This document shows positions 1 through 57,168 of a DNA stretch of 57,168 nt, in pieces. The DNA is taken from the NCBI RefSeq assembly GCF_030067675.1, contig NZ_JASJEV010000017.1, positions 1 to 57,168 on the forward strand. The letters run 5' to 3'. How positions within the stretch are numbered: position 1 is the first letter of the stretch; the number at the start of each line of letters is the position of its first letter. The stretch comes from Chelatococcus albus (GTDB taxonomy: Bacteria > Pseudomonadota > Alphaproteobacteria > Rhizobiales > Beijerinckiaceae). A model generated the notes under the pieces. It saw only the letters and a list, made by a program, of their open reading frames with translations, searched no databases and was not told the origin of the DNA. The position numbers and the translations under genes are program-made.

Positions 1-80
1 CCTCGACAACCCGTTCGGCCCGAGGTTGTCACCCATGTCTTAGGTACGTTCTGCAACCCATGTGTCCGGGTTGGACAGCC
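1..80. mobile_element. Possible terminal remnant of an IS481-like element
   Basis: This stretch carries two similar blocks, CACCCATGTCTTAGGTACG (31-49) and CAACCCATGTGTCCGGG (54-70), ending near TTGGACA. Tandem ACCCATGT-type blocks of this kind resemble what I recall at the ends of IS481-family elements in alphaproteobacteria. No transposase reading frame is visible inside the window, so either the element lies to the left or only an end survives. The family assignment is from memory and weak. The rest up to about 220 holds no convincing gene. Confidence 0.35.
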
Positions 81-228
81 GCAGCACGGGCCCGTGCACG
101 GCCGTGACCGGGTTCCCTGCGGCCATCGGCCAGCAATCTCTCCAAGGAGCTGGGGAATGTCGGAGAACCATGAGCGTTGCGGCATAGGCCGAGGCCATTT
201 TGCTTGAAGGGCGGCGATGCTCATTGCG

Positions 229-270
229 TTGAGAATTATTCCAAGAAAACATGGGCAGAATTATTCCAAT
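229..270 (+). promoter_or_regulatory. Two tandem Irr-box (ICE)-like palindromes upstream of hutW
   Basis: Two near-identical elements, TTGAGAATTATTCCAAG (229-245) and GGCAGAATTATTCCAAT (254-270), share the core GAA-TTA-TTC. Their centres are 25 bp apart. The core fits the GAA-N3-TTC centre of the iron control element bound by the rhizobial heme-dependent regulator Irr (consensus TTTAGAA-N3-TTCTAAA); the first copy also matches most flanking positions. The sequence around them is AT-rich compared with its neighbours, as expected for a promoter. The nearest downstream genes handle heme, which fits iron/heme control. Between 271 and the first possible hutW start there is nothing else I can name. 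Confidence 0.55.
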
Positions 271-498
271 TAAGTACTTTGTTTTATTTGATCTGACGCA
301 AGGAGGGGGCGTTGCGGGTCGGAGTACTGCCGAGCCGACAGCATTCAGGCATTGGTGTTTATGCATGGCGCTCGAAACCATTGGAATTGCGGCACTTCAT
401 CCTCTCACCGGGTCGGCGAGCCGTCCGGCCGAAGAGCGCTCCATCCGCCGACCTGTGAATAGGGTCGGTGGTCCGACCCTCGCCGCGGCGGCGGGCCA

Positions 499-2010
499 TT
501 GTCGCCGGACGAGACGCCCCGGGGGCGCCCGGTGAGAGCGCAGGCGCGAGGGGACGCAGAGGCGGCTGGTGGCAACGGCCACAGGGAGGCGGAAGCTCCG
601 CGGGGCGGTCCGCCCGCAGGCTTGTCCCGCGCATTGCCACGGCCCGCTGCCGCCACCATCGAGGACCCTCGAACGGCCTATGCGCCTCGGCGCGGGATCG
701 ACCCCTTGACCGGAGCCTTCGCGCGTCGCCAGTTCGTCGTGCCGTGGCAGGGTTGCCGGCCGATCGACGAGGCCGCGATCGACGCCACGCTGGATTTCAT
801 CTTTGGCACGCCGCGCACCGAGCCGACGGTCGCCTACGTCCACGTTCCCTACTGCCAGAACCATTGCCTGTTCTGCGGCTTCTTCCAGAATGTCTGGCGG
901 CCGGAAGCCTCGGCTGCCTATGTCGCGGACGTAGTCGCCGAGATGGAGCGGGTTGCTGGCACGCCGCTCGTTGCATCCGGCCCGATCGAGGCGGTCTACA
1001 TCGGCGGCGGTACGCCTTCGGCCCTGCACGCCGACGATCTCATGGTCCTCGTCGAAAGCCTCGGACGCATCCTGCCGCTCGCGCCGGACTGCGAGATCAC
1101 CGTTGAAGGCCGCGTCCATGACTTCGGCCTGTCGAAGGCGGTTGCCGCATTGGACGCCGGCGCCAACCGCGTCTCGCTCGGCATCCAGAGCTTCGACACC
1201 CGTGTGCGCCAGCGGCTCGGGCGCAAGGCGTCCGGGAGAGAGGCACGTGCGTTTCTGGCGGATCTCGTCGGTCTCGATCGCGCCGTGATCGGGTGTGACC
1301 TGATCTACGGCCTTCCGGGCCAGGACGATGCCGTGTGGCGTGCCGACGTCGAGGCCGCGATCGAGCTCGGCCTTCACGGGCTGTCGATCTATGCCCTGAA
1401 CGTCTGGCCCGGCGGTCCGCTCTCCAGAGCGATCGACAACGGCAAACTGCCGGCGGCCGGTCCGCTGCCCGCCCAGGCGACGGCCTATGCGCATGCCGTC
1501 GAGACGCTGACGGCGCATGGCTGGCGGCAGATCTCGCAAGCGCATTTCGCGAGGTCACCGCGCGAGCGCAATCGCTACAACCGCCTGATCAAGGAAGGCG
1601 CGAACTGCCTCGCCTTCGGTCCGGGGGCAGGCGGGCACGCGCACGGGTTCCGGTGGCGCAACACCGTCGATATCGCGCGCCGACGCGCCCTCGTCGCCCA
1701 GGGGCGGCGGCCGATCGAAGGGCTGTCGCGGCTTCCCGTGCTGCACCGGGCGCGCACCGCCGTCGTCTCCGGCCTGGAGGACGGCGATCTCGACATCGAG
1801 GCGGTCGAAGCCGCCGCGCCCGGATTCCTGCGCGTGGCCGCCCCCCTGCTGGCGGACTGGGTGGACGCCGGCCTCGGCGAGATGCGCTCGGGCCGCTTCC
1901 GCACGACGCGGGCCGGCGCGTTCTGGATGACGACGCTGGCCACCGGCCTGCACGCCGTTCTCGATCGTCTTGTCCCCACCGAATCGCGACCTGAAGGAGC
2001 TCCAGCATGA
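499..2010 (+). CDS. hutW: HutW/ChuW-type radical SAM heme-degrading methyltransferase
   Basis: Radical SAM protein of the HemN-like family. Known ChuW opens the heme ring without oxygen by a radical methyl transfer, producing anaerobilin and releasing iron. The 4Fe-4S/SAM motif CQNHCLFC lies at about residues 119-126, preceded by YVHVPY, and a glycine-rich YIGGGTPS follows near residue 170, as usual in the family. The N-terminal start is uncertain. Position 499 is a TTG and the first 60 residues are low-complexity, so the true start may be GTG 532 or further in, before the conserved GIDPLTGAFA (about 66-75). The stop overlaps the next start (ATGA), so it is coupled to hutX. Confident on family; substrate is inferred from context. 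Confidence 0.88.
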   Translation: MSPDETPRGRPVRAQARGDAEAAGGNGHREAEAPRGGPPAGLSRALPRPAAATIEDPRTAYAPRRGIDPLTGAFARRQFVVPWQGCRPIDEAAIDATLDFIFGTPRTEPTVAYVHVPYCQNHCLFCGFFQNVWRPEASAAYVADVVAEMERVAGTPLVASGPIEAVYIGGGTPSALHADDLMVLVESLGRILPLAPDCEITVEGRVHDFGLSKAVAALDAGANRVSLGIQSFDTRVRQRLGRKASGREARAFLADLVGLDRAVIGCDLIYGLPGQDDAVWRADVEAAIELGLHGLSIYALNVWPGGPLSRAIDNGKLPAAGPLPAQATAYAHAVETLTAHGWRQISQAHFARSPRERNRYNRLIKEGANCLAFGPGAGGHAHGFRWRNTVDIARRRALVAQGRRPIEGLSRLPVLHRARTAVVSGLEDGDLDIEAVEAAAPGFLRVAAPLLADWVDAGLGEMRSGRFRTTRAGAFWMTTLATGLHAVLDRLVPTESRPEGAPA

Positions 2011-2537
2011 GCAACACGACCCAAGCGGCCGACGACCGGCGCGCAAGCCTCGCCAGGCGGCTGGCGGAGAACCCGGATGGCGTGATCGAGACGCTTGCCC
2101 GCGACCACGGCGTTACGACGCTCGAGGCCACGCGCATGCTGCCCTCGGCCAACTGCAGCTGGGCGCCGGCCACCGCATTCGCCGACATCTTCAAGGATAT
2201 CGCCACCTGGGGCGATGTGCTGTTCCTTGTCCACACGCCGAACATCGTGCTCGAATGCGTCGGCCCCGTGCCTCGCGGCGAATTTGGTCGCGGCTTCTTC
2301 AACCTGCACGGCGACGGGCCGATCGGCGGCCACATCAAGGCCGACCGCTGCTCGGCGATCGCCTTCGTGCGGCGCCCGTTCATGGGGCTCGACAGCTGCT
2401 CGATCCAGTTTTTCGACGAGGATGGGGCCGCGATGTTCAAGATCTTCGTCCGCCGCCGCCCCGACCGGTCGCTGGATGCAAGCCAGGTTCGCGCCTTCCA
2501 GGCGCTCGCGGCGCAATTCGCCGCTACGGCATCGTGA
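2007..2537 (+). CDS. hutX: HutX/ChuX-type cytosolic heme carrier
   Basis: 176-residue protein of the HutX/HuvX/ChuX family, small cytosolic heme-binding proteins that pass heme to degrading enzymes. Recognisable segments are the N-terminal helical stretch with LARDHGVTTLEATRML, the central FADIFKDIATWGDVLF, and GPVPRGEFGRGFFNLHG followed by GGHIKADRCSAIAFV. The start codon overlaps the hutW stop by 4 bp and has GGAG about 10 bases upstream, so translation is coupled. Length is typical. It sits between the radical SAM enzyme and a reductase, exactly as ChuX does between ChuW and ChuY. Confidence 0.88.
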   Translation: MSNTTQAADDRRASLARRLAENPDGVIETLARDHGVTTLEATRMLPSANCSWAPATAFADIFKDIATWGDVLFLVHTPNIVLECVGPVPRGEFGRGFFNLHGDGPIGGHIKADRCSAIAFVRRPFMGLDSCSIQFFDEDGAAMFKIFVRRRPDRSLDASQVRAFQALAAQFAATAS

Positions 2538-2538
2538 C

Positions 2539-3222
2539 ATGCGCCTCCTCGTGTTCGGCGGCAGCGGCCGCACGGGGCGGGCATTCGTCGTGCGCGCCGC
2601 GACGGCGGGCTGGAGCGTGCATGCCACCGGGCGCGATCCAGCCCGGCTGGCGGCGCTCGGCGGCGACGTCGCCTGGTCCGCCCTGGATGCAGGCAACGCC
2701 CCGGCGGTTCTCGATCTCGTCCGGTCCGTGCGGCCGACGGCGATCGTGTCGCTGATTGGCGGGCCATGTGAAGGAGGTTTCGTCGACGAGATCGGCAATA
2801 TCGCGATCGCTGACGCCGCCGCCGCGGCAGGCGTGCGCCGCGTCGTTCAGGTGTCGTCGCTCGCGTGCGGCGACAGCCGACCCTACGCGTCCCTGCGCCT
2901 CGTCGCGGCGATCGGCCTCGTCCTCGATGCGAAGACCCGGGCCGAAGATCATCTTCGCGGTCTCGATCTCGACTGGACCATCGTGCGGCCGGCCGGGCTG
3001 ATCGATGGCGATCCCAGCGGCATGGGGGCGCTCTACGACGATCCGCGCGTGCACGGCCGCATCGGCCGGGCGGATCTCGCCGCGCTTCTTCTTGCCTGCC
3101 TGACGGCCGAGGTCACGGTGCGCAAGGTCCTGTCGGCTGTCGATCGGTCCCTGCTCTGCGGCCCCGACGACGCCCGTGCGTTCGCGCTGACCAGGGCTGC
3201 TGCCCCTCCTCCAGTCGCCTGA
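2539..3222 (+). CDS. NAD(P)H-binding Rossmann protein, likely ChuY-type anaerobilin reductase
   Basis: 227-residue extended-SDR/NAD(P)H-binding (NmrA-like) protein. It opens with the dinucleotide-binding motif LLVFGGSGRTGR and contains VVQVSSLACGDSRPY and a DWTIVRPAGLIDGDPSG segment typical of atypical SDRs and flavin/biliverdin reductase-like proteins. It begins one base after the hutX stop, so it is the third gene of the same operon. In E. coli O157 the equivalent position is held by ChuY, which reduces anaerobilin with NAD(P)H. That role is my inference from order and fold; a generic reductase cannot be excluded. There is no classical Tyr-x3-Lys pair that I could assign with certainty. Confidence 0.75.
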   Translation: MRLLVFGGSGRTGRAFVVRAATAGWSVHATGRDPARLAALGGDVAWSALDAGNAPAVLDLVRSVRPTAIVSLIGGPCEGGFVDEIGNIAIADAAAAAGVRRVVQVSSLACGDSRPYASLRLVAAIGLVLDAKTRAEDHLRGLDLDWTIVRPAGLIDGDPSGMGALYDDPRVHGRIGRADLAALLLACLTAEVTVRKVLSAVDRSLLCGPDDARAFALTRAAAPPPVA

Positions 3223-3942
3223 ACGGGCAGCCCGCGCCGGCACCGAGACGTTCGTCCGCGTTCTGGCCGACGCGCCCGGGCCGTGGAACATCCGGGTTGT
3301 CCGCATCAGACCGCACGCGATCGCGCGGCGCGACGGCAGACGGTTCCCATGCTGGCGGTCCATTCCAACCGAAGGCCTCGGCATGAGGCCTGTCCGTCGG
3401 GCGAAAACTGGACGGGGCGGCCATCGGCCGTCATGGACCGGGCGCAAATCGTCGAGATGATGGACGCCGAGGTTCCGGCCAAGAAACGCGGCCCTTACAA
3501 GAAGCGCGCGGCTCAAATTTCGAACTGAGACACTACCGCGCCGCGCTGTCGTCGGCCCGGTGGCGCAGGACGAGGCACGCGGCGGCGGTCGAAGCGCGCC
3601 TCGTCCTCTCCGGCGCCGCGCGCCGCGTCCTCGCCTACGGGTGACAGGTCGCCGACACCGCCCGCAACCACGGCGTCTCCGCAACGCTGGCTGAAAGGTT
3701 CTGACGGGCGGGCCCCCTTCACGCGCTGTCAAACATCTCTTCCCGACTCCCAAGGGAGCCATGAGCGTCGGGCCTGCACTCTTCGATGGCCCTGGTTGAG
3801 GCGATCGACGCTCTGAGCTCTGCCGCAGTCAGCCGCCGGACGTTGATCGCGCAGAGGGGCCGTCATGCGCCAGATGTCCTGGTTTCGACAGTCCGCCTCG
3901 GCGCTGTCCTCGTGGGCCGGCCGGGTTCGCCTTGCGTCCTCT
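3223..3942. pseudogene. Intergenic region with possible decayed HTH-like gene
   Basis: About 720 bases without a convincing intact gene. An 81-residue frame at 3283-3528 ends in EVPAKKRGPYKKRAAQISN, a basic tail. Downstream, in another frame and interrupted by stops, a peptide ending with VADTARNHGVSATLAERF (about 3650-3702) looks like the helix-turn-helix part of a small DNA-binding or transposase-accessory protein. Reading through would require at least one frameshift and would cross stop codons, so this is at best a remnant. Family unknown. Possible fragments from a plasmid-type regulator or a mobile element are only a guess. Confidence 0.25.
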
Positions 3943-5751
3943 TCACGGCTGCATGACATAGGTCCCGGGTGCGGGACCGAGGGGCGGTCGGCCGGTGAGC
4001 CGGATCGCCGGTGCCGGTATCGGCGCGCCCGAGCGTTCCGCGAGCCAGGCGAACCATTCGGGCCACCACGAGCCCTCCCGGTGCTCGGCCTCGGCAAGGA
4101 AGGTGTCGGGATCGACGTAGAGATCCTCGGCCCGCTTGGTCATCACCCGGTAGCTGCGATTGGGGCGACCTGGCTCCGAGACGATGCCGGCGTTGTGCCC
4201 TCCGGATGTCAGGAGGTAGGTGACGTCCGCATCGACGAGGAGGTGGATCTTGTAGGTCGAGCGCCAGGGCGCCACGTGGTCGCGCTCGGCACCGACCGCG
4301 AAGATCGGGGCGCGGATGTCGGTGAGCGCGACCGGCTTGCCGTCGGTGCGGAAGCGCCCCTCGGCGAGATCGTTGTCGAGGAAGAGGTGACGCAGGTACT
4401 GCGCGTGCATGCGGTAGGGCATGCGCGTCGCGTCGGCGTTCCACGCCATCAGGTCGGTCATGGGCTCGCGCTCGCCCATGAGATAGCTGCGCACCCCGTA
4501 GGACCAGATCAGGTCGTTCGAGCGCAGGAGCTGGAAGGCGCCGGCCATCTGCCGCGTGTCGAGATAGCCGCGCTGCCACATCAGATCCTCGAGGAAGTGG
4601 ATCTGGCTCTCGTTGATGAACAGCGACAGCTCGCCCGGCTCGGTGAAATCGGTCTGGGCGGCGAAGAGGGTGATGCTCGCCAGCCGCTCATCGCCGTCCC
4701 GCGCCATGCCGGCGGCCGCGATCGCGAGCAGCGTGCCACCGAGGCAGTAGCCGACGGCGTGCACCTTGCGCTCTGGCAGCACGGCGCCGACGGCGTCGAG
4801 TGCCGCCATGACACCGAGGCGGCGGTAGTCCTCCATGTCGAGGTCGCGGTCACCCTCGTCCGGGTTCTTCCAGGAGAGCATGAAGACCGTGAAGCCCGCA
4901 TCCGTCAGGTGGCGCACCAGCGAATTCGCCGGCGACAGGTCGAGGATGTAGTACTTCATGATCCAGGCCGGCACGATCAGCACGGGTTCGGGTCGCACCT
5001 GCTTCGTCGTCGGCGCATATTGGATGAGCTCGATCAGGCGATTGCGGTAGACGACCGCGCCCGGCGAGATCGCGACGTCGCGGCCCACCACGAAGGCCTC
5101 CGTGCCCACCGGCCTCTCGCGCGCGAGCAGGCGGCGCAGGTCCTCGACGTAGTTGCCGAACCCCGCGAGGAGGTTGGTGCCCTGCATGGCCAGCGTGCGC
5201 TCCAGCACTTCGGGATTGGTCGCCGGCAGGTTGGACGGCGAGACCATGTCGAGGAGCTGGCGGGTGGCGAAGGCCACGACCGCCTCGTGCTGCGCCGTCA
5301 CGCCGGCGACGCCGGTCGTGGCGCTGTGCCACCATTGCTGGTTGAGCAGGAAACCCTGGTAGATGACGTTGAACGGCCACTGCCGCCAGGCCTCGCCGCT
5401 GAAGCGCTTGTCCTGGGGCAGGGGCTCGATGCAGGGCTCCGCCCTGCCGCAGCTCAGGCACTGGGCCTCGACCTGGGTTGCCCAGCGCAGGACCTTGCGA
5501 GCGGCCTTGTCCAGGAGCTGCAGCTGCTTGCCCGGCGAGAAGGCGAGGTGGGTCGCCCAGTCGAGATAGGCTCCCCCCAGGGCCGCCGGCGAGAGCCCGC
5601 CGGTGAGGCGGGCGAGGGAGGAATGCACCAGCCTGTCGAGTGCATTGTCGCCCTCGGCCGCATGTCCGGTCGCCCCAGCCGGTGAAGGGCCCGCAGCGGT
5701 TTCGGCCCTGCCGGCGGCCCACGTCTTTGCGTCGGTGGCGGTGCTCGGCAT
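3943..5751 (-). CDS. phaC: Class I poly(3-hydroxyalkanoate) synthase
   Basis: 602-residue PHA synthase that polymerises (R)-3-hydroxyacyl-CoA into storage polyester on granules. It has the PhaC N-terminal domain (about 60-250, with WPFNVIYQGFLL) and an alpha/beta hydrolase core. The lipase-like box GYCLGG places the catalytic cysteine near residue 336. The aspartate region AVGAERDHVAPW and the histidine region TSGGHNAGIV complete the triad, and the WWPEW near the C-terminus is characteristic. I chose ATG at 5751 because GGAG lies about 7 bases upstream; longer upstream frames lack homology. No phaA/B, phasin or phaR is next to it. It faces away from the HlyD/RbbA operon. Confidence 0.95.
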   Translation of the reverse strand: MPSTATDAKTWAAGRAETAAGPSPAGATGHAAEGDNALDRLVHSSLARLTGGLSPAALGGAYLDWATHLAFSPGKQLQLLDKAARKVLRWATQVEAQCLSCGRAEPCIEPLPQDKRFSGEAWRQWPFNVIYQGFLLNQQWWHSATTGVAGVTAQHEAVVAFATRQLLDMVSPSNLPATNPEVLERTLAMQGTNLLAGFGNYVEDLRRLLARERPVGTEAFVVGRDVAISPGAVVYRNRLIELIQYAPTTKQVRPEPVLIVPAWIMKYYILDLSPANSLVRHLTDAGFTVFMLSWKNPDEGDRDLDMEDYRRLGVMAALDAVGAVLPERKVHAVGYCLGGTLLAIAAAGMARDGDERLASITLFAAQTDFTEPGELSLFINESQIHFLEDLMWQRGYLDTRQMAGAFQLLRSNDLIWSYGVRSYLMGEREPMTDLMAWNADATRMPYRMHAQYLRHLFLDNDLAEGRFRTDGKPVALTDIRAPIFAVGAERDHVAPWRSTYKIHLLVDADVTYLLTSGGHNAGIVSEPGRPNRSYRVMTKRAEDLYVDPDTFLAEAEHREGSWWPEWFAWLAERSGAPIPAPAIRLTGRPPLGPAPGTYVMQP

Positions 5752-5906
5752 GCGACACTCCTTCGGTCTGCATCCTCGGGCAGGATCCCAGTCATTTTGC
5801 GCCGCACAATGACTTGCATCAATGCCGTACCGCGGCTGCGGTGTTTCCTCGATCTGCCCGGCCGTGCCCGCGAGCGTGCCGGCGGTTCGCACACGGAGCT
5901 TCTGCC

Positions 5907-6923
5907 ATGCGCCTCGCCCGTCGTCTCGGTCCGGTCCTCGCCGCGACGGCATTTGTCCTCGCAGCCGGCGTGGCGAGCGCGCCTGCCCAGTCGCGCCTCG
6001 AGAGCCTGATCAACCGCCTGCGCCGAGGCAGCCTGCCCGAGGGGATCGCCAAGGCGAACGGCCGCATAGAGGCCGTGCAGGTGGACGTCGCCGCCAAGTA
6101 TCCGGGCCGGCTGCTCGAGGTGACGGTGGAGGAGGGCGACACCGTCGAGGCCGGGGCGGCCATCGCCCGCATCGATGCGGCGGAATACGAGGCACAGTTG
6201 CGCGGAGCCGAGGCGCAGGTGCTGCGTGCGCGCGAGGCCCGCACCGAGGCGGAGGCGCTGGTCGCCCAGCGCGAGAGCGACCTCGGCCTCGCGAACACCG
6301 AACTGCGGCGCGGCGAGGACCTGTTCAGGAACGGACACGCGACGGCGCAGCAGCTCGACCAGCGTCGCACACGGATGCGGATCGCGGAGGCGGCCCATCG
6401 CGCGGCCCTCGCCGCCCGGGAACAGGCCGGGCGCGCCATCGAGGCAGCCGAGGCGGAGGTGGCACGCTTGAAGGCGGTGCTCGCGGACATGGTGCTCGTC
6501 GCGCCCCGGCGCGGCCGCGTGCAGTACAAGCTCGTGCGCTCCGGCGAGGTCGTGGCCGCCGGCCAGCGCGTCGTGACCCTTCTCGACCTCGCCGACGTCT
6601 ACATGACCATCTTCCTGCCGGCGCGCGATGCTGGCGGCGTCATCCTCGGCGATGCGGCGCGCATCATCCTCGATCCCGTGCCGCAGTATGTCGTCCCCGC
6701 CACTGTCAGCTTTGTCGCCACGGAGGCGCAGTTCACGCCACGGGCTGTCGAAACGGCGGAGGAGCGCGAGAAGCTGATGTTCCGGGTGAAGCTGCAGATC
6801 GATTCCGGCCTTCTCAAGCGCTACGAGCGCCAGGTGAAGACCGGGGTGCGCGGCCTCGGCTTCGTGCGCACCAGTATGGAGGCCGGCTGGCCGACCGATC
6901 TTGCCGTGAAGCTGCCGCAATGA
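5907..6923 (+). CDS. HlyD-family periplasmic adaptor (YhiI-like)
   Basis: 338-residue membrane-fusion protein. A signal peptide or N-terminal anchor (about 1-28, ending near ASAPAQS) is followed by a biotinyl-lipoyl-like half ([21 protein letters not shown]), an alanine/glutamate-rich coiled-coil hairpin (about 95-195), the second lipoyl half ([14 protein letters not shown]) and a beta-barrel domain. ATG 5907 has GGAG about 8 bases upstream. The stop overlaps the next start (ATGA). The trio adaptor, double-ATPase/permease and second permease is the same arrangement as E. coli yhiI-rbbA-yhhJ, so it probably links an inner-membrane ABC exporter to the periplasm or an outer-membrane channel. Substrate unknown. 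Confidence 0.88.
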
Positions 6924-9667
6924 GCGCCGCGCCCGTCGCCCGCATCGCGGGACTGTCGCACCGCTACGGCGCAACGCAGGCACTCGACGCCGTAACCCTC
7001 GACATCCCCGCTGGCTGCATGGCCGGGCTCATCGGCCCGGACGGCGTCGGCAAGTCGACGCTGCTCGCCATCCTCGCCGGGGTGCGCCGCATCCAGAGCG
7101 GCACGGTCGAGGTCCTGGGCGGTGCCATGCAGGAGGCGGGCCACCGCGTCGCGACCTCCGCGCGCATCGCCTACATGCCACAGGGGCTCGGCCGCAACCT
7201 CTATCCCACGCTCAGTGTCTTCGAGAACCTGGACTTCTTCGGCCGTCTCTTCGGCCAGCCGCGGCGGGAGCGCGAGCGGCGCATCGCGGAGCTCCTGGCG
7301 GCGACGGGGCTCGACCCCTTTCCCGACCGGCCGGCGGGCAAGCTGTCGGGCGGCATGAAGCAGAAGCTCGGGCTGTGCTGCGCCCTGATCCACGACCCGG
7401 ACCTCCTCGTCCTCGACGAGCCGACGACGGGCGTCGATCCCCTGTCGCGGCGGCAATTCTGGGACCTCATCGAGGGCATGCGCGCGCGCCGGCCGCACAT
7501 GAGCGTCCTTGTCGCCACCGCCTACATGGAGGAGGCCGAGCGCTTCGACTGGCTCGCTGCCATGGACGACGGGCGCGTCATCGCCGCCGGCACGCCCGAC
7601 GCTGTCAGGCGGCAGGCCGGAGCGCAGACGCTGGAGGAGGCCTTCGTCGCCCTTCTGCCGCCCGAGAAGCGCGCCCGCCACTCGCCGCTCGCGGCGCGCC
7701 CGCGGCTCGCGGCCGATGGGCCCGCCGCCATCGAGGCGGAGGGGCTCACCTGCCGCTTCGGCGACTTCACGGCCGTCGACCACGTGAGCTTCCGCATCGG
7801 TCGCGGCGAGATCTTCGGCTTCCTCGGCTCGAACGGCTGCGGCAAGACCACGACGATGAAGATGCTCACCGGCCTCCTGCCGGCGAGCGAAGGCACGGCG
7901 AAGCTCTTTGGCCGCCCGCTCGACGCGCGCGACCTCGAGACGCGCCGCCGGGTCGGCTACATGTCGCAGTCCTTCTCGCTCTACGGCGAGCTGACCGTGC
8001 GGCAGAACCTCGTGCTGCACGCCGGGCTCTTCCACCTGCCGCGCGAGCGCATCGGCCCGCGCGTCGCCGAGATGCTGGCGCGTTTCGACCTCGAGGCGGT
8101 GGCCGAGGCGCGCCCCGAGGCCCTGCCGCTCGGCATGCGCCAACGTCTGCAACTCGCGGTCGCGGTGATCCACGAGCCGGAGATGCTCATCCTCGACGAG
8201 CCGACTTCGGGCGTCGATCCTGTGGCGCGCGACGCCTTCTGGCGCATCCTCCTCGACCTGTCGCGCGACGAGGGCGTGACAATCTTCATCTCGACCCATT
8301 TCATGAACGAGGCGGAGCGTTGCGACCGCATCTCGCTCATGCATGCCGGCAAGGTGCTGGCGGTGGGCACGCCCGAGGCCCTGAAGCAGGAGCGTGGCTC
8401 AGCCTCGCTCGAGGAGGCCTTCGTCTCCCATCTCGCGGAGGCGGCCGGCATCCGGCTCGACGAGCCACCGGCGCGCCACGGCGCCGCGGGCGGGAGATCG
8501 GTGGTGGCGGCGTCGCCGCCGGACGCGCCGCCGCCGCGCCGCTTCGACGCCGGCCGCCTCTGGGCCTATGCGCGCCGCGAGACGATGGAGATCCTGCGTG
8601 ATCCGATCCGCCTCGCCTTCGCCCTCCTCGGACCGATCATTCTGATGATCACCTTCGGCTTCGGCATCTCCTTCGACGTCGAGCGCCTGTCCTTCGCCGT
8701 CTTCGACCAGGACAGATCGGCAGAGAGCCGGCGGCTCACCGAGAGCTTCTCGGGCTCGCGCTATTTCGTCGAGCGCGCGCCCATCGATTCGGCAGAGGCG
8801 CTGGAGACGCGGTTGAGAAGTGGCGAACTGGCGCTCGCCATCGAGATCCCGCCCGACTTCGGGCGCGATCTGACGGCAGGCCGCAGGCCCGAAGTCGCCG
8901 TGACGCTCGACGGGGCCATGCCCTTCCGGGCGGAGACGGCGAGGGGCTACGTCCAGGGGCTCGCCCTGCGATATCTCGAGGAAGAGGCGCGCGAACGCCT
9001 CGGCCACGCGAGCGCCCCGTCGCCGGTCGGCGTCGAGACGCGCTTCCGCTACAACCAGGCCTTCAAGAGTGTCTACGCCATCGTGCCGAGTGTCATCATG
9101 CTGATGCTCGTGCTCATTCCTGCGATCATGACGGCGGTGGGCGTGGTGCGGGAAAAGGAGGCGGGCTCGATCGCCAATTTCCGCGCGACGCCCGTCGGTC
9201 GGCTCGAGTTCCTCCTCGGCAAGCAGTTGCCTTATGTGGCGATCGCGCTCGCGAGCTTCGTCACCCTGCTCGTGCTGGCGCTCGCCCTCTTCGGCGTCGG
9301 CGTGAAGGGCTCGCTGCCGGTCCTTGTTGCCGGCACGCTCCTCTACGTGCTCGCGACGACGGGCTTTGGCCTCCTCGTCTCCTCCTTCACGCGCACGCAG
9401 ATCGCCGCAGTCTTCGCCACCTCCGTCATCTCCATGGTGCCGGCGGTGAACTTCTCGGGCCTCCTGGTCCCGGTCTCGTCGCTGTCGGGCGGCGGGCGGC
9501 TCCTGGGCCTCGCCTTCCCCGCGGCCTGGTACCAGCCGATCAGCGTCGGCACCTTCACGAAGGGCCTGCACCTCGGCGCGCTGTGGCCCAATCTCGCCGC
9601 GCTTGCGGGCTTCGCCGCGCTGTTCCTCGTCGCCGCCCGGGCGGCGCTCGCGAAGCAGGAGCCCTGA
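6920..9667 (+). CDS. rbbA: RbbA-like fusion of two ABC ATPase domains and a permease
   Basis: 915-residue protein, close to E. coli RbbA in size and design. ATPase domain 1 has Walker [10 protein letters not shown] (about 36-44), signature [10 protein letters not shown] and Walker [13 protein letters not shown]. ATPase domain 2 has GSNGCGKTT (about 310), Walker [13 protein letters not shown] and a degenerate signature LPLGMRQRL in place of LSGGQ. The C-terminal third (from about 550) is an ABC-2 type permease with a long extracytoplasmic loop and membrane segments. RbbA in E. coli is described as a ribosome-associated ATPase; in this operon context an export role is at least as plausible. The start overlaps the adaptor stop by 4 bp. 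Confidence 0.9.
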
Positions 9668-9668
9668 A

Positions 9669-10847
9669 ATGGAAGCCCGGACGCAGACGGTGGGCGGAGG
9701 GCGAGTCGGGGCGCTGCGCGGCCTCGGCCGCCGCCTCGCCAATGTCATGCGCCTCGCGGGCAAGGAGCTCTCCAGCATCAAGGCCGATCCCGTGCTCGTG
9801 CTGCTCATTGCCTATGCCTTCACCTATGCGGTCTACGCCGTCGCGACGGGGGCGAAGACCGAGGCCGAGGACATGGCGGTGGCCGTCGTGGACGAGGACC
9901 GCTCGGACCTGTCGCGCCGCATTCGCGACGCCTTTCTGCCGCCGCTCTTCAAGGCGCCCGCCGAGATCGGCGCGGGCGAGATCGACGCCGCGCTCGACGC
10001 AGGGCGCTTCGTCTTCGTGGTCGTCATCCCGCCGTCCTTCGCAGCGGATGTGCTCGCCGGCCGCAACCCCTCCCTGCAGGTGAACGTGGACGCGACCGCC
10101 ATGACCCAGGCAGGCAACGGCGCCGTCTACGTGCAGAGCATCGTCGTGCGAGAGGTGGCCGCCTTCCTCCGGCGCGCCGAGGGCACGGCCGCGCTGCCGG
10201 TCGACCTCGTCGTGCGCGCCAGATTCAATCCCAACCTGCGCTCGAGCTGGTTCACCGCCGTGATGCAGGTGATCAACAACATCACCATGCTCTCCGTCAT
10301 CCTCACGGGGGCTGCGCTGATCCGCGAGCGCGAGCACGGCACGGTGGAGCACCTCCTCGTCATGCCCGTGCTGCCGGTCGACATCATGCTCGCCAAGATC
10401 CTGGCGAACGGCCTCGTCATCGTGGCGGCGGCCTCGCTGTCGCTCGCGGTCGTGGTCGAGTGGCTGCTCGCCGTGCCCATCGCGGGCTCGCTCGCGCTAT
10501 TTCTCCTCGGCGCCTGCATCTACCAGTTCTCGGTGGCGGCACTGGGCATCCTGCTCGCCACCTTCTCGACCTCGATGGCGCAGTTCGGGCTCCTTGCCAT
10601 TCCCGTCCTCGTCGTCCTCAATCTGTTGTCCGGCAGCACGACACCGCTCGAGAGCATGCCGGTGTGGCTGCAGCAGGTGATGCAGGTTTCACCCGCGACC
10701 CGGTTCGTCGCCTTCTCGCAGGGGGTGCTCTACCGCGGCGCGGGGCTCGCGATCGTCTGGCCCGAGCTCCTCGCCCTCGCCGCCATTGGCGCCTTCTGCT
10801 TCGGCCTGTCGCTCAAGCGCTTCCGCCGTGTCGTCTTCAACGCCTGA
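9669..10847 (+). CDS. yhhJ: ABC-2 type transporter permease (YhhJ-like)
   Basis: 392-residue ABC-2 permease. One membrane helix near residues 38-58 (VLVLLIAYAFTYAVYAV) is followed by a large periplasmic region (about 60-200), then five more hydrophobic segments in the C-terminal half, including the typical LIREREHGTVEHLLVMPV cytoplasmic loop. It starts one base after the RbbA-like stop, so it belongs to the same transcript. Together with the permease half of the RbbA-like protein it likely forms the channel dimer. Substrate not predictable from sequence. Confidence 0.9.
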   Translation: MEARTQTVGGGRVGALRGLGRRLANVMRLAGKELSSIKADPVLVLLIAYAFTYAVYAVATGAKTEAEDMAVAVVDEDRSDLSRRIRDAFLPPLFKAPAEIGAGEIDAALDAGRFVFVVVIPPSFAADVLAGRNPSLQVNVDATAMTQAGNGAVYVQSIVVREVAAFLRRAEGTAALPVDLVVRARFNPNLRSSWFTAVMQVINNITMLSVILTGAALIREREHGTVEHLLVMPVLPVDIMLAKILANGLVIVAAASLSLAVVVEWLLAVPIAGSLALFLLGACIYQFSVAALGILLATFSTSMAQFGLLAIPVLVVLNLLSGSTTPLESMPVWLQQVMQVSPATRFVAFSQGVLYRGAGLAIVWPELLALAAIGAFCFGLSLKRFRRVVFNA

Positions 10848-11200
10848 CCGCGGCGGGCGTTCAGGGGCCCGATGCGGGGTGAGCAGCAGCGAGCCGCCAG
10901 GCCTTGATCGCGGCGTCTGGGGCAGGCTCACCGGGGTGCGTACTGGCCTGGAGCCGGTCGTGCCGTCGTTCTCCGCGCTCGACCGGCGCCATGAGGCCAC
11001 CCGGGAAGGGGCTGCATCGGACCTGGCGGGCGCGGAGAACCGGCGCCCGCTTCCTTCGCGCATAGCCCGCTCGCCCGGCGGGGCCGGAGCCCGTGCCCCT
11101 GCGACCACGGTCCCGCGCGGGCCTGCGCGCTGCCGCGCTTGTCGCGGGAGAGGCGCGAGCGCAGGATCTCCCCGAGGGGCCGGCTCGGGAGGAGCGTATC
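10848..11200. other. Gene-free gap
   Basis: About 350 bases between the efflux operon and the flavin oxidase. Reading frames in it are GC-driven and show no recognisable protein family. It should contain the terminator of the efflux operon and the promoter of the oxidase, but I could not place either with confidence. A ribosome-binding site GGGAGGAG is present at about 11187-11194. Confidence 0.4.
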
Positions 11201-12640
11201 ATGAACGAGTTGAACCTCACGACTCTCGAAGCAGGAAGGACGACGATCAGTGGCGCGACCCTCGAGGAGCTCGCCGCGGGGCTGCGCGGCAGCGTGTTCG
11301 ACGAGCGCGCGGCCACCTACGACGAGGTGCGGACAATCTGGAATGCCATGATCGACCGCAGGCCCGGGCTTATCCTGCGATGCCTCGGGGCTGCGGACGT
11401 GATCCGTGCCGTGCGGTTCGCGCGGGATAACGGGCTGCTGGTCGCGGTTCGTGGCGGTGGGCACAACATTGCCGGCAACGCGGTTTGCGACGGGGGCCTC
11501 GTGATCGATCTCTCGCTCATGAAGTCCGTGCGCGTCGACGTGGCCGCGCGGCGGGCGTGGGTCGGGCCGGGGGCGACGCTTGCCGATGTCGACAAGGAGA
11601 CGCAGGCGTTCGGGCTGGCGGTCCCGACCGGGATCAATTCGACGACTGGCATCGCCGGACTGGCGCTCGGAGGCGGGTTCGGCTGGATCACGCGAAAGTT
11701 CGGACTGACGATCGACAACCTCCTGTCGGCGGAGGTCGTGACCGCCGACGGTCAGCTCCTGCGCGCAAGCGCGACGGAGAACCCGGACCTCTTCTGGGCG
11801 CTGCGTGGCGGCGGCGGAAACTTCGGCGTGGTCACCGCCTTCGAGTTCAGGCTTCACGAACTCGGCCCGCAGGTCCTGTCAGGGCTCGTCGTGCATCCCT
11901 TCGACGCTGCCGAGGCGGTGCTCAGGGAATACCGTCAGGCGCTCGACGCCGCGCCCGATGAACTGACCTGCTGGGCGGTGCTGCGACGAGCACCGCCCTT
12001 GCCGTTCCTTCCTGCCGACTGGCATGGCAAGGAGGTGCTGGTTCTCGCCATGTGCTACTGCGGCGACGTGGAGGCGGGCCAGGCGGCGACAGCCGGGCTG
12101 CGTGCGATCGGACAGCCGATCGTCGACGTCGTCGGCCCCAATCCCTTCACGGGCTGGCAGCAGGCGTTCGATCCGCTGCTCGCTCCCGGCGCCCGCAACT
12201 ATTGGAAGAGCCACGACTTCACTGAGCTCCCGGACGCGGCGATCGAGGCTTTGACGGCAGCGGTGCGCAATCTTCCGGGACCCGAGTGCGAGATCTTTGT
12301 CGGCCATGTCGGCGGAGCCGCGGGCCGCATCGCGGTCGATGCAACGGCCTTCCCGCAACGAAGCGCGCATTTCGTCATGAACGTCCATGCCCGCTGGCGC
12401 GAGCCGGACATGGACCGGGCCTGTATCGACTGGGCGCGGCGTCTTTTCGAAGCCACGAGGCCCTACGCGGCGGGAACCGCCTACATCAACTTCATGCCCG
12501 CCGACGAGGTCGACCGCGTCGAGACGGCCTACGGCGGCAATTATCTGCGGCTGGCGCAGCTGAAGCGGAAATACGACCCGACGAACCTGTTCCGGATGAA
12601 CCAGAACATTCGCCCGGCGGCCGAGCTGCTGGCGGCATAG
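11201..12640 (+). CDS. FAD-linked oxidase with BBE (berberine-bridge) domain
   Basis: 479-residue flavoprotein of the PCMH/vanillyl-alcohol oxidase superfamily. The FAD-binding N-terminal domain shows RGGGHNIAGNAVCDGGLVID; its histidine (about residue 88) is where homologues carry covalent FAD. It also has TGIAGLALGGGFGW and ALRGGGGNFGVVTAFEF. The C-terminal BBE motif is seen in YGGNYLRLAQLKRKYDPTN-type sequence near the end. ATG 11201 has GGGAGGAG at an ideal distance. Members oxidise sugars, aromatic alcohols or amines; the substrate here is unknown. It stands alone, with gaps of several hundred bases on both sides. Confidence 0.88.
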   Translation: MNELNLTTLEAGRTTISGATLEELAAGLRGSVFDERAATYDEVRTIWNAMIDRRPGLILRCLGAADVIRAVRFARDNGLLVAVRGGGHNIAGNAVCDGGLVIDLSLMKSVRVDVAARRAWVGPGATLADVDKETQAFGLAVPTGINSTTGIAGLALGGGFGWITRKFGLTIDNLLSAEVVTADGQLLRASATENPDLFWALRGGGGNFGVVTAFEFRLHELGPQVLSGLVVHPFDAAEAVLREYRQALDAAPDELTCWAVLRRAPPLPFLPADWHGKEVLVLAMCYCGDVEAGQAATAGLRAIGQPIVDVVGPNPFTGWQQAFDPLLAPGARNYWKSHDFTELPDAAIEALTAAVRNLPGPECEIFVGHVGGAAGRIAVDATAFPQRSAHFVMNVHARWREPDMDRACIDWARRLFEATRPYAAGTAYINFMPADEVDRVETAYGGNYLRLAQLKRKYDPTNLFRMNQNIRPAAELLAA

Positions 12641-13263
12641 AACCGGCGACGATGGGCTCGACCGACGCTGCCCCTCTCCGCGCCGGTCGAGCCTCGCTGG
12701 CAACGGGTGCTGTGCGGCCGGCGGCCACGCCGACGATGTCGGCGGGTGTGCCACGGCGGGGCTGCCCCATGTCGAAATCGAGGCCTCGGCACGCTTTGTC
12801 TTGAAAATTCGAGAACAGTTACCGAAACGGAAAGCAGATCTCCGTCGAATATCCATGACGTGATCTCGTCATGGTCTGCGTAAACGTGCCAGACAACCGC
12901 GAAAAGCGGACAGGGGAATGTCCATGGCCAGGCAGCAATGCGACGGGCAGTGGCAGCGCGCGCCCTCAAGACTGTCGGCGGCACGCCTGCCGTCTTCGCG
13001 GCAACGACGCGACAGATGCAACTCACCGCAACTGGCCAGGAGGCCCGTCCGGTCCGCTTGCGGTTCGCGCCTGCTTCATTCCGATAGCCCCCGCCCCTTC
13101 CCGGCGGCGAGGCACGCCCAGATGCCTAGCCCAGGAGCCTGAACCGCGCCGGGTTTGCCGGAGGCAGTTTCGTTTGAGTCACGCCGCCCTTATACGGCAT
13201 TGAAGGACCATCTCACGCGAGAGCCCCGCTCTGGAGGTGCTCTGACCGGGCCGTCGAGCGAGG
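12641..13263. other. Gene-free gap containing an 8-bp inverted repeat
   Basis: About 620 bases with no recognisable gene. One ordered element stands out: CCATGACG (12853-12860), six bases, then its exact complement CGTCATGG (12867-12874), in a locally less GC-rich stretch (about 12785-12875). No T-run follows, so it is more likely an operator or a chance palindrome than a terminator. No repeat or phage/IS feature was seen. Confidence 0.4.
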
Positions 13264-14323
13264 GTGACGGGCGTGGATGTCGTCATACGCACGCATGGTC
13301 ACGCGGGGCGCCTGACATTGAATCGCCCGCGCGCCCTGAACGCGCTGACGCTCGAGATGGTGCTCGCGATCGAGCGGGCACTGATCTCCTGGAAGGAGGA
13401 TCCGGCGGTCGAACTGGTCGTCATCGACGCGGAGGGGGAGGGCCTTCTGCGCCGGTGGCGATATTGCGGAGGTTCAGGCCTGCGTGAAGGCGGGTGACCT
13501 GGAGAGTGCTCGGCGCCATTGCCGGATCGAGTATCGGCTGAACGCGCTCATCGCCGCCTATCCCAAGCCCGTGGCGGCTTTCATGAACGGCATCGTCATG
13601 GGCGGAGGTGTCGGCATCTCCGCCCACGCGAACCATCCCGCCGCCGCCGAACGGACGGTCGTGGCGACGCCGGAATGTGCCGTCGGCTTCGTGCCGGACG
13701 CGGGATCAGCCGACATCCTCGCCCGCGCGCCGGGGCGCTGCAGCGAATATATCGGACTGACCGGCGTGCAGCTCGATGCCGCGGACGCCATCCATGCCGG
13801 CTTCGCGCGCGCCCTCGTGTCGTCGGCCCCGCTGCCCGCCCTTGTCAAGGCTTTCGCTGAAAGCGGTGATCCCGATGTGATCTGCGCATTCGACGGGCCG
13901 ATCGGGCGACCGAGCGGCCTTGAGATGCGGCAAGCCTCCATTGATGTCGTCTTCAGCGCGGAAACGATACCCGCCGTGATGGAAAGCCTCGATCGGCTCC
14001 CGGATGATCGCTGGCGCGACGAAACACGCCGCCAACTGTCTCGGGGGTCGCCTCTTTCGCTCGCCGCGACCTTGCGTTCCATTCGCCACGTTCGTCTCCG
14101 CCCGGGCATCGCAAGCGCCGTGCGGACGCAGTATCGGATCGCCGCGCGGTGCATGGAGCGCGGCGAATTCCCGGAGGGCGTCCGCGCGGCGATCATCGAC
14201 CGGGACAGGGCGCCGCGCTGGCGGTACGGCCATGGATCAGAGGTGCCAGAGGCCGTCATCGACAGCTTTCTCGCCCCCCTGGAAGGCGGCGATCTGGTGA
14301 TCGACACCGCGATGCCGGGATAG
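13264..14323 (+). pseudogene. 3-hydroxyisobutyryl-CoA hydrolase, frameshifted
   Basis: Two overlapping frames together make one crotonase-fold protein of about 353 residues, the usual length for this valine-catabolism enzyme. The first frame (GTG start at 13264) gives VVIRTHGHAGRLTLNRPRALNALT and ends off-family after DAEGEG. From base 13442 the second frame resumes with AFCAGGDIAEVQ, then GIVMGGGVGISAHANH and PECAVGFVPDAGSADILARAPG, all hallmark segments of the family. One extra G (or two missing bases) in the run GGGGGAGGG at 13434-13443 explains the break. It may be a true inactivating mutation or a sequencing error in a G tract. The downstream half is otherwise undamaged. Confidence 0.85.
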
Positions 14324-14333
14324 GGAGCGGCCC

Positions 14334-14711
14334 TCAGCACATCCCGAGCGTGGCCGCCTCCCCGTCGGTGAAGAGGCGCGAACGCGTCAGGAAGCGCAGC
14401 TCGCGGCCGTTCTCGAGGGAGAACATGCCGCCGCGCCCCGCCACCACGTCGATGATGAGCTGGGTGTGCTTCCAGTATTCGAACTGCGGCCGGCTGATGT
14501 AGAAGGGAGCGCCGCCGACTTCGCCGAGGAGTACGTCCTCCTCGCCGACGGCGAACTCGCCCTGGCGGTAGCACATGGGCGAGGAGCCGTCGCAGCAGCC
14601 GCCCGACTGGTGGAAGAGAACGGGCCCATGCTCGCCCTGCAGCACGGCAATGAGGTCGAGCGCTGCCTCGGTCGCGATCACGCGGGGAACGGGAAGGGGA
14701 GGGGCCGTCAT
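14334..14711 (-). CDS. DUF779 protein associated with acetaldehyde dehydrogenase
   Basis: 125-residue DUF779 protein. The conserved core is GPVLFHQSGGCCDGSSPMCY, rich in cysteines (CC and C), followed by QFEYWKHTQLIIDVV and GRGGMFSLE. DUF779 genes are often found beside acetaldehyde dehydrogenases and alcohol dehydrogenases; the biochemical role is not established, and metal binding through the CC..C and H residues is only a guess. It is the last gene of a minus-strand set with adhP and the aldehyde dehydrogenase (77-base gap to adhP), so it should share the sigma-54 control seen upstream. Confidence 0.9.
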   Translation of the reverse strand: MTAPPLPVPRVIATEAALDLIAVLQGEHGPVLFHQSGGCCDGSSPMCYRQGEFAVGEEDVLLGEVGGAPFYISRPQFEYWKHTQLIIDVVAGRGGMFSLENGRELRFLTRSRLFTDGEAATLGMC

Positions 14712-14788
14712 GGTGTCCAGTCCGATTGCTCGCCGGGGAAGGGCGGGCCGGCCAACAGCCCGCCCGCCGGTTCGTGGGGCAATGCTCC

Positions 14789-15817
14789 TCATGCGGCAAG
14801 GTCGAGGACGACGCGGCCCTCGATGGCGCCGCGGCGCATGCGCTCGAACACGTCGTTGATGTTCTCCAGCCGCTCGGTGGCGACGGCGGCCTTCACCTTG
14901 CCGGCGCCGGCGAAGTCGAGTGCCTCCTGCAGGTCGAGCCGCGTGCCCACGATCGAGCCGCGGACGGTGATGCCGTTCAGCACCATGTCGAAGATCGACA
15001 GCGGGAAGCCGCCGGCCGGCAGGCCGTTGAGCGCCACCGTGCCGCCGCGGCGGACCATGCCGAGCGCCTGCTCGAAGGCCTTGGGCGAGACGGCCGTCAC
15101 CAGCACGCCGTGGGCGCCGCCGATCTCCTTCCTGAGGGTGGCGACGGGATCGGCGGTCGCGGCATTGACGGTGATTGCGGCGCCGAGCCGGCGGGCAAGA
15201 TCGAGCTTGTCCTCGGCGATGTCGACGGCCGCGACGTTGAGGCCCATGGCCTTGGCATATTGCACGGCCATGTGCCCGAGGCCGCCGACGCCCGAAATGA
15301 CCACCCAGTCGCCGGGCTTGGTGTCGGTGACCTTGAGCCCCTTGTAGACGGTGACGCCGGCGCACAGCACTGGCGCCACCTCGACGAAGCCGACGCCGTC
15401 CGGCAGGTGCCCGACGAAGTTCGGATCGGCGACCACATATTCGGCGAAGCCGCCGTTGACGGAATAGCCGGTATTGAGCTGCTGCTCGCACAGGGTCTCC
15501 CAGCCGCCGAGGCAGTGGGCGCAGTGGCCGCAGGCCGTATAGAGCCAAGGCACGCCGACGCGGTCGCCCTCCTTGACATGCTTCACGCCAACGCCCACCG
15601 CCGACACGTAGCCGACGCCCTCGTGGCCGGGGATGAAGGGTGGCTGCGGCTTTACCGGCCAGTCGCCCTCGGCCGCGTGCAGATCGGTGTGGCAGACGCC
15701 CGACGCCGCGATCTTGACCTGGATCTGGCCGGGACCAGGCTCCGGCACGGGCACTTCCTCGCAGACGAGCGGCGCGCCCAGCGCGCGCACGACCGCAGCC
15801 TTCATGGTCTTGGGCAT
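14789..15817 (-). CDS. adhP: Zinc-dependent alcohol dehydrogenase AdhP
   Basis: 342-residue medium-chain dehydrogenase, propanol-preferring type, oxidising ethanol or other short primary alcohols with NAD+. Catalytic zinc ligands are in GVCHTDLHAAEGDW (Cys near 37) and PGHEGVG (His/Glu near 60). The structural zinc lobe is CGHCAHCLGGWETLC. The Rossmann motif is GVGGLGHMAVQYAKAMG. The start at 15817 has GGAGAGG a few bases upstream. It lies 139 bases downstream of the aldehyde dehydrogenase stop on the same strand. Together they would take ethanol to acetate through acetaldehyde. Confidence 0.94.
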   Translation of the reverse strand: MPKTMKAAVVRALGAPLVCEEVPVPEPGPGQIQVKIAASGVCHTDLHAAEGDWPVKPQPPFIPGHEGVGYVSAVGVGVKHVKEGDRVGVPWLYTACGHCAHCLGGWETLCEQQLNTGYSVNGGFAEYVVADPNFVGHLPDGVGFVEVAPVLCAGVTVYKGLKVTDTKPGDWVVISGVGGLGHMAVQYAKAMGLNVAAVDIAEDKLDLARRLGAAITVNAATADPVATLRKEIGGAHGVLVTAVSPKAFEQALGMVRRGGTVALNGLPAGGFPLSIFDMVLNGITVRGSIVGTRLDLQEALDFAGAGKVKAAVATERLENINDVFERMRRGAIEGRVVLDLAA

Positions 15818-15956
15818 GGTGAACCTCTCCAATCTCGCGCTGACGACAGCCGCAGCATCCGCACCGTGCCGCGGCCGTCCTTGATCCATGTCGTGGATTG
15901 GTGCGGGCTGCGGGCGGAGGGCGGGGCCGGCCCGCGCTCCGCCAGCGTCCTCGGGT

Positions 15957-17477
15957 TCAGAAGAAGCCGAGGGCCTTCGGGCTGTAGCTGACCAGGAGAT
16001 TCTTGGTCTGCTGGTAGTGGGCAAGCATCATCTTGTGCGTCTCGCGCCCGATGCCCGACTGCTTGTAACCGCCGAAGGCGGCGTGCGCCGGATAGGCGTG
16101 GTAGCAGTTCGTCCACACGCGCCCGGCCTGGATCGCGCGGCCGAAGCGGTAGGCCCGGTTGCCGTCGCGGGTCCACACGCCGGCGCCGAGGCCGTAGAGG
16201 GTGTCGTTGGCGATTGCAAGTGCCTCGGCCTCATCCCGGAAGGTCGTGACGGCGACGACGGGGCCGAAGATCTCCTCCTGGAAGATGCGCATGCGGTTGT
16301 GGCCGCGGAAGACGGTGGGCTTGACGTAGTAGCCGCCTGCGAGTTCGCCGGGCAGGAGGTTGCGTGCCCCGCCCGCCAGCACCTCCGCCCCCTCCTGACG
16401 GCCGATATCGATGTAGGAGAGGATCTTCTCGAGCTGCTCGCTCGACGCCTGGGCGCCTATCATCGTCGCCGGGTCGCGCGGGTCGCCCTGCGTGATGGCC
16501 GCGACACGCGCGAGCGCCCGCTCCATGAAGCGGTCGTAGATCTTTTCGTGCACGAGCGCCCGGCTCGGGCAGGTGCAGACCTCGCCCTGGTTGAGGGCGA
16601 ACATGACGAAGCCTTCGATCGCCTTGTCGAGGAAGGCGTCGTCCTCCGCCGCCACATCCTCGAAGAAGATGTTGGGAGACTTGCCGCCGAGCTCGAGCGT
16701 AACGGGAATGAGGTTCTGGCTGGCGTACTGCATGATGAGCCGCCCCGTCGTCGTCTCCCCGGTGAAGGCGATCTTGGCGATGCGCGGGCTCGAGGCGAGC
16801 GGCTTGCCCGCCTCCAGGCCGAAGCCGTTGACGATGTTGAGGACGCCGGGCGGCAGGAGGTCGGCGATGAGCTCGGCGAGCACCAGGATCGAGGCGGGCG
16901 TCTGCTCGGCGGGTTTGATGACGACGCAGTTGCCGGCCGCGAGCGCCGGGGCGAGCTTCCAGGCCGCCATCAGGATGGGGAAGTTCCACGGGATGATCTG
17001 GCCGACGACGCCGAGCGGCTCGTGGAAGTGATAGGCCACCGTGTCGTGGTCGATCTCGCCGATCGAGCCCTCCTGGGCGCGGATGGCGCCGGCGAAATAG
17101 CGGAAATGGTCGATGGCGAGCGGAATGTCGGCCGCGCGCGTCTCGCGGAGCGGCTTGCCGTTGTCCCACGTCTCGGCGGCGGCGAGAAGGGAGAGGTTCT
17201 CCTCCATGCGGTCGGCGATGCGGTTGAGGATGAGGGCGCGCTCGGCAACGCTGGTGCGGCCCCACGCGTCCTTTGCCGCGTGTGCGGCGTCGAGGGCGAG
17301 CTCGATATCCTCCTTCTGCGACCGGGGAATTTCCGTGATCTTCTCGCCCGTGATGGGGGTGGTGTCGTCGAAGTAGCGGCCACCCAGGGGTTCGACCCAG
17401 CGCCCGCCGATGAAATTGCCGTAGCGTTCCTTGAAGGGCGCGCGCGTCTGGGATGGCAGAAAGGCCGGCTTGTTCAT
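15957..17477 (-). CDS. NAD+-dependent (acet)aldehyde dehydrogenase
   Basis: 506-residue aldehyde dehydrogenase of the ExaC/AldB/AcoD type. Visible landmarks are [12 protein letters not shown] at the N-terminus, [28 protein letters not shown]-like sequence (cut short here), the NAD-binding [20 protein letters not shown], the general base region LELGGKSPN and the catalytic cysteine in [11 protein letters not shown]. It ends [15 protein letters not shown], as in related acetaldehyde dehydrogenases. The start at 17477 lies 45-70 bases downstream of a sigma-54-type promoter. First gene of the unit that continues with adhP and DUF779. Confidence 0.95.
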
Positions 17478-17532
17478 GGTCTCCTCCCGGAATTGCAGGT
17501 GGCCTGCTGCTTGAGGCAGGCGGCCCCCTCCT

Positions 17533-17547
17533 GCAGCGGCCGTGCCA
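17533..17547 (-). promoter_or_regulatory. Sigma-54 (-24/-12) promoter for the aldehyde/alcohol dehydrogenase operon
   Basis: Read on the minus strand this is TGGCACGGCCGCTGC: the -24 element TGGCACG is perfect, followed by four bases and CTGC in place of TTGC. The invariant GG and GC pairs are separated by exactly ten bases. Transcription would begin about 17522, some 45 bases before the aldehyde dehydrogenase ATG. The divergent neighbouring gene encodes a sigma-54 activator, which makes the assignment strong. Confidence 0.8.
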
Positions 17548-17701
17548 GCGCCGGGCGAAGGGGCGCGATTTTTCACGCCGCGTGGCCGCAATAGACTGAT
17601 GAAGAACGCAGAATAGGCAGGCAATCTGTGATGATAACACTTTGGCCTATGGACGGCGGAGAACGTGCCGTGCAACAATGACGACAAGAAAAGATGCCGG
17701 A

Positions 17702-17717
17702 TGCAACATCTGTTGCA
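17702..17717. promoter_or_regulatory. Inverted repeat, likely enhancer site for the AcoR-type activator
   Basis: TGCAAC-ATCT-GTTGCA is a perfect 6-bp inverted repeat. Further half-site-like TGCAAC copies lie at 17671-17676 and 17721-17726. It sits about 180 bp upstream of the predicted sigma-54 start site of the divergent operon, the usual distance for an upstream activating sequence, and just before the activator gene. Binding by that activator is inferred. Confidence 0.55.
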
Positions 17718-17744
17718 GATTGCAACGGTCGGAGGATTTCGCCC

Positions 17745-19631
17745 ATGCAAGCGGGAACGGCAACGGATACTATTCTCGCCGCCCGGCGCCGCTTCTTCGA
17801 TGAAGGCTGCCTGCCGGAAGGGCTTGTCGCCACGCCGATCCTGCGCTCCTGGCAGCGCTGCGCCAGCCGGGGGCTCGCTGTGGACCGGGCGCCGCGGGTC
17901 GAGCCCATGGCTTCCGGCGAGCTGCGCGCCCTCCACGAACGGCACGAGCGCCTGCTGCGCCTCGCGCGGCCGGAGATCGAGGCGCTCCGGGGGGATGCGG
18001 AATGGACCGACAGCGTCGTTATCCTGACCGACGCGGCGGGGCTTGTGCTCGACGTCGCGGGCAGCGCCGCCTTCGCCGACCGGGCGTCGCGGGTCGCCCT
18101 GCGCCCCGGCGTGCCATGGAGCGAAGCGGAGACGGGCACGAACGCCATCGGCACGGCGCTCGTGGAGCGGCGGCCGATCGCCGTGCACGGCGCCGAACAT
18201 TTCTTCGAGCCGCACCGGATCCTCGCCTGCGCCGCCGCGCCGATCGTCGATCCGCGCGGGGCGCTCGCCGGCGTGCTCGACATGTCCGGCCATGCCGCCG
18301 TCCGGCATCTGCACGCGCTCGGGCTTGTGCGGCTGGCCGTCGAGCAGATCGAGCACCGCTTCTTCGACCACGGTTTCGAGCATTGCACGATCCTGCGCTT
18401 CCATCGGGACGGCGAACTCGTCGGGACGGCGCGGGAGGGCGTGCTCGTCTTCGAGGAGGAGAGGCTCGTCGCCGCCAACCGGCACGGCCTCGGCCTGATG
18501 GGCCTCGACTGGTCGGCGCTCGATGAGGTGACGCTGCCGGGCCTCCTGCGGCGCTCCACGCCGCGCGGAGAGGTCGGGCCCCTTCAGGGCCGGCGGGGCG
18601 AAACCTTCCTCGGCCGCCTTGTCGGTCCCGCCCGACGCACGCGGCGGGGCGGGGGAGGCCCGGCGGCGGCGCGACACAAGGTCGAGCCGATCCTGACGGG
18701 CGAGGTGCGCCAGGCGCTCTCTGAGGCCGTGCGGCTCCTCGAGGCGGACGTGCCGGTGCTGGTCCAGGGCGAGACGGGGACGGGCAAGGAGGTCTTTGCG
18801 CGGCAGGTCCATGCCCTGAGCGTGCGGGCGGAAAGACCCTTTGTCGCCGTCAACTGCGCGGCCCTGCCCGAGGGGCTGATCGAGTCCGAGCTCTTCGGCT
18901 ACGAGGCTGGCGCCTTCACCGGCGCGCGGCGCGAGGGGCACAAGGGCCTCCTGCGCCAGGCCGACGGCGGCGTTCTGTTCCTGGACGAGATCGGCGACAT
19001 GCCGCTCTCCCTGCAGAGCCGCCTGCTCAGGGTGCTGCAGGACAAGGAGATCTCGCCCCTCGGCGGCGGGCGGCCGGTGCCGGTCGATTTCGCACTCGTT
19101 TGCGCGACCCATCGGCCGTTGAGCGATCTCGTCGCGACAGGCGGCTTCCGCCAGGATCTCTATTTCCGCATCGCGCAATATGTCGTCACGCTGCAGCCGT
19201 TGCGCAGCCATCCCGACCGCATCCGCCTCGTGCGCGACCTCTGGCGGCAGCTCGCCGGCGAGGAGGCGGGAACCCCGCTGTCGCGCGAGGCGGAGCGATT
19301 GCTGGCGGCCTACAACTGGCCGGGCAACTTCCGCCAACTCGTCGGCTCCCTGCGGGCCCTCATCGTGCTCGCCGAGCGGGGCAGGCCGGTCGAAGCCGCG
19401 GCGCTGCCGGCGGACATTCGCAGCGCGGCGACGGGAACGCCCGCTGAGCCCGAGGCGGCCGCCCGGCCGGTGGATCGTATCGATCGGCCGCTCGCCGAAC
19501 ATACCCGTGAGGCCATGCTGGCGGCGCTCGAGGCGAGCGGCGGCAATGTCTCGCATGCCGCGCGCCGTCTGGGGATCGACCGGACGACGATCTATCGCCG
19601 CCTTCTGTGGGACAAGCGCCGTCGCGCATGA
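17745..19631 (+). CDS. acoR: AcoR-type sigma-54-dependent transcriptional activator
   Basis: 628-residue enhancer-binding protein. The N-terminal AcoR region ([13 protein letters not shown]) and a GAF sensor domain (about 60-220, with [18 protein letters not shown]) precede an AAA+ domain with Walker A GETGTGKE (about 342), the sigma-54 contact loop GAFTGA (about 389) and Walker [13 protein letters not shown] Fis-type HTH closes the protein ([18 protein letters not shown]). I chose ATG 17745, with GGAGG about 9 bases upstream, over the in-frame ATG at 17694, which would overlap the palindrome. It faces the aldehyde dehydrogenase operon and very likely activates it in response to acetoin, ethanol or an aldehyde; the inducer is not deducible. 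Confidence 0.93.
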
Positions 19632-19828
19632 AGCGCGGCAACAGGTGGGTCCCCGACCGGCGGCGCGGTCGACGGCAGGTCAGTGAGTTCGTCCACCCCA
19701 TCCCGACCGGGCAAGTCGGGGGGCTCGCGCCGTGACGGGCACCTGCCGTGCCGCGCATGCGCCCTTGGTGAGCGCGACGTCGGCGAGCGGTTGGCGCGAG
19801 GGCGCGGTGATGGAGGAGGAAGGCGCCT

Positions 19829-20680
19829 TCACCCCTCGAGCTCTTGCATCTGAACGCGCGCTGCCCGGCGCGTCGACACCAGGAATGTACAGATGAAGAT
19901 GATCGTCATCAGCAGCACGATGGTGGGCGCCGGGGCGCTGTCGATGAAGAAGCTGAGGTAGACGCCGAAGAAGGAGGAAAGGGTCGCGATCAGGGCGGAG
20001 AGGATGAGCATGACGCCGAAGCTGCGCGCCAGCAGATAGGCGATGGCGCCAGGCGCGATCAGCATTGCGATGGCAAGGATGATGCCGACCGCCTTCAGCG
20101 CGGCAACGATCGTGAGGGAGAGGAGGGCGAGCAGGCCATAGTGCAGTAGCCGGACCGAGAGGCCTACGGCCTTCGCTTGCGCCGGATCGAAGGCGTAGAG
20201 GAGGAGGTCGCGCCACCTGACGGCGACAATGCCTGCGGCGACCGCGGCGATGATGCCCGTCTCAAGGATGTCGCTCCAACCGACGCCGAGCATGTCGCCG
20301 AACAGGATGTGGTCGAGATGCACGTCGGACTGGATTTTGGTGTAGAGCACGAGCCCCAGGCCGAACATGCCGGAGAAGACGACGCCCATCACCGTATCCT
20401 GCTTGACGCGGCTGTTGTCCTTGAGAAATCCCGTGGCGAGGGCACACGTCATGCCGGCCGCGAAGGCGCCGATGGCGAGCGGCAGGCCGACGATATAGGC
20501 GACCACGACGCCGGGCAGAACCGCATGGGAGATGGCATCGCCCATCAGCGACCAGCCCTTGAGCACGAGGAAACAGGACAGAAGCGCCGTCGGGACGGCC
20601 ACCAGGACCGAGATGAGGAGGGCGCTCCGCATGAAATCGAACTGGAGCGGAAGCAGGGCCGTGTCGAGCAATGCGGTCAT
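19829..20680 (-). CDS. sitD: Mn/Fe ABC transporter permease SitD
   Basis: 283-residue ABC-3 family permease with about eight membrane helices, including the family segment LKGWSLMGDAISHAVLPGVV and GVVFSGMFGLGLVL. It is the last gene of the sitABCD operon; its start overlaps the sitC stop by 4 bp. With SitC it forms the inner-membrane channel of a manganese/iron importer. The C-terminus is slightly extended (STRRAARVQMQELEG). Downstream, 19632-19828 holds no gene. Confidence 0.93.
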   Translation of the reverse strand: MTALLDTALLPLQFDFMRSALLISVLVAVPTALLSCFLVLKGWSLMGDAISHAVLPGVVVAYIVGLPLAIGAFAAGMTCALATGFLKDNSRVKQDTVMGVVFSGMFGLGLVLYTKIQSDVHLDHILFGDMLGVGWSDILETGIIAAVAAGIVAVRWRDLLLYAFDPAQAKAVGLSVRLLHYGLLALLSLTIVAALKAVGIILAIAMLIAPGAIAYLLARSFGVMLILSALIATLSSFFGVYLSFFIDSAPAPTIVLLMTIIFICTFLVSTRRAARVQMQELEG

Positions 20681-21534
20681 CGCGCAGCCTCCAGAGCTTC
20701 AGCGGCGCGGCGGCGCGCCGCCAGCACGCCGTGCCTGGGCGCAAGGACGAAGGCGGCGAGGAAGATGAAGGTTTGCAGAACGACGATGATGCCGCCGGTC
20801 GCGCCATCCAGGAAGTAGCTGGCATAGGCACCGACGAAGCTGGTGAGCGCGCCGATCGCTACGCTGATGCCGATGAGCCGCGGAAAGCGGTCGGTCAGGA
20901 GGTAGGCGGTGGCCCCGGGCGTGACCACCATGGCGATCACGAGGAAGGCGCCGACGGTCTGGAGGGCCGCAACGGTGCAGGCGCTGAGCAGCGTGAAGAA
21001 CACAGCCTTCAGGAGCGAGGGGTTGAGGCCGACGGAGCGGGCATGGTTCTCGTCGAAGAAGGTCACCATCAGGTCCTTCCATTTGACAAGGAGGACGGTG
21101 AGGGACACGACGCCGATGACGGCGAGCTGGAGCGTGTCCTGCGGCGTGATGGCGAGGATGTTCCCGAGGATGATGGTCTGGACGTTCACCGAGGTCGGCG
21201 ACAGCGAGACCATGAACAGGCCGAGGCCGAAGAACGACGTGAAGATCAGGCCGATGATGGCGTCCTCCTTCAGCCGTGTGCGTTGATTGAGGAAGAGCAT
21301 TGTCGCGGCCGCGAGGCCGCCGGAAAAGAAGGCGCCGATGGAGAACGGAAGGCCGAGCATGTAGGCCCCGGCCACCCCGGGAACGATCGCGTGCGACAGC
21401 GCGTCCCCGATCAGCGACCAGCCCTTCAGCATCAGATAGGCGGAGAGGAAGGCGCAGACCGCACCGACGAGTGCGCTCACCCACATGGCATTGAGCATGT
21501 AGCCGTAGGCGAAGGGTTCGAGCAGGCTGGCCAT
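20677..21534 (-). CDS. sitC: Mn/Fe ABC transporter permease SitC
   Basis: 285-residue ABC-3 permease, paralogous to SitD. It has the same LKGWSLIGDALSHAIVPGVA block and the characteristic SPTSVNVQTIILGNIL region of SitC/YfeC. Overlaps at both ends (one base with sitB, four with sitD) show tight translational coupling. Together with SitB and SitA it makes a complete high-affinity importer for Mn2+ and possibly Fe2+. Confidence 0.93.
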   Translation of the reverse strand: MASLLEPFAYGYMLNAMWVSALVGAVCAFLSAYLMLKGWSLIGDALSHAIVPGVAGAYMLGLPFSIGAFFSGGLAAATMLFLNQRTRLKEDAIIGLIFTSFFGLGLFMVSLSPTSVNVQTIILGNILAITPQDTLQLAVIGVVSLTVLLVKWKDLMVTFFDENHARSVGLNPSLLKAVFFTLLSACTVAALQTVGAFLVIAMVVTPGATAYLLTDRFPRLIGISVAIGALTSFVGAYASYFLDGATGGIIVVLQTFIFLAAFVLAPRHGVLAARRRAAEALEAAR

Positions 21535-22439
21535 CAGGTCCGCCCTCCGTCGTGCCCGGGCAGCCGGCTCGCGGCGTGCCCGTCGCCATAGAGCACCAGA
21601 GGCCGCTCGTCGTCGCTGATGACGTCGACGGCACGCCGGCCGCCACCCTCGCCCTCATTGAGGACGAAGTGGCGCAACACGCCGCCGAAGGTCCTTTCAA
21701 GATTGTCCTGGGTGAAGATCTCTGCCGTCGGGCCGTGGGCGAGCACTGTGCGGTTGAGCAGCACCGTGCGATCGCAGAACTCCGGCACGCTGCCGAGATT
21801 GTGCGTCGAAACCAGCATCACCCGGCCCTCGTCGCGCAGCGACCGCAGCAGGGTGATGATGGCCTCCTCGGTCTTGACGTCGACGCCGGTGAAGGGCTCG
21901 TCGAGCAGGATGACGCGCCCGTCCTGGGCCAGCGCACGCGCGAGGAAGACGCGCTTCTTCTGGCCGCCGGAGAGTTCGCCGATCTGGCGCTTGCGGAAGT
22001 CGCCCATGCCGACGCGGTGAAGCGCTGCCTCCACTGCCTCGCGGTCGACAGCCTTCGGCACCCGCAGCAGGTTCATATGGCCGTAACGGCCCATCATCAC
22101 GACATCCTCGACGAGGACCGGAAAGCTCCAGTCCACGTCCTCGCTCTGCGGCACATAGGCGACGATGTTCCCCTTCAGCGCCGCGGCGGCGGGGCGGCCG
22201 AGGATGGAGATCGACCCCTTGGCGAGCCGCACGAAGCCCATGATCGCCTTGAAGAGGGTCGACTTGCCGCTGCCATTGACCCCGACGAGCGCCGTGATCG
22301 TGCCGGTCGGGATCTGGAATTCGGCGTCGCGCAGCGCCGTGTGGCCGTTGCGATATGTCACCGTGACGCCCATCACGGAAAGCGCGCCTTCCCCATCTGG
22401 GGACGGCGGGATGGAAAGGGTACGCAACGGCGCGTTCAT
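21534..22439 (-). CDS. sitB: Mn/Fe ABC transporter ATP-binding protein SitB
   Basis: 301-residue ABC ATPase. Walker A is GVNGSGKST (about 53), signature [15 protein letters not shown], Walker [13 protein letters not shown] and the H-loop VSTHNLGSV. The Q-loop block [14 protein letters not shown] is typical of manganese/zinc/iron transporters. The start overlaps the sitA stop (ATGA) and the stop overlaps sitC by one base. A roughly 20-residue N-terminal extension and a C-terminal tail of about 40 residues are usual for alphaproteobacterial SitB. Confidence 0.93.
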
Positions 22440-23365
22440 TCGGTGAGGCCCCTGGCAATCGTGTCGGATGTCACGCGCAGGAGGTCGATATAGGTCGGCA
22501 CCGGGCCGGTCGCCTCGCTCAACGAGTCGACATAGAGCACGCCGCCATATTTCGCGCCGGTTTCGCGCGCCACCTGCTTGGCCGGATCGGCCGAGACCGT
22601 GCTCTCGCTGAAGACGACGGGAATGCGGTTGGCGCGCACCTTGTCGATGACCTTGCGGACCTGTTGCGGCGTGCCCTGCTGATCGGCGTTGATCGGCCAG
22701 AGATAGAGCTCCTTCAGGCCGAAGTCGCGGGCGAGGTAGCTGAACGCCCCCTCGCTCGACACCAGCCAGCGCCTGTCCGCAGGAATGACGTCGAGCTTGG
22801 CACGGATCGGAGCGATCGTGTCCGTAATCTTCTTCTTGTATGTCTCGGCATTCGCCCTGTAAATCTCCGCATTCTTCGGATCGTACTTGACAAAGGCGTC
22901 GCGGATGTTGTCGACGTAAATCAGTGCTGCACTGGGCGACATCCAGGCGTGCGGGTTAGGCTTTCCGTTGTACGGTCCTTCCGTGATGCTCAGGGGCTCG
23001 ATGCCGCTCGACACGACGACGCCCGGAACGCCCTTCAGGTTCTGGAAGAATTTCTCGAACCACAACTCGAGGTTCAGCCCGTTCCAGAGGATGAGCTGTC
23101 CCCCCTTGGCCTTGAGGATGTCGCCAGGCGTCGGCTGGTAGTTGTGGATCTCCGCGCCCGGCTTGGTGATCGATTCCACGATCGCAGCCTCGCCGGCCAC
23201 GTTCCGCGCCATGTCGGCGATCACCGTGAAGGTGGTCACCGCCTTGAACTTCCCTTCAAATCGCCCCTGGGCGTTGTCTTGGGCCATCGACTGGCCGGCC
23301 GCGAGGCCAAGTGCCGCCACGCCGGCGATGCCCGCGAGAACCAGACGCCTGAAACGGTCGAACAT
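22436..23365 (-). CDS. sitA: Periplasmic Mn/Fe-binding protein SitA
   Basis: 309-residue cluster 9 (metal) substrate-binding protein. A signal peptide spans about 1-28 (ending GQSMAQ). Metal ligands expected in the family are visible: His in [11 protein letters not shown], His in [10 protein letters not shown], Glu in [16 protein letters not shown] and the acidic site near [17 protein letters not shown] chose ATG 23365 (MFDRFRR) because AGGCAGG lies just upstream; the longer frame runs into the operator region. First gene of the sit operon. Confidence 0.93.
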
Positions 23366-23379
23366 GTCCTGCCTGTCCC

Positions 23380-23446
23380 TTGCAATTGCGAACGCATTGC
23401 AACAACTCGCACGCCGGGATCGCAATTGCAACTTATTGGCAATTGC
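23380..23446 (-). promoter_or_regulatory. Repeated GCAATTGC / TTGCAAT operators upstream of sitA
   Basis: Two ordered sites lie 15-81 bases upstream of the sitA start. Site 1 is TTGCAAT (23380-23386), nine bases, and its exact complement ATTGCAA (23396-23402). Site 2 is the palindrome GCAATTGC twice (23422-23429 and 23439-23446), 17 bp centre to centre. Sequences of TGCAA-type half sites are described for Mur, the manganese-responsive Fur homologue of rhizobia and relatives, at sit and mntH promoters. Mn-dependent repression by Mur is therefore the likely role; the protein itself is not in the window. Confidence 0.7.
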
Positions 23447-23563
23447 GTGTGCCGAGCCGGGCCTTCCGGCCGGCGACGCCCGCCCCGGGCGGATCCGCCG
23501 TTCCCGATGCGATCTGGCGGCCCGCGTCTCGCCCTTCCGTGGTGCGGGTGAGGAAGAGGCTGC

Positions 23564-24010
23564 TTACAGCAGCGCCTGGAGGCTTCCGCGCAGGCGATCG
23601 GCCTCTCCTTCCGGCAGACGACGATCAAGCTCCGCGTGTGTCCGTTTCCAGATCGGAACGGCGCTCGCAAGCAGGGCGCGGCCTTCAGGGGTGAGTCTCA
23701 TCAGGCGGCTGCGTCGGTCCTCGGCATTGACCATCAGCTCCACGAGGCCGCGGCGCTGCAGCGGCTTCAAGGCGGCCGTCAGGGTCGTGCGGTCCATGGC
23801 GAGCAGCGAGGCGACGGCGCCCATGCCGGCCGGCTCGGGACGATTGAGCGACATCATCAGCGAAAACTGCCCGTTGGTCAGATCGAGCGGCCGCAGGGCT
23901 TCGTCGAAACGGCGTGCCAGCGCACGCGCCGCCCGCTGCACATGGAGGCAGAGGCAGGAATCGCGCACGAACTGGGTAGTTTCAAAGGGAACGCCGACCA
24001 TCTTTGACAT
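23564..24010 (-). CDS. MarR-family transcriptional regulator
   Basis: 148-residue winged-helix protein. It has an N-terminal dimerisation helix, then LTNGQFSLMMSLNRPEPAGMGAV, the recognition helix in LLAMDRTTLTAALKPLQRRGLV and the wing with the conserved DRRSRLMRLTPEGR. It is transcribed away from the VOC-family gene, and a perfect 12-bp palindrome lies 12-23 bases before its start, so it probably represses itself and perhaps the divergent genes. The ligand is unknown. Its 3' end lies about 120 bases from the sit operators. Confidence 0.92.
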   Translation of the reverse strand: MSKMVGVPFETTQFVRDSCLCLHVQRAARALARRFDEALRPLDLTNGQFSLMMSLNRPEPAGMGAVASLLAMDRTTLTAALKPLQRRGLVELMVNAEDRRSRLMRLTPEGRALLASAVPIWKRTHAELDRRLPEGEADRLRGSLQALL

Positions 24011-24021
24011 GGCGGAATAAT

Positions 24022-24033
24022 GTTGATATCAAC
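24022..24033. promoter_or_regulatory. Perfect palindrome GTTGATATCAAC, probable MarR operator
   Basis: Twelve-base perfect palindrome in an AT-rich divergent promoter region, immediately upstream of the marR-type gene and about 70 bases before the VOC-family start. MarR proteins commonly bind short palindromes with TTGA/TCAA arms such as this. Function inferred from position. Confidence 0.65.
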
Positions 24034-24104
24034 TTTTCTCGTCAAGCCCGAGTTGGGCTCAGAGCCGTTGACCGTAACGAATGCCATTCGAGGGAGGACA
24101 TGCC

Positions 24105-24518
24105 GTGGTTGTCCAACCCTACCTGTTCTTCGACGGTCGCTGTGCCGAGGCGGTGGAATTCTACCGGAACGCCCTCGGTGCCGAGGTGACGATGCTCATG
24201 CGCAACAAGGAGGCCCCCGAGGCGCCCCCGCCCGGGATGCTTCCGCCGGGGTCCGAGGACAAGATCATGCATGCGAGCCTGCGCATCGGCGAGACGACCG
24301 TGATGGCGTCCGACGGGCGATGCACGGGGCAGCCGAGCTTCCAGGGGTTCTCCTTGTCGATCTCGGTGCCGAACGAGGCTGAGGCGGATCGCGTGTTCGC
24401 TGCGCTGGCCGACGGCGGGCAGGTGCAGATGCCGCTCGGCAAGACTTTCTTCTCTCCGCGCTTTGGCATGGTTGCCGACCGCTTCGGTGTGTCGTGGATG
24501 GTCATCGTGCCTGCCTGA
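24105..24518 (+). CDS. VOC-family (glyoxalase/PhnB-like) protein
   Basis: 137-residue vicinal-oxygen-chelate protein of the PhnB / demethylubiquinone-methyltransferase-like type. It contains LFFDGRCAEAVEFYRNALGAEV at the first beta-alpha-beta unit (shown in part), IMHASLRIGETTVMASDG in the middle and FGMVADRFGVSWMV at the end, all typical. I chose GTG 24105, preceded by AGGGAGGA with a six-base spacer; the in-frame codon at 24081 lies before that ribosome-binding site. The actual reaction is unknown; many such proteins bind small ligands or metals without a defined role. Divergent from the MarR regulator. Confidence 0.85.
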   Translation: MVVQPYLFFDGRCAEAVEFYRNALGAEVTMLMRNKEAPEAPPPGMLPPGSEDKIMHASLRIGETTVMASDGRCTGQPSFQGFSLSISVPNEAEADRVFAALADGGQVQMPLGKTFFSPRFGMVADRFGVSWMVIVPA

Positions 24519-24584
24519 CCGCATCTGGGTGGCGCGAGCCGGCGGTAGAGGCGCATTCCATTCGGCGAACTGTCGGAGGCGACA

Positions 24585-25679
24585 ATGACGACGAAGGTAT
24601 TGGTCCTTCTCGGGACGAAGAAGGGCGCGTTCATCCTGGAGAGTGACGCCGGGCAACGTTCCGACGGGCGGTCGTGGCACCTGCGCGGCCCCTATTGCGA
24701 GACGTGGCCGATGAACCACGTGATCGCCGACCCGGCGACAGGCACCATCTACGGTGGCGGCGGCAATGAATGGTTCGGCCCGGCGGTGTGGAAATCCACC
24801 GATCTGGGAATGACCTGGACGCATTCGAGCGACGGCCTCGCCTACGCGGCCGGAGAGCAACCCATCAAATCGGTCTGGAGCCTCGCCCAAGCCCGGGGGC
24901 GGCTCTATGCGGGCGTCGAGCCCGCGGGGTTGTTCCGGAGTGATGACGGCGGACGGACCTGGCGGCATGTCGCCGGGTTGCGCGATCATCCGTCGCGGCC
25001 CGACTGGCAGCCGGGCGGCGGCGGGCTGATCCTGCATTCGCTCGTCCTCCACCCGGAGGACGAGAAGCAGATCTGGGCCGCGATCTCCGCTGCCGGCGTC
25101 TTTTACACGGCGGACGGCGGCGCGACCTGGGAGGCCCGGAACCGGGGGACGCGGGCTGACTTTCTGCCGGAGGGGCAGAATTATCCCGAGTTCGGCCAGT
25201 GCGTGCACTGCCTCGTGATGGCGCCGGGCATGCCCGATCGCCTCTATCAGCAGAACCACTGCGGCATGTATCGCAGCGATGACGGCGGCCGGAAGTGGGA
25301 GAGCATCGAGGCGGGCCTGCCGTCGAGCTTCGGCTTTCCCGCGGCGGTCCATCCCCGGGATCCGGAGACGCTCTATCTCGTGCCGCTCAACGGCGACACC
25401 GCCGGACGCTTTGTGCCGGACGGCAAGGCCGCGGTCTGGCGCACGACGGACGGCGGCAGAACCTGGCGTGGTGAGCGCAAGGGCCTGCCCCAGGAGAACG
25501 CCTTCATCGGCGTGCTGCGCCAGGCAATGGCCACCGATCCCCTCGAGCCGGCCGGTGTCTATTTCGGTACGACCTCCGGCTCGCTCTACGCCAGCGCCGA
25601 CGAGGGCGAAAGCTGGACCTGCCTCGCCCAGCACCTGCCGGCAGTGCTATCCGTGGAAACGCTCGTCGTGGCGGCGTAG
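24585..25679 (+). CDS. BNR/Asp-box beta-propeller protein (sialidase/sortilin-like fold)
   Basis: 364-residue cytosolic-looking protein (no signal peptide) built from repeats with Asp-box motifs: STDLGMTW, SDDGGRTW, TADGGATW, SDDGGRKW, TTDGGRTW and SADEGESW, spaced regularly. This predicts a beta-propeller like WD40/YVTN/BNR or sortilin Vps10 proteins. Annotations of 'exo-alpha-sialidase' for such proteins are based on the repeats only; I see no evidence for sialidase activity. It follows the VOC gene by 66 bases and precedes the MoaD/ThiS-like gene by 32, probably one operon. GGAGG lies just upstream of the ATG. Confidence 0.82.
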   Translation: MTTKVLVLLGTKKGAFILESDAGQRSDGRSWHLRGPYCETWPMNHVIADPATGTIYGGGGNEWFGPAVWKSTDLGMTWTHSSDGLAYAAGEQPIKSVWSLAQARGRLYAGVEPAGLFRSDDGGRTWRHVAGLRDHPSRPDWQPGGGGLILHSLVLHPEDEKQIWAAISAAGVFYTADGGATWEARNRGTRADFLPEGQNYPEFGQCVHCLVMAPGMPDRLYQQNHCGMYRSDDGGRKWESIEAGLPSSFGFPAAVHPRDPETLYLVPLNGDTAGRFVPDGKAAVWRTTDGGRTWRGERKGLPQENAFIGVLRQAMATDPLEPAGVYFGTTSGSLYASADEGESWTCLAQHLPAVLSVETLVVAA

Positions 25680-25711
25680 TTGACGTCGCGCGACCGCAGA
25701 GGGAGGCCGTC

Positions 25712-26008
25712 ATGCCGAAAGAGGCTCTGGCGCCGATGCCGCGGCCGGTCCTGGTCCGGCTTCCGGTTCTCCTCCTGAACCTCTTCCCGACAGCCGAGCG
25801 GAGAGTGGAACTCTCCGTCGCGACGGTCGGCGAACTGGTCGACGCGCTCGAGGCCCGCTGGCCCGGAATGCGCGACCGGATCTGCGATTCGACTCCGGCC
25901 ATCCGGCGCCACATCAATGTCTTTGTCGACGGCGAGCGCGCCAGCCTCGACACGCGCCTGGCGCCGGGCGCAGACGTCTTCATCCTGACGGCAATCAGCG
26001 GGGGCTAG
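25712..26008 (+). CDS. MoaD/ThiS-family beta-grasp protein
   Basis: 98-residue small protein ending in ISGG, with the ubiquitin-like fold signature of MoaD/ThiS sulfur carriers: VGELVDALEARWPGM, HINVFVDGERA and ADVFILTAISGG. A C-terminal Gly-Gly is what an E1-like enzyme (MoeB/ThiF) adenylates and thiolates in the family. No MoaE, MoeB or thiazole gene is next to it; its neighbours are the BNR propeller and the VOC protein. It could carry sulfur for an unknown pathway. A GGGAGG ribosome-binding site precedes ATG 25712. Confidence 0.85.
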   Translation: MPKEALAPMPRPVLVRLPVLLLNLFPTAERRVELSVATVGELVDALEARWPGMRDRICDSTPAIRRHINVFVDGERASLDTRLAPGADVFILTAISGG

Positions 26009-26165
26009 ACCGCCGCGACATCGGACCGGGTCGGTCCGATGTCATGAGCCTGATCAACCGCGGAAGGCGGCCGCCCAATCCGGCCAGTCCGGCGGGGTGC
26101 CCAGAGAATGGCTGCACTCCAGGACGTCGGGGCCCCCCCGTCCGCGGGGCCGGCGGGCGCGCCAG

Positions 26166-26372
26166 CTACGCCTTATACACGCGCACGCGCCCCGTTTCGA
26201 TGAGCAGGACGTCCCCCGACGTGTCCTCCGGCTCCAGCAGGAGGGGGCCGGTCTCGAACGATCGTCGCGGGACCCGGTCGAGCAGTCCCTGCCGCAACAG
26301 CAAGTCGACCAACTGTCTCCCGGGCGTCGCAGCCTGACCAGCCCGGCCAACGCCGGTAAGCGACGGTCCCAT
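26166..26372 (-). pseudogene. Fragment of a cyclic-nucleotide-binding (CRP/FNR-like) domain
   Basis: A 68-residue frame whose second half, GPLLLEPEDTSGDVLLIETGRVRVYKA, looks like the first beta-strands of a CRP/FNR-type cNMP-binding domain (shown in two overlapping parts in related proteins: a glycine-led strand, then GDVLLIETGRVRVY). It stops right after RVYKA, where a full regulator would continue for about 150 residues including the HTH. Either a truncated relic or a standalone mini-domain. Nearby sequence is disordered, supporting a relic. Confidence 0.45.
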
Positions 26373-26437
26373 CCGTCAGCTACACCACCATCAGGGACAC
26401 GACCTTCGCGCCATCCGGGACTACCGAGCTACCGCCT

Positions 26438-26902
26438 GTGCAGAGCCGGCTGTCATGGCGCTGCGCGCAGAGCTTCTTCGTCAGCACGCCGCAGTTCAAC
26501 ATCCGTCAGGACACGCGCGAGACGCGGGGCACCATCGCCCATGTGCAGGGCGCCAGCCTCAATTGGCCCGACTGGCGCATCCTGCCGCCCTCGATGTGCT
26601 CGCGGCCGATGAGCGGCCTCACCGGCATCGGCGTCGTCAACCCGCTGGTCAGCGCCATCCGCCGCTTCACGCCGCCCGATGGAATCAATCTCTACGACCA
26701 GGCGCATTTCGGCGATCCGGATGACAACAACCGTGCTTCCACCATCGTGAACGAGTCCTCGCATCTGGTGCTCGGCACGGACGATCATGCCTCCGGCTAT
26801 GAGCCGGCTTTCACCCGCCTGTCGCCGACGCAGACGCTCTACAATGCCGACAGCTACGGCCTGTTCGCGCGGGCGGTCTGCGAGAGGGACGGTGCGCCGT
26901 GA
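26438..26902 (+). pseudogene. M35-like (aspzincin) metallopeptidase domain, degenerate
   Basis: The frame is open from 26360; the first plausible start is GTG 26438. The C-terminal part, TIVNESSHLVLGTDDHASGY and then LYNADSYGLFARAV, resembles lysine-specific M35 metalloendopeptidases, which carry HExxH, GTxDxxYG and NADSY motifs. Here the first zinc-binding histidine is asparagine (NESSH), so peptidase activity is unlikely unless the family variant differs. The 5' end has no clear ribosome-binding site or signal peptide. Probably a truncated or decayed gene, in the same messy region as the CRP-like fragment. Confidence 0.5.
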
Positions 26903-26929
26903 TGGGCGGGAACAGGAATTCGACGGGGG

Positions 26930-27187
26930 ATGGGAGTGGCCGACGCGAGCACGATCACCGCCTGGCGCGGCGCTGGCTTTCAGTACGGCAGCCTGCGGCT
27001 GTTGCATGTGAGCATGACGGCGGCAGGCTCCATCGCCCTCAGGCGCGAGATGCGGCGGCACCTCCCGCGACCTTCGGTGCCCGTGCTGATCGGCGCCGCC
27101 GATCTGCACTTCACGGCGCCGGTGGTCGACGATCTCGGCGTGGTGACGGAGGCGGTCGACTGGGCCTTCTCCCTCGAAATGGCCTGA
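26930..27187 (+). CDS. Small hypothetical protein
   Basis: 85-residue frame starting with MGVADASTITAWRGAGFQYG and containing VPVLIGAADLHFTAPVVDDL. I do not recognise a family. It lies 27 bases after the M35-like stop, with GACGGGGG just before the ATG; a GTG six bases further in is an alternative start. The composition looks protein-like (hydrophobic and charged residues alternate sensibly) but coding status is uncertain. The following 230 bases to 27417 hold no gene. Confidence 0.35.
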   Translation: MGVADASTITAWRGAGFQYGSLRLLHVSMTAAGSIALRREMRRHLPRPSVPVLIGAADLHFTAPVVDDLGVVTEAVDWAFSLEMA

Positions 27188-27417
27188 ACCGGCCGGGTCG
27201 CCATCGTCCGGTCGCTCGGCGATACCCCGGTGCGCCGCCTCCCATGATCAGGGCCGCCTTCCCGCCAACCGCCGGTCGTCGGTTCGCGAAGTGTTGTTCG
27301 CGCACCTGGCCGCGAGCGGCCTTGAACGGGGCGGTGCCCGAGCCTAGATCGAAAAAGAGCGCGTGCTCTGCACGCGATCTGTCTGCTCTGGTTGATCTTC
27401 ACGTGTGGAGGTTGGTC

Positions 27418-27780
27418 ATGGCAACGACGCTGATGGAAGGCAGAAGACCCCAGGACTGGGTCAACCTGGTCCTTGCCGCGTGTCTGTTCTTCTCCCCCTG
27501 GATCGTCGGCTTCTCGGGCGAGACCATGCCGGCGTGGAACGCCTGGATTGTCGCCGTGGTATTCGCCGTGGTCACGATCGCAGCGCTCTCGGCCTTCGCC
27601 GAATGGGAGGAGTGGCTGAACGTGGTGCTCGGGGCCTGGATGATCGTGTCGCCTTGGGCGCTCGGCTTCGCGAGCAACATGGGCGCGCTGTGGACCCATG
27701 TGGTTCTGGGCGTGCTGACCGTTGCCGCATCGGGCTGGGCGGTCTGGGACTATCGACACAGCCCGCATGCCACCGCTTGA
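27418..27780 (+). CDS. SPW-repeat membrane protein
   Basis: 120-residue integral membrane protein with two copies of the SPW motif, FFSPWIVGFSG (about 25-35) and IVSPWALGFAS (about 80-90), each at the end of a hydrophobic helix pair, giving about four membrane segments. The fold is a tandem duplication with the recurring element W-[LV]-N-[LV]-V-L (WVNLVLAA and WLNVVLGA). The ATG is preceded by GGAGG at 27407-27411. Function of SPW proteins is unknown. It has no obvious operon partner. Confidence 0.88.
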   Translation: MATTLMEGRRPQDWVNLVLAACLFFSPWIVGFSGETMPAWNAWIVAVVFAVVTIAALSAFAEWEEWLNVVLGAWMIVSPWALGFASNMGALWTHVVLGVLTVAASGWAVWDYRHSPHATA

Positions 27781-27909
27781 CCACGGGACGCATGACCCGA
27801 GACTGGAGTCCGCTGCCGAGACAGCGGGCTCCTTCATTGCGAGCTTCCCTTCCACCGACGGCCCGTCCGCGGTGCAACCATGCCGGCCCCGCCTGCAACG
27901 GGCCGCTGG

Positions 27910-30065
27910 TCAGAGCGGCACGCGCAGGCTCAGGACGATCGACCGGGGCGCTCCGGGGCTGATCTGCGAGTTGGTCGAGGCTGCTTCGAAATATCTGGCG
28001 TTGAACAGGTTGTTGACGGAGAGGTTCGCCTCGAACCGCGGGTGCTTGTAATAGAGCCGCGCGTCCGTCCTCACATAGCCGGGCAGCCGCACCGTATCGT
28101 CCGCCGTGGCGTAGCGCGCGCCGACATAGGTCAGGCCGCCGCCGATGCCGAACCCGGCACCGATCTCGTAGTTTGTCCAGACCTGCGCCGCGTGGCGCGG
28201 CACGTTGGCTGGGCGCGCGCCGACAGGGAAGTTGTTCGACTTCGTGATCTCAGCGTCGATGTAGGTGTAGGCGGCCCGCACATCCCAGCCGTCCAGCGGC
28301 TTGGCGACGAGATCCACCTCGACGCCCTGATGCCGCTGCTCGCCGACCGCGAGGCGGACATTGGGGCGGGCGGGATCGTTCGTTGCGACGTTGGCCTTGT
28401 CGACGCGGTAGAGGGCGAGGCTGCCCTGCAGGCGGCCGTCGAACCAGTCCGTCTTGGCGCCCACCTCGATGAGGTCGGTGCGCTCGGGCCTGAGGTCGGC
28501 GAGGTTCTGCGAGAAGAAGAAGCTGCTACCCGTCGGCTGATAGCTGCGGCTCGCCGTGCCGTAGAAGGAGAGCTGCGGCAGCGGTCGGTAGACGAGCCCG
28601 AGGCGGGGACTGAACGTGTCGTCCGTCCGCTGCAGCACCTGACCGTTGAGGCGGCTGAGCTGGTGCTGATCGAAGCGGTCGACACGGGCGCTGGCGAGGA
28701 GGTGCCACTCCTCCGAGAACTTGATCTGGTCCTGCAGATAGGCACCGACGGCATGCTCGTGAACGCCGCGTCGATGGCGGCCGTCGTGAAGGTCGGGCGC
28801 GGCGCCGTGTGGACAGGGTTGAAGATGTCGATCGACGGCGCGGCCGCGTTCTTGCTCAGGAAATCGCGCTCCTGGCGGCCATATTCGAGGCCGGCCAGCA
28901 CCACGTGCTCGGCACCGAGGAAGCCGAAGCGGTGGGTCGACTCCAATTGGTCGAAGTAGTTGCGCTGGGGTACGGAGAAGAAATTGTAGCTGCGGCTGAG
29001 CGCCCGACCATTCGCCGCGAGTGTGCCGTTGCGCGTGCCGAGCTGCTCGATGTCGGCATCGCTCACCCGGAAGACGTTGCGCAGCGTCCAGTCCGTCGTC
29101 GGCGAATAGGTCACGGCCACGGTGCCGTTGACGACATCGGCGCGCTGGTAGTCGAACGGCTCACCGAGGAAGGTGCTGCGCGGCACACGGACGGGCCGCC
29201 CCTGGAAGGAGGGGATGCCCCGGTCGGGCGTACGTTCGTCGTGCAGGTACTCGATCTGGCCGAGCACCTCGAGATCGGCCGAGGGCCGGTAGGCAAGGGA
29301 CGGGGCGATGAAGTGGCGCTGCGAGTCGACGAAGTCGCGGAAGCTGTCGGCATCCTCGATGGCGCCGTCGAGGCGATAGAAGAACGGCGTGTCGCCGATG
29401 CGCCCGCCGAAGTCCCCTTCCAGGCGCTTGTAGCCGAAGCTGCCGCCCGACAGCGTGAGCGAGCGCGCGGGATCGCTCGGCGGCTTGCGCGTGATGAGGT
29501 TGAGGAGGCCGCCCGCCGAGCCGCGCCCGTAGAGCGCGGCCGAGGGTCCCTTGAGCACCTCGATGCGCTCGATATTGGCGAGGTCCCGGTACTGCTGGAA
29601 GGCGTCGTCGCGCACGCCGTCCTTGAACACGTCCGTGAGCGCCGGGAAGCCGCGGATGGTGAAATCATCGCGCGCGCCCTCGCCCTGCAGGGTGAAGACG
29701 CCGCTCGCGAGCGTGGCGACGTCCTTCAACCGCTGCGGATTCCGTTCCTCGATCACCTCCCGCGGGATCGCCTGGATGGCCTGCGGGGTCTCGATGAGCG
29801 GCGTCGGCGTCTTGAGCGCGGCCGAGAAGCCGGGGGGCAGGGGGCCGAGGAAGCCGCCACCAATGGTCAGCCCCGTCACGTCGATCGCCGGCAGTTCGAT
29901 GGCGCCCGCGGCCGTGCGCGAGACGCTGTCCTCGGCCGCAGCCGGCTGCATCGCTGCCAGGGCGAGCGCGGCGCCGAGCGCCGTCGTCGCGAGAAAGCCG
30001 GCCGTCAAGGCGCGGGCCCTCCCGCATGTCATGCAGGATCGGGACTGGTGATCGTCACTCATCAT
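27910..30065 (-). pseudogene. TonB-dependent siderophore receptor, frameshifted
   Basis: Outer-membrane receptor of about 718 residues if repaired. Signal peptide about 1-45; plug domain with TPQAIQAIPREVIEERNPQR and RIEVLKGPSAALYGRGSAGG; beta-barrel through to the C-terminal PRSIVLSLRVPL. The frame breaks at 28759-28760: upstream reads FTTAAIDAAFT, and one missing base restores EHAVGAYLQDQIKFSEEWHL in the frame that continues cleanly to 27910. The ATG at 30065 has AGGAG about 8 bases upstream. It resembles ferric siderophore (FhuE/FpvA-like) receptors. Either inactivated or a single-base sequencing error. No siderophore synthesis gene is nearby. Confidence 0.85.
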
Positions 30066-30951
30066 TGGCTCCTGTCGGCTGGGTGCAAGGCCCGCCCACG
30101 CGTGGATACTGGAGGGATGGAGGCCGCCTTCTGCGAGGCGGCGGTCGCGCAATCCGCACAATCGCGGACGCTTCCCGCGAGGCGCTCGTTCGTCGACGGA
30201 TCGAGGTTGGAAGGGGAGTTGGCGGCGCGCGGGCTGACGCGGCCATGATGGTGTCGGGATCCGGTCCGCGCATGCAGGCATGCGCCGGGGAGCCGCCCCT
30301 GCGGAACGGCTATCCGCTTTCGCCTCTCGTGCCAGCGGCCTTCGCCGCGACCGCTGTGGCGCTGATGCATGGGATATTGGTGAAGCCCGGCGGTGGCTGG
30401 CACATGTCGCTGACGAGGGATTTCGATCACAACCCGCGCGGGTGCTAGGTTGAGTCAGCCGCCGAAGCAAGCTGCCGCCGGTCTTTTTCTGTCCAATGTT
30501 CGTTGCAATGCGAAAGTGTTGTATTCGTTCAACATAATGAAATGAGAATAATTTAAATTTCTGATGCCGTTCGGTCCGATGATGGCATGCGCGGCCGCGG
30601 GCTTTGCTGGCACCTCTTTCTCTGCCGCCCCCGAGGCGCGGCCGGGTCGAGGAGGACAGGCCGTGCCGAGATGACGGGGGGACGCTTCTCGCCTGAACCT
30701 CATGCTGGCACCCCGGAAGCCGCTTCAGCGGCTGTCCGGGGCCTAGAACCGATTACGGTGGAGCATGAGCGCAGCGGGCCGCCGCGCCTTGCGATCACCC
30801 GCATCGGTTCTGGAACTGCCGCCGCGGTGGCCCCTTGGGTCGCATCAGGCCGTGGTCGCTCGGGACGATGGTGGTGTTTCGGCGCGAGCCTCGGCCGGTG
30901 ACGGGGCGGCCCGGGAACGAGGACATATCCGAAAGCTGCGCCGCGAGCGCC
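30066..30951. other. Long gene-free region with an AT-rich promoter-like island
   Basis: Nearly 900 bases without a credible gene; the reading frames are arginine/proline/histidine-rich and mutually inconsistent. At about 30480-30565 there is a sharp AT-rich island including ATGAGAATAATTTAAAT (30542-30558), which resembles a Fur/Irr-type iron box in part. It could be the iron-regulated promoter of the receptor 480 bases away on the minus strand, with a long leader, but this is uncertain. No riboswitch that I could fold was found. Confidence 0.4.
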
Positions 30952-31266
30952 TCACTCGGCGATGGTGCGGAATGCGAGCGCGTCGAGGATCTTCACCTTC
31001 TCGCCCTCCGAGGCTGCGGCATAGGCCGCGGCCTGTTCGAGGAGCTTCATCGTCGTCTCGCGGGCGGCGTGGGCGACCTCCGCCGGGAAGGGCTCGCCGT
31101 AGTAGCGGTCGATGAGGCTGTCGAGAGCCGTGACGAGGAGCTGCCGCAGCGCGGCATCCGGCGCGCCCGAGCGCGCATCCTTGGCGCACATCTCGCGCAG
31201 GGAGGAATAGGTTCGGATGCCCTCGTTCTGCTGACGGAACCAGTCCAGCAATTCGCTCGTCGTCAT
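30952..31266 (-). CDS. Hypothetical 104-residue protein, last gene of the orotate-like operon
   Basis: Small soluble, helix-rich protein starting MTTSELLDWFRQQNEG. It contains LLVTALDSLIDRYYGEPFPA and the alanine-rich MKLLEQAAAYAAASEGEKV. I do not recognise a family. The ATG at 31266 has GAGGGAG close upstream, a good ribosome-binding site, and it follows pyrE by 73 bases on the same strand, so it is probably co-transcribed. Its restriction to this kind of operon would be informative about a special role. Confidence 0.65.
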   Translation of the reverse strand: MTTSELLDWFRQQNEGIRTYSSLREMCAKDARSGAPDAALRQLLVTALDSLIDRYYGEPFPAEVAHAARETTMKLLEQAAAYAAASEGEKVKILDALAFRTIAE

Positions 31267-31339
31267 CGCTCCCTCGCGAAGAATGGCGGCCGCGCCGCCC
31301 TGGGATGGGGCCGACGTTCCCGCCCGGCCGCGGCCGGTC

Positions 31340-32011
31340 TCAGAAGTCGGCCTTGCCACCGTGCCTGGCCGACCACTCGGCCGGGGCATGGAGAAACCTC
31401 TCGACCTCGTCGAGCGTGCTCGCCGCGAAGTAGCTGCGCGAGCGCGCCTCCTCGAGCACGTCCCACCAGGTGGCGAGCGCGTGCATCTTGATGCCGTGCT
31501 CGGCGAGCGTGGCCGTGCTCTCCTTGAAGATGCCGTAGTGGAACACGACGAAGGTGTGCGCCACCTCGGCGCCGGCGCGCCGCAGCGCCTCGGCGAAGGC
31601 GAGCTTGGAGCGCCCGTCCGTCGTCAGGTCCTCGACGAGCAGCACCCGCGCGCCCTCCCGGATGTCGCCCTCGATCTGCGCGTTGCGGCCGAAGCCCTTG
31701 GCCTTCTTGCGCACGTAGAGCATGGGCAGCATCAGCCGGTCCGCGAGCCAAGCCGCGAAGGGAATGCCGGCCGTCTCGCCGCCCGCCACGGCGTCGATCG
31801 ATTCGGTGCCGATCTCGGCGAGGATCTGCTCGGCGGCGAAGTCCATGAGCCGCCGGCGCAGGCGCGGGAAGGAGATGAGCTTGCGGCAGTCGACATAGAC
31901 GGGGCTCGCCCAGCCCGAGGTGAAGATGAAGGGCTTTTCGGCGTTGAACTGGATGGCCGAGACCTCCAGCATCATGCGCGCCGTCTGGGAAGCGATGAAT
32001 TTCCTGTCCAT
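31340..32011 (-). CDS. pyrE: Orotate phosphoribosyltransferase
   Basis: 223-residue OPRTase converting orotate and PRPP into OMP. Family marks are [55 protein letters not shown] and the PRPP loop [14 protein letters not shown]. The loop differs from the VITAGT form of enteric PyrE but, as I recall, is the usual alphaproteobacterial form. It follows pyrC by 29 bases. In this operon it would send imported or recycled orotate into UMP synthesis. Confidence 0.94.
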
Positions 32012-32040
32012 GTCTCTCGGCCTCGGTCTCGCGTTGTCTC

Positions 32041-33111
32041 TCAGGCGGCGGCCGAAGCGCCGGCAGCGGTCTCGATCGTCCAAGAGATCTCTTCGCCGCC
32101 GCGGAACACGTGCACCGCGTCGCCCGACGGGAGATGGACGTCCTCGGCCACGAACCGCGACCGCTCGACGAGCGTAACGGTGCCCTCGTTCGGGGGCAGG
32201 CCGTAATGGCGCGGACCGTTCAGGCTTGCGAAGGCTTCGAGCTTGTCGAGAGCGCCCTCCTCCTTAAAAACCTGCGCATAGCACGCGAGCGCTACCGGCG
32301 CCACGAAGAGCCCGGCGCATCCACAGGCGGCTTCCTTGGCCCGGCGCGTGTGCGGTGCCGTGTCCGTGCCGAGAAAGAAGCGCGGGTTGCCGGAGGTCGC
32401 AGCCCGGCGCAGGGCGAGGCGGTGCTTCTCGCGCTTGGCGACAGGCAGGCAGTAATAGTGCGGGCGGATGCCGCCGGCGAAGATGGCGTTGCGGTTGAAG
32501 ATCATGTGGTGCGGCGTGATGGTGGCGCCGACGCCTTCGCGTGCCTCCGTCACATAGGCCACGCCCTCCTCGGTGGTGACGTGCTCGAGCGTGACCTTGA
32601 GGCCGGGATAGCGCCTGACGAGTGGATCGAGGACGCGCTCGATGAAGACCGCCTCGCGGTCAAAGATGTCGACCGCGGCGTCGGTCACCTCTCCGTGCAC
32701 GAGAAGCGGCACGCCCGCCCTTTCCATGGCCGCAAGCACGCGGTCGACCTTGGCGAGGTCGGTGACGCCGAAGTGCGAATTCGTGGTCGCATGCTGGGGG
32801 TAGAGCTTGACGGCGGTGACGAGGCCGCGCCGGTGCCCCTCCAGGACGTCGGCAGGGTCGGTGTCGTCCGTCAGGTAGAGCGTCATCAGCGGCGTGAAGT
32901 CGCTGCCCGCAGGCAGCGCCGCCAGGATGCGGGCGCGATAGCCTTCCGCAGCGGCGCTCGTCGTCACCGGCGGCACGAGGTTCGGCATGATGATGGCGCG
33001 GGCGAACTGCTCGGCGGTGTAGGGCAGGACAGCCGCGAGCATCGCATCGTCGCGCAGGTGCACGTGCCAGTCGTCCGGGCGGCGGATGGTGATCGTCTCG
33101 GCCATGGTCAT
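32041..33111 (-). CDS. pyrC: Dihydroorotase
   Basis: 356-residue zinc amidohydrolase of the E. coli PyrC type, interconverting N-carbamoyl-L-aspartate and dihydroorotate. Metal and substrate residues are visible in DDWHVHLRD (HxH), AVKLYP (carboxylated lysine), [14 protein letters not shown] and GTDTAPH. The chosen ATG 33111 overlaps the upstream stop (ATGA); an ATG six bases later (33105) has better spacing to AGGGG and is possible. In a catabolic operon it would run in the ring-opening direction, giving carbamoyl-aspartate. Confidence 0.94.
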
Positions 33112-34388
33112 GCCCCTGCGGTCAAGGTCTCGTACAGAAGGTCGACGCCGGCGAGGAAATCGTCGATCTCCATCGCCTCGTCCGGGTTGTGCGACCCGTT
33201 CTCGTTTCGCACGAAAACCATCGCCGCCGGAATGCCTGCGTTGGCAAAAACGGCGGCATCATGGCCGGCCCCGCTCGCGATCGTCTCGGCGGGCAGGCCG
33301 AGGCGCCGGGAGGCGGCGAGAAGCCGCCCGACGAGCCGCTCGTCCATGCGCGCGGGCGCTGCGTCCTGCCTCGTGTCGAAGACGAAGGTGACGCCGCGCT
33401 CGCGGGCGATATTGGCGCATTCCGTCCTGAGCAGCACGTCGAAGGCTTCGAGCGTCTCGTGGCTCTGGCTGCGGATCTCGAAGCTGAAGGCGACCTCGCC
33501 CGGGATGCGGGTGGTGGCGTGCTCGGCGGGGTCCGTGCCGACGACGCCGACGGTGACGACGAGGTCGAGGCCGCGTTCGAGCAGCACACGCCAATGCTCG
33601 TCGAGCCGCGAGACCAGCTCGGCGAGGGCGAAGACCGGGTCGCTGCGCAGCCAGCGCGGCACGGCGCCGGAATGCCCCGCCCGCCCATGGCACACGAGGC
33701 GCTGATAGCGGATGTTGCCGCGGATGCCGGTGACGACCGCCGTCGGCCAGCCGCGCGCCACCATCACCGGGCCCTGCTCGATGTGCAGCTCCAGGAAGCC
33801 GGCGATGTTGCGCTTGTCGATCAGCGGCCTGCCCTCGCGCACGCCCTCGACGTCGATGCCGACGCTCGCGAGGGCCTCGCCGAGCGTGCGCGCGCCGCCG
33901 CGCTCCTTCAGTCCGAGATCGGCCGCTCGCAGGGCGCCAAGGAGCGCGCTCGAGCCGATATAGGGCTTGCCAAACCAGGGCGATTCCTCGCCGCGCAGGC
34001 CGATGACGCGCACGGGGCAGGGTGGCGTGACGCCCTCGCTGCGCATGCGCGCGAGGCAGATGAGGCCGGCGAGCACGCCGGCCGCACCGTCGTAGTTGCC
34101 GCCGCGGGGCACGGAATCGAGATGGGAACCGACGAGCATGTAGGGCCCGGGGGCCTCGTCCGGCAGCGAGAGGACCAGATTGTCGCCGGCGTCGCGGGCG
34201 ACGGCGAGGCCCTCCGCTTCCGCAAGGCGGGCCACCGCCGCCATCGCCGCGGCCTCGCCCTCGGCGAAGGCCTGGCGCGTGATGCCGACGCCGTCGAAGC
34301 CGAGGTGGCGCAGGTCATTGAAGGCCTGGGCGGCGAAAGCGTGCCAGTCGCGCGTGTTGCGCCGCAGGGAGGCTACGGGCGCGTTCAC
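33108..34388 (-). CDS. M20-family N-carbamoyl-amino-acid hydrolase (allantoate amidohydrolase/ureidopropionase type)
   Basis: 426-residue zinc-dependent amidase of the AllC/HyuC/beta-ureidopropionase group. Metal-binding and catalytic segments are [36 protein letters not shown] and the C-terminal [18 protein letters not shown] with NGSHNPDE. The dimerisation-domain motif GRAGHSG is present. The family hydrolyses N-carbamoyl compounds to amino acid, CO2 and ammonia. Its position between PyrDB and PyrC, with overlaps on both sides (ATGA each), makes N-carbamoyl-L-aspartate (ureidosuccinate) the most likely substrate; this is inferred. A role on allantoate, hydantoin products or ureidopropionate is possible in principle. 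Confidence 0.88.
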
Positions 34389-35323
34389 GACGCGGCCTCC
34401 GCCACCTGCCCGTCAAAGCCCGCGTCGGCGACGGCGCCGACGAGATTGTTGACGTCGGCAATGCCGCGCCGTCGGCAGAAGGCGGCGAGACCGTCGATCA
34501 CGCCGATCATGGCCGTCGGCCGCACGAAGGTCGTGGTGCCGACCTGCACGGCGCTCGCCCCGGCGAGCAGATATTCCACGGCGTCCTCGGCGGTGGCGAT
34601 GCCGCCGCAGCCGATGATGGGAATGCCGAGCCTGGCGGCGCACTGATAGACCATGCGCAGCGCGATGGGCTTGATCGCCGGCCCCGAGAGGCCGCCGAGC
34701 ACGTTGCCGAGCTTCGGCCGGAAGGTGTCGGTGTCGATGCGCATGGCGAGGATCGTGTTGGACACGACAACCGCGTCCGCTCCGCCGGTCTCGGCGGCGC
34801 GCGCCACAGCGACGATATCGCCGGTATTGGGCGTGAGCTTGACCCACAGGGGCAGCGACGTCGCCCGCCGCAGAGCCTCGGTGACCTGGGCGGTCAGCCG
34901 CGGCTCCATGGCGAAGGACTTTCCGTCCTCCTCGATATTGGGGCAGGAGATATTGGCCTCGATGCCGGCGACGCCGGGGATCGTCAGCGCCCGCGCCATG
35001 GCCGCGAAACCGTCCACCGTGGGCGCGGAGATGCTGACCACGAGCGGCGGCGAGAAGCGCGCGTAGAACGGCACGACGTGCTCGATGAAATGGGCGAGGC
35101 CCTTGCTCGGGATACCGATCGAATTGAGGAGCCCTTCCGCGCTCTCGCAGACGCGCGGCACCGGATTGCCGGCGCGGAAGTCCTGCGTGATCGTCTTGGT
35201 CACGAAGGCGCCGAGGCGGTTGAGGTCGAAGACCCTGTCGAGCCCCTCGGCGAAGGTGCCGGAGGCGGGCATGACGGGATTGGCGAGGGCAAGCCCGCCG
35301 ACGTCGACTGCGAGCTTCACCAT
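34385..35323 (-). CDS. pyrD: Dihydroorotate dehydrogenase, class 1B catalytic subunit
   Basis: 312-residue FMN enzyme (PyrDB type). It has MPASGTFAEG at the N-terminus, GLLNSIGIPSKG, the active-site cysteine in NISCPNIEE, the lysine in LWVKLTPNTGD, and the FMN-phosphate site IPIIGCGGIATAEDAVEYLLAGA and GTTTFVRP. Class 1B enzymes pair with PyrK to use NAD(H), in contrast to the quinone-linked membrane class 2 PyrD usual in proteobacteria. The start overlaps the pyrK end by 7 bp. With NADH it can work reductively, as in classic orotate-fermenting clostridia. Confidence 0.93.
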   Translation of the reverse strand: MVKLAVDVGGLALANPVMPASGTFAEGLDRVFDLNRLGAFVTKTITQDFRAGNPVPRVCESAEGLLNSIGIPSKGLAHFIEHVVPFYARFSPPLVVSISAPTVDGFAAMARALTIPGVAGIEANISCPNIEEDGKSFAMEPRLTAQVTEALRRATSLPLWVKLTPNTGDIVAVARAAETGGADAVVVSNTILAMRIDTDTFRPKLGNVLGGLSGPAIKPIALRMVYQCAARLGIPIIGCGGIATAEDAVEYLLAGASAVQVGTTTFVRPTAMIGVIDGLAAFCRRRGIADVNNLVGAVADAGFDGQVAEAAS

Positions 35324-36159
35324 GACGTCGCCTCCTTCAGGTCGAAGACCGGCCCGTCCCAGCACACGCGCCGGTCGACGAGGCGCCCGTCGACCTCGAA
35401 CTTGCGCACGCAGCAGAAGCACATGCCGAGGCCGCAGGCCATCTGCTGTTCGAGGGCCACCTGGCCGGCGATGCCGCGGCGGGCCGCGACATCCTTGGCG
35501 AGGCGGAAGAGGCGGTTCGACCCGCAGGTGAAGACAGCATCCGCACGGCCCGCCTCGGCGAGGCCGTCAAGAAGCGCGGCGACCCGCGCCGGTTCACTCG
35601 ATCCGTCGCTGTCGAGAACCGGCACGACCTGCGCGCCGATGGCGGCGAAGCGCTCCGCCGACATGACGAGATCGGCCCGCCGCGCGCTCAGAATCGCCGT
35701 GACGGCGATGCCCAGCGCGTGCGCGGCCTCCGCGAGCGGCGCGAGCGTGGCGAGGCCGACGCCGCGACCGAGCACGACGATGGTCCGCCAGGCGGGATCG
35801 AGGCGAAAGCCGACGCCCAGCGGCCCGAGGATGTTGAGCTCGTCGCCGGACGCGAGCGCCGTGAGCGCCCGCGTGCCGAGGCCGGTGACCTTGTAGAGGA
35901 ATTCGACCGTACCCGTCGCCGGGTCGGCGCGGTATGTGCTCATCGGCCGGCGCAGGTAGGGTTTGTCCTCCCCATTCGCGGGGCAGAGCAGGTGGAAGAA
36001 CTGGCCGGGCTCGGCGAGCGTCGCCGGCGCGCCGGCGCGAAGCACGAGATGCCGGTACTCGGCATTGACGGCGACGTGGCTCACGACCTCCGTCGGGCAA
36101 TCGGAAACGGCGGGGGCGTTCGCGGCCCCGGCGGGCCGCGTAGCATGCGCTTCGAGCAT
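35317..36159 (-). CDS. pyrK: Dihydroorotate dehydrogenase electron-transfer subunit PyrK
   Basis: 280-residue FAD and 2Fe-2S protein that links PyrDB to NAD(H). FAD site: YLRRPMSTYRA with RRP(M)S. NAD site: LGPLGVGFRL and VVLGRGVGLATLAPLAEAA. The 2Fe-2S cysteines are in CGLGMCFCC (C-x4-C-x2-C) and the following RRVCWDGPVF. It lies 10 bases after dctM and overlaps pyrD, placing transporter and enzymes on one transcript. The electron-transfer pair next to a transporter supports redox interconversion of an imported orotate/dihydroorotate. Confidence 0.92.
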   Translation of the reverse strand: MLEAHATRPAGAANAPAVSDCPTEVVSHVAVNAEYRHLVLRAGAPATLAEPGQFFHLLCPANGEDKPYLRRPMSTYRADPATGTVEFLYKVTGLGTRALTALASGDELNILGPLGVGFRLDPAWRTIVVLGRGVGLATLAPLAEAAHALGIAVTAILSARRADLVMSAERFAAIGAQVVPVLDSDGSSEPARVAALLDGLAEAGRADAVFTCGSNRLFRLAKDVAARRGIAGQVALEQQMACGLGMCFCCVRKFEVDGRLVDRRVCWDGPVFDLKEATSW

Positions 36160-36169
36160 GGCTTGCTCC

Positions 36170-37450
36170 TCAGTAGCCGAGCAGTCGCGGCAGCGCCGTC
36201 GAGATGGCCGGCACGTAGCTGATGACCATCAGCACGGCGATGTTCGTCAGGATGAAGGGCCAGATGCCGGCGATCACCGTCTCCACCGGGCGGTTCAGCG
36301 CCGAGGATGTGACGAAGAGGTCGAGCCCGAAGGGCGGCGTGATCATGCCGATGCAGATGTTGAGGCAGACGAGCACGCCGAAGTGGATCGGGTCGATGCC
36401 GAGCGCGGTCGCCACCGGAAAAAGCGCCGGCACCAGCACGACCATGATCGAGTTCGGGTCGATGAACATGCCGGCGATGAAGAAGACGATGTTCACCGCG
36501 AGCAGGAAGACGACCCAGTTGACGTGCAGGTCCGTCAGGAGGCCGAGCAGCATGTCCGGCAGGCGCGCGAGCGTGACGAAATAGGAGAGGAGCGAGCCCA
36601 TCGCGAGCAGGATGAAGACCGCGACGATGGTGAGTGCGCTCTGCTCCGCCACGCGCATGACGTCCGCCAGCCCGAGCTTGCGGTAGATGCCGACCTCGAC
36701 CAGGAGCGCATAGGCGACCGCGACCGCCGCCGCCTCCGTGGCGGTGAAGAGGCCCGAGTAGATGCCGCCAAGGATGATGAGGGGCATGCCCAGCGCAAGC
36801 GTCGCCGCCTTCGTCGCCTCCCACCGCTCGGCGGCGGTGGCGCGCGGCAGCGGCGCGATGTTCTCGCGGGCGGTGACGAGGCGCACGTGCACGAGGAAGC
36901 CGATGCCGAGCACGATGCCGACGACGAGCCCGCTCGCGAACAGCGCCGCGACGGAGGTGCCCGTGAGCCAGGCGTAGACGAGCAGCGTGATGCTCGGCGG
37001 GATGAGCAGCGCGCATTCGGCGCTCGACGCGATGAGGCCGAGGGAAAAGCGTTCAGGATAGCCGTTGCGCACCAGCTCGGGATGCAGGAAACGGCCGAGC
37101 GCCGCCACCGTCGCCGGCGCGGAGCCGCAGACGGAGCCGAAGGCCATGCAGGAGACGACGGTGGTCTGGCCGAGGCCGCCGGTGCGATGGCCCATGTTGC
37201 GCTTGACGAGGGTCATCAGGCGCTCGGCGATGCTGCCGCTTGCCATGAGGTCGGCGGCGAAGATGAAGAAGGGGATGGCGAGCAGCGTCGAGACATTGAC
37301 GCCGCCCACGAGCTTCTGCGCAATCACCGCCTCGGGGATGTTCGGGAAATCGGTGAAGCGGGCGAGGACGCTCGGCACGCCCATGACGAGCAGCATCTCG
37401 AAGCCGAGCGCCAGCATCACGGCAGCGAGGAGGCACAAGAGAATGAGCAT
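36170..37450 (-). CDS. dctM: TRAP transporter large permease DctM
   Basis: 426-residue integral membrane protein of the DctM family with about 12 hydrophobic segments. Family blocks are AIPFFIFAADLMASGSIAERL, MAFGSVCGSAPATVAALG, LIASSAECALLIPPSI and CIGMITPPFGLDLFVTSS. It drives sodium- or proton-coupled uptake together with DctQ and the periplasmic DctP. Nine bases separate it from dctQ. Substrate not readable from sequence; the co-transcribed pyrimidine enzymes suggest a carboxylated pyrimidine or ureido acid, consistent with TRAP preference for organic acids. Confidence 0.94.
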   Translation of the reverse strand: MLILLCLLAAVMLALGFEMLLVMGVPSVLARFTDFPNIPEAVIAQKLVGGVNVSTLLAIPFFIFAADLMASGSIAERLMTLVKRNMGHRTGGLGQTTVVSCMAFGSVCGSAPATVAALGRFLHPELVRNGYPERFSLGLIASSAECALLIPPSITLLVYAWLTGTSVAALFASGLVVGIVLGIGFLVHVRLVTARENIAPLPRATAAERWEATKAATLALGMPLIILGGIYSGLFTATEAAAVAVAYALLVEVGIYRKLGLADVMRVAEQSALTIVAVFILLAMGSLLSYFVTLARLPDMLLGLLTDLHVNWVVFLLAVNIVFFIAGMFIDPNSIMVVLVPALFPVATALGIDPIHFGVLVCLNICIGMITPPFGLDLFVTSSALNRPVETVIAGIWPFILTNIAVLMVISYVPAISTALPRLLGY

Positions 37451-37459
37451 GGCCGTGTC

Positions 37460-37969
37460 TCAATGGTCCTGGCCGCGGTCGGCGAACGCGAAGCGGTTCG
37501 CCGGGCCGACGATTTCAAGGACATAGCGCAGGGTCAGCAGGGCGAAGCCTGCGGGCAGGGCGGCGTAGAGCCAGATCATGGAGACGTCGAGCGTCGGGCT
37601 CGTCTGGCCCATGCCACCGACGAAGCGCGCGAAGTCGTAGCCGAGCTTGGTGATATAGGCCGAGAAGGCGACGCCGGTGAGATTGATGACGAGGCCGAGC
37701 GCCCGCCGCGGCCCCTCCGGCAGCCTGTCGAAGAGCGCGGTCATGGCGATCTGCCGACCCTTCTCGAGGGTGATGCCGAGGCCGAGGAAGACGAGCCAGG
37801 CGAGAGCGAAGAGCGCGAGTTCCTCCATCCAGACGAGGTGCAGGGACCAGGACGGGACGATGAGGCGCACGAGCACGTTCACGACATAGCCGGCCGACAT
37901 GAGGATGAGGAGGAGGCCGATGACGTGTCGTTCCAGCGTGCGCAGCACGTCGAGCGGGCGGCGGGACAT
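37460..37969 (-). CDS. dctQ: TRAP transporter small permease DctQ
   Basis: 169-residue membrane protein with four helices, matching DctQ: WMEELALFALAWLVFLGLGI (the conserved E-E-x-A-R-region variant) and KGRQIAMTALFDRLP. I chose ATG 37969 (MSRRPLD) because GGAGG lies about 10 bases upstream; an ATG seven codons earlier lacks a site. Partner of DctM in the same operon, 33 bases after dctP. Confidence 0.92.
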   Translation of the reverse strand: MSRRPLDVLRTLERHVIGLLLILMSAGYVVNVLVRLIVPSWSLHLVWMEELALFALAWLVFLGLGITLEKGRQIAMTALFDRLPEGPRRALGLVINLTGVAFSAYITKLGYDFARFVGGMGQTSPTLDVSMIWLYAALPAGFALLTLRYVLEIVGPANRFAFADRGQDH

Positions 37970-38002
37970 GGGCAGCGGCCTCCGTGGCAAGGTCGGACGG
38001 GA

Positions 38003-39034
38003 TCAGTTTGCGAGGCCGAGGCGCTTCATCTCGGCGTCGTAGATGTCGAGCACCTTGATGCCCTCAGCGCCGGCGCGCTCGATGTAGGCCTGCTTGGCAA
38101 GCGGATACATGGCGCTGCGCCACTTGGCGCGCTCGTCGTCGGGCAGGGTGCGGACGGTCATGCCGCCCGCCTTCATCTTCTCGAGCGCCTCGGTCTGCAC
38201 CGCCTCCTTCATCGCCTCGACCTGCGGACGGACTTCGTCGAAGGCCTTGGCGATGACGTCGCGGTGCTGGGCAGGCAGGGCGTTCCACCAGGCGGGGTTG
38301 AAGAGGACGATGTCCTCCATGGCACCGTGGTTGGACACCACGAGCTCCTTCTGCACCTCGTTGTACTTCATGGTGGCAATGGTATCGAGCGGGTTCTCCT
38401 GGCCGTCGATCACGCCCGTCTGCAGGGCCGTGTAGAGCTCGCCGAAGGGAATGGAGACGGCCGCCGCGCCAACGCCGGCGAACTGCTGGATCAGGATCTT
38501 CGAATCCATGACGCGGAACTTCTGGCCCATGAATGCCGACACGCTGGTGAGCGGCCTGTTCGACGTCATGCTCTTGCGCCCGTTCGGCCAGATGGTGAGC
38601 GCCACGAGGCCGCGCTTGGCGAAGGAATCGAGCACCGTCTTGCCGAAGGGACCGGATCGCAGCTCCTGCGACTTGGCACGGTCCTCCGGCAGGAGGAAGG
38701 GCAGGTCGAGCACGGACACGACCGGGTTGAAGCCGCCGAGGAAGGCGGCCGGCATCACCGTGCCCTCCGCCGAGCCGAGCTGCGTGCCCTCCACCATCTG
38801 GCGCGCGTTGCCGAGCTGGGAGGCCGGGAAGAGCTGGAACTCGACCTCGCCGCCGGTCCGCTCCTTGACGAGCGCCGCGACCTTCTCGAGGCCCTTGTGG
38901 CGCGGCTGCGAGGCGGCTTCCAGATGGCCGATCTTGGCGACGTACTTCGCCTTCGGCGCCTGCTGCGCCTGGCCGGGCAGTGCCCCGGCCATGACGAGCG
39001 CGGCGGCGATGACGATCCCCCTGCGCGAGAACAT
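38003..39034 (-). CDS. dctP: TRAP transporter periplasmic binding protein DctP
   Basis: 343-residue solute receptor. Signal peptide about 1-25 (VIAAALVMAGALPGQAQ). The mature protein has the DctP fold marks GGEVEFQLFPASQLGNARQM, KFRVMDSKILIQQFAGVGA, PFGELYTALQTGVIDGQENP and TMKYNEVQKELVVSNHG. TRAP receptors bind carboxylates through an arginine in the FRVM-type strand, present here. ATG 39034 has GGAAGGAG seven bases upstream. First gene of the long operon; a candidate operator lies just upstream. Confidence 0.94.
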   Translation of the reverse strand: MFSRRGIVIAAALVMAGALPGQAQQAPKAKYVAKIGHLEAASQPRHKGLEKVAALVKERTGGEVEFQLFPASQLGNARQMVEGTQLGSAEGTVMPAAFLGGFNPVVSVLDLPFLLPEDRAKSQELRSGPFGKTVLDSFAKRGLVALTIWPNGRKSMTSNRPLTSVSAFMGQKFRVMDSKILIQQFAGVGAAAVSIPFGELYTALQTGVIDGQENPLDTIATMKYNEVQKELVVSNHGAMEDIVLFNPAWWNALPAQHRDVIAKAFDEVRPQVEAMKEAVQTEALEKMKAGGMTVRTLPDDERAKWRSAMYPLAKQAYIERAGAEGIKVLDIYDAEMKRLGLAN

Positions 39035-39076
39035 CCCTTGCTCCTTCCGTGCGGTGGTTGAGAAAAGCGTATCCAC

Positions 39077-39096
39077 TTTTTGAGACATGTCTAATT
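39077..39096 (-). promoter_or_regulatory. Candidate operator in the dctP promoter
   Basis: Plus-strand sequence TTTTTGAGACATGT (39077-39090) shares the pattern TTTnnTGAGAC(A/T)TGT with an element before the XRE gene (40218-40232). It includes the perfect palindrome AGACATGTCT (39083-39092), followed by an A/T run. The shared motif ahead of both the operon and its likely regulator suggests one DNA-binding protein acts at both. Not matched to a known consensus. Confidence 0.5.
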
Positions 39097-39100
39097 TTTT

Positions 39101-40021
39101 TTACGGAGCCTCGCGCAAGGCCCCGTCGCCCGTCGTCTGCAGGAGCCGCATGAGGCGCCTCGCCCCGTCGGCGCCCTTGCGCGCACGCTGCCAGAGCGTC
39201 CCGATCAGACCTTCAAAGAGATGCACGGCTTCGGGCGTCTCGGTGACCATGGCGACGCCGTTGCGGATGTTGGGGTGGTCGGCGAAGCGGAAGGGGCTCA
39301 TCGCCACGAAGGTGCGGCCCTTCTGCCGGAAGATCTGGAAGGTCTGCTGCGGCAGGGTCTCCTCGACGAGGCCGATCTGGATACCCATGGGCTCCTCGCG
39401 CATCATGTCGGCGAGGCGCTTCACCTCGCGGCGCGCCACGGCGCGCCGCTCGGCCCACACCTCGGGCGCGAGGTCGAAGCGCCCGATGACGCCGTCGCGC
39501 AAGAGCCGTTCGAGGTCCTGCAGGCCGACGATGCTGACGATGAGCGGCTTGCGGCGGCCCGCATGGCCGCGCCGCTCCTGCAGGATGCGGATGAGTTCCT
39601 CGACCTGTCGCGCAGCTGCGCCGTCCCCGGCGTCGGTGGGGGTCGATTCCCGGATCGCCTCCGCCACCGCCCGGGCATAGTCGTCGGAGGAGAGGAGGTA
39701 GGAGAAGGGCGAGAAATGCGCCAGGACCTGCTCGGCCTCCTCCTCGAGCTGGCGCATGCGCTCGAAGTAGGCCACGGCATTGTCGTAGTACTCGACGCTG
39801 ACGCCGAGCAGCGAGGCGACCGAGACGTCCAGCAGATCGGCGATGCGCTGGATGGTCTCGATCTTCACGACCTCGCCCTTCTCCAGCCGGTAGATCGCTG
39901 CACGCGACAGGCCGAGCCGGTCGGCGATGTGCTCCGCCGTGAGGCCGCGCCCCAGGCGGTAGGCCCTGAGCCTGCGTCCGATCTCCAGGAAGCGCGTCTC
40001 GTTGCCGTCCATCGGCGCCAT
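39101..40021 (-). CDS. XRE-family transcriptional regulator of the TRAP/pyrimidine operon
   Basis: 306-residue protein with an N-terminal Cro/XRE HTH (about 10-65: RRLRAYRLGRGLTAEHIADR then LSRAAIYRLEKGEVVKIETI) and a long C-terminal domain with no family I can name. That domain (about 75-300) includes SPFSYLLSSDDYARAV, KPLIVSIVGLQDLERLL and a mid-protein IGLVEETLPQQTFQIF, possibly ligand binding. ATG 40021 has GGGAGAGG upstream. It is co-directional with and 66 bases upstream of dctP, with a shared motif before each, so it is the probable local regulator. The effector could be orotate or a related acid (inference). Confidence 0.85.
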   Translation of the reverse strand: MAPMDGNETRFLEIGRRLRAYRLGRGLTAEHIADRLGLSRAAIYRLEKGEVVKIETIQRIADLLDVSVASLLGVSVEYYDNAVAYFERMRQLEEEAEQVLAHFSPFSYLLSSDDYARAVAEAIRESTPTDAGDGAAARQVEELIRILQERRGHAGRRKPLIVSIVGLQDLERLLRDGVIGRFDLAPEVWAERRAVARREVKRLADMMREEPMGIQIGLVEETLPQQTFQIFRQKGRTFVAMSPFRFADHPNIRNGVAMVTETPEAVHLFEGLIGTLWQRARKGADGARRLMRLLQTTGDGALREAP

Positions 40022-40459
40022 CAGCCCTCTCCCGGCAGCGCGGCGATGGACCGCCCCGCGCGGCTCTCGGCCTCGGCGCGGGGGAGGCCGCCAGGGCGGC
40101 AGGGAGGGAGATCGTCGCAAGGAGGCATGAGAGTCCGCGCCGATGGTGGCCGGAAACGAACCGCGCTCCCGCTGCGAGGCCGTGGCCGTGCTTCCGGGAG
40201 TGATCCGCCCCGTATCGTTTCGTGAGACTTGTTGAAAAAATTAGATGGGCGCGTGCGATGAAGTCAATGTGCCCTTCTGCTGAAATGCGGGGCTGCACTG
40301 CCCACGGGGCGGGCAGGCGCGGTGGGCCATGGCCGCCTCGCCGCCGAGCCGGGATTCGTGGTAATTTTGCACAGAACGTCCGCAGCCCGGGTGCGCCGCG
40401 CCGCGATCGCCGGCGAGCCTCCGGCACGGCGAGCCGCGACCTTCGCCCGGGGGTGGCCG
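40022..40459. promoter_or_regulatory. Divergent promoter region between XRE regulator and glutamine synthetase
   Basis: Gene-free region of 438 bases serving both directions. The XRE-side element TTTCGTGAGACTTGT (40218-40232) matches the dctP-promoter element. Next to it is GAAAAAATTAG (40234-40244), giving a local AT-rich promoter-like patch that also resembles the other site. I found no good sigma-54 (-24/-12) or NtrC site for the synthetase gene. Confidence 0.5.
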
Positions 40460-41887
40460 ATGGCGTACAGCTGCAAGACCCCAGCCGACGTTCTCCGCGT
40501 CGTCGCCGACGACCAGATCGAGATGATCGACCTGCGCTTCACCGATCTCCCCGGCCTTTGGCAGCACTTCTCCGTCCCGCCCCGCGCCCTCGATGCCGAG
40601 AGCTTCTCTGCTGGCATCGGCTTCGACGGCTCGTCCATCCGCGGCTTCCAGGAGATCCAGGAAAGCGACATGCTGGTGGTGCCGGATCCGGAGACCGCCT
40701 TCCTCGATCCCTTCGCGGAGGCGCGGACCCTGGTGCTCATCTGCGACATCCGGGACCCGGTTGCCGCGAGCCCGTACAGCCGCGACGTCCGCTACGTCGC
40801 CCGCAAGGCGGAGACCTATCTCGCGGGCACGGGGATCGGCGACACCGCCTATCTCGGCCCCGAGCTGGAGCACTTCGTCTTTGACGGCGTGCGCTATGAC
40901 CAGGGCACGAACTACGGCTTCTACGAGATCGCCGCGCGGGAAGCGAACTGGGATGCGCGGCAGTCGGAGGGGAACGGGCCGGGGCACAAGCTGCGCGCCA
41001 AGGAAGGCTATTTCCCGACGCCGCCGGCCGATGCCCTCAGCGACGCCCGGGCCAGCATGGCGCGCATCCTCGAGGAGATCGGCATCGCCGTCGAGGCGCA
41101 TCACCACGAGGTCGCGGCCGGCGGGCAGGGCGAGATCGACATGCGCTTCACGACACTCACGCGCATGGCCGACAACGTGATGATCTACAAGCACGTGGTG
41201 AAGAACGAGGCGCGCCGGCGCGGCATGACCGCGACCTTCATGCCGAAGCCGCTCTTCGGCGACAACGGCTCGGGCATGCACGTGCACCAGAGCCTCTGGC
41301 AGGACGGCCGGCCGCTCTTCGCCGGCGACGGCTACGCCGGTTCGAGCGAGCTCATGCGCCATTATATTGGCGGGCTCCTCGTGCACGCGCCGGCGCTGCT
41401 CGCCATCTGCGCTCCCACCGTGAATTCCTACCGGCGGTTGGTCCCGGGCTTCGAGGCGCCGGTCAACCTCGGCTATTCGCAGCGCAATCGCTCGGCGGCC
41501 TGTCGCATTCCCGTCTATTCGCCCGACCCGAGGGCCAAGCGCGTCGAGTTCCGTTGCCCGGATCCCGCCTGCAACCCCTATCTCGCCTTTGCGGCCATGC
41601 TGATGGCCGGGCTCGACGGCATTCGCCGGCGTCTCGACCCCGGCGAGCCCATCGACGAGAACCTCTACGAGCTCTCGCCGGAGAAGCGCGCCGCCATCCC
41701 CTCGACGCCTGCCTCGCTCGAAGCCGCGCTCGACGCGCTCGAGGCCGACCACGCCTTCCTCCTCGAAGGCGGCGTCTTCACGCCCGACGTCATCGAGACC
41801 TATCTCGCCTACAAGCGCGCGCGGGAGATCGACGAGATCCGGCTGCGGCCCCATCCCTACGAATTCGTGCTCTATTACGACGTGTGA
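40460..41887 (+). CDS. glnA: Type I glutamine synthetase
   Basis: 475-residue GSI, making glutamine from glutamate, ammonia and ATP. Landmarks: GIGFDGSSIRGFQEIQESDM, the metal site GPELEHFVFDG, HHHEVAAGGQGEIDMRF, FMPKPLFGDNGSGMHVHQSL, and the ATP loop region SQRNRSAACRIPV. The NLYELSPEK segment keeps the tyrosine that is adenylylated in enteric GlnA. The length equals canonical GlnA, but its location away from glnB suggests a second copy. It is divergent from the XRE regulator and next to ammonia-releasing enzymes, so it may assimilate that ammonia. ATG 40460 has a GGGGG tract upstream. Confidence 0.92.
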   Translation: MAYSCKTPADVLRVVADDQIEMIDLRFTDLPGLWQHFSVPPRALDAESFSAGIGFDGSSIRGFQEIQESDMLVVPDPETAFLDPFAEARTLVLICDIRDPVAASPYSRDVRYVARKAETYLAGTGIGDTAYLGPELEHFVFDGVRYDQGTNYGFYEIAAREANWDARQSEGNGPGHKLRAKEGYFPTPPADALSDARASMARILEEIGIAVEAHHHEVAAGGQGEIDMRFTTLTRMADNVMIYKHVVKNEARRRGMTATFMPKPLFGDNGSGMHVHQSLWQDGRPLFAGDGYAGSSELMRHYIGGLLVHAPALLAICAPTVNSYRRLVPGFEAPVNLGYSQRNRSAACRIPVYSPDPRAKRVEFRCPDPACNPYLAFAAMLMAGLDGIRRRLDPGEPIDENLYELSPEKRAAIPSTPASLEAALDALEADHAFLLEGGVFTPDVIETYLAYKRAREIDEIRLRPHPYEFVLYYDV

Positions 41888-41913
41888 CTGGCGAAAGCCC
41901 GCGGAGCCCAGCC

Positions 41914-42132
41914 TCACCATTCCGGTTGCAGCATCACGGGGCTCGCCGGGAAGAGGGCGATGAGGTCCGCCTGCCGGCTCGCCTGGGCCTTGCGGAAGAG
42001 ATTGCGCAGGTGGAAGGTGACCGTCGAGGCAACGCCGAATTCCTCGACGATGTCGCAGCGCAGGTCGGGCTCGTCTTCGACGCAGAGGATGACGGGGCGC
42101 CGCCGCTCGGCGGTTTCGACTGTGGTCGTCAT
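41914..42132 (-). pseudogene. Response regulator with internal in-frame deletion
   Basis: 72-residue frame joining two ends of a NarL/LuxR-type response regulator. The N-terminus RRRPVILCVEDEPDLRCDIVEE is the first strand and acidic pocket of a receiver domain (written here as adjoining parts). It is followed at once by FGVASTVTFHLRNLFRK, the recognition helix of a LuxR-type HTH, and QASRQADLIALF. Roughly 130 residues, including the phosphorylated aspartate, are missing, without a frame break. Its start overlaps the preceding stop (ATGA). Most likely a deletion scar, not functional as a response regulator. Confidence 0.65.
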
Positions 42133-42473
42133 GCGAAGGAACTCGTTCGGAAGGGAAGGTCGCGCGGCAGGCTGAGCGTGAAGGTCGAGCCCTGTGCGCC
42201 GACCATGGCCAGGACCTCGCGCGCGAGCACGCCCTCGAAGGTCTTCTCGCCATCCGTCCAGGCGGTCGATGTCCGTATCGTCCTGCGCGCGAGGCGCTCG
42301 AGCATGGGGCGGTCGAAGACGGATGCGTCGCCCTCGTTGGTGGTCATGATCGCGCCGGTGATGCGCAGGAGGACCGGGCCGGTGGGCGCGGGGAGGGGCT
42401 CGGCCCTCGCGGGGACGCGGAGTGCTCCGACCGACGTCAGGCAACAGGCGGCAAGCGAAAGCACGAAACACAC
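42129..42473 (-). pseudogene. Fusion remnant: molybdopterin-fold periplasmic protein joined to a histidine-kinase C-terminus
   Basis: 114-residue frame (GTG start). A signal peptide leads into PVLLRITGAIMTTNEGDASV and FDRPMLERL..TSTAWTDGEKTFEGVLAREVLAMVGA, the start of an oxidoreductase molybdopterin-binding (YdeM/MopII-like) fold protein. It then switches at QGSTFTLSLPRDLPF, which matches the last strand of a histidine-kinase ATPase domain. The expected middle (rest of the first protein and almost all of the kinase) is absent. The stop overlaps the response-regulator remnant, as kinase/regulator pairs do. Reading it as a deletion fusion is my inference from the two motif halves. Confidence 0.6.
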
Positions 42474-43034
42474 GGCGCCCCCAGGAAAAAATGCCGAGGT
42501 ATTCCGTTATCCTATTCGCCCTTCCCGCGCCTGTTGCGCCCCGCCCACGCGTGACAGGCGGCGAGTGCGACGGGCGATGGGGATGCTCTCGGTCTGTAGT
42601 CGAGAGCCGCGCCCGTGCACCCGTCGGAACGGAGGGGGACAGGCGCCCGCTCGCCAGCCTGTTCGATAACCCGACGCAGTGTTGCCGGCGTGCCGGCCTC
42701 CGCGGGTGCGAGTTTCGTCGGGCGGCTGGAGTACCGGTGTTCGATCATGCTCACGGCCGCCATCATCTATGTCGTGGTCAGCTGGTTCGTCGTGACGTCG
42801 AAGCACCGGTGAATGCGCCGGCACTGCTTGGTGGCGCCCGGCTGACCAGGGCCCGGTCGGATGGGATCCCACGGGGACAAGCGTCTCACTCCCCACGCCG
42901 CCACGGTGGACCTGCCACGCTTGCAGCCGTTTCGGCGGCTGCAAGCGTGGCCTCCTTGCGCGCCTTTCCCTTGCCGGCGGCAGAGCGGTTGGATGCGTGG
43001 CCGCGATCGATGGCGGAGCGATGCGCCGCGCCAG
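42474..43034. other. Gene-free gap with a strong hairpin
   Basis: About 560 bases between the remnant genes and the peptide ABC operon. Short frames here do not resemble any family. The notable element is the 16-bp perfect hairpin described separately at 42914-42951. Otherwise nothing recognised. Confidence 0.5.
42914..42951. terminator. Perfect 16-bp stem-loop downstream of the peptide ABC operon
   Basis: GCCACGCTTGCAGCCG (42914-42929), loop TTTCGG, exact complement CGGCTGCAAGCGTGGC (42936-42951). It lies 84 bases beyond the stop of the last ABC gene on the minus strand. No long U-run follows in either direction, so it may be a Rho-assisted or U-less terminator or an mRNA 3'-end stabiliser. 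Confidence 0.6.
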
Positions 43035-43820
43035 CTACTGAGCCGCAATCCCGGCCGGCTGCGCGACAGGCTCTCCTCGCGAAAAGCCCCGGCTCGCGGC
43101 GATCAGCGTGCGGGCGTAGTCGCTCGCCACCGTGCCGGCGCGCAGGGCCGCGGCCGTCGTTTCCTCCACCGTCTCGCCGTGGCGCATGACGAGCAGGCGC
43201 TCGCACAGGTAGGCGACGACGGCGAGGTCGTGGCTGACGAGCACGTAGGTCAGCCCCCGCTCCCGGCGCAGGCGGTCGAGGAGGTTGAGCACCTCCGCCT
43301 GCACGGAGGCGTCGAGGGCCGAGGTCGGCTCGTCGAGCAGGAGGATCTTCGGTTCGAGGATGAGGGCGCGGGCGATGGCGACGCGCTGACGCTGCCCGCC
43401 GGAGAGCTGGTGCGGATAGCGGAAGCGGAAGGAAGGGCCGAGGCCTACGTCCTTCAGCGTCGCGACGATGCGCTCCTCGGTGTTGCCGAGGCCATGGATA
43501 GCGAGCGGCTCGGCGAGGATCTGGTCGACGGTGTGGCGCGGATGCAGCGACCCGTAGGGGTCCTGGAAGACCATCTGCACCGTGCGGTAGAAGGTCTGGG
43601 AGCGTGGGTTCGTCACGGCCGCGCCGTCGACCGCGATGCGCCCAGCCGCCACGGGCGCGAGGCCGCAGACAGCGCGCAGGATGGTTGATTTGCCCGAGCC
43701 CGATTCGCCTACGAGGCCGAAGGATTCGCCCGGCGCCACCGCGAAGCTGACGCCCTTCACCGCATCGACGCGCATGCGCCCCGTGCCGAAAACCACGTCG
43801 AGATCGGCAATTTGCAACAT
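43035..43820 (-). CDS. Peptide ABC transporter ATP-binding protein (DppF-like)
   Basis: 261-residue ABC ATPase of the oligopeptide/dipeptide family. Walker [27 protein letters not shown] (the family's Q-loop block), signature LSGGQRQRVAIARAL, Walker [14 protein letters not shown]-loop LVSHDLAVV. I chose ATG 43820 (MLQIADL), preceded by AAGGG; the longer frame would overlap dppD. It lacks the usual C-terminal Cys-rich/oligo_HPY extension and is therefore shorter than most DppF. Last gene of the operon. Confidence 0.9.
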   Translation of the reverse strand: MLQIADLDVVFGTGRMRVDAVKGVSFAVAPGESFGLVGESGSGKSTILRAVCGLAPVAAGRIAVDGAAVTNPRSQTFYRTVQMVFQDPYGSLHPRHTVDQILAEPLAIHGLGNTEERIVATLKDVGLGPSFRFRYPHQLSGGQRQRVAIARALILEPKILLLDEPTSALDASVQAEVLNLLDRLRRERGLTYVLVSHDLAVVAYLCERLLVMRHGETVEETTAAALRAGTVASDYARTLIAASRGFSRGEPVAQPAGIAAQ

Positions 43821-43849
43821 GGAGCCCTTCATCGTCGTCTGGCTCGAGA

Positions 43850-44689
43850 TCATCCGGCCCAAGTCGGGTCGCGCAGGAGGGTGGGCAGAGGTCTGACGTC
43901 CGCCGCGAGCGTCGGCAGGCAGCGCATCAGCCCCTGTGTGTAGGGATGGCGGGCGCGGGCGAGGGCGCCCGCCGACATCTCCTCGACCACGCGGCCCGCA
44001 TACATGACAAGCACGCGGTCGCAGAAGGAGGAGACGAGCTTCAGGTCGTGCGAGATGAAGATGAGGCCCATGCCGCGCGCACCGACGAGCTCGTCGAGAA
44101 TGCGCAGCACTTCCATCTGCACGGTCACGTCGAGCGCCGAGGTGGGCTCGTCGGCGATGAGCAGGTCGGGATCAGTGACGAGCATCATGGCGATCATGGC
44201 CCGCTGGCCCATGCCGCCCGACACCTCGTGCGGGTAGAGGGAGAAGACGCGCGCCGGATTGCGCATCTTCACGGCCTCGAGCATGGCGAATGCCTTGTCC
44301 CGCGCCTCGGCCCGGCCTGCCTTGCGGTGCGCCCGGTAGGCCTCGACGATCTGCTCGCCGATGGTCATGACCGGGTTGAGCGAGAACTTGGGGTCCTGCA
44401 TCACCATGGTCATGCGGCCGCCGCGCAGCGCCCTGAGCGTCCGACGCGGGGCGGTCAGGAGATCCGTGCCGTCGAAGACGAGGCGGTCCGCCCTCACCTC
44501 GCCCGGCGGCGGCGTGAGGCCGAGGATGGCGCGGCCAGTCTGCGACTTGCCGGAGCCCGACTCGCCGACGATGCCGAGCCGCTCGCGCCCGAGCGTGAAG
44601 GACAGGCCGCGCACCGCCTCCACCGTGCCCGTGCGCAGGTGGAAGCGGACCTTGAGGTTCTCGACCTCGAGCAGGGGCTTGCCGGTCAT
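43850..44689 (-). CDS. Peptide ABC transporter ATP-binding protein (DppD-like)
   Basis: 279-residue ABC ATPase. Walker [11 protein letters not shown] (Gln in place of the usual Thr after GKS), [20 protein letters not shown], signature [15 protein letters not shown] and Walker [13 protein letters not shown] with FISHDLKLV. The C-terminal [14 protein letters not shown] is the OligoHPY motif typical of peptide importers. The start overlaps the permease stop (ATGA). Pairs with the following ATPase to energise uptake. Confidence 0.9.
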
Positions 44690-45618
44690 TTCGCCGCCTT
44701 CGGATCGAGGACGTCACGCAGGCCGTCGCCGAGCAGGTTGAAGCCCAGGCTGACGACGAAGATCGCAAGGCCGGGGAAGGCCGCGACCCACCACTGGTCG
44801 ATGACGTAGTGGCGTCCGGTGGCGATCATGGCGCCCCATTCCGGCAAGGGCGGCTGCGCCCCGAGGCCGAGGAAGCCGAGGCCGGCGGCAGTCAGGATGA
44901 TGCCCGCCATGTCGAGCGTCACGCGCACGATGACGGAGGACATGCACAGGGGCACGATGTGGTTGGCGATGATGCGCATGGGCGATGCGCCCTGCAGACG
45001 TACCGCGGCGATGAAGTCGCTGTTGCGGATCGTCAGCGTCTCGGCGCGCGCGATGCGCGCGTAGGGCGGCCAGGCCGTGATGGCGATGGCGATGACGGCG
45101 TTCTCGATGCCCGGCCCGAGCGCCGCCACGAAGGCGAGCGCCAGCACGAGCCGCGGGAAGGCGAGGAAGATGTCGGTGAGGCGCATCAGCGCCGTATCGA
45201 CGAGGCCGCCGAAATAGCCCGCCACGGTGCCGACGAGGAGGCCGACGGGCATGGCGATGATCGACACGAGCAGCACGACGCCGAGCGTGATGCGCGCCCC
45301 CGCGACGATGCGCGAGAAGATGTCGCGCGCCTGGTCGTCGGTGCCGAGCCAGTGTCCGGCAGTGCTAGGCGGCAGCAGGCGTTCCGTGCGCAGGTCGCCG
45401 CCGGACAGCGGCGGATGCGTTTCGAGAAGGGGGGCGAGGAGGGCCACCAGCACGAGCAACAGCACGACGGCGAGCCCGAGCATGGCGAGCGGATTGCGGG
45501 CAAAGGCGCGCCAGCCGAGATAGGCGCGCCCCAGGCGCGCCTGCAGGCGCGAGCCGGGCTCGGCGGACAGCAGCCAGGCACGCAGGCCAGCAGGGTTCGA
45601 GAGGGACGTCTCGGCCAT
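44686..45618 (-). CDS. Peptide ABC transporter permease (DppC-like)
   Basis: 310-residue inner-membrane protein with the OppC N-terminal helix (FARNPLAMLGLAVVLLLVLV), the LGTDDQARDIFSRIVAGARI motif and the EAA loop SDFIAAVRLQGASPMRIIANHIVP. The membrane segments and length are typical. Its start lies one base before the dppB end, so it is closely coupled. Substrate of the system (dipeptides, opines, nickel, glutathione) cannot be fixed from permeases alone. Confidence 0.92.
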   Translation of the reverse strand: MAETSLSNPAGLRAWLLSAEPGSRLQARLGRAYLGWRAFARNPLAMLGLAVVLLLVLVALLAPLLETHPPLSGGDLRTERLLPPSTAGHWLGTDDQARDIFSRIVAGARITLGVVLLVSIIAMPVGLLVGTVAGYFGGLVDTALMRLTDIFLAFPRLVLALAFVAALGPGIENAVIAIAITAWPPYARIARAETLTIRNSDFIAAVRLQGASPMRIIANHIVPLCMSSVIVRVTLDMAGIILTAAGLGFLGLGAQPPLPEWGAMIATGRHYVIDQWWVAAFPGLAIFVVSLGFNLLGDGLRDVLDPKAAK

Positions 45619-45619
45619 G

Positions 45620-46681
45620 TCAGCGGGTCCTCGGGTCGAGCAGGCGGTAGATGAGGTCCGAGAAGAGGTTGAGGAAGACGAAGACCGTGCCGATGATGAG
45701 CGTGCCGCCGAGCACCGCGTTCATGTCGGCGTTCTGCAGCGAGTGGGTGATGTACTGGCCGAGGCCCGGCCAGGCGAAGACCGTCTCGGTGAGCACCGAT
45801 CCCTCGAGCAGATGCGCGTAGGACAGGGCGACGACGGTCACGAGCGGCACGGCCGCATTGCGCAGGGCGTGCCGCCAGATGATCCGCGCCTCCGAGAGGC
45901 CCTTGACCCGGGCCGTCGTCACATATTCCTGCGCGAGCTCGCTGAGCATGAACGAGCGCGTCATGCGGCTGATGTAGGCGAGCGAGAAATAGCCGAGCAT
46001 CGCCGCCGGCAGGATGATGTGGGAGAAGGCGTTGCGAAACACCTCCCACTGCCCCTGCATGATGCTGTCGACGAGGATCATGCCGGTGACCGGTGTCACC
46101 AGATAGTCGTAGGTGATGTCGAGCCGACCCGGCCCGGAGACGAGGTCGAGCCTGGCGTAGAAGAGCAGAAGCCCCATGAGGCCGAGCCAGAAGATGGGCA
46201 CGGAGTAGCCGACGAGGCCGAGCACGCGCACAAACTGGTCGACGACGCTGCCGCGCTTGACTGCGGCGAGCACCCCGAGCGGGATGCCGGTGAGGATGCC
46301 GATCAGGACGCCCACGGTCGATAATTCGACGGTCGCGGGAAAGACGCGCGCGATGTCGGTCATCACCGGGTTGGTGGTGAGCACCGAGGTGCCAAAGTCG
46401 CCCGACAGCGCCTTGCGGCAATAGATGAGGAACTGCTGCAGGAACGGCAGGTCGAGGCCGAGCTCCTGGCGCACGCGCTCGTAGACGTGGGGCGGGGCCC
46501 GGTCGCCGACTACGGCGAGCACGGGATCGATCGGCACCACGCGCCCGATGAGGAAAGTGACGGCGAGAAGGCCCGCGAGCGTCACCGTCACCATCGCGAC
46601 GAAGCGCCCGGCGGCCCTCGCCAGGCGGAGAAGGGCGTCGAAACGCCCGTCCCCGCCCTGCACGGCCTGCGACGTAGCCAT
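45620..46681 (-). CDS. Peptide ABC transporter permease (DppB-like)
   Basis: 353-residue permease of the DppB/OppB type with about six helices. It shows the N-terminal FLIGRVVPIDPVLAVVGDRAP segment (shown in part in relatives) and the EAA motif QEYVTTARVKGLSEARIIWRH, then the end helix block LLEGSVLTETVFAWPGLGQ. A GTG four codons upstream (46693) is an alternative start; neither start has a strong ribosome-binding site. It lies 15 bases after the binding-protein gene. Confidence 0.92.
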   Translation of the reverse strand: MATSQAVQGGDGRFDALLRLARAAGRFVAMVTVTLAGLLAVTFLIGRVVPIDPVLAVVGDRAPPHVYERVRQELGLDLPFLQQFLIYCRKALSGDFGTSVLTTNPVMTDIARVFPATVELSTVGVLIGILTGIPLGVLAAVKRGSVVDQFVRVLGLVGYSVPIFWLGLMGLLLFYARLDLVSGPGRLDITYDYLVTPVTGMILVDSIMQGQWEVFRNAFSHIILPAAMLGYFSLAYISRMTRSFMLSELAQEYVTTARVKGLSEARIIWRHALRNAAVPLVTVVALSYAHLLEGSVLTETVFAWPGLGQYITHSLQNADMNAVLGGTLIIGTVFVFLNLFSDLIYRLLDPRTR

Positions 46682-46696
46682 GGAACAGGCCACGGA

Positions 46697-48292
46697 TCAG
46701 TTCTTGGTCGCGGTGGCGACGCTGTTCGTGTCGAAGGACGGCCCGAGAACGAAGTTCTCGACGTTCTTGCGCACGGCCGCCACCTCCGTCTGCTGGAACA
46801 TGACGACGTAGGGGCCGGTTTTCAGCACATCCTGTTGCAGGTCGCCGTAGAGCGCGGCGCGCTTGGCCGCGTCGCGCTCCAGCACCGCGGCCTCCGTGCG
46901 CTTGGTCAGCTCCGGAATGTCCCACGCGTTGCGCCAGGCCAGCGGCTTCGCCTTGGCGTCGTCGGCGTTGTTCGGGTTGGCAGCGAAGGTGTCGGCGTTG
47001 GTGTGCGGGTCCTGATAGTCCGCGCCCCACTGGCCGATGTAGATGTCGTGCGTGCGGGCACGATATTTGGTCAGGGTCTGCTTGCCGTCGCCCGGAATGA
47101 TCTCGAGCTTCACGCCGCCCTTGGCGAAGCTCTGCTGGATCGCCTCGGCCATGCCGGTGATCGGCTGGGTGGAGCGCACATCCATCGTCACCTTGAAGCC
47201 GTCCGGCAGGCCGGCCTTGGCGAGGAGCTCCTTGGCTTTCACGGGGTCGAACTTATAGGGCTTGCCGTCGATCGCGCCGAGGAAACCCTTGGGCAGGAAG
47301 GCCTGGTGCACGACGCCGAGGTTTTTCATGATCGTGTCGGCGATGGCGTCGTAGTCGACGAGATACTTGAGCGCCTCGCGCACCTCGGGCTTGGCGAGGT
47401 TCGGGTTCTTCTGGTTGAGGCCGAAATAATAGAGCGTGCCCTTCGGCGCCTTCTGCAGCCTGATGTCAGCCTTGGCCGAGACCGCCGAGAGCTCCTCCGG
47501 GCCGAGGTTGCGCGCGATGTCGATGTCGCCCTTCTCGAGGAGGAGGCGCTGGGTCGCTGTCACGGGCAGGTGGCGATAGATGACGCGCGCGAGCGGCGCC
47601 TTCGTGCCGGAGTAATTGTCGTTGCGCTCGAGCACGACCGCCTCGTTCGGCCGCCACTCGCGGATCTTGAAGGGACCGGAACCGGCGAAGTTCGTCTTCA
47701 GCCAGCCATTGCCGAGGTCGCCGTCCTTCTCGTGCGCCATCACGAGCTTCTTGTCGACCACGGAGGCGACGGTGGCGGTGAGGCAGTAGAGCACGAAGGA
47801 CGGCGCGTAGGGCTTGTCGAGCTCCATGGAGAAGCTCATGGGCCCTGTCTCCTTGATCTTGTCCTTGACGTTGCCCTTGTTCAGGCCGAACTGGCCGATG
47901 ATGAAGGCGGGCGACTTGTCGAGGAGGACGGCGCGCTGCAGGGAGAAGACCACGTCCTCGGCCGTGATGGGATTGCCGGAGGCGAACTTCTTGCCCTCGC
48001 GGATCTTGAACGCCATGGTCCTGCCGTCCTCGGACATGGTCCAGGACTCGGCCACCACGCCGAAGACCTTCGACACGTCGTTGTAGTCGTAGCCGATCAG
48101 GCGCTCGTAGACGTTGCCGTTGATCTCGGCGGTCGAGAACTCGAAGGCCTCGGCGGGGTCGAGCGTGATGATGTCGTCGATCTGCCAGGCCATGACGAGC
48201 GTGTCCTTCGGCGTCGCGGCCTCAGCCGAAAGACCTACTCCCGCCACGGCGACAAACAGCGCCGCCGCGGCTGCGCTCCGCAAGAGTTTCAT
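46697..48292 (-). CDS. Peptide ABC transporter substrate-binding protein (DppA-like, SBP_bac_5)
   Basis: 531-residue periplasmic receptor. Signal peptide about 1-25 (ending LSAEA). It has the SBP_bac_5 marks ITLDPAEAFEFSTAEINGNVYE (in part), LIGYDY, WTMSEDGRTMAFKIREGKKFASG and NPITAEDVVFSLQR, and the late QWGADYQDPHTNADTF. First gene of the five-gene operon SBP-permease-permease-ATPase-ATPase. Substrate unknown; the family binds peptides, but also other compounds. Confidence 0.92.
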   Translation of the reverse strand: MKLLRSAAAAALFVAVAGVGLSAEAATPKDTLVMAWQIDDIITLDPAEAFEFSTAEINGNVYERLIGYDYNDVSKVFGVVAESWTMSEDGRTMAFKIREGKKFASGNPITAEDVVFSLQRAVLLDKSPAFIIGQFGLNKGNVKDKIKETGPMSFSMELDKPYAPSFVLYCLTATVASVVDKKLVMAHEKDGDLGNGWLKTNFAGSGPFKIREWRPNEAVVLERNDNYSGTKAPLARVIYRHLPVTATQRLLLEKGDIDIARNLGPEELSAVSAKADIRLQKAPKGTLYYFGLNQKNPNLAKPEVREALKYLVDYDAIADTIMKNLGVVHQAFLPKGFLGAIDGKPYKFDPVKAKELLAKAGLPDGFKVTMDVRSTQPITGMAEAIQQSFAKGGVKLEIIPGDGKQTLTKYRARTHDIYIGQWGADYQDPHTNADTFAANPNNADDAKAKPLAWRNAWDIPELTKRTEAAVLERDAAKRAALYGDLQQDVLKTGPYVVMFQQTEVAAVRKNVENFVLGPSFDTNSVATATKN

Positions 48293-48495
48293 GCGCTATA
48301 CTCCCCTCTGCCCCTGCCGCGACGCGGATGATGCGCGCGGCAAATCAGCGGGCGAGCTTGGCGCAGCGGATCGGGGGATGTCGAGTCCGCCGGCGCGGAT
48401 GCGTGAGGACGAAGCCCCTTGGTGGCTGCATACCTCGCCGTCCTCGCCTCGCACGGCGCAGCGCCCGGGCGGCGCGCCGTGCGAGGGCAGGGGGC

Positions 48496-48897
48496 TCATG
48501 CTGCGGCCGGTGCGGAACGCCTGAGCCCGATAAACTCGGCCTCGGCGAAGAGCGCCACGACGAGCGCCTGGGCGACGACGAAGGCCTGGCCCCAGATGTT
48601 CGGGACGATCCATCCGCCGGCGATGAGCAGAAGGCTCTCCGCCGCCCACAGGCCGTTGCAGGCGATGATGACCCAGACGGCGGCGCGTGACAGACGCCTC
48701 CGCGCCGCGGCGACGGCGACGAACGCCGCGAAGGGCAGGAGTGCGAGCCCGGCGTGGCGCAGGAGTGCCGCCGGCAGGCCGGGCGGGCCGGCGAGGACAT
48801 CGGCGCCGGCGAGCATGACGAGGCCGGCGATGGTGCTCGTCGCGGCGTCGGCGAAGAGCACGCGGCGCAGGAAGTTCGGCGTGTCGAAGAAAGACAT
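48496..48897 (-). CDS. Small conserved membrane protein
   Basis: 133-residue protein with about four hydrophobic segments: ATSTIAGLVMLAGADVLAGP, LALLPFAAFVAVAAA, AVWVIIACNGLWAAESLLLI and FVVAQALVVALFAEAEF. Its N-terminus MSFFDTPNFLRRVLFADA suggests a cytoplasmic amphipathic start. I do not know a functional family. It lies 24 bases downstream of the NTF2-like gene on the same strand, so the two should be co-transcribed, both facing the XRE regulator. Confidence 0.75.
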   Translation of the reverse strand: MSFFDTPNFLRRVLFADAATSTIAGLVMLAGADVLAGPPGLPAALLRHAGLALLPFAAFVAVAAARRRLSRAAVWVIIACNGLWAAESLLLIAGGWIVPNIWGQAFVVAQALVVALFAEAEFIGLRRSAPAAA

Positions 48898-48921
48898 GGC
48901 GAGGGTCCCTCGTCTGGCGGT

Positions 48922-49296
48922 TCACTGGTCGGAAGGCGAGGCGGGTGCCTCGTCCAGGAAGCCGGTGACGGCCTGCAGGCGGCCATCGGCGACGATGGCG
49001 AAGTCGGTGCCCTTCACGAGCGCCGGCCCGTCGGCCGGCGCGAGTTCCCAGGAGAAGCGAATGTGGTCGGCGACGGCCTCGACCGGGCTCGTGCGGCGGA
49101 AGTGGTGGTTGGGAAAGCGCTCCTGCACGCCGGCGATCAGGGCGTCGATACCCGACGGGCCCTCGCCCTGCATCAGGGGATCGCGGTAGCGCGCGCCCTC
49201 GGTCCAGATGCCGGCGATGAGCTCGCGGCGGCGCGCGGCGTCGGTCTCGTTCCACGCGGCGATGTAACGGTCGGCGAGATTGTCGAGCGCGGTCAT
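48922..49296 (-). CDS. NTF2-like (SnoaL-type) protein
   Basis: 124-residue protein with an NTF2/SnoaL alpha+beta cone fold: LADRYIAAWNETDAARRREL at the start, WTEGARYRDPLMQGEGPSGIDALI in the middle, and the final AIVADGRLQAVTGFLD strand pair. Such proteins act as small enzymes or ligand binders; no function is predictable. I chose ATG 49296 (MTALDN) because GGAG lies seven bases upstream, inside the codons of a longer alternative start (49308). Divergent from an XRE regulator over a 17-bp palindrome. Confidence 0.85.
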   Translation of the reverse strand: MTALDNLADRYIAAWNETDAARRRELIAGIWTEGARYRDPLMQGEGPSGIDALIAGVQERFPNHHFRRTSPVEAVADHIRFSWELAPADGPALVKGTDFAIVADGRLQAVTGFLDEAPASPSDQ

Positions 49297-49401
49297 GTGC
49301 GGCTCCATATCGGGCGGGGGATGCGGGGCAGTGGGCTCGTCCCGGCATCGGACGTTCCCGCTGCCTGGACGCAGGATCACGCAGCCTGCGACCCGTGGTC
49401 G

Positions 49402-49418
49402 ATTACCTCCGAGGTAAT
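49402..49418. promoter_or_regulatory. Perfect palindrome ATTACCTC-C-GAGGTAAT between divergent genes
   Basis: Two exact 8-bp arms around one central C, 36 bases before the XRE gene and 105 bases before the NTF2-like gene. It is the obvious operator for the neighbouring HTH protein, controlling both promoters. The symmetry and position are directly visible; the binding partner is inferred. Confidence 0.75.
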
Positions 49419-49453
49419 TGGAGCCGCTGTCGCGCCCCGGTAAGGTCGGGAAC

Positions 49454-50257
49454 ATGACGCAATCCGCACGACCGATCGGCGAGCACCTGCGCGAATGGCG
49501 GCAGCGCCGGCGCATGAGCCAGCTCGAGCTCGCCTGCGAGGCCGAGATATCGACGCGGCATCTGAGCTTTCTCGAAACCGGGCGCGCCCAGCCGAGCCGG
49601 GACATGGTGCTGCATCTCGCCGAGCGGCTCGACGTGCCGCTGCGCGAGCGCAATCAGCTCCTGCTGGCGGCGGGTTATGCGCCGGCCTTTCCGGAACGGC
49701 CCCTCGACGCCCCGGCGCTGCAGGCGGCGCGGCGTGCCGTCGACCTCGTGCTTGCCGGGCACGAGCCCTATCCGGCGCTCGCTGTCGACCGGCACTGGAC
49801 CCTCGTTGCCGCCAATGCCGCCGTGCCGCCGCTCCTCGCCGGCGCCGCCCCGGAGCTCCTCGCGCCGCCTGTCAACGTGCTGCGCCTCAGCCTGCATCCC
49901 GCAGGTCTCGCGCCACGCATCGCCAATCTGGGGGAATGGCGGGGGCATCTCCTCGATCGCCTGCGCCGCCAGATCGAGCTGACTGGAGACGCGGTGCTCG
50001 CGGCTCTCATGCACGAGCTTGCTGGCTATCCGACGCCGGCTGCGCGCAGATCCGGCCTGCTGGCGCCGGCGGACGGCTATGCCGGCGTGGTCGTGCCGCT
50101 GCGGCTCGAAACCGACGATGGCGTGCTCGCCTTCTTCAGCACGACGACGGTCTTCGGCACGCCCGTCGACATCACCTTGTCCGAGCTCGCCATCGAAGCC
50201 TTCTTCCCGGCCGACGCGGTGACCGCCGAGGCGCTGCGGCGCGCGGCGAGGCGGTGA
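49454..50257 (+). CDS. XRE regulator with MmyB-like ligand-binding domain
   Basis: 267-residue regulator. N-terminal HTH about 8-65 (EHLREWRQRRRMSQLELACE, then STRHLSFLETGRAQPSRDMV and LAERLDVPLRERNQLLLAAGYAP-like end). The C-terminal MmyB-like PAS-type domain has YPALAVDRHWTLVAANAAV and VNVLRLSLHPAGLAPRI. Proteins of this type usually control an adjacent divergent oxidoreductase or small enzyme; here the partner is an NTF2-like protein. A perfect palindrome sits in its promoter. The ligand is unknown, possibly lipophilic as in MmyB relatives. Confidence 0.9.
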   Translation: MTQSARPIGEHLREWRQRRRMSQLELACEAEISTRHLSFLETGRAQPSRDMVLHLAERLDVPLRERNQLLLAAGYAPAFPERPLDAPALQAARRAVDLVLAGHEPYPALAVDRHWTLVAANAAVPPLLAGAAPELLAPPVNVLRLSLHPAGLAPRIANLGEWRGHLLDRLRRQIELTGDAVLAALMHELAGYPTPAARRSGLLAPADGYAGVVVPLRLETDDGVLAFFSTTTVFGTPVDITLSELAIEAFFPADAVTAEALRRAARR

Positions 50258-50281
50258 GGGCGAGGGCGGGGCCGGTCGCCT

Positions 50282-51349
50282 TCAGTGATCTCGCCTGGAT
50301 CTGCGCCGCGGCGCGGCGGGCGCCGTGGTGCCGCGCTCCACCAGCGAAAAGCCGACGTCGACCACTGCCGGCTCGGCCCCCGCGGCCGCCTCGTCCAGAA
50401 GCGTCACCAACAGCTCGCCGGTGCGCTGGCCGATGAGATGGGCGTCGACCCGGATGGTGGTCAGCGCCGGCACGACCTGGCGGCCGATGTCGAAATCGCC
50501 GAAGCCGACGAGCGAGAGATCCTGAGGCACGCGGATGCCGCGGCGGTGGCATTCCATCAGCACGCCCACGGCCGAGAGGTCGGACACGGCGAACACGGCT
50601 TCGACGTCCGGAGCACGGTCGAGGAGGACGCCGAGCGCCCGCGCGCCATGATCGAAGGAGGCGGGCACGTCGCCGTGCTGGACGACGAGCCCGCCGCCGA
50701 TCCCGGCCTCCCGCAGCACGGCAGCGAAGCCGGCGAGCCTGTCCTCGCCGCGGAAATCGCGCGCCTCGCCGGTGGTGCTCGGCCCCACGGCGGCGATGTG
50801 GCGATGGCCGAGCGACAGGAGATAGCGGGCGGCGGCACGGCCGGCCTCATAGTTGGAGAAGCCGACGGCATGGTTGATGGGATGAGCGGGCGTCTCCCAG
50901 ATCTCGACGACGGGCACGTCGGCGCGCAGGAGAAGCTGGCTCGCTGCCTTGGTGTGCACCGTGCCGGCGACGACGATGGCGTCGGGCCGGCGCGGCAGCA
51001 TGGCGCGGATCAGCCGCTCCTCCTCCTCGATGCGGTAGGTCGTGTAGCCGATGAGGAGTTGGTAGTCAGCCGCGCGCAGCGCCTCCGTCAGCCCCTGTGC
51101 CGTGTCGGCGAAGTTGACGTTCGTGAGCGTCGGCAGGATGGCCGTGACGAAGTTCGTGCGCTGCGACGACAGGCTGCCGGCAATCCGGTTCGGCAGGTAG
51201 CCGAGCTGCTCGATGGCGGCGAGCACGCGGCTGCGCGTCTCCTCGGAGACGAGCTCCGGGTCGGCAAGCACGCGCGAGACCGTCATCGTCGACACGCCGG
51301 CGAGACGCGAGACGTCGCGCATGGTCGGCTTGCGCAGCATGGACGTCAC
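50282..51349 (-). CDS. LacI-family (GntR-like) transcriptional regulator
   Basis: 355-residue repressor. The N-terminal HTH and hinge (RDVSRLAGVSTMTVSRVLAD then GYLPNRIAGSLSSQRTN) is followed by the periplasmic-binding-protein-like effector domain, with FVTAILPTLTNVNFADTAQG, SNYEAGRAAARYLLSLGHRHIA and VFAVSDLSAVGVLMECHRRG. The closest known theme is the gluconate regulator GntR, which fits the GntR-type operator 1.5 kb upstream and the idonate/gluconate dehydrogenases. It would repress the idn and ABC genes until a sugar acid binds. Confidence 0.92.
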   Translation of the reverse strand: MTSMLRKPTMRDVSRLAGVSTMTVSRVLADPELVSEETRSRVLAAIEQLGYLPNRIAGSLSSQRTNFVTAILPTLTNVNFADTAQGLTEALRAADYQLLIGYTTYRIEEEERLIRAMLPRRPDAIVVAGTVHTKAASQLLLRADVPVVEIWETPAHPINHAVGFSNYEAGRAAARYLLSLGHRHIAAVGPSTTGEARDFRGEDRLAGFAAVLREAGIGGGLVVQHGDVPASFDHGARALGVLLDRAPDVEAVFAVSDLSAVGVLMECHRRGIRVPQDLSLVGFGDFDIGRQVVPALTTIRVDAHLIGQRTGELLVTLLDEAAAGAEPAVVDVGFSLVERGTTAPAAPRRRSRRDH

Positions 51350-51361
51350 GATCGAGCCCCC

Positions 51362-51688
51362 TCAGGCCGCTTCCGCCCGCCTGTAGACCACGTGGTAGAA
51401 GCGGCCCTCAAACATCTTCATGAGTTCGTCCGTCTCGGCCCGCGCCTTCGTGCGGATCGGCGAGGCGAGGGCCTCGTCGATCGCCGCGAGCGAGGGATAG
51501 TCGATCTCCTGCATCATGGCGATCGGCGGCGCATCGCCGTCCGGCCGCACGGCGCGCAGGACACGCACGGCCCGTGCGTGAGGCATCTGCCGCCACAGGG
51601 GCAGGAGGCGCTCCTCCACGACGCGGAAGAATTCCTCTTCGCGGCCCGCGTGAATCTTGCCCTCGAAGACGGCGCAACGGGTGAACAT
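51362..51688 (-). CDS. Small dimeric alpha/beta-barrel-like (NIPSNAP/EthD-type) protein
   Basis: 108-residue protein: MFTRCAVFEGKIHAGREEEF, RVLRAVRPDGDAPPIAMMQE, and the C-terminal ETDELMKMFEGRFYHVVYRR. The beta-alpha-beta pattern of about 100 residues resembles dimeric ferredoxin-like proteins (NIPSNAP, EthD, Dabb). The ATG at 51688 has GAGAGG about 9 bases upstream; a longer frame begins five codons earlier. It lies between the LacI gene and the L-idonate 5-dehydrogenase gene, same strand (38 bases after the latter), hence part of that operon. Function unknown; a mutarotase or lactone role is only a guess. Confidence 0.7.
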   Translation of the reverse strand: MFTRCAVFEGKIHAGREEEFFRVVEERLLPLWRQMPHARAVRVLRAVRPDGDAPPIAMMQEIDYPSLAAIDEALASPIRTKARAETDELMKMFEGRFYHVVYRRAEAA

Positions 51689-51726
51689 GGCATCCTCTCG
51701 CATGGGACGAGGCGGCGTCGCGCCTC

Positions 51727-52764
51727 TCAGAAATGCAGGTGCACCTTGAGCGAGCGCCGGCGATCAGCGGCGAGCGCGAAGGCCTCGTCGGCGCGGCTCA
51801 CCGGCAGCTCCGCCGACAGGATTGGCCCGACGTCGACGAGCCCCTTCGCCAGGAGATCGACCGCGGTCGCGAATTCCTCGTGGAAGCGGAAGGCTCCGAC
51901 GAGGTCGATCTCGCGCGCCATGAGCTGGTTGACCGGCACCGGAACCTCGCCCGGCGGCATCATGCCGAGCTGGACGATCCGCCCGCCGGGGCGCACGACC
52001 CTGAACAGGGAGGCGAGCGCCGACGGCGCCCCCGTCGCCTCGAAGGCGACGTCGAAGAAACCCTTGTCGACCTCGTAGCGGGCGAGCCGCTCCGGCTCGC
52101 CGGCCACGTTGATTCCCTCGTCGACGCCGCAGGCGCGGGCGACCGCAAGTGGCTCGTCGACGAGGTCGGTGATGGCGATGAAGGCCGCGCCCGCCCGGCG
52201 CGCCACGAGGGCGCAGAGCATGCCGATCGGCCCGGCGCCGGCAATCAGCACGCGGCGGCCCAGGAGGTCGCCGGCGCGGCGCGCGGCGTGCACCGCCACG
52301 GCGAGCGGCTCGGCTGAGGCCGCAACGCGCATGGGCATCGTCGGCGGCACCTTGGCGCATTGGTCGGCGCGGGCGACGACCGTCTCGCTGAAGGCGCCCT
52401 GGACGTGGGGGAAGATCGCGGCGCTGCCGAAGAAACGCATGTGCCGGCACAGGTTGCTCCGGCCGGTGCGGCAGTAGTCGCAGGAACGGCAAGGCCGGCT
52501 CGGGTTGATCGCCACCCGGTCACCCGGCGCGAGCCCGTCGACGCGCGTGCCGACGCATTCGATCTCGCCCGCCACCTCGTGGCCGAGGATCAGGGGCTCC
52601 CGCAAGGAGAAATCGCCGACGCGGCCCTTGAAGTAGTAGGAGAGGTCCGAGCCGCAGATGCCGCCCGCACCGATGCGCAGCTTCACCTCGCCCGCCCCGG
52701 GGGCGGCCTCGGCGACGGTCTCGATCCTCAGATCCCTGGCGGCGTGCAGGACTGCGGCGCGCAT
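51727..52764 (-). CDS. Zinc-dependent L-idonate 5-dehydrogenase-type enzyme
   Basis: 345-residue medium-chain dehydrogenase. Catalytic zinc: GGICGSDLSYY (Cys) and ILGHEVAGE (His/Glu). Structural zinc: CRSCDYCRTGRSNLC. NAD(P): LIAGAGPIGMLCALVARRAG. The ICGSDLSYY-FKGRVGDF arrangement is characteristic of L-idonate 5-dehydrogenase (IdnD), which converts L-idonate to 5-ketogluconate. Its divergent neighbour is a gluconate 5-dehydrogenase homologue, the second step of the same pathway. ATG 52764 has GGAGGAGAC. A related polyol/sugar-acid substrate is possible. Confidence 0.88.
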   Translation of the reverse strand: MRAAVLHAARDLRIETVAEAAPGAGEVKLRIGAGGICGSDLSYYFKGRVGDFSLREPLILGHEVAGEIECVGTRVDGLAPGDRVAINPSRPCRSCDYCRTGRSNLCRHMRFFGSAAIFPHVQGAFSETVVARADQCAKVPPTMPMRVAASAEPLAVAVHAARRAGDLLGRRVLIAGAGPIGMLCALVARRAGAAFIAITDLVDEPLAVARACGVDEGINVAGEPERLARYEVDKGFFDVAFEATGAPSALASLFRVVRPGGRIVQLGMMPPGEVPVPVNQLMAREIDLVGAFRFHEEFATAVDLLAKGLVDVGPILSAELPVSRADEAFALAADRRRSLKVHLHF

Positions 52765-52809
52765 GTCTCCTCCCCCTCGCGGGCCGTCTCTTGTGCCGGC
52801 CTCTTGTCT

Positions 52810-52823
52810 TGTTACCGATAACA
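52810..52823. promoter_or_regulatory. GntR/IdnR-type operator TGTTA-CCGA-TAACA
   Basis: TGTTACCGATAACA is a perfect 5-bp inverted repeat around CCGA, matching in form the ATGTTACC-GTAACAT operators of the LacI-family gluconate regulators GntR/IdnR of E. coli. It lies between the divergent idnD-like and SDR genes. A second, larger inverted repeat frames it: TCTTGTGCC (52789-52797) and its complement GGCACAAGA (52836-52844). Likely target of the nearby LacI-family protein. Confidence 0.7.
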
Positions 52824-52909
52824 TGCATGATCGCGGGCACAAGAGGGAAAGCGCACGGCGCGGCGCGGCAGCGGCGCGTGACAGAAGGCGTCTTCTTTCG
52901 GGAGGAACG

Positions 52910-53677
52910 ATGTCGGTCAGACTCTTCGATCTGAGCGGACGCCTGGCGCTCGTCACGGGGTCCAGTCAGGGGATAGGCCTGTCGCTCGCGCGCGGCCTCG
53001 GCGCCGCGGGCGCCCGCATCGTGCTGAACGGCCGCGATGCCGATCGGCTCGCCGGGGCGGTCGCCGAACTGAGGACGGAGGGCATCGAAGCGTCCGGCGA
53101 GCTCTTCGATGTTACCGATCCCACGGCGGTGACGGCGGGCGTGGCCCGCATCGAGGAGGGCGTCGGGCCGATCGACATTCTGGTCAACAACGCCGGCATC
53201 CAGCGGCGCGCGCCGCTCGAGGATTATTCCGTCGAGACCTGGCATGAGCTTATGCGCGCCAATCTCGACAGTGTGTTCTACGTCGGCCAGGCGGTCGCCC
53301 GCCGCATGATCCCGCGCGGCCGCGGCAAGATCATCAACATCGCGAGCCTGCAGAGCGAGGCCGCCCGCTATTCCATCGCGCCCTACACGGCGTCCAAGGG
53401 GGCCGTGAAGAACCTGACGAAGGGCATGTGCGCGGACTGGGCGCGCCACGGCCTGCAGGTCAATGCCATCGGTCCGGGCTATTTCGTGACCCCGCTCAAC
53501 CAGGCGCTCGTCGAGGACCCGCGCTTCGACGCCTGGCTCAAGGCGCGCACGCCGGCGGGCCGCTGGGGGCGCGTGGAGGAACTGCAGGGGGCAGCGATCT
53601 TCCTCGCTTCCGCCGCGTCCGATTTCATCAATGGCCAGGTCATCTACGTGGATGGGGGCGTGCTCGCCACCCTCTGA
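52910..53677 (+). CDS. SDR-family gluconate 5-dehydrogenase-type enzyme
   Basis: 255-residue classical SDR. Cofactor motif TGSSQGIGLSLARGL (about 17-31), NNAGIQRRAPLEDY (NNAG), catalytic Ser in NIASLQSEAARYSIAPYTASKGAV (YxxxK) and the C-terminal DFINGQVIYVDGG. The block NNAGIQRR is typical of gluconate 5-dehydrogenase IdnO/Gno, which reduces 5-ketogluconate to D-gluconate. ATG 52910 has GGGAGGA seven bases upstream. It starts the plus-strand set that continues with the ABC importer genes (105-base gap). Confidence 0.9.
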   Translation: MSVRLFDLSGRLALVTGSSQGIGLSLARGLGAAGARIVLNGRDADRLAGAVAELRTEGIEASGELFDVTDPTAVTAGVARIEEGVGPIDILVNNAGIQRRAPLEDYSVETWHELMRANLDSVFYVGQAVARRMIPRGRGKIINIASLQSEAARYSIAPYTASKGAVKNLTKGMCADWARHGLQVNAIGPGYFVTPLNQALVEDPRFDAWLKARTPAGRWGRVEELQGAAIFLASAASDFINGQVIYVDGGVLATL

Positions 53678-53782
53678 CGCCCGAGGGCAGGCGGCTCGTG
53701 CCGGCACGGCCGCTGAGCAAGGGTCGACGACAAGAAACGACAAGCCGGAAACGGCGCATACAGAAGGGAAGGGAACGGAAAC

Positions 53783-55168
53783 ATGCCGACAAACGCCATC
53801 CGCAGCATCGCATTCGGCTTCGCCTCGGCGGCGGGCCTCGTCCTCGCCGGCCCCGTCGCGGCGCAGGAAACCCTCACCGTCTGGTTCACCAAGGGCTTCT
53901 ACAAGGGCGAAGACGACGCGCTCCTGCAGATGATCGACAAGTTCCAGAAGGCGACCGGGGTGAAGGTCGACCTCTCGCTCTATTCCACGGAGGACTGCGT
54001 CACGAAGTCGGTCGGCGCGGTGGAGGCGGGCACGCCGCCCGACGTCGGCTATTGCACGACCTATGATTTCCGCACCACGGGCCAATGGGCCTGGGAGGGC
54101 AAGCTCGAGGACGTGACGGACGTGATCGAGCCCCTGAAGGAGAATTTCCAGCCGCAGGCGCTCGCCACCACCTATCTGATGCATGGCAAGACGGGCAAGA
54201 AGGCCTACTACGCCTTCCCCGTCGAGCAGCAGACGATGCACATCACCTACTGGAAGGACATGCTCGAGGAGGCGGGTTTCAAGGAAGGGGACATCCCCGC
54301 CACCTGGGACGCCTACTGGGACTTCTGGTGCGACAAGGTGCAGGGCGGCCTGCGCGCCAAGGGCAAGCGCGTCTTCGGCATCGGTCACCCGCTCGGCGTC
54401 GCCGCCTCCGACACCTTCTACAGCTTCCTGACCTTCGCCAATGCCTACGACGTCAAGATCGTGGACGACCGCGGCCGGGTGATCCTCGATCAGCCCGCCA
54501 ACCGCGAGGCGATGATCAAGGCGGTGAAGGCCTATGCCGCGATCTTCCAGCGCGGCTGCACGCCGCCGTCGTCCGTCAACTGGCTCGACCCCGACAACAA
54601 CGTCAACTTCCACAACCGCACGACGGCTATGACCCACAACGCCACGATCTCTATCGCGGCCAAGCATCTCGACGACATGAACAATCCCGCGCTGACCGCC
54701 GAGCAGCGCGAGCAGGCGAAGAAGAACTACTACGAGAACATCCGCACCGCCTATTTCCCCAAGAAGCCGGACGGCGGCACCTTGCCCAATCTCGCCGCCG
54801 TCAAGACGGCCGTGATCTTCGCCGACGCCAAGAACAAGAAGCGCGCCAGGGAGTTCATGGCCTTCATGATGAAGGACGAGAACCTGAAGCCCTTCGTCGA
54901 GGGCTCCGTGGGCCGCTGGTATCCGGTGACGGTCTCCGGCGCGCAGAGCCCCTTCTGGACGGACGGCAAGGACCCGCATCGCGCCGTGGTGCACAAGCAG
55001 TTCTCCGACGGCACGATCCCGTTCCCCTTCGTCTATAACTACAAGTTCACAGCCGTGAACGCGGAGAACGTCTGGGCCAAGGCCATCAACCGGATCATCC
55101 AGGACAAGGTCGCGCCCGAGCAGGCGGTCGACGAGATGATCGTGCGGATCAAGCAGATCGCCGGGTGA
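53783..55168 (+). CDS. ABC transporter sugar-binding protein (family 1 SBP)
   Basis: 461-residue periplasmic receptor. Signal peptide about 1-27 (FASAAGLVLAGPVAAQ). The mature part begins ETLTVWFTKGFYKGED and shows family 1 SBP marks: KFQKATGVKVDLSLYSTEDC, AGTPPDVGYCTTYD, YWKDMLEEAGFKEGDIPATWD and VYNYKFTAVNAENVWAKAIN. Sugar and polyol ABC importers use this type. Being after the SDR gene, it probably imports the sugar acid or precursor used by the two dehydrogenases. Confidence 0.92.
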   Translation: MPTNAIRSIAFGFASAAGLVLAGPVAAQETLTVWFTKGFYKGEDDALLQMIDKFQKATGVKVDLSLYSTEDCVTKSVGAVEAGTPPDVGYCTTYDFRTTGQWAWEGKLEDVTDVIEPLKENFQPQALATTYLMHGKTGKKAYYAFPVEQQTMHITYWKDMLEEAGFKEGDIPATWDAYWDFWCDKVQGGLRAKGKRVFGIGHPLGVAASDTFYSFLTFANAYDVKIVDDRGRVILDQPANREAMIKAVKAYAAIFQRGCTPPSSVNWLDPDNNVNFHNRTTAMTHNATISIAAKHLDDMNNPALTAEQREQAKKNYYENIRTAYFPKKPDGGTLPNLAAVKTAVIFADAKNKKRAREFMAFMMKDENLKPFVEGSVGRWYPVTVSGAQSPFWTDGKDPHRAVVHKQFSDGTIPFPFVYNYKFTAVNAENVWAKAINRIIQDKVAPEQAVDEMIVRIKQIAG

Positions 55169-55266
55169 TGCGTTCTCCCCCGCGGCCCGACGAAGGCCGC
55201 GGGGGACCGCCCGCAGGCCCAGCCCGCCCGCAAGGCGGGCGGCGACAATCCGCGGAGGGGATGCCG

Positions 55267-56151
55267 ATGAGCGTGACGACACTGGGCAGCGCGCCCGCCT
55301 ATGCGCCCGGACGGAGCCGTCCGGGAGGGCGTGCGTATTGGGGTGCCCTCATGCTCGCGCCCTATCTCCTCGTCTTCCTCGGGCTCGTGCTCTATCCAGT
55401 GGCCTACGGCCTCTATCTGGGGCTCGACACGCAGAGTTACCGCAAGCTCTTCCAGGACCCGATCTTCTACCGCACGGCCGTCAACACGATCCTCTTCCTG
55501 ACGATCGCAGTGAATCTGAAGCTCGCGATCGCCCTCGCACTCTCGGGCTTCTTCGTCGTCGACAGGGCCTGGGTGAGGGTGCTGCTCGTCCTCTTCATCC
55601 TGCCGTGGGCGGTGCCCTCCATTCCCACGATCCTGTCGTTCCGGGTCATGCTCAACCCGGAGAACGGCATGATCAACCAGCAGCTCTTCCGCCTCTTCGG
55701 CATCTTCGACGGGCCGCCCTGGCTCACCGACCCGCGGCTTGCCTTCGCCTCGGCGATCATGGTGCACATCTGGAAGTCGCTGCCCTTCTGGACGCTCATC
55801 CTCGTCACCGGCCGGCTCGCCATCGCGAAGGACCTCTACGAGGCCGCGAGCGTCGACGGGGCGTCGCGCTGGCAGCAGTTCCGCCACATCACCTGGCCGT
55901 CGCTCGCCAATCTCTACCTGACTTCGACCATCCTCTCGATGATCTGGACGCTCGGCGACTTCAACAGCGTCTATCTGCTCACCGGCGGCGGCCCGGCTGA
56001 CCAGACGCAGGTGCTCGCCACGCTCGGCATCCGCTACATGCGCAACAACAGCCTCGACCTCGGCATCGCCTCGATCATCGTGGCCATGCCGCTCGTGCTG
56101 CCGCTCGTCTTCGTGATGGTGAAGCGCCTGTCGAAGGGAGGTGAGGCATGA
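55267..56151 (+). CDS. Sugar ABC transporter permease (MalF-type)
   Basis: 294-residue permease with six helices, starting with LMLAPYLLVFLGLVLYPVAYG. The EAA loop is EAASVDGASRWQQFRHITWP. ATG 55267 (MSVTTLG) has GGAGGGG six bases upstream; a Met two codons earlier would overlap that site. It overlaps the next permease by 4 bp (ATGA). With the partner it forms the transmembrane channel of the carbohydrate uptake system. Confidence 0.93.
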   Translation: MSVTTLGSAPAYAPGRSRPGGRAYWGALMLAPYLLVFLGLVLYPVAYGLYLGLDTQSYRKLFQDPIFYRTAVNTILFLTIAVNLKLAIALALSGFFVVDRAWVRVLLVLFILPWAVPSIPTILSFRVMLNPENGMINQQLFRLFGIFDGPPWLTDPRLAFASAIMVHIWKSLPFWTLILVTGRLAIAKDLYEAASVDGASRWQQFRHITWPSLANLYLTSTILSMIWTLGDFNSVYLLTGGGPADQTQVLATLGIRYMRNNSLDLGIASIIVAMPLVLPLVFVMVKRLSKGGEA

Positions 56152-56984
56152 TCCGCCGGCTCGACGAGGCAAAGCTCATCCTCATCGCCCTGCCGGTGAT
56201 GCTGTGGACGCTTCTGCCGATCTACCACCTCTTCGTCCTGTCGATCTCGCCGCAGGACGCCGTCCTCGCCGGCGACCTGTGGCCGGCCAGGCCGACCTTG
56301 CAGAACTTCGCCCTCGTCTTCGGGCAGAAGCACTACTACCTCACGAACTTCTGGCGGCAGCTCGCCAACAGCTTCGTCATCGCGGTGGCGACGGGGGTGC
56401 TGACCCTCGTCGTCGCCACCTGCGCCGCCTTCGCCATCAGCCGCCTGCGGGTGCGCGCCGGTCGGACGATCATGAACATGGCGCTCGCCACCTATCTGAT
56501 CCCGGCGGCCTTCCTGGCGATCCCCATGTACAAGGGCATGGGCAACTACGGGCTCCTCAACACGCGCACGGCGCTCGTGCTTGCCATGATCGCGCTCGCC
56601 TCGCCCTATGCCATCTGGGTGCTGAAGCAGGCCTCCGACAAGCTGCCGCGTGAGCTCGACGAAGCGGCGATGATGGATGGCGCTACGCCCCTGCAGCTCT
56701 TCCGCCTCGTCTACTTGCCGCTGATGAAGCCCTCGCTTGTGGCGATCGGCATCTATGCGCTGCTCCTTGCCTGGAACGAGTATCTCTACGCCTTCCTTCT
56801 GCTCTCGAGCGAGCGGGAGGTGCCGCTTGCCGTCGGTCTCGGGCTCTTCCTCGGGGCCGACGACGCGCCGTGGAACCTTCTGATGGCCACCGGCCTCATC
56901 TACGCCGTGCCGCCGGCGGCCATCTACTACGTGTTCCGCAAGCACATGGTATCGGGCATCACCGCCGGCGCGGTGAAGAGCTGA
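56148..56984 (+). CDS. Sugar ABC transporter permease (MalG-type)
   Basis: 278-residue permease with six helices: the N-terminal helix ILIALPVMLWTLLPIYHLFV, FWRQLANSFVIAVATGVLTL, and the EAA loop ELDEAAMMDGATPLQLFRL followed by YLPLMKPSLVAIGIYALL. Family CUT1. Start overlaps the preceding stop. Ends 80 bases before the ATPase gene. Confidence 0.93.
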   Translation: MIRRLDEAKLILIALPVMLWTLLPIYHLFVLSISPQDAVLAGDLWPARPTLQNFALVFGQKHYYLTNFWRQLANSFVIAVATGVLTLVVATCAAFAISRLRVRAGRTIMNMALATYLIPAAFLAIPMYKGMGNYGLLNTRTALVLAMIALASPYAIWVLKQASDKLPRELDEAAMMDGATPLQLFRLVYLPLMKPSLVAIGIYALLLAWNEYLYAFLLLSSEREVPLAVGLGLFLGADDAPWNLLMATGLIYAVPPAAIYYVFRKHMVSGITAGAVKS

Positions 56985-57064
56985 AGGCGACGGGCCAGGA
57001 ACGCCCATTGCCGATGCCCGCCGCGGGGCGGGGGTGTGAAGAGTTGGGAACGAGGGAGCGCCCC

Positions 57065-57168
57065 ATGGCGAGCGTCGGGATTCACAATGTCCGCAAGGCG
57101 TTCGGCGCCGCGCAGATCCTGCACGGGGTGTCGATTGACATCGCGGACGGAGAGTTCGTGATCCTTGT
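57065..57168 (+). CDS. Sugar ABC transporter ATP-binding protein (partial, runs off the window)
   Basis: Only the first 34 residues are present: MASVGIHNVRKAFGAAQILHG, then VSIDIADGEFVIL, the first strands of a MalK/UgpC/MsmX-type ATPase just before Walker A. ATG 57065 continues the operon. It would energise the two permeases above. Confidence 0.85.
   Translation, partial: MASVGIHNVRKAFGAAQILHGVSIDIADGEFVIL

What the first reader, a model, noticed from the sequence alone, without database searches (positions are those of the whole stretch)
30952..41887. Candidate orotate/carbamoyl-aspartate uptake and catabolism operon (TRAP + PyrK-PyrDB + M20 hydrolase + PyrC + PyrE), with its own regulator and a glutamine synthetase
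Seen: one minus-strand set, mostly with overlaps or tiny gaps, dctP-dctQ-dctM-pyrK-pyrD(1B)-M20 amidase-pyrC-pyrE-orf104, an XRE gene just upstream, and glnA divergent. There is no pyrB or carAB. Known: class 1B dihydroorotate dehydrogenase with PyrK is NADH-linked, and orotate-fermenting clostridia degrade orotate by reduction to dihydroorotate, hydrolysis to ureidosuccinate and cleavage to aspartate, CO2 and ammonia. The three enzyme classes here match these three steps in order, with a TRAP importer for an organic acid and an ammonia-assimilating synthetase beside. Inferred: the operon lets the cell import orotate (or dihydroorotate/carbamoyl-aspartate) and use it for nitrogen, carbon or, through PyrE, UMP salvage. 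I know of no described proteobacterial system of this make-up.
Basis: partly seen in the sequence, partly recalled or inferred. Interest (0 to 1): 0.85.

Follow-up and report, generated by a model that had tools for sequence, protein, structure and literature searches.

The report
Orotate uptake and breakdown operon
A Chelatococcus-like bacterium carries one operon that appears to import orotate, a pyrimidine precursor found for example in milk, and either break it down to aspartate and ammonia or feed it into nucleotide synthesis; related operons occur in many proteobacteria, and I found no description of them.

Summary
In detail: XRE gene, TRAP dctPQM, pyrK, class-1B pyrD, M20 carbamoylase, dimeric pyrC, pyrE and a 104-aa gene lie on the minus strand at 30952-40021, closely packed. 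Independent evidence points to orotate: DctP is 59% identical to PDB 4NN3, reported to hold bound orotic acid. In the 80 loci closest by PyrK (of 342), pyrD is present in 79 and M20 in 76, with MFS or TRAP genes in 60. Cassettes occur in Alpha-, Beta- and Gammaproteobacteria, also on plasmids; 49 of 53 Klebsiella plasmids with the cassette also have lacYZ beside it. Corrections: glnA is not kept beside it in two congeners; its PyrE and dimeric PyrC are the only copies found in the genome, while a class-2 PyrD lies elsewhere, so the operon must also serve UMP synthesis. The 104-aa protein is of an unnamed helical family, fused to the M20 enzyme in two Agrobacterium plasmids. The carbamoyl-aspartate step is inferred; nothing was assayed. 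Known chemistry, apparently undescribed gene system.

The parts
39101..40021 (-). XRE-family regulator (HTH_31/HTH_3 N-terminus, about 306 aa with the ATG at 40021)
   Evidence: homologues in 49 of 80 related loci
38003..39088 (-). dctP, TRAP solute-binding protein of the orotate-binding (PDB 4NN3) type
37460..37990 (-). dctQ, TRAP small permease
   Evidence: PF04290
36170..37450 (-). dctM, TRAP large permease
35317..36159 (-). pyrK, FAD/2Fe-2S electron-transfer subunit of DHODH class 1B
   Evidence: CGLGMCFCC...C
34385..35323 (-). pyrD class 1B catalytic subunit, SCPN motif; start taken as the ATG at 35323
33108..34388 (-). M20 hydantoinase/carbamoylase-family hydrolase, proposed N-carbamoyl-L-aspartate amidohydrolase
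32041..33111 (-). pyrC, dimeric dihydroorotase; only one found in the genome
31340..32083 (-). pyrE, orotate phosphoribosyltransferase; only one found in the genome; start uncertain (TTG at 32083 or ATG at 32011)
30952..31266 (-). orf104, 104-aa all-helical protein of an unnamed family linked to the cassette

Best explanation
The operon is an orotate uptake and reductive breakdown cassette that has absorbed the cell's own pyrC and pyrE. DctPQM imports orotate (inferred from a close orotate-bound homologue). PyrK-PyrDB uses NADH to reduce orotate to dihydroorotate (enzyme class shown, direction inferred). PyrC opens it to N-carbamoyl-L-aspartate. The M20 enzyme cleaves that to aspartate, CO2 and ammonia (fold and family shown, substrate inferred). 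PyrE can instead send orotate to OMP and UMP. The XRE protein is the likely orotate-responsive regulator (inferred). orf104 is a probable partner of the M20 enzyme (inferred from a fusion and from linkage).
For: DctP is 195/330 identical (59%) to 4NN3; the next solved relative is far weaker (E 7e-129 vs 2e-50). PMC11668362 (passages) says 4NN3 was bound to orotic acid and carries a Lys, turned away from the ligand, where the other structures it compared have Arg; all 20 cassette DctPs aligned, the window's among them, carry that Lys. Among 385 genomes of the class, a DctP at E<=1e-90 occurs in 2, both with the cassette. In the best 80 of 342 loci: pyrD 79, M20 76, pyrE 58, MFS 44, pyrC 43, TRAP 17. 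A class-2 PyrD exists elsewhere. The genome's uracil pathway is separate: PreA, dihydropyrimidinase and another M20 on contig C36. Three Arg (132, 223, 294) are in 83 of 83 cassette M20 proteins scoring at least 500 bits and in none of the genome's 4 paralogues; Arg245 in 81 of 83. The cassette is accessory: on plasmids of several genera, beside lacYZ in Klebsiella. One Agrobacterium plasmid copy has pyrF divergent from pyrK. orf104 domain fused to the M20 C-terminus in two plasmids.
Against: PyrC and PyrE are sole copies, so an M20 enzyme made together with them would drain a biosynthetic intermediate unless activity or expression is controlled. PyrK-PyrDB pairs of 51-59% identity occur without M20 (5 of 8 fetched neighbourhoods), so this PyrDB branch need not act on orotate in every setting. 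Of the 80 loci, 20 had neither transporter type detected, 34 no orf104, 31 no XRE, 4 no M20 at threshold. Clade-wide Arg residues can be shared by descent and do not show a substrate. No assay exists.
Confidence: 0.78

Rival explanations
1. Orotate salvage only: TRAP imports orotate and PyrE turns it into UMP; PyrK-PyrDB and PyrC act in the ordinary biosynthetic direction as an oxygen-independent back-up to class-2 PyrD, and the M20 enzyme acts on an unrelated carbamoyl amino acid.
For: PyrE and dimeric PyrC are the only copies found in the genome; cassettes often carry pyrE (58 of 80) and once pyrF.
Against: M20 is more constant than pyrE or pyrC (76 vs 58 and 43 of 80). Cassettes on a P. putida and a Klebsiella plasmid have M20 and pyrC but no annotated pyrE.
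Confidence: 0.12
2. Ordinary pyrimidine biosynthesis operon with incidental neighbours.
For: Sole pyrC and pyrE; the PyrB-linked PyrC homologue has RAF where I recall the HxH metal motif (over the NF006558 dihydroorotase cut-off).
Against: Transporter, PyrK-PyrDB and M20 recur together across three proteobacterial classes and on plasmids; class-2 PyrD is already present; no pyrB or carAB in the operon.
Confidence: 0.06
3. Related but different substrate: the cassette imports dihydroorotate, N-carbamoyl-aspartate or another ring acid, and PyrDB runs in the oxidative direction.
For: A PyrK-PyrDB pair also sits in a cluster with a Rieske dioxygenase and a xanthine-dehydrogenase-family enzyme, so the branch has been used elsewhere.
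Against: The 4NN3-type DctP, and PyrC plus PyrE beside it.
Confidence: 0.04

Closest known systems
Reductive orotate fermentation of Clostridium (Zymobacterium) oroticum (recalled; no gene-level paper in the listing)
   Same: Same proposed steps: orotate to dihydroorotate to ureidosuccinate to aspartate, CO2 and ammonia.
   Different: An anaerobic Gram-positive; here the genes are a proteobacterial cassette with a TRAP or MFS importer, regulator, PyrE and orf104.
Maridesulfovibrio salexigens TRAP binding protein PDB 4NN3 (orotic acid bound, PMC11668362, passages)
   Same: 59% identity; same Lys in place of the usual Arg.
   Different: Seen here only as a binding protein; its operon was not examined.
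Reductive uracil pathway PreTA/PydABC
   Same: Same logic: reduce the ring, open it, remove the carbamoyl group.
   Different: Different enzymes, encoded elsewhere in this genome (PreA, dihydropyrimidinase, 31%-identical M20 on contig C36).
ErtE, N-carbamoyl-L-glutamate amidohydrolase (NF058540)
   Same: Nearest named NCBIfam substrate type, one carbon longer.
   Different: Scores 267 bits against a cut-off of 520.

Membership tests
Dihydroorotate dehydrogenase class 1B (PyrDB-PyrK) | Class-1 PyrD with catalytic Cys (SCPN; role recalled) | tested here: met
   NF005574 over cut-off; SCPN in window and in 88 of 88 cassette PyrD
Dihydroorotate dehydrogenase class 1B (PyrDB-PyrK) | PyrK with 2Fe-2S cysteines beside PyrD | tested here: met
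   PF10418, CGLGMCFCC...C, PDB PyrK matches; below the NCBIfam PyrK equivalog cut-offs
Dihydroorotate dehydrogenase class 1B (PyrDB-PyrK) | NAD(H)-linked activity on orotate/dihydroorotate | not testable with these tools
   needs assay
Hydantoinase/carbamoylase M20 family (TIGR01879) | Score over curated cut-off and same fold | tested here: met
Allantoate amidohydrolase or ErtE equivalogs | Score over the equivalog cut-off | tested here: not met
   all allantoate equivalog models and ErtE among the 25 of 26 families shown are below cut-off
N-carbamoyl-L-aspartate amidohydrolase | Cleaves N-carbamoyl-L-aspartate | not testable with these tools
   only indirect: context and three cassette-invariant Arg
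Orotate-binding TRAP solute-binding proteins | Homology and binding-site residues of 4NN3 | tested here: met
   59% identity, Lys/Arg/Asn equivalents kept
Orotate-binding TRAP solute-binding proteins | Binds orotate | not testable with these tools
   needs binding assay
Reductive uracil pathway (PreA/PydA) | PreA equivalog score | tested here: not met
   149.6 vs 335 bits for window PyrD; a PreA over cut-off is on contig C36
De novo pyrimidine operon | Contains pyrB/carAB and no importer or carbamoylase | tested here: not met
   PyrB is on contig C11; carAB were not sought in the rest of the genome

The most novel reading that the evidence does not exclude
A mobile, modular orotate-eating cassette, spread over three proteobacterial classes and carried by Klebsiella plasmids beside a lac operon, has in several Alphaproteobacteria captured the cell's only PyrC and PyrE, so that one operon runs pyrimidine synthesis and breakdown; its 104-aa helical protein is a new partner subunit that controls the carbamoyl-aspartate hydrolase and prevents a futile cycle.
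Probability: 0.3. Interest if true: 0.82.

Novelty: new variant of a known kind. Interest (0 to 1): 0.68.

Why it matters
It would give genes, an importer and a regulator to a breakdown route for orotate that was studied biochemically long ago (recalled), show that it is widespread and mobile in Proteobacteria, and explain why bacteria with a quinone-linked PyrD also keep an NAD-linked one. Beside lac genes on Klebsiella plasmids it suggests use of a second milk nutrient: cow milk was measured at 32-36 mg orotic acid per litre (PMC8614319, abstract and passages). It also points to a protein family of unknown function and sets a regulatory puzzle, since breakdown and synthesis share PyrC and PyrE.

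Tried and rejected
glnA as a member: rejected, no match in the two congeners' loci. Reductive uracil pathway as identity: rejected, it is encoded elsewhere. A second PyrE: the nine other PF00156 places are eight genes; NCBIfam matched seven of the eight to other enzymes or to ComF/GntX (the last under its cut-offs), and one (L009) had no match at E<=1e-25. A second dimeric PyrC: none.

A Tsx-like outer-membrane channel in Pseudomonas cassettes was guessed and not supported (no Pfam match at E<=0.001). Enrichment of the Klebsiella cassette in milk isolates was not tested: 9 of 53 records are from milk or mastitis, with no background rate; the near-identical copies probably reflect one recent event. 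Arg394 of the M20 enzyme is not cassette-specific (present in 3n5f and two of four paralogues).
Full report
What is there. Searches confirm ten minus-strand genes in the order XRE, dctP, dctQ, dctM, pyrK, pyrD(1B), M20, pyrC, pyrE, orf104 (40021 to 30952), with gaps of 9-12 nt from XRE to pyrK, short overlaps from pyrK to pyrC, a pyrC-pyrE junction that depends on the pyrE start, and 73 nt before orf104. The XRE gene is 12 nt upstream of dctP and probably leads the operon. glnA (40460-41887, plus) is divergent. The window is contig C8 of a genome of 4,005,401 bases, 99.87% complete. PyrK is 79% and 76% identical to those of Chelatococcus composti and C. sambhunathii, which have the same ten-gene set (L066, L067) but no glnA within the loci held.

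Substrate. phmmer puts window DctP at E 7e-129 to PDB 4NN3, the next entry at 2e-50; 195 of 330 aligned residues are identical. Passages of PMC11668362 state that 4NN3 was bound to orotic acid and that it has a Lys, directed away from the ligand, where the other compared structures have Arg. A passage of the review PMC5812351 lists orotic acid among TRAP ligands. In an alignment of 20 cassette DctPs (the window's copy among them) the Lys, the carboxylate-binding Arg and the Asn are kept in 20 of 20. Among 385 genomes of the class, DctP at E<=1e-90 is in 2 (window genome and G015), both with the cassette.

Copy number and the anabolic link. TIGR00856 finds one dimeric PyrC. The PyrC-like protein next to PyrB has 'DMRAFVGEPG' where I recall the HxH of active dihydroorotases (NF006558). 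So the operon's PyrC and PyrE very likely serve UMP synthesis. A tree of 96 PyrE rows places the window's PyrE among ordinary alphaproteobacterial PyrE; a second branch of 34 rows holds cassette PyrE of Bosea, Roseomonas, Bradyrhizobium, Pigmentiphaga and others, and loci of Bosea and Telmatospirillum hold both kinds (the tool warns that the join of the 4 Pigmentiphaga-type rows with the other 30 may be false). In three other genomes with an M20 cassette (G015, G104, G373) the single PyrE found also lies in the cassette, and so it does in the congeners G400 and G439. That search can miss distant PyrE: it found none in 2 of 10 genomes and in 31 of 60 of the family. The Bosea-like G433 has two.

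Distribution. One search kept the best 80 of 342 loci with a relative of window PyrK, so the census leans to close relatives. HMMs built from the window and up to eight plasmid cassettes gave pyrD 79, M20 76, pyrE 58, XRE 49, orf104 46, MFS 44, pyrC 43, TRAP 17 of 80; neither transporter in 20. Of the four without M20 at threshold, L140 holds a divergent M20 (241 bits), L109 a fragment (44 bits), L120 and L126 none; L109 and L126 end within about 1.2 kb downstream of pyrK. In 385 genomes of the class, PyrK at E<=1e-10 was in 22, strong (E<1e-80) at 12 places in 11 genomes. I fetched 8 of the 11 strong places outside the window: 3 have M20 (L195, L196, L200), 5 do not (L197, L198, L199, L201, L202); the other 3 (G382, G378, G210) show none in their short flanks. 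Thus a sister set of PyrK-PyrDB pairs works without M20; one plasmid example sits among a Rieske dioxygenase, a xanthine-dehydrogenase-family enzyme and an asparaginase-like protein.

Mobility. tblastn of PyrK finds 94 plasmid records. Annotated neighbourhoods (a further record has no annotation) show TRAP cassettes in Nitratireductor, Paracoccus and Pacificitalea, MFS cassettes in Pseudomonas putida, Variovorax and Klebsiella, and cassettes without either directly beside pyrK in Roseomonas and Agrobacterium (CFBP7129 has an MFS gene about 3 kb away, and pyrF). The Klebsiella cassette matches 55 plasmid records at 99-100% identity, 53 with at least 80% of it; in 49 records one place holds at least 80% of cassette plus lacYZ (some copies carry insertions). 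It is absent from 5,426 E. coli genomes at megablast sensitivity. PMC12724306, on lac plasmids of mastitis Klebsiella, holds none of the words searched for orotate, dihydroorotate, pyrimidine or pyrC (word search of the main text).

orf104. A profile from other cassettes finds the window protein at E 5e-8 (its seed included one unrelated protein); 54 ORFs in the 89 loci scanned match a cleaned profile. Pfam, PDB sequences and PDB folds gave no credible relative; the model is five helices with mean pLDDT 90.4. In A. tumefaciens pAt1 and pAtCFBP7129a an orf104 domain (E 1e-21) follows the M20 domain in one 552-aa frame; the two proteins are 93% identical, so this is one fusion event at least. 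Two of four clear hits in a class survey lie outside PyrK cassettes, so the family is broader than the cassette.

Literature. Searches of the held open-access library listed no paper that I recognised as describing these genes as an orotate breakdown system; apart from passages of five papers I saw listings and abstracts only. Subscription papers are mostly not held, including the TRAP binding-protein survey that I tried to open. PMC4016543 (passages) compares DHODH and dihydropyrimidine dehydrogenase families and does not describe it in the passages seen.

Verdict. Orotate import and use: about 0.9 likely. Reductive breakdown through carbamoyl-aspartate as stated: 0.78. The chemistry is known, the gene system is a new variant as far as I could find, and the capture of the sole PyrC and PyrE is the least expected part.

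Noticed in passing
L064 (Klebsiella pneumoniae plasmid CP120874.1), 8320-15557: A complete MFS-type orotate cassette lies beside lacYZ on 49 of 53 Klebsiella plasmids that carry it; 9 of the 53 records come from milk or mastitis.
   Followed up: partly
L060; L198, L199, L201, L202: PyrK-PyrDB pairs without an M20 gene nearby, once among a Rieske dioxygenase, a xanthine-dehydrogenase-family enzyme and cupins, suggesting use of this enzyme pair on another ring compound.
   Followed up: no
G000 C36:139256-148698: A separate reductive uracil pathway: PreA, dihydropyrimidinase and an M20 hydrolase.
   Followed up: partly
G000 C11:649135-651341 (L024, L033): PyrB lies beside a dihydroorotase-like protein that seems to lack the HxH metal motif, like the inactive PyrC' of pseudomonads (recalled).
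   Followed up: partly
L193, about 7421-13054: An orf104 relative beside an amidohydrolase and an NMT1-type ABC transporter, outside any PyrK cassette.
   Followed up: partly
L203, 3653-4510: pyrF (OMP decarboxylase) divergent from the pyrK cassette on an Agrobacterium plasmid, hinting at a UMP arm.
   Followed up: no
window 27910-30470, minus: ORFs in two frames that together read like a TonB-dependent siderophore receptor, possibly frame-shifted, just downstream of the operon; judged by eye only.
   Followed up: no
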